A program made the position numbers and the translations under genes. 64,000 nt of DNA from Entoloma clypeatum. Taxonomy: Eukaryota > Basidiomycota > Agaricomycetes > Agaricales > Entolomataceae. Of the stretch, positions 1 to 64,000 are shown piece by piece; within the stretch, counting starts at the first letter, position 1; each line of letters opens with the position of its first letter. The notes beneath the pieces were generated by a model. The model worked only from the letters and a program-made list of their open reading frames with translations. It was not told the origin of the DNA and ran no database searches. The stretch spans positions 434,001 through 498,000 of the forward strand of contig OY751487.1 in assembly GCA_963565915.1 (NCBI GenBank), written 5' to 3'.

Positions 1-1
1 G

Positions 2-3000
2 GCCGACCCAAGTACCGCTTCTGAAAAGAAGAAGGGAAAGGGACGCTGGCGCAATCAGAAGAAAAGCGCTAACAATGCGGACAACACGTCCGACCATGTG
101 GAAGAAACAGTTGAGTTTATTGCTCCTGCCATTCACTTCCCCCCTCTTCTGGCACCGTCCTTCACCACCGTCACTGGCCGCGGGAAAACAACAAGTACCG
201 CACAGCCTGATTCAGGAAAAATGCAGTCGCTCCTGCAACGCATGAACCCGCCTCCTTCTCAGTACACCGGACTTCCATCTGGAAAACCGTCTGTGTGGAA
301 AAAGAACGATCATGTCCGTAAACTCGCACAGAACATTGGTGCTCGTCCCTCAGGGTCAAACCTTCAAATTCTGGATATGATTATCCCAGAAGAAGATGGA
401 AGACCATCCAAGCAGCGTCGAGTCACTCCGCCTTTGGATGACTCCCTCAGGATGATGGACATAGACCATCAAAGCGAGCGGATGGGGCCGGAACAATTTG
501 AAGATGGGCTGATCGAACTTGACGGTTTGTCACATCCTTCTCTCAAACTTGACCAAATGGGAAACGCTAATAATCACGCACAGACATTTGAATATATATT
601 AGCTAGTACCGATGCAGATAGTATAGATCTCTTTAGTGATGATCTGTACAAAAAATATATCAAACATTTCGCGTCCTGCACACACTGCAAAGAGAGAGAA
701 CACGCTCAGTGGATCTTAGATTCCGGCGCATCATTACACTTTACCCATGAGTTCAAAGACTTCGCGTATTACAGGCCTCTCAAGGCTAAGCAATTTGTCC
801 AAACAGCTGCAAAGGGAAAGAAACTGGAAATTCTCAGAGTTGGGGCCATTCCAGTATGGCATACCCTAAATGGGGAAATAAAAACCCATCTTCTCCGACC
901 CGTATTCTACATTCCGGACATGGACACACGCCTATTGTCCCTAGGTGTCTTCCTTAATCACGGTTACAAAGTAGACGGAATGCGCGGAGAAATTAACATC
1001 TCCAAAGGACAGAACAAAATACAGTTCTCGCCTCACATTCTTGGACAAACCATTTATTGGTTAGACACTGAAATACGCTATGACCAAATCCATGCGATCT
1101 CTAGCGAAATCACTGTTGAAACCTGGCATAAACGCCTTGGCCACCCAAATGACCAGGCGCTCAATAAGATTCCCACCAGTACCAAAGGAGTACCCAAAAC
1201 ATTAGTACGTGAGAAATCACAGGAAAGCTGCACAGGGTGTCTCAAAGGGAAAATGCCGAATCAGTCATACCCCAATTCAATGACGAGGGCTGTCAAACCC
1301 TTCGATCTGATTCATTCAGACCTGAAACAGATATCCACGGCATCGTACCACAAGTACAAATACTTCCTCACGTTTTTGGACGATTTTTCATCTCATGTCT
1401 GGGTCGTCTTGCTTAGGAAAAAGTCTGGTGCCATTACGGCACTGAGACAGTTTCTTGCAATGATCCAGAACCAATTTGCCGCTACTCCTAAGAAGTGGCG
1501 AGTTGATGGAGGTGGAGAATTTGATGAATACAAAGATGTACTTGCCGATCATGGAATTCTGATCGACGTCACACTCCCATATCAGCACCAGCAGAATGGT
1601 AGAGCAGAAAGGATCAATTGAACACTATGGGAAAAATCTCAGGCATTGCGCTTCGATGCATGCTTACCGCCCATGTGGTGGGAATTCTGTTTGGAACACG
1701 CAGCATTTCTCTACAACAGAACCCCCATGCAGCGTCTTGAATGGAAAACCCCTTACTTCAGAGTGACCAATGAGATCCCCGACATGTCCAGCGTCAGAGT
1801 ATTTGGATGTCAGGCATATGTATATATCCCAAAGGAGAAACGTAGGAACTCCCTGGAATCAAGATCCCGATTGATGATTTATCTCGGATCGAAACCAGGG
1901 GTCAAAGGATACCGCTTCATGGATCCTGAGACCAACACGATTTTCATGGGCGGGAAAGCTATCTTTGATGAAAGCAAGTACCCTAGATGCCACATTGACC
2001 CGTTGCCAGAAAACCACCCAGAAATGGAAGACCCAGAGCCGGCTGATGAGTTTGAGGATCTCATTCCCGGCAGCAATGATGACGATAGTCACAACGAAAC
2101 ACCTCATGACCCAGTTCCCATTGAACAGGATCAACCTGAATCAGACAACGAACTGCCTGCCAGTGAGCCTGATGATGAACCACGAGTACCCACTCCGGAA
2201 CCCAAGCAAGTACCAGATCGACCGATCAGGGAACGACGAGTTCGGAAGATGCCAGGAAGCATCTATGGGGAAGACACTCCAGCGTCTGATCTTGAAAAAT
2301 TAGATCGAAGACGGAGATTGGGCGGTCAAACGGCATGGATGAATGACCTCCTGATGGAGGCAATATCAGTCCAAGTTGGCATCGTTGAAATGTCCCACAA
2401 AGACATATACCCTCTTCCAAATAAAGAAGACTGGTATGCGGCGGAACATAAAGAGCTAGACATGCTCAAACACCGCGGGGTGATCACGGAGCTAGTACCC
2501 CTGCCTGCAGGGAGGAAAGCTCTAAGGAACAAATGGGTTTATAACGAAAAGTCCGACGGGCGTCTGAAAGCACGCCTCGTCGCAAAAGGCTTTTCACAGG
2601 TAGAAGGGATCGACTTTGATCAGATCTTCTCACCAGTTGTAAGATATGAAACCGTCCGACTAATACTGGCATTGACAGCCCTTGAAGGGTGGTTCATGAC
2701 ACTTTTGGACGTCTCATCAGCCTTCCTCTATGGAACGCTCCGTGAAGTCATTTACATGCGACAGCCTGAGGGCTACATAGTAAAAGGGAAAGAACACCTC
2801 ATGTACCAACTATTCAAAGCTCTATATGGACTTAAGCAGGCCGCATTAGCCTGGTGGAGGGAACTTGATTCCTCCATGAAAAAGCTCGGCTTTGTCCGGC
2901 TTCACTCCGATGCGGGAGTGTTCATTCACAAAAGTACCAACGGGGAAATTGTAATCGCCGTCATCTATATCAACGACTCTGCTTTTCTCGGCACAAACCA

Positions 3001-3931
3001 GGAATATACGCTAGAGAAAAAGAAGGCCTTCATGAACACATGGGAATGTAGGGACCTAGGGCACCTTGTGCCTGATGGGGAACCAAAAGAATTTCTCTCT
3101 ATCCAAATAAGGCAACGCGGGAAACGTATCTTCATCGATCAAGTACCTTACCTTGAGAAAATACTCGAACGAATGGGGATGAGCGAATCTAACACCACCC
3201 ATACCCCACTTCCTACGGGCTACAAACCCATGATGTCCGAAGATGAACCCAATGCAGAACTTCGATCAAAGTACCAATCCGTCATCGGATCACTTCTATA
3301 TCTGATGATTGGAACAAGGCCAGACATCTGTTTTGCCGTGATTAAAATGTCGCAGTTTTCCACAAATCCCACCAAACGCCATTTAGAAGTGGCTAGGGAT
3401 ATTTGCAGGTATCTGAAGGCGACAAAAAATTACGCAATCATGTATGATGGTGACTCAGGGAAAGGAATCTATGCATTCACAGACTCCGACTGGGCGTCAG
3501 ATGAAAACACGAGGAGGTCTACCACTGGCTTCTTCATATCACTGGCGTCTGGAGCAGTGACATGGGTATCACCGGCGCAAAAGACCATCGCCCTCTCTTC
3601 CACAGAAGCAGAGTATATGGCGTTATCAGACTGCAGTCGCGCAGCAACATGGCTGAGAAGCATGCTTGCCGAACTTGGAATGCAGATCGGATCAGTACCG
3701 ATCTATGGAGATAACAACAGCTCCGTCTTTATCGCATCCAACCCTGTAACTGAGAAACGATCCAAGCACATTGACATGCGATTCCACTTCGTCAGAGAAA
3801 AAGTCTCCGAAGGGATAATTACGGTCGAATTCATTGAAGGAGTGAACAACCCTGCAGACCTTTTAACTAAGAATCTGGGAAAAATCCTCTTTTCCAAGTT
3901 TATCCCGTACTTCGGATTGATAAAAAACTAG
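2..3931 (+). pseudogene. copia-1 gag-pol polyprotein, interrupted
   Basis: The frame is open from position 2 to a TGA at 1619-1621 and resumes in the same frame to TAG at 3929-3931. Visible parts in order: C-terminal gag linker rich in Lys/Ser; aspartic protease with DSGAS near 720; GAG-pre-integrase HHCC zinc region near 1120-1250; integrase core with SDL, VDGGGEF and the NGRAER glutamate; reverse transcriptase (about 2500-3000); RNase H with STEAEYMAL near 3600. The stop falls where copia-2 has a CGA arginine codon (RINRT), so it is a single C-to-T change. The RT box, YVDD in copia-2, reads YIND here (about 2970), which removes a catalytic aspartate. No zinc knuckle is seen in the gag part. 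Confidence 0.93.
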
Positions 3932-4006
3932 GCGAACCAGAGTACCTATATATATATGTGGGAAAAAGTAAGATGTATTTAGAAGTATGTACTAAATATG
4001 GGGGGG

Positions 4007-4316
4007 TGTTGAAACTTTTCCCATCACGTAGATTAGATTAGATTAGATTACATCACATGACCTTTACATATCTTCATTACATATTTGTTTGGTTGGTACA
4101 AACAGTAGTACGGTATATAAGACCAGGAAACTGTCAATATCAACAAGTTGTCTCTTGACTCTTAACCAGCTCCATCGCTCTCACCAGCCTCAACCGCTCT
4201 CACTAGCCTTACCCCCTCCAAACCATGTAAGTGACCACAGCGGTATCGTAGAGTACTTCCACTGTAGCTATGTTGCTCAGTACACCTGTGGCTAGCGCCC
4301 AGGTGGAACTTCAACA
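4007..4316 (+). repeat. copia-1 3' LTR (310 bp)
   Basis: It begins TGTTGAA and ends TTCAACA, a perfect 7-bp terminal inverted repeat. It contains four tandem GATTA units near 4032-4050, a TATATAA box at 4114-4120 and a strong GTAAGT splice-donor sequence near 4227. The same 310-bp LTR occurs at 28354, 33831 and 58034. Confidence 0.95.
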
Positions 4317-5624
4317 GTAACCGCAGCGTCAGGTGGAGGCGGAAGAAAAGTTTGCGAAATGAGGGTCATGGGTACCCTCCTTTCTGCCAGTCACGGTGAA
4401 CGTTGGAATCCAGCCGTGATTGAAGTCGCGTTCTTATTCTAACAGAAGATATCGTAATGGTGCGTATGATGAAGCCGGAAATATGTTCCCTCCCTAGTGC
4501 CAGACGAAGCAGTGAAGACGACTGCTTGGGTTCTGCGGCCGGCGTGGAAGGTATTCTTTGATTAGATTTGGAAAAAAAGCCGCGGCACCAGGTGTACTCC
4601 CATGTTGGGAAGGGAATGTGTTAAGACGAAGACATGAGTGAGGTGGTGACGAAGTCAAGTTAGAGAAGACATTTGAGCATCGTGGACGTTTGTCTCTTGT
4701 TTTCGAGGCTATGAACTTGAAGTAGGGTTCCCTTTTTATACCTTGCCCTTCTTTCTGACCGTTATATGTATGTAGCATGAACCTTTGCGACGTGTTGGCG
4801 ACGTTTTCGGAAAAAATGTTGGGCCCCACATCCATGTCCGCGCATGCGTACACCAGCTCTTCCTAATTTTGCGTTTGCTTTAAAAGGTGAGTGCCGTGCA
4901 TGCAGATATCAAGCTGCTGGTTCTGCCTCGTTCCAAAGCTTCAGTTTAACGATGGGCAGATGAACGACCAAAAGAACGTGATCGAATTCTGCGATCTCGG
5001 TTCCACTATTGACGCGACATAACACCCTACCTTAGATGCTGGATTTCACCGTCCCCAAATATCAGTACGTTCTACACCCCTCTGCTTGAATCCCCCTCAG
5101 ATGCCATGATGGAACAAGAGGGGCGGTTCAACAGCAAGATGAACAAGCGTGCCAAGTTCAGCCCGCGGGGCGTCTACTTTGGCAAGATGGGTAGGTTTGA
5201 GATCGTTGAAACGCTGGCTGGTAGCGTTGGTGGTGTGGCGGTGAAGAAGGTGCGCGTCTCGGATCCCACGAGGGATTTGAGGGCGAGTGAGATGAAGGTG
5301 GGGGAAGCCAAGATATGATGCGAAGGGAGTCAGTATGTTCGGTTGTAGGCTGTTGTGGTGCGCCAGTTGCGATACATTTCCGGGGGAAGCCTCAGCCTTG
5401 TGGGGAGGGGGTTTGGTTTGGACATGAGTGACATCGTTTGCCCCATTTCGAATCTAGCTCGTTCTGCGATGCTGGGTCCTCTTCGCCGATGCATCCTGAC
5501 GCTGTCATACGCGTGGAGTAATATGACTGGGCCCGGATTCGTAGAGCAATGCAAACTGAACAGGGTGACAACTCAGAGAATAGATACAAGAACAAAACAA
5601 CAACTGTATAGCGCGGCACGCAGA
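4317..5624 (+). other. Interval with two short coding-like stretches, no recognised gene
   Basis: Two plus-strand pieces look coding but cannot be assembled. One is 4900-5022 (40 codons from ATG, ending before TAA). The other is an exon-like piece about 5101-5318, preceded by a pyrimidine-rich CAG acceptor, encoding a basic peptide with FSPRGVYFGKMGRFEIVE and a TGA stop. They may be the 3' exons of one host gene truncated by the copia insertion. I do not recognise the family. The rest shows no feature. Confidence 0.3.
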
Positions 5625-6295
5625 GATATAAGTACATGCACTGAAAACCTGAGACGGAACAAGCAACATCAATGGCACGCGGCCTAGTAAAATCAATGTC
5701 ACTAATCAATATTTCGTGTCTGGTCAGCAGTGTATGCAACTATGAGATTGGGAGCTGTGGGCTTACCGACATAAAGAGCCAAACAAAGTGTCGATGTATT
5801 GGTGGTGTTTCGATGCTAACAGCACCTCTACATTTTCAGGAGGTTTAGTCATGGACAGACCATTTTCAAATGAAACAGTGGCTTACCAGCAGCAAACGGG
5901 TCTAAGTACCGGGCAACATTGATCATGGCATCGCTTTACCTCCGGAGAGCAAGGCTGTGGTTTCAAGGGAGGGTGTGACGATGCAAAGGTGCTGGCAGCG
6001 CAGAAAGAGATGGCAAAGATCAGAATACGGGAGAAATGCATGGCGAAATTGTTTATCGATGGGAGTGGGGTGGGTGGAAACTTCAATGCTTGTTTCTGCA
6101 GGTGACGGTAACTCCCACTGGCAGCATCCTCTTTGTACCATGATCCCGAGCAGATGCCACGGTGAACTTCGATCGGGAAGCTACGAGACAAGTCCGATTC
6201 GGAGCTATCGACCGTGAAAGAACAGGAATACTGTTATACAGCGTGAGGCCGTGTTTGAAGAAAAATGGCAAGGCTACGTACCCCTTATTTGGTGG
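5625..6295 (-). repeat. Peptide-gene repeat unit, copy 1
   Basis: This is a duplicated block containing a small secreted peptide gene with its upstream and downstream DNA. Related blocks lie at about 6930-7500 (same orientation) and 9649-10300 (opposite orientation). Shared landmarks are a downstream segment with TAAAGAGCCAA, a 5' region ending in a stretch read as CGTGAGGCCGTGTTTGAAG on the plus strand at about 6243, and the coding region itself. The copies differ by many substitutions, so the duplication is not recent. Confidence 0.8.
5883..6041 (-). CDS. Small secreted cysteine-rich peptide, copy 1 (52 aa)
   Basis: The ATG at 6041 opens a 52-codon frame. Residues 1-20 form a clear signal peptide (basic start, hydrophobic FAISFCAASTFA core with an AxA-like end). 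The short mature part has its cysteines in the pattern C-x6-C-x3-CC-x6-CC followed by a terminal Trp. Two paralogs share the same signal peptide, start position and upstream DNA, which supports a real gene. The sequence at the TATA position is TACAAAG where copy 3 has TATAAAG, so this copy may be weakly expressed. The TAA stop overlaps GGTAAGC, which would also serve as a splice donor, so a spliced longer form cannot be excluded. The function is unknown; small secreted proteins of this type are often effectors, pheromone-like or antimicrobial, but nothing here decides. Confidence 0.6.
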   Translation of the reverse strand: MHFSRILIFAISFCAASTFASSHPPLKPQPCSPEVKRCHDQCCPVLRPVCCW

Positions 6296-6929
6296 TTTGA
6301 AAAAATTTCCGCCTCCATATCCGAACCAAATCTGGCGGTGCAACCAGCCTCGTTGGGTAATCTTGTTACGAACCCGGTCGGCGTCGTTTTCGAGTCCAGA
6401 CGTTTGGTGTTGTGTGCGAGAACTGGTGGAACCCCCATTTTTAAATAGGGTCTGTTTGCACACTTGGATACGACCTGGATACGGGCTTGTAGCTCGGGAT
6501 CCCAGTGATCTGATTGGCTGAGGAGCTTCAAATCTCGTTCGAAAGCCTTGTGCAAACAGACGCTACAACTGCCCAACAGATTTTTCGAAACACGTAATTT
6601 CGGAAAACGCCGATAACTCTCTCGTCGATGGCACCAACGATAGCCATGTCACCACTTCGCAACCGTCGACAAGGACTTTGAATAAGTATGGACTTGGTTA
6701 TTGAAATATTGATCTTGTATGCATGTCTGTCTATTCTTATAACACCCATTCATTTTTCCTCCCTTGCGTCGCGTCAATTGGGAACTTGATATAATACTCG
6801 CAGCTTGCCAATGTTGCACGAGATCGTAGAAATCGTCAATCATGATGACAATTTCGAGTTTTGCAATCTGACACTGACTCGTCATGCATCATATATCATA
6901 CATCACGACAATATTGTATTGATTGTTCG

Positions 6930-7500
6930 GTATCGTGTCTAAGCAATATCTGGTGCCTGGTCGTGAGTGTACGCAACTATGAGATCGTGTTGAACTGTGG
7001 GCTTACCAACATAAAGAGCCAACCAAAGTCTCAATCTACTGGTGGCATTTCAACTTGTCTCTACATTTTCGGGAGGCTCAGTCATGGGCAGATCATTTGC
7101 AGATGAAATAGTGGCTGACCAGCAATTGCAATGGGGATTGTTTGCCGGGCAACAGCCTGACTTTCTGCATTGATACACGCTGGGAGCGCAACAGTGTGGT
7201 TTCACCGCAGTGAGTGACAATGCAAAGGTGCTGGCGGCGCAGAAGGAGATGGCAAAGATCAGAACACGGGAGAAATGCATGGCGAGATTGTTTATCAATT
7301 GGAGTGGGGTGGGTGGAAACTTCAATGCTTGTTTCTGCAGGTGACGAACGCTCCCACTGGCAGCATCCTCTTTTATACCATGATCCCGAGCACCTGCCAC
7401 GGTAAACTTCGATTGGGAAGCTGCACGAGACAAGTCCGATTCGGAACTGTCGATCGTAAAAGAACATGAATATCGTTATACACCGTGAGGCCGTGTTTCG
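6930..7500 (-). repeat. Peptide-gene repeat unit, copy 2
   Basis: Second block of the family described at 5625-6295, same orientation. Its downstream flank (about 6935-7090) aligns with 5700-5860 and with the reverse complement of about 10050-10230. Its upstream flank ends in the shared CGTGAGGCCGTGTTT sequence near 7483. Confidence 0.75.
7050..7280 (-). CDS. Small secreted cysteine-rich peptide, copy 2 (76 aa, extended)
   Basis: It starts at the same relative ATG as copies 1 and 3, with a nearly identical signal peptide (FAISFCAASTFA). The mature cysteine pattern is CC-x6-C-x3-CC-x6-C-x-C-W. Where copies 1 and 3 read TGG TAA, this copy reads TGG TCA, so the frame continues for 22 residues (SATISSANDLPMTEPPENVETS). 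Either this copy lost the stop or the others gained it. The TATA-like motif (TATAAAAG on the minus strand, near 7372-7379) lies about 95 bp upstream, as in copy 3. Function unknown. Confidence 0.6.
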   Translation of the reverse strand: MHFSRVLIFAISFCAASTFALSLTAVKPHCCAPSVYQCRKSGCCPANNPHCNCWSATISSANDLPMTEPPENVETS

Positions 7501-8037
7501 GTTAAAGTGGTTTGAAAATTTTGAGTCCATGTCCGAACCAAATCTGGCGGTTGTGTCTGAACCGGCAATCCAGCCTCGTGGGGTCCTAATTTAGTTCGAA
7601 CCAAGATACAGCGCCTTCAAAAAATGTCAAATTTTCAGGTGGCCGGCTTCATGCATTTATGTCTGAACTCTTGATCTGGGCTCTGGCTGCGGCGGGTCAT
7701 TATGTATGTCAGAACCACAAACCAACTACCCACCAATTTAGGGCCAGTTCGTGTCCAAACATGAACCAGCCTCCCCACCCCAGAATGGTCTCGACTCTCG
7801 GTAACAGAAGGAAAGGGGCCATCAAGACTGCGCCAACTCGTTGCGCTGTCGGCGTTTTCGGTCGGGTGGTGCAACGCCACTGAAGTGGGTAACGAAGTGC
7901 TTCCATTGGCGTTAGGTTTGCCAGGCAGGAGTTGATCTCCTCTTTTGCTTCCTTGATGGTCCGGCCCTCGCGATACTCAGTTCCGAATCTTGCTGAAAAT
8001 TCCCTTGCAGGCTCAGACCTATCGTCTCTCACCGGCT
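7501..8037. other. Interval with no recognised feature
   Basis: Several overlapping open frames of 60-120 codons exist on both strands. None has a recognisable domain, a convincing codon pattern or an obvious splice structure. Confidence 0.5.
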
Positions 8038-8045
8038 GTCTTGTG

Positions 8046-8745
8046 CAAGGGGGTGTCGGAACGCGATCCCGGCAACACACGTGGGTGGGGGGGGGGGGTC
8101 CTCGGGGGTGAAAAAAAAAAGTCCGACACCCTGATTAATTGACCGAAAATGGCAGGCAGGAACCCAGTCAGGACCGCTGAATGAGTCCGAAGCAAAGACG
8201 CACTAGTTGCGAACCTTACAATGGAAGCGGCGCATTGACGAGGGAAGACGAGGGATGGGTACGTGCTAATTTCACAACGTGAGACTTCCCCACGTCCACT
8301 GCCGGCTTCGATTGCAGCCATCGCAGCCCATCAGTCACCAACACAGAAGGGCCTGACAACAACGAAATTGACTCGGGACACACGACGTTGACCAGGCGAA
8401 TGGATGCAGACGTTGTGCCCTCTGTTTACCCTTGCGACACTGTGGCTGCAAACCACACCAGGCAGCCTGCAGCCTTCCAAACGCAGTGGTCACAGGAAAC
8501 ACTGGGAGGCGGGTGATGGCGATCACATCAAAAGGCACCTGCAACCTGGCATCTTTGGTCGCTTGCAATTTTGCGAGAGATTTAAGTATTTCTTTTGTTT
8601 TAATCTTATGTTTTTCGTAGAAATATCTATGTTTGTGGGCATAACATACTATATTAGGAAGGAGGGGGTGGGGGGGGGGGTCTACCGAGGCTGAAAAAAA
8701 AAAGTCCGACGTGTGTTGCTGCAGTCGCGTTCCGACACCCCCTTG
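8046..8745. mobile_element. hAT-like MITE, copy A (700 bp)
   Basis: The ends form inverted repeats beginning CAAGGGGGTGTCGGAAC on both strands, continuing imperfectly for about 37 bp. The element is flanked by a perfect 8-bp direct repeat GTCTTGTG at 8038-8045 and 8746-8753. Inside each end sits a G-run followed by a gapped A-run (GTGGGGGGGGGGG then GAAAAAAAAAAGT), in the same orientation at 8085 and 8668. An 8-bp duplication and CA-starting termini are typical of hAT elements. There is no transposase gene, so it is non-autonomous. A second copy lies at 27218-27963. Confidence 0.85.
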
Positions 8746-8834
8746 GTCTTGTGGCGTCCGTGGGTCCATTTCTTCGTTCGAAGGCACCGATAATGAATTG
8801 GGCTTTGACATGGTTGCTGCTGATCTATAGTCTT

Positions 8835-9016
8835 GGGGCATGTCATTTAACGAGAATGGACTCAAAACAGACCTGAATGCAGAACAAATCCTGTCAAATG
8901 GGAGTTGAAACGTTGACGGCTTGGAAAGGTATGCGTGGAATATTACGTGGGGGCATGTCAGTTAACGAGAATGGACTCCAACAGACCTCAATGCAGAACA
9001 AATCCAGTCAAATGGG
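8835..9016 (+). repeat. Direct repeat of about 68 bp
   Basis: Segments about 8835-8902 and 8949-9016 share most bases, including GAGAATGGACTC, GCAGAACAAATCC and GTCAAATGGG. The second copy lies inside the left arm of the long inverted repeat, so the duplication reaches just outside that arm. Confidence 0.75.
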
Positions 9017-9645
9017 TGTTGTACCGTTGCCCAGTAGGGTCAGGTCTGTTTCAAATTCGTAGAAGCCTTTTTTAGTACTCATGAGCATTCTTCCCATCTG
9101 TGTTCAGTCACGTGCCATTGTTATATCGTGCACCAATCTATCGCGCGCAGCCCTATTTACTTTCTTCGCCCATTCGCCGGCGTTGCCTCCCCCGCCATTC
9201 CTTTTCATGCGAAACATATTGTGCTCACCTAGTAGATTTGAAAGCTCTCGCGTCATCCAGATTGGCCTTCACTGCGTTCAAGGCATCTTCGCCGGCCTGA
9301 GCTTGCACCGGAGCTTCTGTAACGCATTTCTTACGTCTGAAATACAAACAATATCTATGAAAATCGGACTATTAAATAAATAGGGCTGCGCGCGATAGAT
9401 TGGTGCACGATATAACAATGGCACGTGACTGAACACAGATGGGAAGAATGCTCATGAGTACTAAAAAAGGCTTCTACGAATTTGAAACAGACCTGACCCT
9501 ACTGGGCAACGGTACAACACCCATTTGACTGGATTTGTTCTGCATTGAGGTCTGTTGGAGTCCATTCTCGTTAACTGACATGCCCCCACGTAATATTCCA
9601 CGCATACCTTTCCAAGCCGTCGACGTTTCAACGCCCATTTGACAG
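8891..9645. repeat. Long inverted repeat: 269-bp arms, 217-bp spacer
   Basis: Left arm 8891-9159 and right arm 9377-9645 are reverse complements with only two mismatches noticed by eye (near 8903 and 8914). The spacer is 9160-9376. The outer ends abut copies of the CTGTCAAATGGG sequence. No open frame with a recognisable product lies in arms or loop. A transcript across it would form a long hairpin. Confidence 0.9.
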
Positions 9646-9720
9646 ACCAAATAAGGGGTACGTAGCCTTGCCATTTTTCTTCAAACACGGCCTCACGGTG
9701 TATAACGATATTCATGTTCT

Positions 9721-9899
9721 TCTACGATCGACAGTTCCGAATCGGACTTGTCTCGTGCAGCTTCCCAATCAAAGTTTACCGTGGCATGTGCTCGGGATCA
9801 TGGTATAAAGAGGATGCTGCCAGTGGGAGCGTTCGTCACCTGCAGAAACAAGCATTGAAGTTTCCACCCACCCCACTCCAATTGATAAACAATCTCGCC
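9721..9899 (+). promoter_or_regulatory. Promoter and 5' leader of secreted-peptide copy 3
   Basis: TATAAAG at 9804-9810 lies about 96 bp before the ATG at 9900. The 180-bp block is conserved upstream of all three peptide genes, apart from the altered TATA in copy 1. A pyrimidine-rich CCACCCACCCCACTCCA stretch precedes the start. Confidence 0.6.
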
Positions 9900-10043
9900 A
9901 TGCATTTCTCCCGTGTTCTGATCTTTGCCATCTCTTTCTGCGCCGCCAGCACCTTTGCTCTGCTATGTTGCCCTACCGGCGTATATCAATGCCGTCAAAC
10001 AGGCTGTTGCCCGGTAACTGAGCCCCAATGCAATTGCTGGTAA
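9900..10043 (+). CDS. Small secreted cysteine-rich peptide, copy 3 (47 aa)
   Basis: The ATG at 9900 opens the same signal peptide as in the two minus-strand paralogs (about 20 residues, ending ASTFA). It is followed by a mature domain with cysteines CC-x6-C-x3-CC-x6-C-x-C-W, then TAA. The cysteine framework matches copy 2 residue for residue, while other mature residues differ, as expected of diverging secreted peptides. As in copy 1 the stop overlaps GGTAAGC, a potential splice donor. It has the best promoter of the three. Orientation is opposite to the other copies, with the long inverted repeat between them. Function unknown. Confidence 0.62.
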   Translation: MHFSRVLIFAISFCAASTFALLCCPTGVYQCRQTGCCPVTEPQCNCW

Positions 10044-10300
10044 GCCACTGTTTCCTTTGCAAATGATCTGCCCACGACCGAGCCTCCTGGAAATGTAGAT
10101 ATACCGTTAGGGTTGAAATGCCACCGATAGATTGAGACTTCGGCTCTTTATGTTGGTAAGCCACAGTTCGCGATCTCATAGTAGTTGTGTACACTCACGA
10201 CAAGACACCAAATATTGATTAGTGACGCATCGATTGAACTAGGCCCCATGTTGATGTTGCTTGTTCCGTCTCAGATTTTTGGTGTATGTACTTAGATCAT

Positions 10301-12193
10301 AGTTGAATTTCAAGGGCTTGAGCAAAACTTTCGTGCTGGGCGGTGAGGTGACGGCGGCGATCGCCGGTTTACGCACATATCTCCATGACACGCAGGTCAA
10401 AAGCGCATCCCTCAAGAGTAACGAATTCTGTGGCGCTCTCACTTAATGATCCAGCTTTCGAACCCTCCAATTTCTGTAACTTGCTCGAGTCTTCCCTTAG
10501 GTATACACGAGCCGATGCTGCATTCTCGAGTCTGACGTCAAGCCTTGGATTGGCTAGTTTTCCTCCCTGCCTCAATCAAACACAACGAACGAGCCCACAT
10601 CATCGACCAATTTGATTATCGTCCCAACCCGTGCACATGACCCGCCTTGCACCTGCCTTGAGTGTAATTCAGACGAGCCATATCCCGCACGATGTTCAGG
10701 TTTGGCATGATATAAGATACGCGAAGGGCGAAACGAACCGTGAGCGTTTCGAGATCTCAGTATTTTCAAGTTGATGCCCATCCACCTCGTGCAGACCCTG
10801 TGTGCGACATCCACAGAAGGCATGCTCCCAATTGGAGGTTCTGAAAGGTTGGACATTGAGGATGAACCAAGCTCAGTCATCAGAAAAGTCGTGCCCATCG
10901 GTTCCTTTATAAACATTCGCCTCATTGCATGTGTGGGGTGCACCCTGCCCTGTCCTTACCATCCATAATCCATGTCTGCCGGCCACCCCCTCTGCTGCAC
11001 CATTCTTAGCAGGAGATGCCGCAAAGATTGCCAGAGGCACGTTTTCAGGAATCGGCGATCCCGGCGGAACAGGTGCTCATGGGGACGACGGCGGTCTTGA
11101 GAGTAAGTAGGGTTCGAAACCAAGGGTCGAAGAATCTTGGGCATTTCTGGTAAGAAGGAAGGTAAGTCTCGTCAAAGTCTCGTCACAAGATGTTGGAAAG
11201 ACGTAATGGCATACCATAAAGATGAAGGAGTTGCTACGAATATCTCACGCCTCAGAAAGGCAGAGAGAGTCGAAGACCGATGAACGGGTCCTTGCATGCC
11301 AGCATTAACACATGATGAATCAGGGAGAAGTGCTGACCAGTGTAAAGACTGTTCTTGAGAATTTTGTTTCCCAGCGTGAGCCACACAGCACACTCAAGTC
11401 CGAGGAAAGTTCCTGGAGAGCCCAAGCCACCCAACATTTGGAGCGTATTGCGTCGGCTGGCGAGCCACCGGTTAGCTGTCGCAGTCACGAGAAACGACGC
11501 ATTCTCCTGCTCTGGAAACGCGGATGAAGTTTGTCCGAGTCGGAACTCGGAACCGCAACTATTTTCCGGTTTCTCCAAGGTTTCTCTCAACTGTTTCTAC
11601 TTATCTTGTTTGGACGGCTGATAAAATATCAATGAGCTATACCGGCACGTCGTTCTTCCCAGTTTCTTCGCATCGTCGTACGTCGTGCCTCCTACCCATT
11701 CCTCCAGCGTCTCCAGCGTACATTGGAACCTGTCTTTCAACAGTCGCACACCATGTTACCCACCAAGGCCTCCGATTGTGTGAAGAAGGAATGATTTCGA
11801 TATCCGACGTGTTATCGACACTAGTTCTTGATTTCAGGACTTTTGCGGCTGACACTCACTACTTGAATCAGAGAGACAATATTGCCTTAACTCGAATGAA
11901 CCGGTACGGTCGTTCCCTTCCTGTCTTTTGGAATTGATGCGGGCTATTTCCAGCGCTAGCGTCTAGAGAGGGCCTAACAAGGATTCCGGAATACTTAGAC
12001 GTCCTCAGCAACGTCAACTGTACATCGGCAACCCGACGCCTCACGAACCCGTTGAACCTCAAAATATCTGCTAGGCTTCCTGTTTTACTACATAAGAAGC
12101 GCTTTATTGACGTTGGCTCCCAGGCACCTTCTCTCCCGCATAACTAGTACTACCAACACTGCTACTATTCGTACACAACGCGAGTCTCATTAT
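10301..12193. other. Interval downstream of niiA, no recognised gene
   Basis: Open frames up to about 137 codons exist on both strands, but none shows a domain or a consistent exon structure. The segment next to 12194 presumably carries the niiA 3' UTR and terminator. Confidence 0.4.
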
Positions 12194-15100
12194 TTACCAT
12201 TCCAACTTATTATCACCACAACTTCCTCCACAGGAAGACGCGACCTCTGCGGTCGCTCCGTCTACCATCGGGGCGACAAACTTGATCTGAGTGGCCGCGT
12301 TGAGGCCAAGCGCCTCAGATTCAGCTTGTCGAACGAGCCACTTTTCCGTCCCCAGAACAGCATCGATCTCCTCCTCCGGCGGGAGGAGCACTTGAATGTT
12401 CTCACCGTTCCGAGGATCCTCTCTCGCGTCGAACGAAAGAATCTGATACTCGGGATCGTTGAGGCATTCGCCACCCACCAGCGCAAAGTTCCGCTTGTGC
12501 AAGGGGCAAGAAACATACTACGGAAATGTTCGTATTTTTGAGATGATGGTTCGACAAGTAGCCCGCCACCCTACGTACCAGATCTCCGGTAGGTGTATCG
12601 CCAATGATACCATGATCCAAAACAAAGGCTCTACCGGCAGACGTTTTAGTATCGAGTCTTGTTTCCTGGAAGACGGCCTTTACCTTTTGTGTGGACACCT
12701 GAAACGAACGGGGTAGTTTCAACAAGCCAGCAGCATTCCATCATACGCCGACTCACATCTGCTGCGTCGCATAATATCCTCTCTGCGGAACGTGATAGAG
12801 CGCCAGCTGGGTATCCCCATACTTGATTGCAGCGCTTGTCGTGCCAGCATCGTTCGGCAACAAATCAGCCCTCCTCGCCACGTTGACCCAATTCCATTCG
12901 GATTTCGGCGTCGGTATCACATCAGGAGATAACGATACAGGAGGAAAGGCTTTCGGCCAATCGGCTGGACGACGCTGTCCACGCTCTTCGACAAGTTCGC
13001 TGGAATTACTACGTTCGTCCGTGTTGATGAACTGTTTGAACTGCTTCCGCCTGACAGGGTCTGCGGGAATTGGGTTTTTCAGAAGCTCAAGAGCGTAAAA
13101 GGAGACCCAAAGCACCTTTCACGACGACGGCCCATTCATCCTCGTAGGTGGCTACAAGGTTGCTCATGAGGGCATCGAGGTCTTTGCAAATGCCGAGCTC
13201 GTCCTCGAGAATCACCTTGCGCAGTTTCTAGGCAACATATTCAGTCTTAAAGAAACCGTGTTGTCACAAAGATAACGAGTACCTCAATCCCTCCGTCCAT
13301 GTTCTCAATCCACCTCGCCGTACGTTGGAGTTTATCAGCGGTCATGATGTAATAGGCAAGGTAGCGATCGATTATGGGAACAACCTTCGACGGGGGAACA
13401 TCTTGCGCAAAGAGTTCGGCGTGTCTCTTAGAATGGAAATTCTGTTAGAAACCTGCACGTCAGTAGCGTCAAGCTTGCTTACCGGATTAGCACCTCCATT
13501 TCCGCCGACAAAGACTGCAGAGCAACGCGAGGTCAGACGAGATGAAAAAAAGAAAAAAAAAACAATCGAAAGGATCTGCAACCCACTGTTCCACCCTTTA
13601 TCAGTAGCAATGATCCCAAAGTCCTTACCCTGCGCCTCGGCACACTCGCGCACACAACCAGAGACACCCCCTTTGAATTTATGAGGGCTTCGAACTCCTC
13701 TGTACCGATTCTCCAGCTGAACAGCCAGGCCAACAGAATCCCCGACACCGAAACGGCACCCTAGAAAGTGGGTCCCGGGCCGGGGTCATTAAACCTGTCA
13801 AAGAAGCAGAAGCAAAAAAAATCACCCACACGTCGTTCCAACGCATGACTTGACCGTTCGAAGACTCTTCCCATAGGCATGGCCGCTCTCAAAGCCTGCC
13901 GCATTGAGCTCCTCCCAAATATCCGGCAGATCGTCCTTCCGCGCTCCGAACATGTCGATGCGTTGACCACCAGTAATCTGCATTTTCAGCATCTCAGCTC
14001 GACCGCCCCTTTGAGGAAGTGAGATGAAATTCAAACCTTGGTATAAAGCCCATATTTCTTTGCCACTCTACCGATGGCGATGAGCCCGTCGGGAGTGACC
14101 TCGCCCGCGGCCATACGTGGGATAACGCTGAACGTGCCGTTCCGTTGGATATTGGCCAAAAAACGATCGTTGGTGTCCTGATTCTGGTGGTGGGCAGGGT
14201 TCATGACATGTTCGTTGTATCTTCAACACCCGAGAGAGAGAGAGAAAAAAAATAAGAGAATGGCTGCGTATCATGGAGGAACTTTTACGTACAGGCTAGA
14301 CAAGATGCTCCCGATCGCAGGCTTGCACGTCTCACACCCCAAAGACTCCTTCTTCACGCCCACTGCTTGGATGATATCCGAGAACGTGCGGAGGCCCCTG
14401 ATCTTGATCACGTTGAAGAGGTCGGTCCGGCTCATGGCGAAGTGCGGGCACAAGTTGTTGTTCAGAGCGTGTCCGGCTTTCTTCATTTCCGTATTGAAGA
14501 TGCTCGTAACCTAAGGTTCCGAGAATGAGCATCAACGGCATCCAGGAAGACTGGAACCATATAGTACAGACCAACGGCATGCAACCACCGCATCCTGACC
14601 CAACTTTGGTCTTGGCCTTGAGGTCAGGCATGGTGAGACAATCCCCGTCTTTGACACATTTCAAGATGCGGCCCTTGGAGACATTCTGGACGACGCGCTT
14701 AGTACATGGAGGACAAAGGAAGGGAGAGAGAGAGAGATAAAACGTACGTGGCAGCTGCAAACCTGAGCATCGTCATCGAGATCGTTCCCATCGTCACCGC
14801 CCTTCTGTGAGCCAATGATAAACTGCGAAGGAGGGACCTCGAGAGCTTTCTACTCAAAAACGTCAGGAGGTGGGGCCAAAAGGGTCTGCTGCTCTGAAGT
14901 TGTGGGCGTACCTTCTTCTTGACGATAGCGACAAGCTTCACGAAATCACCCACGTCACCGACCATCATCCCCCCGAGGAGATATTTCCCGTCCTCCGTAA
15001 AGATATACTTCTTATACGTGGCGCTGAAGGGATCTTTATAAACGAGACAATTTATGGGCGTATCGTCCTTGCGGGTGTGGCGGCGGGCAGCGCGAGGAGC

Positions 15101-16800
15101 GGGCTTTACCTCGGACACTGCCGGTTTCGTTTCTTCGGCTGATATCTCTATTGCTATTGCTATTGCCGGACGGCCAGCGGTCTTTTCAGACTCGCGTTGA
15201 GGCTGGGCTTGCGCAAGATGCAAGACGTTTTGGGTTTTACCGAAAGGGAGGCGTTTGTCCGCAAAGAAGTCACCGAAGGAGGCGACATCGATGCCCATGA
15301 GCCTGACTTGCCATGAGAACGGTCGTACACGAAAAGATGGCACGACTTACTTGAGTTTTGTGCTGAGGTCCGGTGCATTCATCACTCGAGGGGCATGGGT
15401 GTCTGTCTGGGTGAGATTGAAGGAGAGGATATCCGCCATCTCGACTTTCACGTCGGTAGTAAGCATCGCTCGTTACACCGGAATGAACGGTAAGTGTACT
15501 CACTTCCTGGACCAATGAGGCCATATATATTTTCCTTCCAGCTGGCGCATTCACCGATGGCATAGACGTCCGCTGCAGAAGTCTTCAGATCGTCTTGGAC
15601 GACTATCCCACCCCTCGAATGACATTGGATGCCGCTGGCTCGGGCTACGTCGTCTCGGGGCCGGATACCAATCGCGTAGATGACGAGATCAGCTTCATGA
15701 ATGGAACCGTCTTGGAGCTCGAGTCCAGTGAAGACCTCTTCTCCGGAGCCATCGTCGGCTGGACGAGTGACCTGACGCGTTGGCGAGCATCTGGTTAGGA
15801 GTTGCACTCCCATGGCTTGGATCTTGTGAAGCACCATCTCGCCAGCCTCTGCGTCAAGTTGACGAGAAAGAGGATAGGCTTGTCGGTTGACGATGCTGAC
15901 ATGAGATATCCTTTTTTTTATTTATTTAAAAAATTGTCAGATCTTCACTGGATTCATGCGGAATTTTTATCGACTCACTCGGGCATGTCGTACACCGCTT
16001 TCGCAGCCTCCAAGCCCAAGAGTCCACCACCCACCACGACGGCTCTTTGAATTTCTCGCTTCTCTGCATATCCAATGATGGCATCCAAATCCGAAATGCT
16101 GCGATATACGAAAACTCCTCTCGGCGTCCGAGCCTTCCCGAACGATGCGTAGGATGGTAGATCGGCTCTGGAACCCGTCGCGATAACGCACTTGTCATAA
16201 TGAAACGAGCGACCCCTGTCTGTATGAACGAGATGGCGTTCCGGCGAGATCGAGGTTACCATCTCTGTAAGATGGTAGCGAAAATGATCCGGTTGTTGCG
16301 TTGCGTACCACGAGGGTGGATTTAGGTAGAGGTTCTCGACCTGGTAGGGGATGTGTTCAGAAAGCTAAATGCGAAGCCGTTCAAAGTTGCTGGAACACGT
16401 ACATTGCGATGCTCGAAGTACTCGGTGAGCCTAACAACGAGTCAATCGGTATCACTCTGTCTACACCAAAGCCCAATCCACTCACCCAACTCGGTTATAC
16501 GGCAAGTGAGGTTCCTCGCCGCAGGTGATGATAAAGTACCGCTTTTTCTCGTCCAAACCGAGAAGTTTCTCGATAAAGGCTACAATGACTGATTGAGTGC
16601 CATCTAACGCGTCCGTTGAACGGGCGCACCGATTCCAACCATGCCGAGACCAACTGTTGAACGGGTTTAGGACACCATTTCTCAGCATAACAAGCCGACT
16701 CACCGACAAAAATGACCTCTCGACCAGGGGGAGAGTCAGAAATGACTGCATTACCGTTTACAACAGCGCTGGTTTGTTCGGTTGTCCCAACTTGGGCCAT
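12194..16800 (-). CDS. niiA: Nitrite reductase [NAD(P)H], multi-exon
   Basis: Reduces nitrite to ammonium with six electrons from NAD(P)H in the cytosol, the last step of nitrate assimilation. It starts at the ATG at 16800 (MAQVGTTEQ) and ends at TAA 12194-12196. Domains in order: FAD/NAD(P)H reductase with a GxGxxG fold ([15 protein letters not shown]), [12 protein letters not shown] and a second nucleotide motif ([15 protein letters not shown], near 16030); a BFD-like [2Fe-2S] part with CSCHNVSKG and GCGGC near 14740-14600 plus [10 protein letters not shown]; ferredoxin-like and siroheme/4Fe-4S domains with CVGTTWCRFG split by an intron near 13830-13760 and [17 protein letters not shown] near 13650; and a C-terminal Rieske-type module ending in a Cys-rich tail ([14 protein letters not shown]). 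The many short introns include 16703-16654 and 16629-16580, which isolate a 24-nt exon coding the Rossmann glycines. Length (about 1100 residues) fits fungal NiiA. It is divergent from nrt2. Confidence 0.95.
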
Positions 16801-17722
16801 TGAAAAGAGCTGAAGTTTGGAAAGACTCAGGCTAAGTCGAAGTCACTGAGTCAGTTTGCCCAGAAGAGAGGTGATAACCGGCCGAAATGACTTTTATTCA
16901 TGATAATGGAGAGATTAACACTGCTCAAACGGAGTTAGCAGTGAACGGCGCGGCAGAACGCCAGGAACACTTACAAAGGTCCCCACGCCGCCGGTGGAAC
17001 AGATGAAACCAGATTACATAAACACACCACTGTTGAACCGTACTGATAAGCCTCACGCGCACGCCTGCAGGCCCCAGGGCTTATCTTTCCAAATTCTGCT
17101 TATCTGTCGGTTCCTATGAATGTTAGGGTTCCCCCAAGCTCCTCCTGGGATCTGCCTATCTTTGGGTGAGTAGCTGTGTCGATCCAAAGGGCTTCCATGA
17201 TTTCGATTTCGATTTCGATTTCTGTCCCCCTTGGGACCCTTGGCCGATTCGGACTCTGGTTATGACAGAAACTAACCCTGGGCCCTCTCGTTCGCACATA
17301 CCCCTGCGAGTCACTACTGAGCGTGTGCAGCTCGGAAGATATCTCTCCCGTTGTGACAGTTCTGATCTGTCTGTCATATACGCCGTCTCTTATCTCGGTT
17401 CGTTCCTACTTGATTTAGAGTGGCCTTGCCGTTTCGAGGCGCCAATCATATACATTGCCCTTTATCTCGGATGTTTTCGGACGGGGTCATCTATGTGCAG
17501 CCTCTTATCGTCCATCCCCTTTCTGATATTCCCCATTACCCCACTGGTCTAACCATTATAATAGTCATTGAGGGGCGCCAAGATGCTGTACCAAGTCTGT
17601 TTCTCCGTGATATACACGAATTCGGAAATGTTCTGGGTACTCTAGTACCTCGCAGCTCTGGCCTTCAAGATGCGTTCCAATCATCTCATCCCTCCATCTA
17701 CTCCCCCTCCTTGAAGAGAAAT
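16801..17722. promoter_or_regulatory. Shared niiA-nrt2 promoter with GATA sites
   Basis: This 922-bp region separates divergently oriented niiA and nrt2. HGATAR-type sites are seen at 17044-17050 (TGATAAG), 17080-17085 and 17099-17104 (CTTATC), with further GATAA/TTATC near 16872, 17391 and 17462. In fungi such clusters bind the AreA/Nit2 nitrogen regulator. A (TTCGAT) microsatellite of about four units lies near 17199-17222. Regulation is inferred from motif content and gene function. Confidence 0.7.
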
Positions 17723-19720
17723 ATGTCCAGCCACCAAAAACCCTTGCAAACAACTTCCGGGCACGCGGACAGTGTCCATGGCCCCCCTCCATTTGCTTGG
17801 TCTCATCTCTGGACGCCTGCCATCGTCAATCCAGTCAACCTCAAAAGTTATACGCTCCCCATCCTTAACCTCGCCGATCCGTATGCACAGGCTTTCCACC
17901 TCAGTTGGCGTGAGCCATCTCTCCGTATACTTCCCCCTCATGTGTCGCTCACGGATGTTTATAGTTGGGTTCTTCGTCGCGTTCCTCTCGTGGTTCGCCT
18001 TCCCGCCTCTTTTGCCCGAGGCCATCAAGGCCGACTTGAAGCTGACGAACGCACAAGTAGCCAATTCTAGTGTCATCGCTCTCACTACCACCCTCGTCGT
18101 TCGTGCCTTCGTTGGGCCGCTTGTTGATCGTTACGGCCCCAGAAAAGTTATGGCGGGCATCCTCATCCTCGGAGCGATCCCCTCTGGTCTTGCAGGAACA
18201 GCGCATAATGCAGCAACGCTCTACGTTATCAGGTTCTTCATCGGCATCCTCGGAGCAACTTTCGTCCCCTGTCAAGCCTGGACATCGGCCTTCTTCGACA
18301 AGAACTGCGTCGGTACTGCCAACGCGTTGGTAGGGGGATGGGGTAAGTCGTTGCGCCTATTATCCCCATGATCTTTCGCTAATTGGCGTGTAGGAAACAT
18401 GGGGTTAGCAGATTCGTCTCCTCCTTCACTGGAACGTCTTTGACACATTTTATTTTATCTTTCCAGCGGCGGGGCTACTTTCGCCATCATGGTGTCACTA
18501 TACGAAGCACTCAGGGAACGTGGGTTATCACAACACGTTGCTTGGAGGGCGTCATTCGCAATCGTCCCGTCAGTCTTTTCTGGCTCTCCCCCGTACCTAA
18601 AGGCTGATTTCCCGAAATTTACACAGGGCCCCTGTCCTCATCTTCGTCGCTGTTCTCACTCTCCTTGTCGGGAGAGATCACCCAAACGGCAAGTGGTCTG
18701 AGCGGCACAACCTCCCGGCCACTGCGCTTGCCGCCAGACACGGCCATCAAGTGCACCACGACAGGGACGAGAAGCACCACGAGACTGAGAAAGACTCCAT
18801 CAGCAAGGACGCCGAAGTGAGGGTGCAGGCGGTCGAGGACCTCGACGAGGCAGACAAGGCTGTGTCGTCCACCGTTGATGTGGCAATAAACGAGGCCCTC
18901 ACTCTCGAGACCGCTTTTAAGATCCTGATCTCCCCCCTGACATGGCTACCTGCGCTCGCCTATCTTACAACGTTCGGTTTGGAGCTCTTGGTCGACGCGA
19001 AGATGGCTGATGTCTTGTTCGCCCTGTACAAGAACAACATCAAGGGATTCGACCAGAAGACTGCAGGATATTACACGGCAATCTTGTGAGTGCTTTTCTC
19101 TCTTTTTTGTTTTTGTTTTGGCGGTTCCCTTCGTTCTGATCCTGGAGCTGCTAGCGGGCTCCTGAATTTGTTTACCCGTCCGTTCGGAGGCTACGTTGGC
19201 GATGTCGTCTACAGAAGATGGGGCACCAACGGCAAGAAGTACTGGATGATTCTGTGTGGATTGATCATGGGGGTGACCTGTCTTGTGGGCGGATTTTACC
19301 TGGCCGATCATAAATCACCCAAGGTTCCTGCTTGTAGGTTGTTCACTCGGGGTTTTTTTTTTCTTTGCTTTCTCACGTCCAACTCTTACCTAGTGCCGAC
19401 TGTGATGGGTGTGTTCTCCGTGTCGATCATTTTCTCCGAACTGGCGAACGGCGCAAACTTTGCCCTGGTCCCTCATTGCAACCCGTACAACAACGTGAGT
19501 TTCGATTTTCTCCTTCCCTGAGTGGTTCTCCCTGACCTCGACCCCTTGAATGTAGGGAGTCATGTCTGGAATAGTCGGGGCCTTTGGAAGCTTGGGTGGG
19601 ATCATCTTCACCCTGATCTTCCGCTTCCAAACTGCACAGGGTAAAGGTTTCTGGATCGTCGGCTTGATGTGTATCGTCATCAACGTTCTCATGGTTTTTA
19701 TCTCTGTTCCGAAATTTTGA
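17723..19720 (+). CDS. nrt2: High-affinity nitrate transporter, NRT2/NNP family (526 aa)
   Basis: Major-facilitator nitrate/nitrite-proton symporter of the plasma membrane. Exons by splice signals: 17723-17909, 17965-18342, 18394-18403, 18467-18568, 18627-19085, 19155-19333, 19394-19494, 19556-19720. They total 1581 nt and close in frame at TGA. The start MSSHQK precedes the conserved NPVNLKSYTLPILNL and WLGFFVAFLSWFAFPPL of helix 1. The MFS loop motif reads GPLVDRYGPRKVMAG, and a nitrate-signature-like segment AQAWTSAFFD / ANALVGGWGNMGGG spans exons 2-4. A hydrophilic loop of about 90 residues rich in His, Lys and Glu sits after helix 6, as in fungal NRT2. A second signature-like stretch is ELANGANFALVPHCN. 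Exon 3 is only 10 nt. It shares its promoter with niiA and lies upstream of niaD. Confidence 0.95.
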
Positions 19721-20964
19721 TAAGTCGGGCCGATAGGTATCGTCCGTGATAACCAGTTTTTTCCCCTTGTCTATATCCTCACCGGCATGACTAAGGACTT
19801 TCACCGACGACGTATTTTCTCTGTGTCGCGTTTTTCATACACTGTACTTGTTATGTTCAATGTCTTCGATGTTCTTGTACTCTACACTGGCAGAAATGCT
19901 ATTTGCTTATCGTATCTGGTAACCTGCGATATGCGCCACAAATCCTTGCCTTGTGTAATAAAGATGTGGGTGTAGTCATGTGCCATTAAACGGTGCACCC
20001 GAACCCGTCCCGCGTGGAATACCGAACGATCTACATTATGTGATGGCAGATGGCATGTCAACCCCTGCCAATGCTTCTCGGGAACGTCACCGGTGGTCCT
20101 CGAGGACACCAGGGTTTAACGTTTGATGCGGCGACAGATCGCAGCACATAGTATGAGGTGTTGCATGGGGATTCAAATACTCAAGTGCTGTGAAACCTAA
20201 GCCCAGCTGGGCCGATGATTCGGTTCTGATGTACATCACTCGGCTCTCATTAATCATTCATGACTAACAGGGTCCTCGTCGAAGTCCTCACTGACACGTG
20301 GCTGCACCATCGTCAAACCTACTTCAAGTTGCGATCATTCATCAGGGCGAGCGAAGGAAGAAAAATCACGACACTTTGTCGGTACTCCGGACCCGCTCTT
20401 TGAAACTTGTTCTATCAGACAACCGGCATTACTAGTAGCAACTGAAACTCCGCCGAAAGAGGAGACTTCGAAGTTCATCATCAATCCGTTCCAACGTCCC
20501 GTGAAAGGTGGCGGAATTTGTCCAGATAACGTCGCAGTTGACTGAATGTGTACTTATTCCTTCTCAGCGGGGAAAAAAATCAAATGAAACCCGCGGATTA
20601 CCTTTGAACCCCAGGGGCCAGGACTACCATTGGGACGATAAGAAACGAACCCTATAACCCTCCATTTCCGCCGCATTGAATGCTTATCGCGCCACCGTGC
20701 ACCAGGCCTTATCTACCGCTTATCGTCAACTTTCTTTGAACCTTGTTTGAACCTTGTTGGGTCCCTTGTTTTCGGTTTTTCGGGCGAGCTACGAGAACAC
20801 TCTGGAGCAACTCTGGAGTCTGTACTTCCGTGATTATGAAGTTTTCATCGCAGCACCACAAATAAACCTCCAGATGTGTTAAGCTTTTTGACACTCATCA
20901 ATTGGCCTTCCTTCCACCTTCAAACTCGTCGTCTCACTCTTCATCCCATTTTCCAAGGATCATT
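19721..20964 (+). promoter_or_regulatory. nrt2-niaD intergenic region, niaD promoter
   Basis: Holds the nrt2 3' end and the niaD upstream region. GATA-type sites cluster 240-330 bp before the niaD start: 20637-20643 (CGATAAG), 20683-20688, 20708-20713 and 20719-20724 (CTTATC). This matches nitrogen-repressed control of the neighbouring genes. No open frame in the region is convincing. Confidence 0.65.
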
Positions 20965-23900
20965 ATGGCTCAGTGGACCTTCTTTTCCGGGGAATCATAC
21001 AGCTCTCTCTTGCTCTCTGCGCTTTTTTATTTGTTGACGCCTGTGTTCTGGAAGGGAAAGCTCTCTGCTCCTGACTCTGAAGCCTCTGATGAACCCTATC
21101 ACCTTCCCCTCCCACTCGTTCCTCCTTCCTTCTCCCAGAATGCTGCAGCGAAACCACGGCCCCTTCCCAGTCCCAGTGGGTTGCCAGAGATACCGGGGGA
21201 CGAGGCCTGTAAATTCGTGGACTCCCAAGACGTGTATGTTGTGCGTTTCGGCTATCCTGAGCTAAATCTCAATTGTGCCGTTTCTAGAGGAACCCCAGAC
21301 AGCTGGATACGCCGCGATGCAAGACTCGTCCGCCTCACTGGAAAGCATCCTTTCAACGCGGAGGCCAAGCTCAAAGACCTCTTCTCGCAAGGATTCTTCA
21401 CGTCCAGCAACCTCTTTTTCGTCCGTAACCATGGCGCGGTTCCCCGGATCGACAGTGCAAAAGCAGAGCAATGGAAAGTCCAGATTCACGGGTGGGTTCT
21501 TCGCGCAGCATCTGATTAAAATTACCTTGGCTAATACTCAGCACTCTCGCGACAGACTCTGCGAGAATCCAATCAGTATAAGGATCGAAGACCTTCGAAA
21601 GACCTTCAAGGTTGTTACAATCCCCGTCACCCTTGTCTGCGCTGGAAATCGGAGAAAGGAACAGAACGTAGTCCGAAAATCGCTCGGATTCTCCTGGGGA
21701 GGAGCCGGGGTCTCTACCGCGCTCTTCACTGGGGTGTGGTTGGCCGATATCATTAAATTTGTGCAGCCCATGAGATCAGCCAAGCATGTGATTTTCGAAG
21801 GATGTGATCAGCTCCCGAATGGGCCGTACGGAACAAGGCAAGTCCGTCCACGCTCGCTGGGTTCCAACCAAACGTCTGACGGTTTCAATCGGACAGTCAA
21901 TTGTTGAGTTGGGCCAGAGACCCCAATCAGGGCATGATGCTGGCATGGGCGATGAACGGGCTCCCGTACGTTTCGACGCAGACGCGAAGTTCGGATTGGC
22001 TGACGAGGACCTTAGGCTTGAGCCCGACCATGGGTTTCCTCTCCGCCTCGTTGTTCCCGGCCAAATTGGCGGACGCTCAGTCAAATGGTTAAACCGCATC
22101 GAGTTCTCCGCAAACGAGAGTCAGCATCACCTGCATTTCCACGACAACAAAGTGCTACCAATGCCCGTTGGCCCGGATCAAGCACGGTCAGAGAAGAGCT
22201 GGTGGCATGATCCCCGGTAGGGCACCAGCTTTGCGCAAATGATGATTGAATTAACGTCCTGTAGATATATCATTCGCCACCTGAACGTGAATAGCGTTAT
22301 TGCATGTCCTGATCATGACGAAGTCTTGGACGCTGAGCGCTTACCAGGGAACAGTTACACCGCCAAAGGATACGCCTATTCCGGTGGAGGCCGACGCGTC
22401 ACTCGAGTCGAGGTGACACTAGATGGCGGCCAAACATGGGAACGCGCCGATATCCACTACATCGAGGACCAATTCCGAGAGCTTGCCCAATTCGATTCCG
22501 TATATGGTCATCTCGATCTCACAGAGAGAGAACAATCCTTCTGCTGGTGTTTCTGGTCTTTGGAGATTCCCATTGAGAGCCTCAAAGGGGCCACGTCCAT
22601 CGCCGTCCGTGCCATGGATGAATCTTGCGCTCTTCAACCGCGTGATATGTATCTGAATGCGACGGGAATGATGAACAACTGGTTCGTTTGTGTCTGCACA
22701 CCTTTCATCGCTTGCGTTTCAATCTGAAAGCCCCTTTCCAGGTGGTTCCGAATACAAATACACGCTCTCGGCGACGGCAAGCTGCGCTTTGAACACCCAA
22801 CAAGTTCGTTCCAAACCTTGATCGTCGACATCATATGCCTAACGCAATCTTCGCAGTGGCCGGGACGCAAACCGGCGGGTGGATGCAACGTCTGAAGGAC
22901 CAAGGCCTAAATCCAGCTACACCCGAGTCAGGCACATCAGAAAAAAACGCGGTGCCCGCGGCCCTGGTCCCACCACCCCCAACAATCAGTATGACGAGAC
23001 CCGACGTCAATCGGAAAATTACGGCGGAGGAGCTCGCAGCCAACGCCACTTCGGTAAATCCATGGTTTGTCGTTCAGGGGGAGGTAAGTCTCGCCCTTTC
23101 GTCAAATTGAACGTCACGGATTTGACAAATTCTAGGTCTATGACGCGACGGAGTACTTGAATGAACACCCTGGCGGCCCCGAATCCATCACGCTCGTGGC
23201 CGGCGAGGACGCAACCGACGACTTCATGGCGATCCACAGTTCCGACGCGAAGAAGAAACTCGCTCAATACCACATCGGAACCTTGTGCGGCGGCGGCGGC
23301 GGCAATGTCACCGATACAACTGAGCCTGCCATGGAAAATGATGGAAGCGCGCAGTTCCTCCATCCCAAGCGATGGAAGCCCACGTCGCTCGTCAAGGTCC
23401 AAGATGTCTCAAGAGACTCCAAGGTGTTCCGCTTTGGGCTCGACCGCCCCGACCAGTCGCTCGGCCTCCCCACAGGCCAGCACGTCTATGTTCGCCTGAA
23501 GAGAAAAGGCGGCCCGAGCGTGGTCGAAGGAGAGGTCGTTCAGCGCGCTTACACTCCACTTTCGAGACAAGAGCATAAGGGGTTCATCGATATCCTTGTG
23601 AAGTATGTTGATGATATCTGTTCGTGCGTTCACTCAATGAACTTGCTTTTCACCCTAGGGTTTATTATCCGAACGCTCAGTATCCATTGGGAGGGCGGAT
23701 GACGGTCGGCTTTGCACAGCTGGACATCGGTGACGCTGTGGAACTAAAAGGTCCAATCGGTCATTTCGTTTGGCTAGGCAATGGTATGGCACGAGTGCAC
23801 GGAAAGGAAAAGCGCATCGGCGAAATTGGCATGGTGTGTGGAGGAAGCGGTGTTACTCCGATCTTACAGGTCTTGCGTGGTGTCATGGAGGATGCGCAGG

Positions 23901-24270
23901 ACCAGAGTACGACGGTCAGGGTGTTGGATGTCAACCGTTACCTGGACGACATACTCTGCCGGGCAGAGTTGGACGCGCTGGCTGAGAAGCACCCATCTCG
24001 ACTTCATCTTCGTTACTCGTTGACGGGTTCACCCATTCCTGACGGTTGGAAGCATTCCGTTGGTCGCATTGATGTCAAGATGCTACAGGATTATTTGCCT
24101 GCTCCGACGGCAGACGGCATGGTTTGCGTATGCGGCCCTCCGCTGATGGAACGACTCGTCAAAGGTATTTCCCACATTCAGGAACTCTTGCCAGCGCCGT
24201 TTCTCATTACGATTCAGATTCGTTGGTTCAGCTTGGCTGGAATGGAGAATCGCAGATCATCATTTTCTGA
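20965..24270 (+). CDS. niaD: Nitrate reductase [NAD(P)H], multi-exon
   Basis: Reduces nitrate to nitrite, passing electrons from NAD(P)H through FAD and heme b to molybdopterin. The first ATG is 20965 (MAQWTFFSG). Domains in order: molybdopterin/sulfite-oxidase fold with FVRNHGAVPRID, TLVCAGNRRKEQN, GGAGVST and SPDHGFP-like EPDHGFPLRLVVPG; Mo-co dimerisation part with MMNN; cytochrome b5 with HPGGPESI and AIHSSDA as heme ligands near 23160-23260; FAD domain with RAYTPLS and GPIGHFVW; NAD(P)H domain with GGSGVTPILQVLRG and VCGPP. The end was placed by an intron 24165-24217 giving a C-terminus GWNGESQIIIF and TGA at 24268-24270. Odd points: a hydrophobic stretch (YSSLLLSALFYLLTPVFW) right after the start, unusual for a soluble enzyme, and one GC-AG intron. 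It is co-oriented with nrt2. Confidence 0.95.
21838..21896 (+). other. GC-AG intron in niaD
   Basis: The exon ends ACAAG and the intron starts GCAAGT, otherwise a perfect donor, and ends ACAG. Removing these 59 bp joins GPYGTS to QLLSWARDPNQG, the expected molybdenum-domain sequence. No GT donor nearby keeps the frame. Confidence 0.8.
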
Positions 24271-25496
24271 AAGTTTCTTTCAAGGTCCTGATCAAGCCTC
24301 GAAATGCACATATCGGTGGTTCATTGAGGCTGGTCAAAAGTCACAAAAACGCACGATTTCATTAATACATGATATTTTTAAACATAAATGACACCTACTT
24401 CGCTCTATGTATGAATGGAGAATGGGACAGCGTTGACAACACGATTTTCCTTCATATTAAAGCAGATGCGAAGGCGAAAAAGAAGGGGGTTGGTTCGTAT
24501 CATGCACCATCACGAAAAACTTGCGAACGGAGACCGTCTTACTAGATGGCACGCTTGAGCCCGCCATCTCTGTTGAAATATGGCAAAATTTCATGCTACA
24601 GAAACGTCAAGAAGGACAAGGGAACATTACCTCGTGGCCTCGAAAACAGGACCAAAGCGGCTGCGACGCTCAAACATCTTGTCCAACTTGGCGATATGCT
24701 TCTCATCTTCCATATCCGCCTGCCGGAGCCTGTTGAGATTTCTTTCAATCCAGCGCGGTACCTGCAATGGTTGAATTTAGTTCTCGCGAGATGTCTTCGT
24801 TCGGCAAGAAACACGGCACTGACGTGGTCGCGAGGTTCCTACGGTTTGATGCTGTACTTACAAATAAGTGTTAATGGCGGTGCAGGGAGGAAGTTGGTAG
24901 CACAGATCCATCATCAGTCTAACGTCATCCGATGGGAACAGGGTAAATGGGGAGAACAGAACTCGCAGGTTCCTGGCGTTGTAATATGTACGTTAGACCG
25001 GAGAAGGGAAGGTGGAGCATGGGAAGAGGAGGAACGCAGGGAAAACGATGACATGTCCTCCGTGGTTGGGCTTCTTGATGTCGTGTGCAAGAAACGAGTT
25101 GGAAACGCGGGCAACGATCAAACATTCACGTCAAAACCTTCACTACGGTCGCCCATCACTGTAGCAGTCCCGCTTAGGAACATAAAAAATCGTCGTTGAT
25201 TCAAATGCGACGATCACTAGGGCTCGTTCTCAAAGCCGAAGCTGACTGCTGTAGACTGTAGTCGACGCAGATTCGTGATGATCAGTGTTAACTATCTTGA
25301 AACTGGAACCTCATCCAGTCGCGCGAATCATGAATTGGACAAGGGAGCATCGATGACTGAGCATGAGGAATAGAACCTGATCAATTGAGGAACACCACAT
25401 GTAAGTAAAGGTACGAGAATCCCGAAAGGAATTGATGCGCACTAATCGACTGACCTCGCGGCAACCGACATTACAAACTAGTAAATATTCCCTAAT
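24271..25496. other. Interval between niaD and the secreted repeat protein
   Basis: Contains one exon-like minus-strand stretch (24627-24761, listed separately). A plus-strand open frame of 217 codons covers the same DNA (from 24546) but is probably its shadow. The remainder shows no feature. Confidence 0.4.
24627..24761 (-). CDS. Possible last exon of an unknown minus-strand gene
   Basis: After a good acceptor (CATTGCAG) at 24770-24762 the frame encodes 44 residues, charged and helical, including MEDEKHIAKLDKMFERRSRF and GPVFEATR, then TAA at 24627-24629. The composition looks like true protein. I could not connect it to an upstream exon: the nearest donor candidate, near 24860, gives another frame. 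Family not recognised. Confidence 0.4.
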   Translation of the reverse strand, partial: VPRWIERNLNRLRQADMEDEKHIAKLDKMFERRSRFGPVFEATR

Positions 25497-26924
25497 CTAA
25501 TCGAGCTCATCGTAAAACTCAAGCTCGCGCCTGATGAACTCCAGGAGCTCCCTGCCCTTGACAGTGGACTTACGGCCCGCCGACACTGGCCCGGGGGTGT
25601 CGGGGGTAGCAGCGACCCCTGAGGGCCCCTTTCCGATCTCGTGGTGGGTGCGGCCCTGTGCGAGTGGTGGTCAACATTTGTGAAATGGAGACCGGGTAGG
25701 AAACTGTACCTCAATCCCTCGAGGCTTCAAGGGGAGGACAGAGGACCCGTGGCCGGGGGAAGGACCCAAAACCGGAGAGTTGGGAGGAGCCACAGTCCCC
25801 GAGGTTCCCTTTGCAGCGCCGTGGTGGGTCCCTGGGCTGCGCGCCTGTACATCAATCCCTCGGGGCTTCAAGGGGAGGACAGAGGACCCGTGGCCGGGGG
25901 AAGGACCCAAAACCGGAGAGTTGGGAGGAGCCACGGTCCCCGACATTCCCTTTGCAGCGCCGTGGTGGGTCCCTGGGCTGCGCGCCTGTGGGAGCGTTGG
26001 GGTCAGCGTCGGTGAAATCGCGACTGGGGAAAACGAATACTGTACCTCAAGCTCTTCGATGTATTCCAAGATCGCACGAGCCTTCAAGCTGCTATCAGAC
26101 GACCTGCGGACTGGCGAGTTGTTCGGTGCGGCTGTGCCTTCCTTGTGAACGGCGGGGTTGCCCCGTTGACGCTCTCCGTCTTTACCGATGTGCAGGGTAG
26201 TAACGTGGCCACCTTCTGGGTTCTTGTATTTCACAGTAGCATGAACAGGACCGCGGTAGGACGAGTGGAAAGTGTCGTGGACGGCAGCGGTGTTGCCGGT
26301 GGCCACAGCGGGGTGCCCAGGTTCGGTCTCCTTGTGCTTCTCGATGGCGAGAATTTCAGCAGTTTGCTTGACCTTCTGTTGACGGGTCCTGCCGGATCCA
26401 GCCGGGGTGATCCATCCCTCACCCTCGCCGTAAGCGGCCTTGGCTGCGTCCGCGCGCGCCTACGGGGACAGTCAAGGATGAGAGTGACTCTACTCAATAC
26501 GAAGGAAACCGTACCTCAAGATCCGCAAGGAACCCAAAGAAAGCACGAGTATTCAAGCTGCTGGTGGACGACTCGCGGGAGGGCGCGGGTGACCCGGACG
26601 GGGAGTTGTTGGGCGGGGCTGTGCCATCCTTGTGAACACCATTGTTGCCCTTTCCAGCACCCAGAATCTCAGCGGTTTCCTTGATTTTTTGCTGACGGCT
26701 CTTGCCTCCAGTGGGGGTGTTCAAGCCGTTACTCTCGCCGTGGGCCTTAGGTGATGCGTCGGCACGCGCCTATGCATAAACTGATAAGCACATTGAAACG
26801 TCGCGACATCACCCCAAAACCATACCTCGATCTCAGCAGCGTCGTTGTACATCGGGGCGCCTAAGACAGAGGTAGCGGAGGCGACAAAGAGAATGGCGGC
26901 GAGGAATTGCGATTTTGTGAACAT
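25497..26924 (-). CDS. Secreted repeat protein, five phase-0 exons (400 aa)
   Basis: Exons: 26924-26826, 26769-26515, 26459-26046, 25985-25710, 25655-25497. All four introns are phase 0 and the sum closes at TAG 25497-25499. Residues 1-22 are a signal peptide (FLAAILFVASATSVLG), so export is expected. Each later exon is a module opening with Ala-Arg (Gly-Arg in the last), and exons 1-4 end at an acidic Ile/Leu-Glu before the donor. Exons 2 and 3 share TRQQK/SRQQK-IK-TAEIL and GTAPPNNSP-like motifs. Exon 4 holds two nearly identical 47-residue repeats with HHGAAKG and PPNSPVLGPSPGHG. Exon 5 ends in a charged tail. The mature protein is low in hydrophobics, rich in Pro, Ser, Gly, His, probably disordered. 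Function unknown. TATAAAAG lies about 120 bp upstream. Confidence 0.82.
25710..25985 (-). repeat. Tandem 141-bp exon repeat with a 6-nt intron relic
   Basis: Units 25985-25845 and 25844-25710 are nearly identical. The first ends with GTACAG (25850-25845), read as Val-Gln. The second ends at the exon border, where an intron also starts GTACAG. The junction is what remains if an intron beginning GTACAG and ending ACAG lost its body. Confidence 0.8.
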
Positions 26925-27041
26925 GGTGAAGACGATGGAACGAAGAAGAGTTTTGAGTTTTGGGGAGTAAGTGTGGACCGACCAGCGGAATACAACCTTT
27001 TTGGCTACCTGAGCTGAGGGTTCAGAGTTTTCTTTGGTGGG

Positions 27042-27049
27042 CTTTTATA
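27042..27049 (-). promoter_or_regulatory. TATA box of the secreted repeat protein
   Basis: TATAAAAG on the minus strand, about 120 bp before the ATG at 26924. Confidence 0.55.
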
Positions 27050-27217
27050 ATTTTCCCTCGGGCTGGGGGAATAACCGAAGTATCCATTTGATGTAGACAC
27101 GTGACAGCCTGTTAACTTCCCAAAATAGGGTTTCTTTGCAACGCCTTCGGGGTGACGGTTGCTCAAACTCAAACGGGATACTAATGTTGGTGTAGAAGAA
27201 TATGTAACAAAATAAAA

Positions 27218-27963
27218 CAAGGGGGTGGCGGAACCGGAATCCCGGACCTGGGGTGGGGGGGGGGGTCCCACCCGGAAAAAAAAAAGTTGCACACCCCGAA
27301 TTATGACATAATCCTACCAAAAACGGCAGTCCCACACAACCACCGAACCCTTTGCCCAGCGTGCAGGTGGAAGGTGACCTGCCCCGATCACCTTTCAATG
27401 GTTGTTCTGTGCTCCACCCTGCCGGCACCTTGTCAGAGACCCACACATGCACATTGGGGACCAGCTCCTTTGCAATGTCGCGCACAATGGCATACCCTCG
27501 GGCAGGGTGAAAACCCTCTCCAGCTCCCATGTCACAGACGACCCCGCCAGCACCTCCTTTCATGAGTCAGGGACCAGCTCCCTGGCGACATTGTGCACGA
27601 CCGGGGGCGGAACAGCCTTGACCCACGGCATCCCCTCGGGCAGGGTGAACACGACACAGGAGGGGGTTGTGTGCGCCCGCCGCCGTCTGCGAGGAGTTGA
27701 GGATGGTGAATGGGCATGATGGGGCTGGGTGCGGGTGGGCTGGGATGGTGTGGAACGAGAGGTGGCCAGGCGATACATTTCTGCTCCCCATCACGCGCTT
27801 ATGGTTTTTTTTTTGTTTTTCATGTAATTTATTCTTGGAAAAACATATATGCATGAGTACAACATACTAAATTAGGAAGGAGGGGGTGGGGCGGGGGGTC
27901 CCTGGGACCCGAAAAAAAAAAGTTTGACCCCTGGTATATTTTTTCTGTTCTGCCACCCCCTTG
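27218..27963. mobile_element. hAT-like MITE, copy B (746 bp)
   Basis: Termini are CAAGGGGGTGGCGGAAC on the left and, inverted, CAAGGGGGTGGCAGAAC on the right. A perfect 8-bp direct repeat AAATAAAA lies at 27210-27217 and 27964-27971. The two internal G-run/A-run motifs seen in copy A recur near 27249 and 27886, and some internal sequence also matches (around ATACTA-ATTAGGAAGGAGG). There is no transposase. Confidence 0.85.
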
Positions 27964-28253
27964 AAATAAAAGAAAAAGAAAAAAGAAAATCAACAATGGG
28001 AAAGAAACTCACTCCCAGTTAGGGTTGCCAAAGTTCGGTTCAATCCAGTTCCTGACCAAAAATTTCTGAACCAGAACCAGAACCAACAGAAGATGAATTA
28101 TCAATAGTGAGGTGATCCTGTGATGGAAGGAGTTGTTGAGAAGTGAGATGGAGGAGAAGAGATAAGTACTATAATAAAACAGGAGCTTAATTGTCCATGT
28201 AGCAATGGCAGTAAGTAATTGCAGATTGATGATTAAATCTTGAAGTGACAGTT

Positions 28254-28343
28254 GTATAGCAAGCTTCCAGGCTAGCCGGGGATATGGTCATGTGACATAG
28301 ATGTGTAGCATTGGACATAGCATACTTGTCATTCCCTTAGCTC
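28254..28343. repeat. 90-bp dispersed repeat, copy 1
   Basis: About 95% identical to 38712-38801, starting GTATAGCAAGCTTCCAGG and ending CATTCCCTTAGCTC. Both copies end at or within 11 bp of an LTR. It may be the edge of a larger element family. Confidence 0.8.
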
Positions 28344-28353
28344 ACTCATTGTA

Positions 28354-28663
28354 TGTTGAAACTTTTCCCATCATGTAGATTAGATTAGATTAGATTACAT
28401 CATGTGACCTTTACATATCTTCATTACATACTTGTTTGGTTGGTACAAACAGTAGTACGGTATATAAGACCAGGAAACTGTCAATATCAACAAGTTGTCT
28501 CTTGACTCTTAACCAGCTCCATCGCTCTCACCAGCCTCAACCGCTCTCACTAGCCTTACCCCCTCCAAACCATGTAAGTGACCATAGCGGTATCGTAGAG
28601 TACTTCCACTGTAGCTATGTTGCTCAGTACACCTGTGGCTAGCGCCCAGGTGGAACTTCAACA
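28354..28663 (+). repeat. copia-2 5' LTR
   Basis: TGTTGAA to TTCAACA, 310 bp. It contains tandem GATTA units, TATATAA near 28460 (promoter) and a GTAAGT donor at 28574-28579. Confidence 0.95.
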
Positions 28664-29014
28664 GGTTATGGGCCCCGGATAGCAGAGGGACTTGGGAAAC
28701 GCTGGCAACAGCGAGTACCTGCCCACTCTACCCTGGTTGGCGAAGAACCGATCGAAAGATCTAGGTTCTGAGTCTTACTTCTTCACATATGAACCTGGGA
28801 ACGTCATTACGACAAGTACCTGTCATGAAACGTCCCTAAGGGGATTGACCTAGTACACTCCATGTGGAAACGTTGATCGCACCTTATATGTTTCTGACAT
28901 ATAAAGGGTTTTCCTGTGACCGCTATTCCTAAAGGGAATATGTCATAAGGAATCATTTAATTGTTTTCTTGAATCATATTCATAACACATCACTGATTGG
29001 GAACCCTTTTTTAG
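28574..29014 (+). other. Possible leader intron of copia-2
   Basis: Donor GTAAGT in the LTR (28574-28579); branch-like CTGAT near 28992-28996; acceptor CCTTTTTTAG ending 29014, only 13 nt before the gag ATG at 29028. Splicing would drop the primer site and most of the leader from a gag-pol mRNA. Inferred from consensus only. Confidence 0.4.
28664..28680 (+). promoter_or_regulatory. Primer-binding site matching the initiator tRNA anticodon arm
   Basis: Directly after the LTR the sequence GGTTATGGGCCCCGG is complementary to the anticodon stem-loop of eukaryotic initiator tRNA-Met (GGGCCCATAACC), not to a tRNA 3' end. This is the half-tRNA priming arrangement known from Drosophila copia. Confidence 0.75.
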
Positions 29015-29027
29015 TTTCATCTAAAAA

Positions 29028-32000
29028 ATGTCTACCTCTCGCTCTGCTCTTGACATCATCACCCCCTTCGACGGCATCGACTACCAGAGCTGGGCCGAGA
29101 AAATGAAGTCTTACCTCCTCCATCAAGGAGTCTGGCGCATCGTCTCAGGCGACATCACTCGTCCCGTGATCGCCGACTTCACCACTACGGTCTCCACTCC
29201 CGGTCCCACCGCCGCTGCTCCCCCTGTACTGGTTACCACTGTTGACCAGCCCGGCTTCCGCAAGGAAGAAAAGGCCTGGATTAGGGACGATGACACAGCC
29301 CTTGGAGCGATCCGTCTGAAAGTCTCTGAGGCAATCAGGCGACACATCAAAGACAGCACCTCGGCACTTGGCGCGTGGAAAACGCTAAAGGATGCCTACT
29401 CCAAGGTATCCCCGGCTGTCATCTTCGGCGACTTCAAGGCCGCCGCCACCTTCAAGCTGTCTGGACGCGACCCCGTGCCTGAAATCGAACGCCTGGGGTC
29501 TCTTTTCGCCCGGCTCGCCGATTCGAACTTTATCGTCCCCGATCTAATGCAGGCAATGATCCTGGCCAATGCAATTCCCGACGCCTGGTCGTCACTCTCC
29601 ACTGCCCTTTTCCAGGTCTACGACGCCGATGACTTCACTTACAAAGCCGTCGCCGAGAGCATCATCTCTGAATTCAGGCGCAAGTATTCGGTCGGGTCTA
29701 CTCGTGCGTCCAATGAGCAGGCCCGGAAAATTTCCGGGACAAAGCGCAAGGGGCAGGACCCCAAATGGGAAAAGCAGCAAAAGCCGAGTACCTCGCAGAA
29801 CGACGCTGACGAGCAGCCTAACTCGACCGACCATAGTACCACTTCTGAAAAGAAGAAGGGAAAAGGACGCTGGCGCAATCAGAAGAAAAGCGCCAACACT
29901 GCGGACAGCGCGTCCGAACATGTGGAGGAAACAGTTGAGTTTGTTGCCCCCGCCATCCACTTCCCCCCTCTTCCGGCACCGTCCTTTACCACCGTCACTG
30001 GCCGCGGGAAAACCACAAGTACCGCACAGCCCGATTCAGGAAGAATGCAGTCGCTCCTGCAACGCATGAACCCGCCCCCTTCCCAGTACACCGGACTTCC
30101 ATCTGGAAAACCGTCTGTGTGGAAAAAGAACGATCATGTCCGCAAACTCGCGCGGAACATTGGTGCTCGTCCCTCAGGGTCAAACCTTCGAATTCTGGAT
30201 ACGATTATCCCAGAAGAAGATGGAAGACCATCCAAGCAGCGTCGAGTCACTCCGCCTTTGGATGACTCCCTCAGGATGATGGACATAGACCATCAAAGCG
30301 AGCGGATGGGGCCGGAACAATTCGAAGATGGGCTGATCGAACTTGACGGTTCGTCACATTCTTCTCTCAAACTTGACCAAATGGGAAACGCTAATAATCA
30401 CGCACAGACGTTTGAATATATATTAGCTAGTACCAATGCAGATAGTATAGATCTCTTTAGTGATGATCTGTACAAAAAATATATCAAACATTTCGCGTCC
30501 TGCACACACTGCAAAGAGAGAGAACGCGCTCAGTGGATCTTAGATTCCGGCGCATCATTACACTTTACCCATGAGTTTAAAGACTTCGCATACTACAGGC
30601 CTCTCAAGGCTAAGCGATTTGTCCAAACAGCTGCAAAGGGAAAGAAACTGGAAATTCTCGGAGTTGGGGCCGTTCCAGTACGGCATACCCTAAATGGGGA
30701 AGTAAAAACCCATCTTCTCCGACCTGTATTCTACATTCCGGACATGGACACATGCCTATTGTCCCTAGGCGTCTTCCTTAATCACGGTTACAAAGTAGAC
30801 GGAATGCGTGGAGAAATCAACATCTCCAAAGGACAGAACAAAATACAGTTCTCGCCTCACATTCTCAGACAAACCATTTATTGGTTAGACACTGAAATAC
30901 GCTATGACCAAATCCACGCGATCTCTAGCGAAATCACTGTCGAAACCTGGCATAAACGCCTTGGCCACCCAAATGACCAGGCGCTCAATAAGATTCCCAC
31001 CAGTACCAAAGGAGTACCCAAAACGTTAGTACGTGAGAAATCACAGGAAAACTGCACGGGGTGTCTAAAAGGGAAAATGCCGAATCAATCTTATCCTAAC
31101 TCGATGACGAGGGCTGTCAAACCCTTTGATTTGATCCATTCAGATTTGAAGCAGATATCCACGGCATCGTACCATAAGTACAAATATTTCCTTACCTTTT
31201 TGGACGATTTTTCATCCCATGTCTGGGTCGTCTTGCTTAGGAAAAAGTCAGGCGCCATCACGGCGCTGAAACAATTCCTTGCGATGATCCAGAATCAATT
31301 TGCCGCTACCCCTAAAAAATGGCGGGTTGATGGAGGTGGAGAATGTGATGAATACAAGGATGTACTTGCCGATCATGGAATTCTGATCGACGTCACACTC
31401 CCATATCAGCATCAGCAGAATGGTAGAGCAGAACGGATAAATCGAACTCTGTGGGAAAAATCTCAGGCATTACGCTTCGACGCATGCTTACCACCTATGT
31501 GGTGGGAATTCTGCCTTGAACATGCAGCATTTCTCTACAACAGAACCCCCATGCAGCGACTTGAATGGAAAACCCCTCACTTCAAGGTGACCAATGAGAT
31601 CCCCAACATGTCCAGCGTCAGAGTATTTGGATGTCAGGCATATGTATATATCCCAAAGGAGAAATGTAGGAACTCCCTGGAATCAAGATCCCGATTGATG
31701 ATTTATCTCGGATCGAAACCAGGGGTCAAAGGATACCGCTTCATGGATCCTGAGACCAACACGATTTTCATGGGCGGGAAAGCTATCTTTGATGAAAGCA
31801 AGTACCCTAGATGCCACATCAACCCGTTGCCAGAAAACCACCCAGAAATGGAAGACCCAGAGCCGGCTGATGAGTTTGAGGATCTCATTCCCGGCAGCAA
31901 TGACGACGATAGTCACAACGAAACACCTCATAACCCAGTTCCCATTGAACAGGATCAACCTGAATCAGACAATGAACTGCCTGCCAGTGAGCCTGATGAC

Positions 32001-33755
32001 GAACCACGAGTACCCACTCCGGAACCCGAGCAAGTACCAGATTGACCAATCAGGGAACGACGAGTTCGGAAGATGCCAGGAAGCATCTATGGGGAAGACA
32101 CTCCAGCGTCTGATCTTGAAAAATTAGATCGAAGACGGAGATTGGGCGGTCAAACGGCATGGATGAATGACCTCCTGATGGAGGCAATATCAGTCCAAGT
32201 TGGCATCGTTGAAATGTCCCATAAAGACATATACCCTCTTCCAAATAAAGAAGACTGGTATGCGGCTGAACATAAAGAGCTAGACATGCTCAAACGCCGC
32301 GGGGTGATCACGGAGCTAGTACCCCTGCCTGCAGGAAGGAAAGCTCTAAGGAACAAATGGGTTTACAACGAAAAGTCCGACGGGCGTCTGAAAGCACGCC
32401 TCGTCGCAAAAGGCTTTTCACAGGTAGAAGGGATCGACTTTGATCAGATCTTCTCACCAGTCGTTAGATATGAAACTGTCCGACTAATACTGGCATTGAC
32501 AGCCCTTGAAGGGTGGTTCATGACACTTTTGGATGTCTCATCAGCCTTCCTCTATGGAACGCTCCGTGAAGTCATTTACATGCGACAACCTGAGGGCTAT
32601 ATAGTAAAAGGGAAAGAACACCTCGTGTACCAACTATTCAAAGCTCTATATGGACTTAAGCAGGCCGCATTAGCCTGGTGGAGGGAACTTGATTCCTCCA
32701 TGAAAAAGCTCGGCTTTGTCCGGCTTCACTCCGATGCGGGAGTGTTCATTCACAAAAGTACCAACGGGGAAATTGTAATCGCCGTCATCTATGTTGACGA
32801 CTCTGCTTTTCTCGGCACAAACCAGGAATATACGCTAGAGAAAAAGAAGGCCTTCATGACCACATGGGAATGTAGGGACCTAGGGCACCTTGTGCCTGAT
32901 GGGGAACCGAAAGAATTTCTCTCTATCCAAATAAGGCAATGCGGGAAACGTATCTTCATCGATCAAGTACCTTACCTTGAGAAAATACTCGAACGAATGG
33001 GGATGAGCGAATCTAACGCCACCCATACCCCACTTCCTACGGGCTACAAACCCATGATGTCCGAAGATGAACCCAATGCAGAACTTCGATCAAAATACCA
33101 ATCCGTCATCGGATCACTTCTATATCTGATGATTGGAACAAGGCCAGACATCTGTTTTGCCGTGATTAAAATGTCGCAGTTTTCCGCAAATCCCACCAAA
33201 CACCATTTAGAAGTGGCTAGGGATATTTGCAGGTATCTGAAGGCGACAAAAAATTACGCAATCATGTATGATGGTGACTCAGGGAAAGGAATCTATGCAT
33301 TCACAGACTCCGACTGGGCGTCAGATGAAAACACGAGGAGGTCTACCACTGGCTTCTTCATATCACTGGCGTCTGGAGCAGTGACATGGGTATCATCAGC
33401 ACAAAAGACCATCGCCCTCTCTTCCACAGAAGCAGAGTATATGGCGTTATCAGACTGCAGTCGCGCAGCAACATGGCTGAGAAGCATGCTTGCCGAACTT
33501 GGAATGCAGATCGGATCAGTACCGATCTACGGAGATAACAACGGCTCCGTCTTTATCGCATCCAACCCTGTAACTGAGAAGCGATCTAAGCACATTGACG
33601 TGCGATTCCATTTCGTCAGAGAAAAAGTCTCCGAAGGGATAATTACGGTCGAATTCATTGAAGGAGTGAACAACCCTGCAGACCTTTTAACTAAGAATCT
33701 GGGAAAAATCCTCTTTTCCAAGTTTATCCCGTACTTCGGATTGATAAAAAACTAG
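29028..33755 (+). pseudogene. copia-2 gag-pol, one internal stop
   Basis: The ATG at 29028 opens 1005 codons to TGA 32043-32045, and the same frame continues to TAG 33753-33755. Gag N-terminus has FDGIDYQSWAEKMKSYL of the copia gag family; no CCHC knuckle is visible. Then protease DSGAS (near 30545), HHCC region, integrase core with VDGGGE and NGRAER, a Pro/Asp/Glu-rich linker holding the stop, RT with intact YVDD (near 32795) and RNase H with STEAEYMAL. Copia-1 has CGA (Arg) where this copy has TGA, so one transition silenced the downstream enzymes. An RT-RNase H product could only arise by readthrough. Confidence 0.95.
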
Positions 33756-33830
33756 GCAAAACAGAGTACCTATATATATATGTGGGAAAAAGTAAGATGT
33801 ATTTAGAAGTATGTACTAAATATGGGGGGG

Positions 33831-34140
33831 TGTTGAAACTTTTCCCATCACATAGATTAGATTAGATTAGATTACATCATGTGACCTTTACATATCTTCA
33901 TTACATACTTGTTTGGTTGGTACAAACAGTAGTACGGTATATAAGACCAGGAAACTGTCAATATCAACAAGTTGTCTCTTGACTCTTAACCAGCTCCATC
34001 GCTCTCACCAGCCTCAACCGCTCTCACTAGCCTTACCCCCTCCAAACCATGTAAGTGACCATAGCGGTATCGTAGAGTACTTCCACTGTAGCTATGTTGC
34101 TCAGTACACCTGTGGCTAGCGCCCAGGTGGAACTTCAACA
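33831..34140 (+). repeat. copia-2 3' LTR
   Basis: 310 bp, TGTTGAA to TTCAACA, followed by the TTGTA duplication. It differs from the 5' LTR near position 20 (CATCACATAG versus CATCATGTAG). Confidence 0.95.
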
Positions 34141-34550
34141 TTGTAGGTCACGACACATGCACAGTACACGATCCCAGGAGGCACATCACACAGACGGACC
34201 CTGCTACACATCTGGAGCCCACCGCTTGGTCTTTTTTGTGGAGGATAGAATATATATACAATATATTTTTTTCTCTGTTTTTTGGTTTCATTTTTGACAC
34301 AGCTGTGCTGTGTTCGACCATGTTTTTCAGCCACAAAACCACATACCCAGCCCCCAGTATCACACATCTGAAAGAGCCGACTGATTCCAAAGCCGAAACG
34401 AGCTTTTGCTGCACTACACTACTGTTACAGACACTAACAACAATGCCGATTTGCTGGTGCTGCACCCATGTATTCCGCCCCGCATACAACAAGATTTAGG
34501 ACTACAGATACACACCACCACGTTCCACTACAACCCATCCTTCATACACC

Positions 34551-35195
34551 ATGTCACACGCTCCAACACCTGCCAATTCCGTTCGACATATGCCCACCTC
34601 ATTTTTCGACCCCACCAACCGTACCGTGCACCTCGATTCGCAAAAAAGAGAGAGGACCAGACCCGTTTTGCGAGAAGTCATAGAGGTCTTCGACGGATGT
34701 AGGAGGTACAGGCTATGGTTCACAGGACGAATCCGACACTTGATCTTTGCGCACGCAGGAAACGGCGCCCCACTCGACAAAGGCATACCCCAGGCAGCCC
34801 CGCACGTCAATGCCTACATTGAACACAGGTACAACATCATCTTCATTGACGTGTTCCAGCAGCTCTGCCTAGGCCATGACATATGCGCATCACCTCAGGA
34901 TGACACCGTCTTGCAACAGGCTGTTTACGACACATGTAGGACCTTATTCGCAGCCTGTAAAGACCTATACAATGACATCCTGACCCACATCCATATCCAC
35001 CTCATCACTGCCGACCTCAAACCTCCCACGCCGACAGTATTCCATGCCGATGACCATGTCTGCCCCGCCAACAGCCTCAACGAGCCCCCACCCCTTCTGA
35101 ACACCACCAATGACTACAGAGGAACTGTAGGCAATGTACTGGCTGCCCAAGGATGTGTTGCACAAATCACGAGTACCAGGAGACAACGACAATGA
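34551..35195 (+). CDS. Hypothetical protein (214 aa)
   Basis: ATG at 34551, stop after 214 codons. The sequence is His/Thr/Pro-rich, with a better-conserved looking core (REVIEVFDGCRRYRLWFTGRIRHLIFAHAGNG and YNIIFIDVFQQLCLGHDI). No signal peptide, membrane segment or known domain is recognised. It lies between copia-2 and a Lys-rich coding remnant, so it may belong to a decayed mobile element instead of being a host gene. Confidence 0.35.
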   Translation: MSHAPTPANSVRHMPTSFFDPTNRTVHLDSQKRERTRPVLREVIEVFDGCRRYRLWFTGRIRHLIFAHAGNGAPLDKGIPQAAPHVNAYIEHRYNIIFIDVFQQLCLGHDICASPQDDTVLQQAVYDTCRTLFAACKDLYNDILTHIHIHLITADLKPPTPTVFHADDHVCPANSLNEPPPLLNTTNDYRGTVGNVLAAQGCVAQITSTRRQRQ

Positions 35196-36030
35196 CGTCC
35201 GCGCCGCCGGTGCCCCGTACATGCCGCACCTCAACAGAACGGGTACAGAACGATACCAGGACCCTCCCAGATGCCCACTGCACCCCATATCTCAACCTTG
35301 CCGATGTACAGATACAGTACATGTTGACCGTACCGAACATGTACCAGTCCCCTCAGCACCATATTGATATACAGTACCAAACACGTACCAGACATCTACC
35401 GTACACCATACCTCGACTATACCGATGTACAGACCTGCGCCGACCTCACAGAACAGATACCAGATGCCCACCGCACCACGTACCTCGACAACGCTAGCGT
35501 ACAGACCCATGCCGACCCCGCCAAACATGTACCAGCCAGCTGAACACTACTTTGACAGACCACATGTCCCGCCCCAACCTCTGATAGCCATGACAATGAC
35601 AATAATCGCCCCCCAGACCACCAACAACAACAACAACAATGTACCCTGGCTGTGACGAGATCCTTGCAGTGTTACAAAAAGAATGAGAGAAGGCAAAGGC
35701 GAGGAATGAGGAGGAGAAGTCAAAGGTGAAGAACAAGAAGGAGTCAATATGGACAACGAGCAAGGAAAGCAACAAGGAGGAGGATAAGATGAGGAAGAAG
35801 AAGAAGACGGTATACACGACGACCGAGGATAGTGATGATGAATCGAGTGAGGAGTTATCAGCAAAGTGGTCCCAGGGCTGGTAGCAAACTATAGCAAACA
35901 CACTCACATGCATAGCAGCAATAGCACCCTGTAACAACCTCACTGGCAGGCATAGCAACCTCTAGCAATATAGTACTGAAGTATGATAGCATTGTAGCAT
36001 CATAGTACCATAACATGTGTAGTATAGAAA
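35196..36030 (+). other. Low-complexity DNA with a Lys/Glu-rich coding remnant
   Basis: 35200-35560 is Pro/Thr-coding DNA with recurring GTAC and ACCAG motifs. About 35688-35881 reads as an open Lys/Glu/Asp-rich tail (EEEKSKVKNKKE, KMRKKKKTVYTTTEDSDDESSEE) and stops at TAG. A similar Lys-then-Asp/Ser tail occurs at 38483-38617. Past 35880, TAGCA/TGCTA motifs recur. No intact gene. Confidence 0.4.
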
Positions 36031-36368
36031 CTTGGTAGCACCAAATTTTATTTATTTATTCAAGAAATACTCATAGCTGCTGAAGGTCGTGAAAACATGA
36101 CTGAATATGTACAACAAAGAAAAATCTTGCGTGTCCCCCCTGCATATCCCTTGCCGCACATTGTCTCTTCCGTCACCTGGCAATCCTCGGTTACACTCCT
36201 GCCCCTCATGTCCAGCCTGACGTGACCCCCCCTCCCCTGTGTCTCTCTCAGCTCTTGTCCACACATGTTTCACTTGTCACCCACCTTGTGTCCCACAAGT
36301 CCCTTGCATGCCTGAGGTTGACTGGCCTGTACTTTGGAGCGTCAGCGGCCTTGCAGGTGATGCATCTA

Positions 36369-36977
36369 GTGTTTGAAAGTTTGGTCCGGTCTCGTTTTTG
36401 ACCCTCCAAAAAGAAGAACCGAGACCGGTATAGGTTTCTTAGATTTACCAAAATAGTAAAAACGAGACTGAACCAGTGTGAAACCGGTCATACCAGTTCT
36501 GTTTCTCAGATAGAGTGAAACAAAGACCAGTTCAGACCGGTCTTCACCCGCAGTTGGTATACTCACCAACCGCGGTGTGTTTTTTGAGTTTTTGATGATT
36601 GTTTGACTTTATTTGGGTTTTTGATATCAAAGAATCATCAAAAAATTCAAGATTGAACCGCAGTTTGTCAGTATACCAACTGCGGTTTTTTTATTTTATT
36701 TTTGATGTCAGAAATTGGTCAAAGAATCACTGAAAAACTCAGAGTTTAACTGCAGTTGGTGAGTATACCAACTGTGGGTGACTTTCGGTCAAAGACCGGT
36801 TTAAACTGGTTCAAACCGGTTTTTTAGCGGTCTCTGAAAGTCCTGAAAAAAGACAAACTGGAAACCGGTTGTGATCCAAAACCTTACAGACCGAGACTGC
36901 AGTCCACTCTCAAAACCAGTTCATTACAGTCCGGTTTTGGTCCGGTTATAGGTTCTTGAGACCGAACCTTGAAACAC
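36369..36977. mobile_element. TIR element rich in ACCGGT motifs, TA-flanked
   Basis: Termini GTGTTTGAAAGTTTGGTC and, inverted, GTGTTTCAAGGTTCGGTC, each preceded by TA (36367-36368, 36978-36979). Aligning with the empty arm near 37790 fits a 2-bp TA duplication in length. The interior repeats ACCGGT/GAACCGGT-like words and carries three hairpin-forming segments (36548-36575, 36656-36687, 36750-36777) built on CCGCAGTTGGTATAC. There is no coding region. Related ends occur at 51661 and 56093. Confidence 0.7.
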
Positions 36978-37399
36978 TAGACGCTTACCTGGCCATGCAT
37001 GTCTAATGGCAGGTCCCTGCCTGCTCCTCCCATGCACGCTTCCCATGTGCCTGCTGCCGTTCTCATGTCTCAGGTGCTGTTTCTTGCGCGCCTCCCGCTG
37101 TTCCCCATGAGTCCTGCCATGTTCCCGCTTCCCGCCGTCCAGGAGGAGGAAAGCGGAGGAAGGTGATGGGGGAAGGCAAGAAGATGTGGAGTGGGGGAAC
37201 TCAGTTATAATCAGCAGGTTCCAGGCCCAGGCACCAATGCTGAAATATCGGAACCTGCCGATCCTGGCAACAGCCGAAAGTCAAAGAATATTCTAAGTCC
37301 ATCATGTCTACCCCCATCACCTTCCTCTGCCTCCCTCCTCCTTGGTCAATGCCTCCTCCCTCTGTTCAAATGAGGGCCACCGACCCCCCTAAATAGGTA

Positions 37400-37760
37400 A
37401 GTACCATGCATCCACATCAGAACATGACCACTGATGAGACATGTGAGAATGGCGGGAATCATATGAAGCATGGCATGCATGACACAAGGACGGCAGGGAA
37501 TGGCACGGGACACATGAGAATGGCAGGGGAACTGGACAGAACATGTGAGAACGGTATGGCACACGCGAGGAACAGCCAAGAGAGTACAGGAACGGCGGGA
37601 GGCATGTGAGAAATGGCACCTGAGATGCCAGAACACGGCGGGACTCGCGAGATTGGCACAGAATGACAGGACTCGCAAGGAACAGCGGGAGGCGCACAAG
37701 AAACAGCACCCAAGACACAAGAATGGCGGCAGGCACATGGGAAGCGTGTGTGGGAGGAGC
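37400..37760. repeat. Degenerate minisatellite
   Basis: Loose tandem copies of a 25-30 bp theme (GAGAATGGC, GGAACAGCGGGAGGC, ACATGTGAGAA), with variable spacing. Open frames on both strands here are by-products of the repeat. Confidence 0.5.
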
Positions 37761-37905
37761 AGGCAGGGACCTGCCGTTAGACACACATGGCCAGGTAAGC
37801 ACCCTGACGTGTCACCTGCAAGGCCGCTGATGCTCCAAAGTACAGGCCAGTCCACCTCAGGTGTGCGAGGGACTTGCAGGACACGAGGTGGGTGATCACC
37901 TGCGT

Positions 37906-38711
37906 GAGCCTGCACCAAAGTACAAACCGGACCATGAGTCCTGTGCGATGTCAAGATGCCTGACCACAATCCTCAAGGCACATGAAGGAAAGGGGGAGGG
38001 ATGAGCCTGAGGCAAGACAAGACAGATGCGCCGTTAGGCACACACTTGCTGGGTAAGCACCCTGACACGTCACCTATGCGTGAACCTGCTGATGAACTGC
38101 AGGCCAGACTGGTGCCATGTCAAAACATTCAACCACAATTTTTAGAGGATGTGAAGGGAAGCCGGGAATGGGGAGGTGGGGGCAATGTATACCGTACTTT
38201 CTTAATTTTGTAATTATATATATCCGACAATGAATTGGTTTTTGGTTTAATCATTTCTCTTTGGATTTATGGTTTGTGAGATTAGTAGTAACAAGAGACC
38301 AATGCTAATGGTATGTAAGATATGCCTTGCTATGGAGTGCTATGTAGCATGAGTATGTGACTCGGTAGCCCTTTGTAGCATGAGTATGTGACTCTGTAGT
38401 GCTACAAACAAAATAATGTATGCTACAGTGCTATACCACTATGGAGTGCTATCAAGTGCTACATAGCACAGATCTGGTTTGCTGATGCGAGGACAGGAAG
38501 AAGAGGAAGAAGAAGAGTACCAAGAAGTTGTCCAAGAAGAAGACTGCCCACTGTCGACGACAATCCGACTCTGATTCAGACGATCTGGACACCTCCGATG
38601 ACAGTTCCGACCACTGATCACAAAGGAAGAAGGGTAGGAGTAGAAGATAGGGAGGTTTATTTTGTTTGAGGATTAAGCAGGGATGCTTGATATTTCAAGT
38701 AAGGGGAAGGT
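37906..38711. other. Interval with TGCTA-rich DNA and a coding remnant
   Basis: 38325-38470 repeats TGCTA/TAGCA and GAGTATGTGACTC words. 38483-38617 is a short open Lys-rich then Asp/Ser-rich tail (KKRKKKSTKKLSKKK, SDSDSDDLDTSDDSSDH) ending TGA, similar in character to 35688-35881. No intact gene. Confidence 0.4.
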
Positions 38712-38801
38712 GTATAGCAAGCTTCCAGGCTAGCCAGGGATATGGTCACGTGACATAGATGTGTAGCATTGGACGTAGTGTACTTGTCATTCCCTTAGCT
38801 C
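38712..38801. repeat. 90-bp dispersed repeat, copy 2
   Basis: Counterpart of 28254-28343. It abuts the presumed LTR start at 38802. Confidence 0.8.
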
Positions 38802-39144
38802 TGTTATATCCATCTCTGAGTCTCCGATCTACTCTGATCATCCTCCGACATTCCGGACATCCGTTACCTCCGCATCTCTGCACATTGCCGTCTTGCATTT
38901 CATATTCATAACTCCATGCCTTTATGCATTTCATATTCATATTCCAGTTTACTTATGCATCGCCTTTTCTGCATGGTCCGTTGACCGACATCTCCGATGT
39001 TTGATACAGTTGCTGGCAACTTACGCCACAACTCCGGACCTACTCCGACCATCTCCATAAAGTAATCACATTTAGATATTTAAGCTTGTACCATACCTGT
39101 AGTTCCTCAGTTCGAATATCAACAAAGTTCACTCCTCTACTCCC

Positions 39145-40216
39145 CGTTCATGCCAGAGATCCTCGCCGTACCTCAGGGAGAGCCTCCAATGCTGTGCAGG
39201 CTACCAAACACATCAACACTGTCATCTCCAATCCTGTCTCCCCAGAAACTGTGAGAAGGGTTCTCAGAAAACATGAATTCAAGGCTGTAACAAAGAAGAA
39301 AAGATCTTTCTTAAAGGCCATACATCGGAAGAGGCGGTTGGCATTTGCTATGAAGCACAGAGAATGGACAGTGGAGGACTGGAAGAGGGTCATTTGGTCA
39401 GATGAGACCAAAATCAACAGGTTTGGGTCAGATGGCAAGGAATGGGTCTGGAAAAAGAAGGGTGAGGGGCTTATTGAAAGAGAGGTTCAGGGCACAGTCA
39501 AGTTTGGGGGAGGAAATATTATGGTTTGGGGTTGTATGGGTTGGGAAGGTGTGGGGAGACTTGCAGAGGTTGAGGGGAGGATGGATGCTGATCAGTATGT
39601 GTCCATTTTGGAGGACAATTTGCTGCCCAGCATGGAGGAGAGTGGAATCTCTGAAGAGGAGATCATTTTTCAGCAGGACAATGACCCCAAGCACACCTCC
39701 AAGAAGGCCAAAAAATGGATGGACAGCAAGAATATTGCTCTGCTGGATTGGCCTGCACAGTCCCCAGACCTCAATCCTATTGAACACCTCTGGGTTCATA
39801 TTAAAAGGAAGTTGAATGAATATCCAACACCACCCAAGGGAGTCTGGGAGATTTGGGACAGAGCAGCAGAGGTGTGGAATAATATAGAGCCAGAAGTGTG
39901 TCAAAACCTGATAGAAAGTATGCCAAGAAGGGTAGAGGCAGTAATCAAAGCTAAGGGGGGTAATACCAAGTACTAAAGTATAAAATACTGTATTTATTGT
40001 ACATACTCACAAAACTGATTCAATGAGTCCCTGGAGTAATTTGATCATATATTGATCATTTTTTATGGGAATTACATAATTATTGCAGATTCTGAGAGTC
40101 CTGAAGCAGGGCTTTTAACCAGGTACCAATACCTTCTTTTGATTGGCATTATTTGCAAAATTATTTTGAAGGTATTCACAAAGTAGCAAACATTGAATCA
40201 GTTTTGTGAGGCACTG
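39145..40216 (+). mobile_element. Tc1/mariner-like transposon, left end missing
   Basis: Transposase remnant plus 3' flank ending in inverted-terminal sequence GAGGCACTG followed by TA (40217-40218). No matching left terminus is found near 39060-39150, where the DNA instead looks like the host LTR, so the 5' end was lost. A perfect 20-bp inverted pair (40006-40025 and 40191-40210) sits in the 3' part. Confidence 0.8.
39147..39976 (+). pseudogene. Tc1-like DD34E transposase, N-terminally truncated
   Basis: Open to TAA after GGNTKY. The second helix-turn-helix region is partly present (SPETVRRVLRKHEFKAVTKKKRSFLK). The catalytic triad is visible: WSDETK, then QQDNDPKHTSK, then SPDLNPIEHLW with 34 residues between the second Asp and the Glu. 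The first DNA-binding domain and an initiator Met are absent, since the frame runs back into the LTR with no ATG. Catalytic core apparently intact, but no functional protein is expected from this locus. Confidence 0.9.
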
Positions 40217-40295
40217 TAAGTATTAGTCAAAATGTCGGAGATGTCGGAGGTGTCGGAATTGGTCGGAAATTGTCGGAATTGATCAGAAAGTAACA

Positions 40296-40460
40296 GTATT
40301 TCCCCCTTAGGGCCAAACCCATGAGGCCTAAGGACCTAGGTGGTCGGTGTGCGTGAACTGTGTCATGTGATGTGTTGGTTGAAAATACCGTCCGAGTGGT
40401 TCTTTCTTCTTGTTCCCCCCATTATCTTTCCACTTGAAAAACTCTTCTGAAAATCCTCAA
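40296..40460. other. Polypurine tract (minus) and leader of the antisense ORF
   Basis: The minus-strand tract CCTAAGGGGGAAATAC lies at about 40296-40311. The rest is the 5' flank of the plus-strand ORF that starts at 40461. Confidence 0.45.
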
Positions 40461-41394
40461 AATGTCGGCAAACAAATTCCAAAAAGAATTGGAGGTGCTG
40501 CAGGCCAAACTCGTGGAGGTGGAGGCTAAGAAGTGAGCAGCGGAGGAGGAGGCTGCCAAGAAGGCTGAGGAGGAGTGGAGAGCGGAGGAGGAGTGGAGAG
40601 CGGAGGAAGAGAGGGTAGCGGAGGAGATGTGGGTAGCAGAGGAGATGTGGGTAGCAGAGGAGATGTGGGTAGCAGAGGAGATGTGGGTAGCAGAGGAGAC
40701 ACGTCGGCTGTCGGAGCTGGCGGCTCAGAAGAGGGCTGATGAAGTGGCCGCTACGCGGGGCGCGTTGAGCAAGGGGTTGGGGGTGTCACAGGCAGAGAAG
40801 AAGAAGAAGGTGACAAAGAAGAGGAAGGTGGAGGAGATGGCGGCGACGGTCGGAGAGGGGTCGGGAGTCAGGGTCGGGGTCAGCGCCTGCAATAGATGCA
40901 TTCTGAAGGGCATCGAGTGCGAACATGATGAGTGAGTTCTTCTTTGGTTCATCTTTTCTGTTTTAACCTTTTATTTTAGGAATAAGTCGTCCTGCAAGGG
41001 TTGTGTCAAAGACAAGAAGAAGTGCAAGGTCGGAGCGTCAGAGGGAAAGTCAGAGGTGGAGGAGGTTAAGAAGATGGTGAAGATAAATAAGGGAAAAAAG
41101 AAGGTGTCGGAGGTACCGTTGGAGAGTTGGTCGGAGGACACCATCTTGAGTGTCCTCAAGATGATTTTGGCAGAGACCAGGCAGGTGAGGCGACTGCAAA
41201 CAGCAGTTGAAGACTCAGTGAACACCAAGTACCAGCCCAAGTTGCCTGAGGTGTCGGAGGAGGAGTTGGAGTCGGACATGGATACAGCGGAGGAGACACA
41301 CAAGTTGAAACTGGAGAAGAGGATCGCGAGGAGGATTAGGAAGGACATAGTGAATAGGAAGAGGTTGGAGTTGCCAGAGCTGTCGGACGATTAA
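40461..41394 (+). pseudogene. Coiled-coil/Cys-cluster ORF antisense to gypsy-B
   Basis: ATG at 40461, an in-frame TGA at 40533-40535, then open. An intron about 40934-40980 (GTGAGT...TTTTAG) joins two exons, ending TAA at 41392-41394. The N-terminal half is an Ala/Glu/Arg coiled coil with a 6-residue repeat. Next come a basic KKKKVTKKRK stretch and a Cys-cluster made by splicing: CNRCILKGIEC then SCKGCVKDKKKC. The C-terminus is acidic and Leu-rich. The spacing resembles a fungal zinc-cluster DNA-binding motif, but the match is not exact. It lies between the chromodomain end of gypsy-B and its polypurine tract, on the opposite strand, so it may be an extra gene carried by the element. The TGA could be a decayed CGA. 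Confidence 0.55.
40621..40692 (+). repeat. 18-bp coding tandem repeat, four units
   Basis: Four identical units of GAGGAGATGTGGGTAGCA code EEMWVA; a diverged fifth unit precedes at 40603. Copy number is likely variable between strains. Confidence 0.9.
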
Positions 41395-41519
41395 GACATG
41401 TTGATTTTGGAGCTGTCGGAGAAGGCGGAGGAGGAGGAGGAGTTGGACAAGGAGGAGGGTCTGTCAAACAAGAAACAATGTACTAAGTAGATAGCAATAG
41501 TACTTGTTTTTTCTTGTTT

Positions 41520-44500
41520 CAGAGCGACGTGAGCGGACCCGGTTTGTTGGGATAAGCAGAATGAAAGTCGGAGACAAGCTCAGGGGCGTTTTCCAGTTCA
41601 TTGGCTGGTAGCCAAGAGAATTCTTCATCAGTGTTTTCATATCCTTACCAACAGACGAAATATAGTAGCTTGCAGCTACGTCGTCAGTCGATCTTTGAGT
41701 CGACAATTTCAGCAATCTCGTACTCAAGTTCTCCGTTGATGTCAATCGGAGGAGGCGGAGGTTGGGTCTGATTTGGAATGGTGTTTGGAGTTGCAGGTTC
41801 AAGCATGGAGACGTGGTAGACAGGGTGAACACCACAGAATGTGTCAGGGAGTCGGAGGGTAAAGGAGTGTGTGCCAGGTTGTGCAATGATCTCATATGGT
41901 CCCAAGTACTTTTCTGAGAGTTTCTTGGATGGGCGTGTTGTGCGGAAGAACTGTGCTTTGACAAAAACCTGTTGTCCGACAGAGAACATCGGAGCTGCGA
42001 TCCAATTATTGTTGGAGGACTTCTGGTAACGTCGTTGAGTGTCGGAGATGGTGGCTTTCAGTTCTTGGTGAAGTTTGTCTAAGTCGGTCATGAAGGATTG
42101 GGCTCGGGAAGAGGCGAGGTCTCGTTCTGGGTGAACAGTAATGTTCGGATGGTAACCCTTGTTAGCAAAGAAGGGAGATATGCCAGTGTTAGCACTAGGT
42201 GCGTTGTTGTACGCAAACTCCGCAATCAGAAGGAGAGCGGACCAGTTGTCCTGTTGGTAGTTGCAGAATATCCACAAGCACTGTTCGAGGGTCTGGTTAG
42301 TGCGTTCGGTTTGGCCATCGCCTGCGGGGTGGTAACCAGAGGTAAAGTGGAGGGTCATGTTTAGAGCCTTTCCGAGAGATCAGAAGAATGAGACAAATTC
42401 AGGGCCGTGGTCGGAGGTGACATGTTTGGGGATGCTGTGTTTAGAGAAGACATGTAATACAAAGAGTACAGCAAGGTCTTCGGAGGTGCAGTGAATGGTT
42501 GTCGGAATGAAGATACTTTGCTTCATTAATCGGTCAACGATAACAAGGATGGAGTCAAAGTTGTCGGAGGTTGGAAGGGTCTCGATGAAATCCATTGAGA
42601 TAGAATTCCAAGGACATTCAGGGATTGGGAGCTGTTTGAGTAGGCCGTAAGGCTTGTGTCCTTGTGGCTTCGATCACATGCAAGTGGTACATGACTTGCA
42701 ATAGTGTTTGACAAAATCTCGTATTCTGGGCCAAATATAATCGCGCTGAATGAGACTAAGTGCCTTGTTCTGACCTGGGTGTCCAGCAAGCATATGATTG
42801 TGCTTGTGCTGTAGGACTCGGAGTCGGAGGTCATCAGAGTCGGGAACATATATCTGATTGTCATGTCGGAGGAAACCATTGGGGTCGAGAGACCAGTGGG
42901 GTTTAGGATCTTTGGAAAGAGTGTCGTAAAGGGTGTCGGAAGGGAGTGCTGTGAGTATGTTGTGGTGGAGCTTCTCTGTGTCCATGATAATGGTTGCACG
43001 GAGGACATGCTCAAGGAGTTGAGTCACGCGAACTGAAGCGGAGAGTTGTTCTTGCAAAAAGACTGGTCAGAGGTTGGTCGGATTGATGTCGACATAGTCG
43101 CTATTTCCCCCTTTAGGGTAGACAGCCCAATGTCTAGTTAGAGAGTTGGGTTTAGTTCCCAATCGGCTGGGGCGGAATCAGATGACGAGGTTGAACTGAG
43201 AAAGGTATTCCGACCATCGGACTTGTCGGCATGAAAGAACTTTGGTGGTGGCAAAATACTCGAGATTTTTGTGGTCGGTAACGACATCAATCGGAGTACC
43301 GGAGCCTTCGAGGTAATGGTGCCAAATTTTAAATGCTTTGTAGATGGCAAGAAGTTCCTTATTGTGGGTGTCATAGTTTACTTTGGGGGCCGTGAAGGTG
43401 CAGGAATGGAATGCGACAGGGTGGACTTCATTGTTGGAGGTGACAATTGACAAAATAGCCACTAGGGCATAGTCAGATGCGTCGGTTTCGACAATTATCA
43501 GAGAGTCAGGGATCCAGTGTGTCAGGATCGGAGCGGTGGTAAATGCCTTCTTCAGGTCATTAAAGGAGGTTCAAGCATCATCGGAGAACAGCCAAGTGGC
43601 ATGTTTCCTGGTTAAACGAGTGAGTGGAATAGTGATGTTGGAATAGAATGGAATGAAATGTCGGTAAAAGTTTGCAAAACCCAAAAAGGACTGGACATCC
43701 TTCACTCTGCGCGGTTCAGGCCAATCCTGAATAATCTTGACTTTTGCTTCCGACATTTTGAGTCCGTCGGGAGAAAGGATAAATCCAAGATATTCTACAG
43801 TTTTGGCAGAGAAGTGGCACTTGTTGGCGCGGGCGTAAAGACCATGTTGTCGGAGTCATCGGAGGACTTCTCAGACATGTTTTTTGTGTTCCTCGGGGTT
43901 GTCGGAGTAGATCAGGATGTCGTCGAGGTAAATGGTAATGCAGTTGTCCAGAAGGTCGGAGAAGATGTTGTTCATGAAACGTTGGAAGGCTGCAGGTGCG
44001 TTAGACAATCCACATGGCATTACTAACCATTCAAACGATCCATAGCGAGTGCGGAATGCAGTTTTTCATTCATCACCTTCAGCGATGCGGACTAGGTGGT
44101 ATGCATGTCGGAGGTCTATGGTGGTATAAACACATGCTTTTCCGGCAGTGGCTAAGAGGTCGGAGATGAGCGGAAGTGGGTATCGGTCCTTCTTTGTGAT
44201 TTTGTTCAGGCGGCCTCGGTAGTCGACACAAAGTCGGAGTGATCCATCTTTCTTTCGGACAAAGAGGATCGGAGCGCTGTGAGGTGAACTAGAAGGTTTG
44301 ATAAAACCGATATTGAGATGCTCGTCGATGAAGTCTCGGAGGGATCCAAGTTCGGATTGCGAGAGTGAGTACATCGGACCAATCGGAGGGGAAGTTCCTT
44401 CCTCCAATTGATCTTGAGATTGTAGGGTGGGGTGCAAGGGTGTTGGCTTTTTTCTTACTGAATACATCAGCAAAATCGTGGTATTCCTTGGGTATGCCAG

Positions 44501-45133
44501 AGAGATCGGGAGCGTTGTCGGAGACGGACGCGGAATTGGCGGAGATGTTGGAGAGGTGACCGCGGAAAGTGTATGCCCCAGGAGCTTTACATGCATGCAG
44601 ATATGCAGCTGCATTGACCATGGTGATCTGTGGCAGGTCGGAGGTGTTCGGAGTGAGCAGATCGGAGGTGCCCATCAGAGAGGGCGGACACTGTGGAGGT
44701 GGCAGAGCTGCCTCAGCAGTGACGTCGGAGTCGGACTCGGAGTGTCGGGTAACGTAGAACGGAATAAGATACTGCCCAATACCCAGTCAATCAACAGATT
44801 GTAGCAGGTGAGCCAGTTGTGTCCTAGAACCAAATTACAAGACAAATCAAGGGTTGTCACATAAGACGCAATGGTCAGAAGTTCACCAGAAGGGAATCGG
44901 AGAGGAAGATCAATAAATTGTGTGATATAAGTATTTGAAGAACCATCAAAAAGTTTCAAAACCATAGGTGAAGGAATCGGAGTCGGAGATAAGTTTAAAG
45001 AAGAAATAAACCTGGTATCTGCGAAGCAATGTGTAGAACCAGAATCAATAAGAGTCTTTATCAGAAGAGAATCGGAAAAGGTCAGAGATATCAAATCAAT
45101 ACATAGAGAGTTCAGATTTGAGAGAGCGGACAC
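41520..45133 (-). pseudogene. gypsy-B chromovirus pol, multiply stopped
   Basis: Reading leftward: protease with [12 protein letters not shown] near 45060; RT with [16 protein letters not shown] and [11 protein letters not shown] (near 43915); RNase H with ETDASDYAL and DHKNLEYF; integrase with H-H-C-C zinc, MDFIETLP, SDHGPEFV and GQTERTNQTLEQ; and a C-terminal chromodomain (LEYEIAEIVDSKID, then FVCW and GYENTDEEFSWLP). Stops break the frame near 44066, 43571, 43178, 42674, 42380 and 41684. Most are TGA where the family has Arg (FF-R-SLG, CM-R-SKP, LVI-R-FRPG) or Trp (GDE-W-KTAF). One chromodomain stop (TAA near 41645) is not a simple transition. A purine tract is also seen at the RNase H/integrase border (43093). 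Confidence 0.9.
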
Positions 45134-45226
45134 ATTGAGTCAGAGGGTTTCCAAAGGTGCACGAAAGGAGTCAATGCAATCCCCAGTACGTGCTGGAATC
45201 TGAGGACTGCTTACTATTTTTTTGAC

Positions 45227-45913
45227 TCAGTCGTCTTCTCCCGATTTGTCCTCAGCTTGGGCCGCGTGAGCCTTTGCTTTGGTGTTAGAAGACAATTTCT
45301 TTGAGCAGTCGGAAGCCCGATGACCAACATTGCCACAAAACATGCATAAATTATTGTCAAATCGTTGTTGGCGTTCTTGGGGAGTTAATTTCCCATCTTT
45401 GCCAAGTTTGTTGGAGAGGGCGGATTTCGGAGAGGTGGATGACAATTTTTGTTGTTGTTGCGAGTTGGGTTTAGACAACGAGTTGTTATTGGAGGATGAT
45501 GAAGTGGGGGTCTGTTTCTTGTCAGATTTGTTGGATTTCGGAGTAGATTTGTTGGAGGAGCGCAATTTCTCATGTTGACATTCCCAGTAGCGGGCATCAA
45601 TGTTATGGGCCATTATCTTCAACTTGGCCAGAGTCTTAGGTTTGGGGTAGGTCCCTAAAACATCTTTGATACATTCCACTAAACCGGTGTAGTACCGATA
45701 TCGGAGTGCGCCATCATCCCACTGCGTGCGAGCAGAAAGACATTTGAAGTCCACATTGTAACGTAGGATCTTCTGATTGTCGCACATCCGAAGGTGATCC
45801 AGACTATCCTCTGCTTCTCCGGTTGGATGGATAGTTCTGAATTCGGATTGGAGGATGTGCACAAAGGCGGACCGATCATCCAACCAGACAGAGTTGTCGT
45901 TGGACTCTCCCAA
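45227..45913 (-). pseudogene. gypsy-B gag, 5'-truncated (228 aa)
   Basis: An open frame with the C-terminal half of a retrotransposon gag domain, a Ser/Asn/Gln-rich linker and a CCHC zinc knuckle (CMFCGNVGHRASDC), ending in an acidic tail. It lies just upstream of pol in its own orientation. Homology and frame give out near 45960, so the 5' LTR and gag N-terminus are missing. Confidence 0.85.
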
Positions 45914-45970
45914 GAGGGTGGGCTAAAACCATTCGAGCGCGGTTCCTCAGAGGTACTGTACAATTTCAAT

Positions 45971-46499
45971 CAATTTGTCAGTCACGTGTCACAGGGATCT
46001 GGAAAACACCGGAATGTCACGGTTGTCACGTTTCCCTGAGCCCAGTGACAAATTCGGCATGCAGGATTGCCAAAAATGGCACCAAAATGCAACCGAAATG
46101 ATGAAAAATCGGTCACTTTTGGGTCAATGTCATGGAAATTTTCACCCCCAACAAAACACCTGATCTTCCCACAACTTAAGCCAAATATGCCTTGTTGATC
46201 CAGTGCCTCAACAAGGCAAAACTGCCTTGAAAGCACTAAATGCCTGACACCAGCATTAAATCATTGCTTAATTCTGAGCCTCCAGTGTAACGAGTGGGAT
46301 TGGCATGGTCATCAGTTGGTCATTGGAGTTACCGTATTAGGCTGAGCACAGCCGCTTATGTAACAAAAGCCTTTTACCTCACACAACATTGTACAGCCGA
46401 TACCAGATTTCAGTCAAGCTTACCTTGTTCTGTGAGATTGAGGGCTTTTCATGTAACTCTTGTTACATTTTTTAAGCTTTCCTTAACTGCTATTACCTG
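45971..46499. other. Interval right of gypsy-B, nothing recognised
   Basis: No domain, repeat or hairpin density above background. It holds the truncation point of gypsy-B and the left approach to the hairpin array. Confidence 0.5.
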
Positions 46500-46949
46500 C
46501 CACAGGGGAACACCCCCATTGCTATCAGCTCTCTAGCTGCACCAACCCCATCTGGCCCAGAGGCTTCACTTTGAAGCCTCCTCTTTTGCTTAGTGCCTAG
46601 CTGTGTCACCTACACACAGCTTATGGCCTCTTTTGAGTTGTCTGGCCCCCAGGAGTTCACTCAGAGCTCCCTTTTTTGGGATGAGCTGGCACCTGTGCTG
46701 CCAGCTGGCATTTCCTTATATGGAAATGGCTCATTTCCAAGCCATTCTGTCATGTCGAACATGTCGAGAAGCCTCTCAAATGACTTGAGGTCCAGTTGTC
46801 ACCAACTGGAGACCTCGTCTACATATTCTGCAAGTACTACATTACATGTAGCAAAGTCTACTAGGGTGGACTTGACTGCCTCGTTGCAGTCAACACATGT
46901 TGAACCGAGAATTTGGTATTGAGATACCATTCGCAGAGTTGCGAAGGAG

Positions 46950-47258
46950 ATGCCGTGGCTGGACCACAGGCTAATCATGGATTTCGAGATGGAACTATGG
47001 TCCATCGTTCCGACGGTTATCAATAATGACCGCCTCAAGTGTATGAGCTATGAAGCTCATAGATTCACTCTCGCAAGTGTGAATGAGGTGTATGGTCATG
47101 ATACACTATGCAACGATAGAGAGTATATTGACCACTTCAAGTGGTCATTTGTCCATGAACTCGGTATGGAGTTGGACAGGTGCACAAAGCCATATGCACC
47201 TATAGAGGCTGATAAACCTCTAGCATATTACAAGGACCTCTATAGAGAAGTGGTCTGA
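46950..47258 (+). CDS. Open frame inside the hairpin array (102 aa), doubtful
   Basis: ATG at 46950. The product (LIMDFEMELWSIVPTVINND, FKWSFVHELGMELDR) looks protein-like but matches nothing I recognise. A TGA separates it from the next frame, which begins 20 nt later. It may be the remnant of a gene in which the hairpins arose, or chance. Confidence 0.25.
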   Translation: MPWLDHRLIMDFEMELWSIVPTVINNDRLKCMSYEAHRFTLASVNEVYGHDTLCNDREYIDHFKWSFVHELGMELDRCTKPYAPIEADKPLAYYKDLYREVV

Positions 47259-47279
47259 CATGTCGAGCATGTCTTTAAG

Positions 47280-48149
47280 ATGAAGAGGAAGGCTGCGAAG
47301 TCTTCCAAAACAAACACAAACATCCCAAAGGCTCATGAAGAACCTTCTAACATCCATGTGGAAAGTTCGCAACACGTTTATCATGTTGCACGTGGAGAAA
47401 TGGCTCATCATGAACCATCTGAACCTCTCAACAGTCGGAGAGGTGACTCAGAATATCACTCTGTTCAACAGAACGAAGATATGAAGACAGTTATATCTTC
47501 AAACGGAGAAGCCGCGCAACACCAAGATATTGTCGTGGAAAGAAACCATGAGGCTTATGAGCCTCATCAACTTCTGAACCACGGAGATGGTGTTGACCAC
47601 CACTCCAAAGTGGATCGTGAAGAAGTGAAGACTATTAAGTCTTCAATTGAAACTTCAATAAGTCCACAACATGTAGTCGATGGACTAGAATGGAAGACTT
47701 CTAAGCCTTCCAACTCTCTCAAAGAGTCTAAAGAACAGAACGGAAACATTTCCGTTAATATGAATCAAGGAACGGAGGTTAAAATAACCTCCTCCAGAGT
47801 CAATGAAGAGACTCCGGAAATCATTGCTGAATTGAAAACGGCGAAGGAAGACAACAGCAGTTGTCTCAAAATATGGAGTAAAGACTCCATAGGTCCCGTT
47901 TGCAAAAGAGACGTAGACAGTCTCGACGGAACACAAGTTCCGTCAACTTCAAAAGAAGGTCTTGAAATTCAAAGACCTTTATCAAAGGCAGATCAACTTC
48001 CTTCCTGGCGGTCGGAATGGGTTGTTAAATCCCCACCAACCCATAGAACACGGCCACCAACAATGGAAACAAGATTTCCGAGGGTACCCTTATCCTCAAC
48101 AGAAGAATCAGCACCACATCTGTGGTCCGAAAGACACCGTCAACTGTGA
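47280..48149 (+). CDS. Open frame inside the hairpin array (289 aa), doubtful
   Basis: ATG at 47280 to TGA 48147-48149. The product is very hydrophilic (Glu, Ser, Lys, His, Asn) with no domain. The DNA is packed with hairpins whose arms ignore codon phase. Length is notable for such DNA, yet codon choice gives no clear coding signal by eye. Confidence 0.25.
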   Translation: MKRKAAKSSKTNTNIPKAHEEPSNIHVESSQHVYHVARGEMAHHEPSEPLNSRRGDSEYHSVQQNEDMKTVISSNGEAAQHQDIVVERNHEAYEPHQLLNHGDGVDHHSKVDREEVKTIKSSIETSISPQHVVDGLEWKTSKPSNSLKESKEQNGNISVNMNQGTEVKITSSRVNEETPEIIAELKTAKEDNSSCLKIWSKDSIGPVCKRDVDSLDGTQVPSTSKEGLEIQRPLSKADQLPSWRSEWVVKSPPTHRTRPPTMETRFPRVPLSSTEESAPHLWSERHRQL

Positions 48150-51100
48150 ATGCATGGCAAGAGCCCAAAATGGGCTGGAAGTTCTCTGAACTTCCAAAGT
48201 TCACAAAAACCAAATTGTCACCCACATGAAAATCATAGCCGAGAGGGTTCTAATAACCCTCAAGATGAAAAGATCTCATTGCCCAGAAATGATGGGTCAA
48301 ATAGACCACATTGGACTGCAAGTAACAAACAAACAACAGGTTTGTTATCGATGACAACAAGATTGTCGAAATAAATGCAAACATCTGGGTCAACATAACC
48401 CAGGCAAGAATGATATTCGACAGCGAAATATTCACCGTCAAAGAGACGATGAGAAAGAGAGACAGAGTACAGAAGACTCTGTCACAGTAGAGAAGAAGAG
48501 ACGGCGACGAAAACATCGCCATCAACGTTGCAAGAGTAGTGAAAGTCGACAACATGTGTCAACTGACAACGAGAGCACAAAATTGTGCTCTAAGTGTAAT
48601 GACAAGATTGTTTGCTTCATAATGAAGCAGAGTGGTCAAGCCATGACCACTGGAGAACGAACTTGTGAAGTTCGTTTGGTGCTTCAAATAGTCGCACCTG
48701 AAAAACAGGATGTCCGCAAGTCGGAACATCAAAAGCACAAGAAACAGGACGAAAGGAATGTCATCCAAGAGAGTAGAAACTCTGCGGCAACATGTGCCAC
48801 AACAATGACAGAAAATGTCATTAAAGGTCAGAAAATAGACGACAAAGATGTCATCGGCAATAGAGAGGATCTGGCAGCTTTAGTAGCTGCCTCAGCAACA
48901 AATATAGTTGTCGCAAATGACGAAGTGGATGGCGTGAAAGTCGTCCATGGAAATAATATAATTACAGCACAAAGTGCTGAGATAGCAGCGACAAATGTCA
49001 CTGAAGTTGCAAAGAAAGACGACAAAGTTGTCATCTGCAATAAATCAACAATAGATGGCAAGGATGCCATCTGCGAAAGTTGAGAACCAGCAGCTACAGT
49101 AGCAGCTACAGCAACAACAATTGTTGTTGCAAGTGATGAAATGGATGATATAAGGATCATCCATAGAGAAATTAAAGTTGCGGCAATAGATGTCAAAACT
49201 GTAGCAACAAATGTCGCTAAGGTCATGAAAGTAGACAACAAAGTTATTGTCATCTGTGACGGTTTGTTGAAAGCTGTGGTAACAGAGACCACATTGGAAT
49301 CAAATCACGCCAAACATAAAGTTGGCAACAGGCAGCCCACTAAAAAAGTGGTCACCACGAAATGACAAGAGGAAGAACAAAAGTGTCCTCTGTAAAACCT
49401 GAGGTAACTATGGTTGCCTCAAGAGATCAAATCTTGCCAAGAATAAAGTTGGCGACATGCAGGGCACTGAAAAGTCCTGCCAAAGGAGACGAGGGAGGAC
49501 CACAAGTGTCCTCCATATAATTTGTAATGGATGGAGACTCATAGAGACCCATCTGACAGAATAGACGGACACCAAGTCTGTCATTCCCACATTCTGTGGA
49601 GGATAGAAATTGTCCTCCAAGACAATTGTAGTGTCTCAAAGACCTCAAACCCCCCCAATAATTTGTTTTGTTGTGAATGAGGCAAGAAGGGGGGAAAGTG
49701 GGGATTCCAAGAAACCTATGGAATATTTTGGAAGGGGGCAGAGGAGGGGACACCTTCCCTGACGAATAGGTGACAACGGCACCTATATCATACCACATAA
49801 TCCCACAACACGAGATTTTTCCCTTTCCAATTTATGGTCATAAAGGCTGTACTATGAAATAGTCGCAAAAAGACTATAGATGGCAATAGCGCCATCTACA
49901 ATACATGAGGAAGGTACCATGTACAGTACATGAGGAAGGTACCATGTACCTTCTGGCAATAAAATAGAAAGGACGGCGTGAAGTCGAAGAACCAACACTG
50001 TCGAAAGTAAAGTAGAAATGACAGTGTGTCGTTTATGATACAAAAATGACAATATGTTATTTAAGAAAATGAAGTTGACGATAACAATGTGTTGTCATCT
50101 CATATAGTACCAGTAACGAAGACTGGTATAGTTGTCATTCATGTGAATGACATGGGGATCAATGTGAACCCCAAAAATGAACTGACAATACAGTGAGCTA
50201 AGCTCGCCGAAGAAAGTATAGGTGGCAAAAGATCTTGCCAACAAAAATGCCTATAGTTCATTGAACTAAGAGTCGTGAACCACAACATGGGGATTATATG
50301 TCCCCATACAACATGTACATAGATGGCATATGAAGATACCATCATACAAAAGGCATGAAAGATGTTGCCAAAGAAAGATAGAAACGACAACATGTCATTT
50401 AGGATAGGTTCATGTGAACATGGGGATTCTCGCAAACCCCAGAAATGAACAAACGACATGGCGAGCTAAGCTTGTCAAAGATAATATACTTGGCGAAAGT
50501 TTCGCCAATGAAAAATGAACATATGTTGTCCGTTAAATGCAAAGTTGTGGACCACGACTTGGGGAATATAAGCCCCAATATAAAGATGGCATACACAGAT
50601 ACCATCATCTGGAAGAATAGAAAAGGTCATTGCAAACGACGAGGGATAACTTATCCCCAGAGGATGAGTGAGGGAAATTGCCTCACAGGAACCCTGATGT
50701 GCTTCGTCGTAGTATGAAGCAAGAAGGGGAGGAAATGGGAACATAGTTGTCCCATGAATCCACCCCAAAAACGGAACAAGCAGGTTTAAATAAACCTGCA
50801 CAGATAGAGATGACTGTGAAACATGAGAACCAGTGGGAACGAAAGGTGTCATTCCCACAATAGTCGTCAAACGACAGGTGGTACAACAGCACCACTTTGT
50901 AATATACAAGGTGTCAATACACCTTGCACATTTGAAGAAAATGTGCCACGAAACCATGATGAGAATGACCAAAGATGTGGTCGTCATCAACCATGGAGGA
51001 GTCAAGAGACCCTTGGTTATGATAGAATGGTTAACCAAATTGATTTGGTTAAATAGAGATATAGGACGACACCAGTCATTTTCAGTAACAATTACCGAAC

Positions 51101-51660
51101 AGCATGAAAATGCCACAGAGAGGTCAAGAAGGTTCAATAGAACCTCCGAAAGCTTCAGGCTCATCTGAGCCTGAGATGGTGATAAATACTGACACGAAGT
51201 CAGTACAAGAGAAAAGAACATTGGACAACAATGAATGTCGTCCAGAAAACGGACCTGGGGAATTCAAAAGGTCTCCCCAACAAAACTGGAGATGTAATAT
51301 CATCCAGTTTCCAAAACTACAACACATTTGGAAAAGAAAAAGTCGCGAAACATGACAGGGGGAAATGATTGTCCCCAACTGGCAAAAAGAGGGTCAACTC
51401 GGGACCCTTGAGATATGCTTCAAGAGTAGGAATGAAGCAAGAAGGGGAGGAAATGGGGTAGCAATTGCCCCAGCATCTCCCACTGATCTCGCGAACGACA
51501 CAAGATGTCATTCTAGTTGAAGAAATTGTGATTGAATTGACGGCGCCGATGGCACTGTCCATGTACTCTAATTGGGTACAAGGTATCCCGACATACTCAA
51601 CAAATACCAAGCAGGTACAAAGGAACCTGCATCGCGTCGCGTTGATACCTCAACAATCAG

Positions 51661-52550
51661 TAGTGTTCGAGGGTTCAGTTCGGTTCGGTTTTTTGCCTCC
51701 AAGAGGGATGGACCGAGACCGAGACCGGTCTTTTGATACCACAAAAACATAAAAAACCGGACCGGACCGTACAGGACCGGTCCATCACACCCACAGAGGG
51801 TGGACCGAACTGGTCTGCACCGGTCTGAACCGGTTTTGTATTATATATTGTGTCTAAATATATACACACTGTGTGTAATGTCAGTGGGCGTGAGTGGGAG
51901 GGTGTTGCGCGCGAGTTGGAAGGCATTAGGCACAAAAGGGGGGGCTGTTGGGCATGGGTCGCGGCAGCTGGGCACAAGAGGGGGCTGTAGGGCTTGAAGG
52001 AAACATGTTGCGCGTGAAAGGGGGGCATTGGCGCAAGTTGGAGGGCGTTAGGCAGGAAGGAAGGGCGATGCACGCGAAGGGGGGGTGTTGCATGCGAGTT
52101 GGAGGTCGCCTTGACGCCGTTGGGCGCTAGAGGGAACCGTTCGAGGGCGTTGGGCGTGAGTCGTGGTCGTTGGGCGTGAGTGGACGCCGTTGGGCGTTAG
52201 AGGGAGCCGTTGGGCACAAGTGGACGCCGTTGGGCACAAGTGGATGCCGTTGGGCGCGAGTGGGAGGCCGTTGGGCATTAGAGGGAGCCATTGGGCACAA
52301 GTTGTGGTCGTTGGGCACGAGTGGACGCCGTTGGGCATTAGAGGGAGCTGTTGGGCACATTGGGCATGAGTGAACACCGTTGGGCATGAGTGGGAGGCAG
52401 TTGGGCATTAGAGGGGGCTGTTGGGCGCTATAGGGGGTCGTTGTGCACGAGGGGCGGGCATTGGGGGGGGGAAGTGGCTGGGTGGAGTGAAGGTGGGGGA
52501 TAAAAAAAGTGTGGGAACGTTGGGCTGGCTGTCGACTTATGTATGGTTCG
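51661..52550. mobile_element. Left part of a TIR element with a GTTGGGC minisatellite
   Basis: Starts TA-GTGTTCGAGGGTTCAG, matching inverted the end at about 56077-56093. ACCGGT-type words follow to about 51840, then a minisatellite. Sequence from about 52340 to 52550 recurs, slightly diverged, at about 54440-54653. The element stops abruptly at 52550, where gypsy-A pol begins after a TCG overlap. The missing right part (from ACTTTCGGC on) is found at 54654-56093. Confidence 0.6.
51880..52480. repeat. GTTGGGC minisatellite
   Basis: Degenerate 20-24 bp units of the form CCGTTGGGCAC(A/G)AGTGGA alternate with CGTTGGGC(A/G)TTAGAGGGAG. Open frames on both strands are by-products. A shorter run occurs at 54436-54545 and 63299-63408. 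Confidence 0.85.
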
Positions 52551-53123
52551 CGCAGCACTGACAAAGGCAAAAGACGACATGGCGCGATACTACAACTAGC
52601 ATTGGAGCACCACTCCGACATTCCGCCCGGGGGACAAGGTCTTTTTAGACTCATCAGACCTCAAAACCACCCGACCCACAAAAAAACTTGCACATCGGTA
52701 CGTAGGCCCTTTCCCAGTGGTCCGACCTGTCGGAACACATGCCTACAAACTTTGCCTTCCCCCTTCCATGTCCCGTGTTCACCCAGCCTTCCATGTCGTC
52801 AAACTTTCACTAGTTCCCGACGACCCTTTCCGATGCCAAGTCCGCTCCCCTCCACCTCCAACGGTAGTCGGAGAAGAATTGGAGTACAATGTTGAAAACC
52901 TCTTGGACAGCCGACTGCATTGAGGCAAGCTTCAATTCTTGGTCAAATGGAAGGGATATGGCTACGAAGAGAATTCCTGGGAAGCAGAAGACAATGTCCA
53001 CGCTCCGCGCCTAGTCTGCGACTTCTACCGATGTCATCTGGGAGCTCCGCGGCGGATCGCCGCCGCGATATTCGACTCATTTTGCCTGACACGTCGAGAC
53101 GCCGTGCCTTGAAGGGGGGGTGA
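52551..53123 (+). pseudogene. gypsy-A pol 3' end (left copy): integrase tail and chromodomain
   Basis: Encodes the end of integrase (FRPGDKVFLDSSDLKTTRPTKKLAHRY) and a chromodomain (LEYNVENLLDSRLH, stop, GKLQFLVKWKGYGYEENSWEAEDN). The stop at 52921-52923 is TGA where Arg/Lys is expected. A GAAGGGGGGG tract at 53111-53120 precedes the LTR. This is the tail of an otherwise deleted upstream element copy. Confidence 0.85.
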
Positions 53124-53556
53124 TGTAAGGGCAACCACTTTCACTTTTCACTTTTCCTTTCCTCTCTTCCTTTCCTTTCTATTCCACCATCTCTGACATC
53201 CTCCGATCGTATCCGCTGTCTCCAACATCTTATCTGCCTCTCCGCATCCGACGACTCCGCCCCCATCCGCTACTCCGCATGTCAGATCGCAGGTACTATC
53301 ATTCATCTTGTTTCCATTCATCCTTCATCGCTACTCCCGATCATTACTCATCATTCATGTGTCTCGTTTTATCTCTTATTTCATATCTCATTTTACTATT
53401 TATCTCGCTAGCTTGCAGGGGAATCCTTAGAACTTTCTCTTTGGATCTCCCTTGCAAGGTGTGTGTTGTATTACTTATTAGACTGCTCAATCTAAACTTC
53501 GGATCTCCCTTGCAAGTATCTGAGTTTGAGTCTTGGATCGTAAGGTCGCCCTTACA
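53124..53556 (+). repeat. gypsy-A LTR, left copy (433 bp)
   Basis: Perfect 9-bp terminal inverted repeat TGTAAGGGC/GCCCTTACA. TATTTAT at 53397-53403 lies about 32 bp before AGAACTTTCT (53429-53438), the inferred start of R. Identical by eye to 61987-62419. Confidence 0.9.
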
Positions 53557-53558
53557 GT

Positions 53559-53568
53559 AGAAAGTTCT
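53559..53568 (+). promoter_or_regulatory. Putative self-primer site of gypsy-A
   Basis: AGAAAGTTCT, 2 nt beyond the LTR, is the exact reverse complement of AGAACTTTCT at 53429-53438 inside the LTR. In Tf1/sushi chromoviruses the mRNA 5' end folds back onto such a site to prime reverse transcription. Confidence 0.55.
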
Positions 53569-53717
53569 CTTCTAATTGGACCGGGTCCGATTGCATCGTT
53601 GTCACGATTCCGCGCTTTGGAGCAGCTTCGTCCGCGTCTGACTCCGATACATCTCACACCCCTTCCAATTCTTCTAATTGCCTCTCCGTAACTGGTGATT
53701 CTGCTCCGCGCATAGTA

Positions 53718-54427
53718 ATGGATGACCTCAATCGCCTTGAACAGCTCGAGCACGAGTTCCAGGAACAACATCAAACTCTCGCTGATATCTCGACTCAACT
53801 TGACCAACTCCTCCTCGCCTTCAACGCAATTCCTGCCCCAGCTCCGCCACCTATCCCACCTGCTCCCGCACCCGCTATTATACCCGCTCCGCTTGCTCTG
53901 GCCAATCGGGGTGTGCGTCCAGCAAAACCTGCCAATCCGTCGGACTTCAATGGATCGTGTGCAAATGGCTGGACCTTTCTAAACTCCTGTGAATTGTTTA
54001 TGGTGGACTTCCGTGCAGTCTTTACAGCGGAGTTCACTCCAAAGAATGAGGAACAGGATGCGAGACTGATCCTCGAAGGAGAATCCTATTATCAAGGTCA
54101 ACGGGATGTCGAGACCTATATTGACGAGTTCAAAGACTACATTGACAAAGCAGGCTATCACGAGGATACCAACATCGTACTCAAATTCCACCATGGTCTC
54201 CGTTCCGACATTCAGAACGAGATTGCCACCCTGACCCACGGACTGCCTGCGGATGACAACCCCGATGAGTGGTACTCTGCAGCACGAGTCAATGACGACA
54301 ATAGGATTGCCAACAAAGCCTTCAAAGCCACTGCTCCGATCCGCACCTCCGCCTTCCGCAACGTTGTCGGACCAAGAGTACCTGGCACCTCAGTATTCCC
54401 TCGCCCCTACATTCCATTCACTCCGTG
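53718..54427 (+). pseudogene. gypsy-A gag N-terminal part (left copy)
   Basis: ATG at 53718. A coiled-coil start (MDDLNRLEQLEHEFQEQHQ), a Pro/Ala-rich stretch and the retrotransposon gag domain (FTAEFTPKNEEQDARLILEGESYYQGQRDVETYIDEFK written here only in part: YIDEFKDYIDKAGY, LKFHHGLRSDIQNEI). The segment between CELF and VDFRAVF seems shorter than usual for the family, a possible internal deletion. Coding homology ends near 54427 where minisatellite DNA starts; the gag C-terminus resumes at about 56115. Confidence 0.8.
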
Positions 54428-56095
54428 TACAGCTCCGCTTGGAGCTGTTGGGCACGTTGGGCGTGAGTGGGAGGCAGTTGGGCGTTAGAGGGGGCCGTTG
54501 GGCATTAGTCGACCCCGTTGGGCGCTATAGGGGGTCGTTGTGCACGAGGGGTGGGCATTGGGGGGGGGGGAAGTGGCTGGGTGGAGTGAAGGTGGGGGAT
54601 AAAAAAAGTGTGGGAACGTTGGGCTGGCTGTCGACTTATGTATGGTTCGACTTTCGGCAATTGCTGAGAGTGCTTGGCATCAATGCCGAGCAACGCGCGT
54701 CGTTGAAACTCGCGCCTTCAATGCCCAATCCGTGGCACTGTAAGTCCTAAAAATAGTTTGTAACTTATGTAGAGATACTTAGAAGCTAATAGTAAGCATA
54801 TAACCAGTTAAATATATGAGCTATGTAGGTAGAATTCTGAAATGATGCATCAAAACAATGGCACACTGTAAATCGTGATCAACAGGGCATCATCATGGGT
54901 TTTCTCAAACACAAAAACAACCTTTTCTTACTTCCTCCCTTCCACAACCACTGTAGTCTATATGTACTGTATATATACCATTGTAACATTGTATGTAAAT
55001 CTACTCAGACCATTCAAATCAAGCCCAAGGACTTAATAAGGTGAATAGAAGCAAAATAGGTCGAAAATTTGACCAAAAAATTTTGTTTCAGCTTTGGATT
55101 CTCCTCATTCAGGGGACCTCACAGCACATCTGTTTTTCAAATTTGGTGCATTCATTATGGAGATATAACACTTTTACTGAAATATGCACATTTCATCATT
55201 TCTATCTTATCTAGAGATCTAAAAATTATACAAGGTGTTTCAGAAGGTGAATACATATATATTGATGAGTTCTATCATGTTAAACTATTATTAGATCATG
55301 AGCACCACGTGCGCCTGCACGATGCATTTGCACATTGTTTACTGTTGTTTGGTGTAAAGCGTCGCATCGCTATATGCTCAAATCCGTGGCGAAAATTCAT
55401 GAAATAAATACATATTTATTAACATATGATACTCTGGTACATAATTGATATAGTCTGTAAGCTTACTTCCTCCTGTGTAGCCATATTAAGGAGAAATGCG
55501 ATGTTTTTTGAGTTTGTTTACATATATTTGACACATTTGATGCACACGTGTCACGCATCATCCAACGTTGAATCGACGCATCCACCCATTGCTTGCTCCG
55601 CAATGAGAGGCACACAGATATAACAAAAATAACACAGTAATAATAGTCAGATACAACAAAAATAACACTGTAATCATATGTTTTAGCTATGTTTTCACCA
55701 TGTTTCACTCAATTCTTAACCTTTGTGACTCTGAGCAAGAGTTTATATACAAGCTAGAAATGTATTCCACTCAGTTGTAGCTTCAAAACAAGCCTTAGAC
55801 CAATGAAATTGGACTATAAATATCTAGAATATTATGCAGATTACTGAAAAATCTCCAAAAATTGTAGAATATTAGGGGGGGGGTTGGAGGTATATCCCAA
55901 AGGGCAAAAAGACCAGTCTAGACCTGTTTAGACCGGTCTTTTTGCGGTCTAAGTCAAAAAAAAAATCTAGACTGAACTGCAGTCTAAATTTTCTAAAACG
56001 TATAGACCTTAGACCGCGGTTCAGTCCAACATGGTCTATTTTTCAGTTCAGTTTAGTCCAGTTCAGGTCTATGTAGACTGAACCTTCGAACACTG
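54428..56095. mobile_element. Right part of the TIR/minisatellite element inserted in gypsy-A gag
   Basis: Starts within the GTTGGGC minisatellite, continues through about 1.2 kb of AT-rich DNA without a credible gene (54660-55880), then ACCGGT-related words (55905-56060), and ends with CTGAACCTTCGAACACT, the inverted counterpart of the terminus at 51661. The left terminus is missing here. It separates the two halves of gag. Confidence 0.6.
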
Positions 56096-56112
56096 ACTTT
56101 AGTCATGAATGT

Positions 56113-56455
56113 CCCCTTTGCTTCGACGTTCGCTTCATGACAACGGAGGAGCAGGACGAGTTTGTGATGGAACAACTCATGGTCAAGGACGCAGCGGAAG
56201 GCAACTCCGTTCTGCCCACGGAGTCGGAGGAGTCGGAGGAAGGACAGGAGGATTTTCCTCCCCACAGCGAGTGAACAGTGCGCCCTCGTTGTCTGCTAAA
56301 AATCGTTATGCTGCCTTATTTATGGAACAATATGATCCTATACCCTCCATCTCTAAGCCTGCAAATGATCTGTTATGCTTAACAAACCGTTCCAAGGTTC
56401 GGGCAGAGTATGCAGGAAAGTGGAAAGGCGAAGAGCAAAGTGATTGCTAAATCTG
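56113..56455 (+). pseudogene. gypsy-A gag C-terminal remnant
   Basis: Encodes CPLCFDVRFMTTEEQDEFVMEQ..., an acidic tail ending at TGA (56272-56274), and beyond it, in another frame, SLSAKNRYAALFMEQYDPIPS, typical of the chromoviral gag-protease junction. It links gag at 53718 with protease at 58344 in a single element. Confidence 0.65.
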
Positions 56456-56806
56456 AGGAATCTACTATAGTACAAGAGGTTTATATAGGTACTGACTATA
56501 GGCGGTAGCGGATGAGTCAGTACTGCGGAAGGCAGTGCGCATGAGTAAGGCGACTGCGGAAGGCTATGTACAGTGAGTAAGCTGACTGTGGAAAGTGAGT
56601 TAGCGCGGGAGCGAAGTATACTAAAGGGGATGATGAAGTAATGTAATGAGTCAGACTGGGAATCGAAGGTTGCGAAAGTAGACATTAGACATAGTAAGTT
56701 CGTAAGAGGGCGCCGAGTCGGGCCGATAAGTAAAAGATATGATGTGGTCCTCATACCGTAGAGTCCGTAACATGTTCCCCTCTCCAAGCTCTGTGTCCTC
56801 ACAGAG
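56456..56806. other. Interval with no recognised feature
   Basis: Between the gag remnant and a minus-strand coding fragment. Recurrent GACTGCGGAAGG and GAGTAAG words near 56510-56600 suggest a short degenerate repeat. Confidence 0.4.
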
Positions 56807-57062
56807 TCACTGTCCCCATCCCTCGTTGTTGCTGGGATCGGACCAGTTCGGACTTTTCTTGAGGCTCCAATCATATATCAACTCCTCGTTGATGGCTACG
56901 GCGAGTTCGAGTCCTTTGATAGCCAGTCGGATACGTCGATTCTCGATCACGAGGGTGCTGGTGTAATTTCCGAGAATTTGTTTTTCCTCGGGACTCAGGG
57001 CGATGGGTAGGTTGGACAGCGAGTGAAGCCGGATATGCATCTGGCGATGGAGGAGGTCGGCA
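56807..57062 (-). pseudogene. C-terminal fragment of an unknown protein
   Basis: A minus-strand frame of about 84 codons, protein-like (ALSPEEKQILGNYTSTLVIE, NRRIRLAIKGLELAVAINEE, GWGQ stop). It is joined directly to copia pol DNA at 57062/57063, so the gene was broken there. Family unknown; possibly another transposon gene. Confidence 0.45.
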
Positions 57063-58343
57063 ATTGAAAGCGCGCCTTGTCGCAAAAGGCTTCTCACAGG
57101 TAGAAGGGATTGATTTTGATCAGATCTTCTCACCGGTAGTGAGGTACGAGACTGTCCGATTAATTCTGGCATTGACAGCCCTTGAAGGGTGGTTCATGAC
57201 ATTCTTGGACGTCTCATCAGCCTTCCTCTATGGAAAACTCCGTGAGGTAATTTACATGCGACAGCCTGAGGGTTACATAGTAAAAGGGAAAGAACACTTC
57301 GTGTACCAACTATACAAAGCCCTATACGGACTCAAGCAGGCCGCATTAGCCTGGTGGAGAGAACTCAATTCCTCCATGAAAAAGCTCGGTTTTGTCCGGC
57401 TACACTCTGATGCGGGAGTTTTTATTCACACAAGTACCAAAGGGGAAATTGCAATCGCCGTCATTTATGTCGATGACTCTGCTTTTCTCAACACAAACCG
57501 GGAATACACGCTAGAGAAAAAGAAGGCCTTCATGACAACATGGGAATGTAGGGACCTAGGGCACCTGGTGTCTGATGGTGAACCAAAAGAATTTCTCTCA
57601 ATCCAAATAAGGCAACGTGGGAAGCGGATCCTCATCGATCAAGTACCTTACCTTGAGAAAATACTCGCACATATGGGGATGAGTGAATCCAATGCCACCC
57701 ATACCCCACTCCCGACGGGATACAAACCCATGAAGTCCGAAGATGAACCCAATGCGGAACTTAGGTCCAAGTACCAATCCGTCATCGGATCATTATTATA
57801 CTTAATGATTGGGACAAGACCCGATATTTGTTTCGCTGTAATCAAAATGTCTCAATTCTCCGCAAACCCCACCAAACACCATTTAGAAGTGGCTAGGGAC
57901 TAAGAATCTGGGGAAAATCCTCTTTAGCAAGTTTATCCCGTACTTCGGATTACTTAAAAACTAGATGAAGAAAGAGTACCTATATGGGAAAAAGTAAAGA
58001 TGTATTTAGAAGTATGTACTAAATATGGGGGGGTGTTGAACTTTTCCATCACGTAGATTAGATTAGATTAGATTACATCATGTGACCTTTACACATCTTC
58101 AATTACATACTTATTTGGTTGGTACAAACAGTAGTACGGTATATAAGACCAGGAAACTGTCAATATCAACAAGTTGTCTCTTGACTCTTAACCAGCTCCA
58201 TCGCTCTTACCAGCCTCAACCGCTCTCACCAGCCTCACCCTTTCCAATCCAAGTAAAGTGACTAGAACGGTTAAGTAGAGTACTTCCACTGTAGCTGTGT
58301 TGCTCAGTACATCTGCGGCTAGCGCCCAGGTGGAACTTCAACA
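57063..58343 (+). mobile_element. copia-3: truncated copia fragment with 3' LTR
   Basis: RT sequence (ARLVAKGFSQVEGIDFDQIFSP, cut here for length, to YVDDSAF) of the same family begins at 57063. At about 57902 it jumps to the pol end: relative to copia-2, 33224-33690 (467 bp, most of RNase H) is missing. The 3' LTR is 58034-58343 with two single-base deletions near its start. Gypsy-A protease coding begins immediately after, with no intervening host DNA. Confidence 0.88.
58034..58343 (+). repeat. copia-3 3' LTR
   Basis: TGTTGAAC to TTCAACA, 310 bp, with GATTA units and TATATAA near 58140. It is more diverged from the other three LTRs than they are from each other. Confidence 0.93.
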
Positions 58344-61300
58344 AGACACACTATCACAAAAGGCCTTACTTGACAGCGGGGCAACAGGGTCGTTTATTGA
58401 ACGCACTCTGGTCGAGAAACATCGACTCTCTACTCGAAAACTACAACGCGCAATTCCGGTATACAACATCGATGGAACTCGAAACGAGGCCGGAGCAATA
58501 ATGGAGGTGTTGGATGTAGTGCTCCGCTATCGGGATCACTCGGAACGGACCCAGCTTGCAGTCACAAGTTTGGGAAAACAAGAAATCATGTTAGGCTTCA
58601 CTTGGCTCAAAGAACACAACCCCGAGGTAGATTGGACTTCAGGGGAAGTGAAGATGAGCCGGTGTCCTGCACGATGTCGGACATGCCACCAGGAGGCAGC
58701 CCAAGAGCGGAAGGAGCGGAAGTTTGAGCAAGTCCGCATCCGAGCCTGTCGGATGGGTTCCACTCCAACGTCCGGTCTAGAGGAGGAGGCTCCATGTGGC
58801 CCATGGGTGGAGGATGTCACAGAAGGAGAGGAAGCGGAGGAGTTAGCGGAAGACGATGAGGAAGAGGATGAGTTTGAGGAGGGAGACCGCCTTTTTGTCG
58901 GAACAGTACCCGCGGAGGCGGAGTTCATCCGCGCTTCATCCAATATCTCGCAACGTCTATCAGAGGCCTTCCTCAGTAACCAAAAACCTAAATCTTTCCA
59001 CAACTCTGTACCAGACCACTTGTTTGACTTTGAAGACATATTCTCAAAGACCTCTTTCGACACCTTACCGGAAGAGCGGACTTGGGACCATGCCATTGAA
59101 CTTGTTCCGGATGCCTCTCCGGCGGGTTGTAAGGTATATCCGCTTGCTCTGAACGAACAGAAGGAACTCAACGCGTTTTTGGAGGAAAACCTTGCAACTG
59201 GTCGGATCCGCCCTTCCAAGTCTCCGATGGCATCTCCGGTATTCTACATCAAGAAGAAGGATGGCTCCCTTCGTCTTGTACAAGACTACCGGTCACTCAA
59301 TTCCAAACTATCAAAAACAAGTATCCACTTCCGCTCATATCCGAACTGATCAATAAACTTCAACGCGCTCAATACTTCACCAAGCTCGACATCCGCTGGG
59401 GCTACAACAATGTGTGGATAAAACCCGGAGACGAGTGAAAGGCCGCTTTTTGGACCAATCGAGGACTCTATGAACCATTGGTGATGTTCTTCAGCCTCAC
59501 TAATAGTCCATCCACATTCCAGACTATGATGAACGAGATCTTTCAGGACCTTATCACCAAAGGTGTAGTCTGTGTCTACCTCGACGATATACTCCTCTTC
59601 ACGGAGACCCTTGCGGAGCATCGGAGAGTCACACGGATCGTACTGGAACGACTTCGCAAACACAAACTCTATCTAAAACCAGAGAAATGCGAGTTTGAAC
59701 AAACGCGCATTGAATACCTAGGCCTTATTATTGAACAAGGACACATAGAGATGGATCCGGTGAAGGTAGCGGGGGTCGCGGAGTGGCCTGCTCCGACAAA
59801 CGTCTGAGAAGTACAGTCCTTTCTGGGATTCACTAACTTCTATCGCTGTTTTATTGAAGGGATTTCGGACATTGCGCACCCTCTTTTCGAGCTCACGAAG
59901 AAAGGGCACCTCTGGTCTTGGAGGGAGGGAGAAGTGTCCGCATTTGCAGAGTTGAAGCGGAGGATTACATCCGCTCCGATCCTGGTCTTAGTTGATCATG
60001 GAAAGGAGTGGCGGATAGAAGCGGATAGCTCGGACTTTGCAACCAGAGCAGTACTGTCCCAACCAACAGAGGACGGTAAGTGGCATCCTGTCGCATTCTA
60101 TTCCAAAAGCCTTAGTCTGGTGGAATGCAACTACGAGATCTACGACAAGGAGATGTTGGCGGTGGTCCGCACATTGGAGGAGTGGAGGCACTTCCTTGAA
60201 GGAGCGGAGAAGACAGTGGAGATTTGGACGGACCACAAAAATCTTGAGTATTTCATGACAGCTCAAAAACTAAATCGACGACAGGCTAGATGGTCCTTAC
60301 TGTATACCTCGCTCGTTTTGATTTCAAAATGCACCATCGACCTGGCAAGTCAATGGGCAAGTCCGACGCTTTGTCCCAATGAGCAGACCACGGAGACGGA
60401 TCGCGGGACAACGAAAACATCATCCTTCTTCGACCAGAATTGTTTGCAGTGCAAGCAATGCGTGGGGTAACTGTTCAAGGGGAAGAACACGACGTCCTCC
60501 GCCAGGTCCGACAGGGAATCTGAGAGGGGTTACTGGAGGATAGTGTGGCGGAGGTTGTCAAATCCCTTCTGACCGTTGGAGCGGGGTCCGTCTGTAGTGC
60601 GGAGTGGAGGCAAGCGGAAGGTTTGCTCTACTTCAGGGATCATATCTATGTTCCTAACAATCCCCAACTGCATCATCGGATCCTCACACAACACCATGAC
60701 ACTCCGGTGGCCGGACATCCTGGATGGTGGAAAACCTTGGAACTGGTGTTGCGCAATTACTGGTGGCCACACATGTCTCGTTTAATAGGTCAATATTGCA
60801 AGACATGTGACCCATGCCTCCGCACCAAGGTCCGATGCACTCCGCCCTCCGGAGAGCTCAATCTGCTACCGGTCCCCACAGAGCGATGGCAAGTAACCAG
60901 TGTTGACTTCATTACTGAACTACCAGAAGCCCACGGCTACGACGCTATCATGGTCAAAGTGGACTCAGTAGGGAAGTGGGGACACTTCATCCCGACGCAC
61001 TCCGACATCTCTGCACTTGGGACTGCATGCTCCTATGTTCAAAATGTCTGGAAACTCCACGGACTACCGGAGGCCATTGTCTCCGACCGAGGACCACAGT
61101 TTGTCACCAAGTTCACGCGCGAACTATACAGGCTGCTTAACATTAAGGTTGCTGCCTTGACAGCCTACCATCTGCAGTCGGACGGACAGACGGAGCGGGT
61201 CAATCAAGGATTGGAACAATACCTTCGCCTATTCGTCAATGAACATCAAGACGAATACAACAACCATGTTCACGCATCGACACATCAAACTCCATTCTAC

Positions 61301-61980
61301 ATTGACACCGGCCGCCATCCGCGCATGGGATTCGAACCTCGCGAGAAGCGGACGGAGATCGAGGCGGTAGCGGATTTCAGCCAGCGGATGAAGTCTGCTC
61401 TAGAGGAGGCTCGCGCAGCACTGACAAAGGCAAAAGACGACATGGCGCGATACTACAACTAGCATTGGAGCACCACTCCGACATTCCGCCCGGGGGACAA
61501 GGTCTTTTTAGACTCATCAGACCTCAAAACCACCCGACCCACAAAAAAACTTGCACATCGGTACGTAGGCCCTTTCCCAGTGGTCCGACCTGTCGGAACA
61601 CATGCCTACAAACTTTGCCTTCCCCCTTCCATGTCCCGTGTTCACCCAGCCTTCCATGTCGTCAAACTTTCACTAGTTCCCGACGACCCTTTCCGATGCC
61701 AAGTCCGCTCCCCTCCACCTCCAACGGTAGTCGGAGAAGAATTGGAGTACAATGTTGAAAACCTCTTGGACAGCCGACTGCATTGAGGCAAGCTTCAATT
61801 CTTGGTCAAATGGAAGGGATATGGCTACGAAGAGAATTCCTGGGAAGCAGAAGACAATGTCCACGCTCCGCGCCTAGTCTGCGACTTCTACCGATGTCAT
61901 CTGGGAGCTCCGCGGCGGATCGCCGCCGCGATATTCGACTCATTTTGCCTGACACGTCGAGACGCCGTGCCTTGAAGGGG
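58344..61980 (+). pseudogene. gypsy-A chromovirus pol, multiply interrupted
   Basis: Protease LLDSGATGSFI near 58370; an acidic linker; RT with [16 protein letters not shown], a one-base deletion near 59310, FFSLTNSPSTFQ and YLDDILLFTE near 59580; RNase H with EADSSDFATRAVLSQ and DHKNLEYF; integrase with H-H-C-C zinc, VDFITELP, SDRGPQFVTKF and SDGQTERVNQGLEQ; chromodomain LEYNVENLLDSRLH...FLVKWKGYG. Stops at 59436-59438 (TGA for Trp in GDEWKA), 59805-59807 (TGA), 61460-61462 (TAG, probably CAG) and 61784-61786 (TGA) are transition-type. The integrase-chromodomain end is the same sequence as at 52551-53123. Confidence 0.92.
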
Positions 61981-61986
61981 GGGTGA

Positions 61987-62419
61987 TGTAAGGGCAACCA
62001 CTTTCACTTTTCACTTTTCCTTTCCTCTCTTCCTTTCCTTTCTATTCCACCATCTCTGACATCCTCCGATCGTATCCGCTGTCTCCAACATCTTATCTGC
62101 CTCTCCGCATCCGACGACTCCGCCCCCATCCGCTACTCCGCATGTCAGATCGCAGGTACTATCATTCATCTTGTTTCCATTCATCCTTCATCGCTACTCC
62201 CGATCATTACTCATCATTCATGTGTCTCGTTTTATCTCTTATTTCATATCTCATTTTACTATTTATCTCGCTAGCTTGCAGGGGAATCCTTAGAACTTTC
62301 TCTTTGGATCTCCCTTGCAAGGTGTGTGTTGTATTACTTATTAGACTGCTCAATCTAAACTTCGGATCTCCCTTGCAAGTATCTGAGTTTGAGTCTTGGA
62401 TCGTAAGGTCGCCCTTACA
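61987..62419 (+). repeat. gypsy-A LTR, right copy (433 bp)
   Basis: TGTAAGGGC to GCCCTTACA, preceded by a GAAGGGGGGG tract. It serves both as 3' LTR of the element starting at 53124 and as 5' LTR of the next tandem copy. Confidence 0.9.
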
Positions 62420-62580
62420 GTAGAAAGTTCTCTTCTAATTGGACCGGGTCCGATTGCATCGTTGTCACGATTCCGCGCTTTGGAGCAGCTTCGTCCGCGT
62501 CTGACTCCGATACATCTCACACCCCTTCCAATTCTTCTAATTGCCTCTCCGTAACTGGTGATTCTGCTCCGCGCATAGTA

Positions 62581-63290
62581 ATGGATGACCTCAATCGCCT
62601 TGAACAGCTCGAGCACGAGTTCCAGGAACAACATCAAACTCTCGCTGATATCTCGACTCAACTTGACCAACTCCTCCTCGCCTTCAACGCAATTCCTGCC
62701 CCAGCTCCGCCACCTATCCCACCTGCTCCCGCACCCGCTATTATACCCGCTCCGCTTGCTCTGGCCAATCGGGGTGTGCGTCCAGCAAAACCTGCCAATC
62801 CGTCGGACTTCAATGGATCGTGTGCAAATGGCTGGACCTTTCTAAACTCCTGTGAATTGTTTATGGTGGACTTCCGTGCAGTCTTTACAGCGGAGTTCAC
62901 TCCAAAGAATGAGGAACAGGATGCGAGACTGATCCTCGAAGGAGAATCCTATTATCAAGGTCAACGGGATGTCGAGACCTATATTGACGAGTTCAAAGAC
63001 TACATTGACAAAGCAGGCTATCACGAGGATACCAACATCGTACTCAAATTCCACCATGGTCTCCGTTCCGACATTCAGAACGAGATTGCCACCCTGACCC
63101 ACGGACTGCCTGCGGATGACAACCCCGATGAGTGGTACTCTGCAGCACGAGTCAATGACGACAATAGGATTGCCAACAAAGCCTTCAAAGCCACTGCTCC
63201 GATCCGCACCTCCGCCTTCCGCAACGTTGTCGGACCAAGAGTACCTGGCACCTCAGTATTCCCTCGCCCCTACATTCCATTCACTCCGTG
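62581..63290 (+). pseudogene. gypsy-A gag N-terminal part (right copy)
   Basis: Same sequence as 53718-54427 and likewise broken by the minisatellite element, which shows that the insertion predates the tandem duplication. Confidence 0.8.
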
Positions 63291-64000
63291 TACAGCTCCG
63301 CTTGGAGCTGTTGGGCACGTTGGGCGTGAGTGGGAGGCAGTTGGGCGTTAGAGGGGGCCGTTGGGCATTAGTCGACCCCGTTGGGCGCTATAGGGGGTCG
63401 TTGTGCACGAGGGGTGGGCATTGGGGGGGGGGGAAGTGGCTGGGTGGAGTGAAGGTGGGGGATAAAAAAAGTGTGGGAACGTTGGGCTGGCTGTCGACTT
63501 ATGTATGGTTCGACTTTCGGCAATTGCTGAGAGTGCTTGGCATCAATGCCGAGCAACGCGCGTCGTTGAAACTCGCGCCTTCAATGCCCAATCCGTGGCA
63601 CTGTAAGTCCTAAAAATAGTTTGTAACTTATGTAGAGATACTTAGAAGCTAATAGTAAGCATATAACCAGTTAAATATATGAGCTATGTAGGTAGAATTC
63701 TGAAATGATGCATCAAAACAATGGCACACTGTAAATCGTGATCAACAGGGCATCATCATGGGTTTTCTCAAACACAAAAACAACCTTTTCTTACTTCCTC
63801 CCTTCCACAACCACTGTAGTCTATATGTACTGTATATATACCATTGTAACATTGTATGTAAATCTACTCAGACCATTCAAATCAAGCCCAAGGACTTAAT
63901 AAGGTGAATAGAAGCAAAATAGGTCGAAAATTTGACCAAAAAATTTTGTTTCAGCTTTGGATTCTCCTCATTCAGGGGACCTCACAGCACATCTGTTTTT
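63291..64000. mobile_element. TIR/minisatellite element, second tandem copy (partial)
   Basis: Repeats 54428-55137 exactly by eye, including the GTTGGGC units. Cut by the window end. Confidence 0.7.

Follow-up and report, generated by a model that had tools for sequence, protein, structure and literature searches.

A dispersed LTR-type element of Entoloma clypeatum with an interior array of short hairpins, possibly written by copying

Introduction

How does a stretch of about 5 kb come to be filled with dozens of short hairpins that differ in sequence from one another? The question is raised by part of a 64,000-nucleotide segment of the genome of the agaric mushroom Entoloma clypeatum (contig OY751487.1, positions 434,001 to 498,000), here called the window and numbered from its first letter. 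ATP6 of the host shows 95% identity to that of Hypsizygus marmoreus, in keeping with an agaric. The origin of perfect hairpins is an old question, and random mutation is a poor route to them. With its many copies, over 120 hairpins, duplicated internal stretches and a transposon-borne sister segment, the element is a natural record that can separate copying from selection. Hairpins made by copying would reveal a reverse transcriptase or host polymerase with a strong and directional mode of error; hairpins kept by selection would make the element a mobile RNA of extreme structure.

Results

Perfect inverted pairs (arms of at least 7 bp, loops of 2-12) number 59 in positions 46500-51640. Twenty dinucleotide shuffles of the same sequence yield 3.3 on average (s.d. 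2.5, maximum 11). With the same loops, arms of at least 8 bp number 37 (1.05 in shuffles), those of at least 9 bp 10 (0 in shuffles) and those of at least 10 bp one (0.05 in shuffles), and no pair reaches 11. The shuffle mean agrees with the 3-4 chance pairs expected by a first-pass annotation of this DNA, whose claim of a dense local array holds and whose count of about 30 pairs was too low. The inverted-repeat comparison proposed there also separates the array from its flanks, with 8-13 pairs in each of the six 1-kb bins of 46001-52000 and 0-4 in the other 58 bins. RNA folding in sliding 200-nt windows, likewise proposed, gave strong signals on both strands inside the array (n = 25; mean z -4.0 on the plus and -3.7 on the minus strand) and values near zero outside it (n = 52; -0.35 and -0.39, respectively). 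Chance or base composition, for which nothing speaks beyond an A-rich strand, is refuted as the source of the hairpins and keeps practically no probability, given the shuffles and the pair density, which is 10.8 per kb within copies of the element and 1.33 per kb across 225 kb outside them.

The array belongs to a larger unit. A 182-bp terminal repeat (46286..46467, plus strand; TGTAAC...GTTACA), itself free of inverted runs of at least 6 (span up to 26), stands at the left border common to the copies (46284-46286) and is preceded by the 5-bp target-site duplication TCCAG (46281..46285). At 51660..51661 the element is broken by about 13.3 kb of other DNA; it continues outside the window at C5:498962 and ends in a 3' terminal repeat (C5:499883-500062; 97% identity over 180 bp) 19.6 kb downstream of the first, followed by the second TCCAG (L039, C5 near 500065). 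Thus, the previously proposed edges 46500..51640 are not element borders: the element starts at 46286 and runs past the window end. The terminal direct repeat has 33 matches in the genome, and the 66 matches of the array were grouped by us as the window plus 25 further places. Both copies examined at both ends carry 5-bp target duplications (TCCAG in the window copy, via L039; CCTCT in L011/L033). In L036 and L039 the 3' repeat is preceded by a purine tract, GAAGGGGGATA, from which L033 and L035 differ by one or a few changes.

TG...CA direct terminal repeats, a target duplication within the usual 4-6 bp and a polypurine tract are features of LTR retrotransposons, and it is well supported that the array is the internal region, about 6.8 kb between 182-bp LTRs, of a dispersed, non-autonomous LTR-retrotransposon-type family. 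The leader past the 5' repeat (46468..46500, plus strand) has no canonical TGG start of a tRNA primer-binding site, as judged by eye, and the best match for self-priming is only 7 nt. The LTR of a neighbouring Ty3-like element likewise has no TGG start by eye. In the element frames scanned (four different frames of the window, five of other copies, seven more including one repeat, and seven of L033), no Pfam model matched above cut-off and no gag-pol domain was found, so the element is non-autonomous at best. The earlier suggestion of a mobile element with folded ends in series survives in that this is an LTR-type element with 5-bp duplications; the hairpins fill its interior, not its ends. 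Similarly, the statement that the units share no sequence is right between hairpins and wrong between copies, the array being repeated in the genome.

The window part of the array (46500..51660, plus strand) comprises 124-125 units present in at least two copies. Their outer span peaks at 19-21 nt, short arms tend to pair with longer loops, and a second group combines 6-bp arms with loops of 2-4; no regular spacing was found, and no shared loop motif was seen by eye. The 124 units give 988 majority-state pairs, made up of 878 Watson-Crick, 24 G.T, 41 A.C and 45 other pairs, so that 110 (about 11%) are mismatched. Stems are therefore largely Watson-Crick exact with no excess of G.T, as expected of template-switch hairpins, and tolerance of G.U above A.C, as expected of RNA structure, is absent. 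One-mismatch hairpins agree: G.T numbers 124 and A.C 170 over the array columns of 25 copies (which are not independent), 11 and 22 in the window copy alone, and 1 and 7 in the L033 tail. A previous count of 135 versus 138 was discarded because the copy spans also held nested foreign DNA, and was redone on array columns only. None of 15 four-base loops on the plus strand is GNRA, UNCG or CUUG; the minus strand has one GNRA.

Purines make up 60.4% of the 5' arms (332/550 bases), with 46 stems rich and 16 poor (sign p 0.0002); in 49 control stems taken from the rest of the window they make up 49.9%. Within the window part, the purine share of the 5' arms (59.5%) is matched by that of the sequence separating the hairpins (58.5%), as would be seen with the 5' arm serving as template. 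G is in greater excess in 5' arms than a plain copy of the background would predict.

Two long plus-strand frames cross the array. Frame A (46575..48371; 599 codons, first ATG at 46623) is interrupted by three stops in the window copy, where the other plus frames have 23 and 48, and two of the three are missing from most copies that cover them. Frame B (48150..49480) has eight stops in 443 codons in the window and is open over 434 codons in copy L019. Neither has a known domain, frame A found no homologue at E 0.01 among 3119 candidates, and structure prediction for the 102-residue frame fragment of the window was uninformative (mean pLDDT 47). In frame A, 25 of 46 units lie in the pairing phase that a nematomorph study (PMC6649704) gives as least constraining; frame B prefers a different phase. 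The idea that hairpins arose inside an old gene thus gains a 599-codon frame over the 5' third with three stops, and lacks purifying selection (none was shown among copies), a homologue or a domain.

We then compared stems among copies. Of 84 double changes in stems called in the window, 74 leave the pair Watson-Crick; in slid controls 6-21 of 44-64 do so. CpG stands opposite CpG in paired arms, so that decay on both sides can end in a matched pair. With CpG-prone columns excluded, covarying pairs fall to chance level by sites (7/648 against 1-8 in four slid controls; 6/923 against 3-12 in a second count); counted by cells, pairing persists in 15 of the 18 double changes outside CpG, against 1-5 of 9-23 in controls, from few sites. 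Compensatory change, which the first-pass annotation had proposed to look for in related genomes, was therefore not taken as proof when seen among the copies, where it appears to be largely CpG decay. Of 949 pair cells with a change, 496 (about half) touch CpG-prone columns, and the sampled copies look inactive and decaying now. Divergence is 6.0% in stems against 10.3-10.5%, a comparison biased by the selection of stems as perfect in the window. In a fairer comparison, restricted to non-CpG columns, older variants occur in 128 of 1950 paired and 211 of 2508 unpaired columns (p 0.02). The contrast sharpens when stems are called more strictly, and private variants show no significant difference between paired and unpaired columns. 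This mild depletion of older variants suggests some maintenance of stems.

Further comparisons come from older internal duplications of 68-80% identity, among them 48834..49256 (48834-49037 and 49050-49256, 68%) and 50138..50608 (50138-50345 and 50409-50608, 70%), both on the plus strand and with hairpins in both members. Across four duplications, pairing survives 14 of the 18 double changes (slid controls 1-3 of 8-12), and 10 of the 14 involve CpG. When seven duplications are each read from single sequences, the figure is 12 of 17 (1-2 of 14-17). Between families A and B, the 230 pairs called in A show three of seven double changes paired (slid 0-1 of 5-10) and 59 single breaks, whereas the 87 called in B show 17 single breaks and lack double changes.

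By eye, no snap-back birth of a hairpin was seen among 71 indel classes of at least 4 nt between the window and the copies, 54 of which occur in one locus only. At 49902-49949 the window copy gained one hairpin through a tandem duplication of 25 nt, and around 50957 the window alone among the loci compared lacks two hairpins. A sister segment is carried by a DNA transposon.

Discussion

Our preferred reading, to which we give a probability of roughly 45%, joins an LTR-type element, hairpins written into it during copying, enzymes supplied by a partner and copies now in decay. The growing plus strand would fold back or switch strand and copy a fresh 5' arm into the 3' arm; each event would leave a Watson-Crick hairpin of about 20 nt, and repeated events across the life of an active lineage could fill the interior. 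Reverse transcriptase and integrase would have to come from a partner, a candidate being the Ty3-like element beside the array, which has a similar purine tract and TGTAA...TTACA termini. A directional strand-copying hypermutation of this kind has, to our knowledge, not been described for any mobile element. Its strict form, with retroelement copying folding back every few dozen bases and duplicating about 8 bases of its own plus strand until the element is rewritten into ~20-nt hairpins, seems to us decidedly doubtful. Template switching can yield perfect hairpins in a single event (PMC8794818), and fold-back insertions of 5-34 bp occur at yeast breaks (PMC11724301). Against copying stand the ~20-nt span, which no simple snap-back model predicts, the 5'-arm G excess beyond a plain background copy, and the ordinary occurrence of asymmetric stems in rRNA too (PMC8794818). 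The repeated snap-back template switching first suggested for this locus is thus the best-supported origin, not a shown one, with no birth event among the indel classes; strand-switching copying of the 5' arm fits better than selection for a folded RNA.

That selection keeps the stems, for a folded transcript or single-stranded cDNA whose packaging, stability or protection depends on them as in structured-genome viruses, we regard as somewhat unlikely. The very low folding energy of both strands, the mild lack of shared variants in stems and the pairing kept between internal duplicates all speak for it, as do stems of 8 bp with 3-7-nt loops in the array, a common size of functional hairpins. 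A selected RNA strand should accept G.U, so the missing preference for G.T disfavours folded RNA, and the slight A.C lean, if anything, favours the minus strand, where the only stable tetraloop lies. Covariation among copies is at chance by sites outside CpG-prone columns and not clear between families A and B. No Rfam model matched at gathering score (4227 models, whole window), and the highly structured RNA gene once considered is disfavoured by this together with the pair and loop counts. Weak maintenance may accompany a copying origin.

Exact Watson-Crick pairing and its persistence between internal duplicates would also follow if imperfect pairs, from chance or old duplications, were later perfected by strand switching in replication. 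Such quasi-palindrome correction has been proposed for nematomorph mitochondrial genes, where the scarcity of imperfect repeats, which are nearly absent, is the argument given for conversion (PMC6649704). With 110 mismatched majority-state pairs, any correction here can at present be weak at best; family B shows decay instead, and we hold this account to be quite improbable. Very improbable in our estimate is that the hairpins are dyad-symmetric targets of about 20 bp for a structure-reading enzyme, like integron attC sites: the span peak and the strand symmetry of the array fit, the irregular spacing and missing common loop motif do not, and we know of no such enzyme in fungi.

LARD LTRs are kilobases long; the 182-bp LTRs, and a core large yet partly open, do not make this element a LARD. 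With LARDs and TRIMs, as portrayed in the available text of PMC7215508, it shares an LTR structure without gag-pol and a spread thought to depend on a partner's enzymes; they are said there to specify conserved RNA secondary structure, hairpin arrays are not described for them in that text, and a ~6.8-kb interior of ~20-nt hairpins with two orphan frames sets the present family apart. Among the literature matches listed, no title or abstract opening names an LTR element whose interior holds an array of hairpins. RNA viruses with genome-scale ordered structure also fold along their whole length, and the array differs in that both strands are alike. Those viruses use G.U pairs. Nematomorph mitochondrial genes likewise hold Watson-Crick inverted repeats inside open frames; those are perfect and up to 284 bp (PMC6649704), whereas arms here stop at 10, lie in a nuclear retroelement and also fill parts without a long frame. 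Template-switch hairpins of rRNA and other RNA genes (PMC8794818) share perfect stems, short loops and arm asymmetry; they occur in RNA genes and pass through G-U intermediates, whereas the present family carries more than 120 per element with no excess of G.U.

The hairpin array and the element that carries it

The first-pass annotation had described packed, unrelated short hairpins at window 46500–51640, and this array was borne out by a pair excess over shuffles and flanks and by a low folding energy. It holds 59 perfect inverted pairs (arm at least 7, loop 2–12) versus 3.3 in 20 dinucleotide shuffles, and the density is 8–13 pairs per 1-kb bin in the six bins touching the array versus 0–4 in the other 58 bins of the window. 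RNA folding in 200-nt windows gave mean z values of -4.0 and -3.7 for the two strands inside the array versus -0.35 and -0.39 outside. An 8-pair score identified 84 units at 7/8 or better versus 7–8 in four shuffles; 124–125 hairpin units are present in at least two copies.

At the DNA level, the genome that contains the window (60.08 Mb, 20 contigs) gave 66 matches of 74–100% identity. By our grouping these lie in the window and at 25 further places. Thirty stretches around matches were fetched and compared with window 44000–56000. Copies that extend far enough to the left have a common border at 46284–46286, and the match of the window copy to the others ends at 51660. The first 182 bp of the element (46286–46467, TGTAAC...GTTACA) occur 33 times in the genome, the window's own LTR included, and one occurrence lies 19.6 kb downstream of the latter in the same orientation with 97% identity. 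A 5-base target duplication, TCCAG, fits the window element, with the 5' flank in the window and the 3' flank in L039, the fetched stretch carrying its 3' end; another, CCTCT, fits an element on contig C10, of which stretches L011 and L033 are the ends. In L036 and L039 the purine tract GAAGGGGGATA precedes the 3' repeat; L033 and L035 have it with one or a few changes. Inspection by eye found no canonical primer-binding site in the hairpin element, and no Pfam domain exceeded the cut-off in the scanned element frames. The element is about 7.1 kb long (5375 bp to 51660 plus about 1.8 kb beyond, the latter from the spacing in L033), and about 13.3 kb of other DNA interrupts the window copy. A mobile element had been among the explanations first proposed, and terminal repeats, target duplications and a purine tract have now been found for it. 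We thus identify the hairpin element as an LTR element (probability about 0.93), and our reading is that of a non-autonomous LTR-type retroelement. Its host is an agaric mushroom, probably in or close to the Lyophyllaceae. An ATP6 protein (254 residues) is encoded on contig C20 (65,243 bp); of the 120 relatives listed out of 5963, Hypsizygus marmoreus is the closest with a name (95%), followed at 90–92% by Collybia, Singerocybe, Lyophyllum and Leucopaxillus.

Geometry of the hairpins

The outer span is 19–22 in 37 of the 56 runs of at least 8 pairs in the window part and the L033 tail. Arms of 10 go with loops of 0–2, arms of 9 mostly with 1–3 and arms of 8 mostly with 3–7, while arms of 6 fall into two loop groups, 7–10 and 2–4. 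When non-overlapping pairs were counted (arm at least 7, span 14–40), spans of 19–22 made up 47/73 in the array versus 23/57 in the rest of the window; the preference is therefore real, not absolute. No fixed pitch was found between units. The L033 array extends, by eye, to about 70 nt short of the 3' repeat. The 182-bp repeat itself has no inverted runs of at least 6, an absence that says little since about 2 runs are expected there at the array's 11.4 runs (at least 7) per kb.

Open frames overlapping the array

Frame A (46575–48371, plus strand) has 3 stops in 599 codons versus 23 and 48 in the other plus frames and 25–32 in the minus frames. Two of the three are absent from most copies covering them, and 482 codons are open in the L015 copy. 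Frame B (48150–49480, plus strand), located after frame A, is open for 434 codons in L019. Neither frame had a Pfam match over the cut-off, and no homologue of frame A was found at E 0.01 among 3119 candidates. Hairpin centres favour the 1-1/2-3 codon phase in frame A (25, 11, 10; p 0.01) and the 3-3 phase in frame B (17, 9, 4; p 0.01), the latter becoming 14, 9, 4 (p 0.06) once the overlap with frame A is removed; unit centres in the 3' part show no preference (17, 17, 16). Non-CpG changes among copies gave no sign of purifying selection on the frames. The frames were probably coding in an ancestor; those of today are at most putatively coding.

RNA folding, stem maintenance and the origin of the hairpins

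A structured RNA gene, also considered in the first-pass annotation, fared less well: the balance of G.T and A.C, tetraloops and covariation answer no or not clearly, and a weak sign of maintenance is left. G.T does not exceed A.C in majority-state pairs (24 and 41, n=988), in array columns of single copies (124 and 170; 25 copies, not independent), in the window copy alone (11 and 22) or in the L033 tail (1 and 7). Very stable four-base loops number 0/15 on the plus strand, with one GNRA on the minus strand. CpG decay accounts for most of the covariation among copies, with a residue when counted by cells. On the other side, shared variants in non-CpG columns are depleted in stems (128/1950 versus 211/2508 unpaired, p 0.02); when stems are required in three rows they number 70/1436 (p 3e-5), a stricter call that favours invariant columns. 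Private variants occur at 14.3% in stems versus 15.8% unpaired (p 0.18; stricter calls p 0.06 and 0.13). Internal duplicates retain pairing in 14/18 double changes versus 1–3 of 8–12 in slid controls, and without CpG in 4/6 versus 0–1 of 1–7. The stem depletion of shared variants and the pairing kept in duplicates thus give a weak sign that stems were maintained at an older time scale, through selection or conversion.

A second carrier bears on upkeep. Three fetched copies of a 1.7-kb inverted-repeat DNA element (L040:1493–3202, L041:1420–3118, L042:1311–3023) contain some 650 bp of the array's 3' part, about 80% identical; this DNA element starts CCCAGTGAAAA, finishes TTTTGACTGGG and is flanked by 7-bp duplications in 3/3 copies (by eye); the genome search found two further places with a match. 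This is a cross-class capture, in either direction. Among 230 pairs called in the LTR family, 3/7 double changes still pair and one-sided breaks affect 59 pairs; the 87 called in the DNA-element family show 0 double changes and 17 single breaks. Compared between the two families, the stems are in decay and are not being preserved.

That the hairpins were written by copying is a tentative proposal, to which we give slightly less than even odds. If plus-sense copying off the 5' arm made the 3' arm, purine-rich 5' arms would result. The 5' arms are 60.4% purine (69 stems; 46 rich, 16 poor, sign p 0.0002), and control stems from the rest of the window (n=49) split 22 to 25; in the window part of the array, the sequence between hairpins is itself 58.5% purine. 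The G-over-C skew is 0.26 in 5' arms versus 0.06 between hairpins, a G excess beyond the background prediction, and the match to copying is therefore imperfect. No hairpin birth via strand switching was caught among the copies compared; a 25-nt tandem duplication accounts for one hairpin gained by the window copy.

Neighbouring elements and comparison with known systems

The sequence starting at the break point (window 51661–51908) also adjoins an array piece in L020, and in L016, L023 and L027 it lies about 45–550 nt from the ends of the array, at differing array positions. A second element may favour the hairpin array as a landing site. Degenerate tandem repeats of about 20 bp around TTGGGC occupy window 51963–52465 and 54437–54562. 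Other locally palindromic stretches, at window 36277–37895 (inverted repeats of 41–138 bp) and L041:4296–4703, are unlike the short-hairpin array in kind. The window also holds a young insertion of a Copia-type element (28354–34140), whose 310-bp LTRs are 99.4% identical and which has two long frames, of 1005 and 560 codons; another stretch, at 3–4316, shows 96.5% identity. A direct repeat of 2593 bp, 99.96% identical (52545–55137 and 61408–64000), contains a Ty3-like LTR (from 53124, TGTAAGGGC...GCCCTTACA) and gag, which points to a young Ty3-like element present twice, in tandem or nested. The purine tract of the latter, CTTGAAGGGGG, is similar to that of the hairpin element, which belongs to a known kind and has a most unusual interior.
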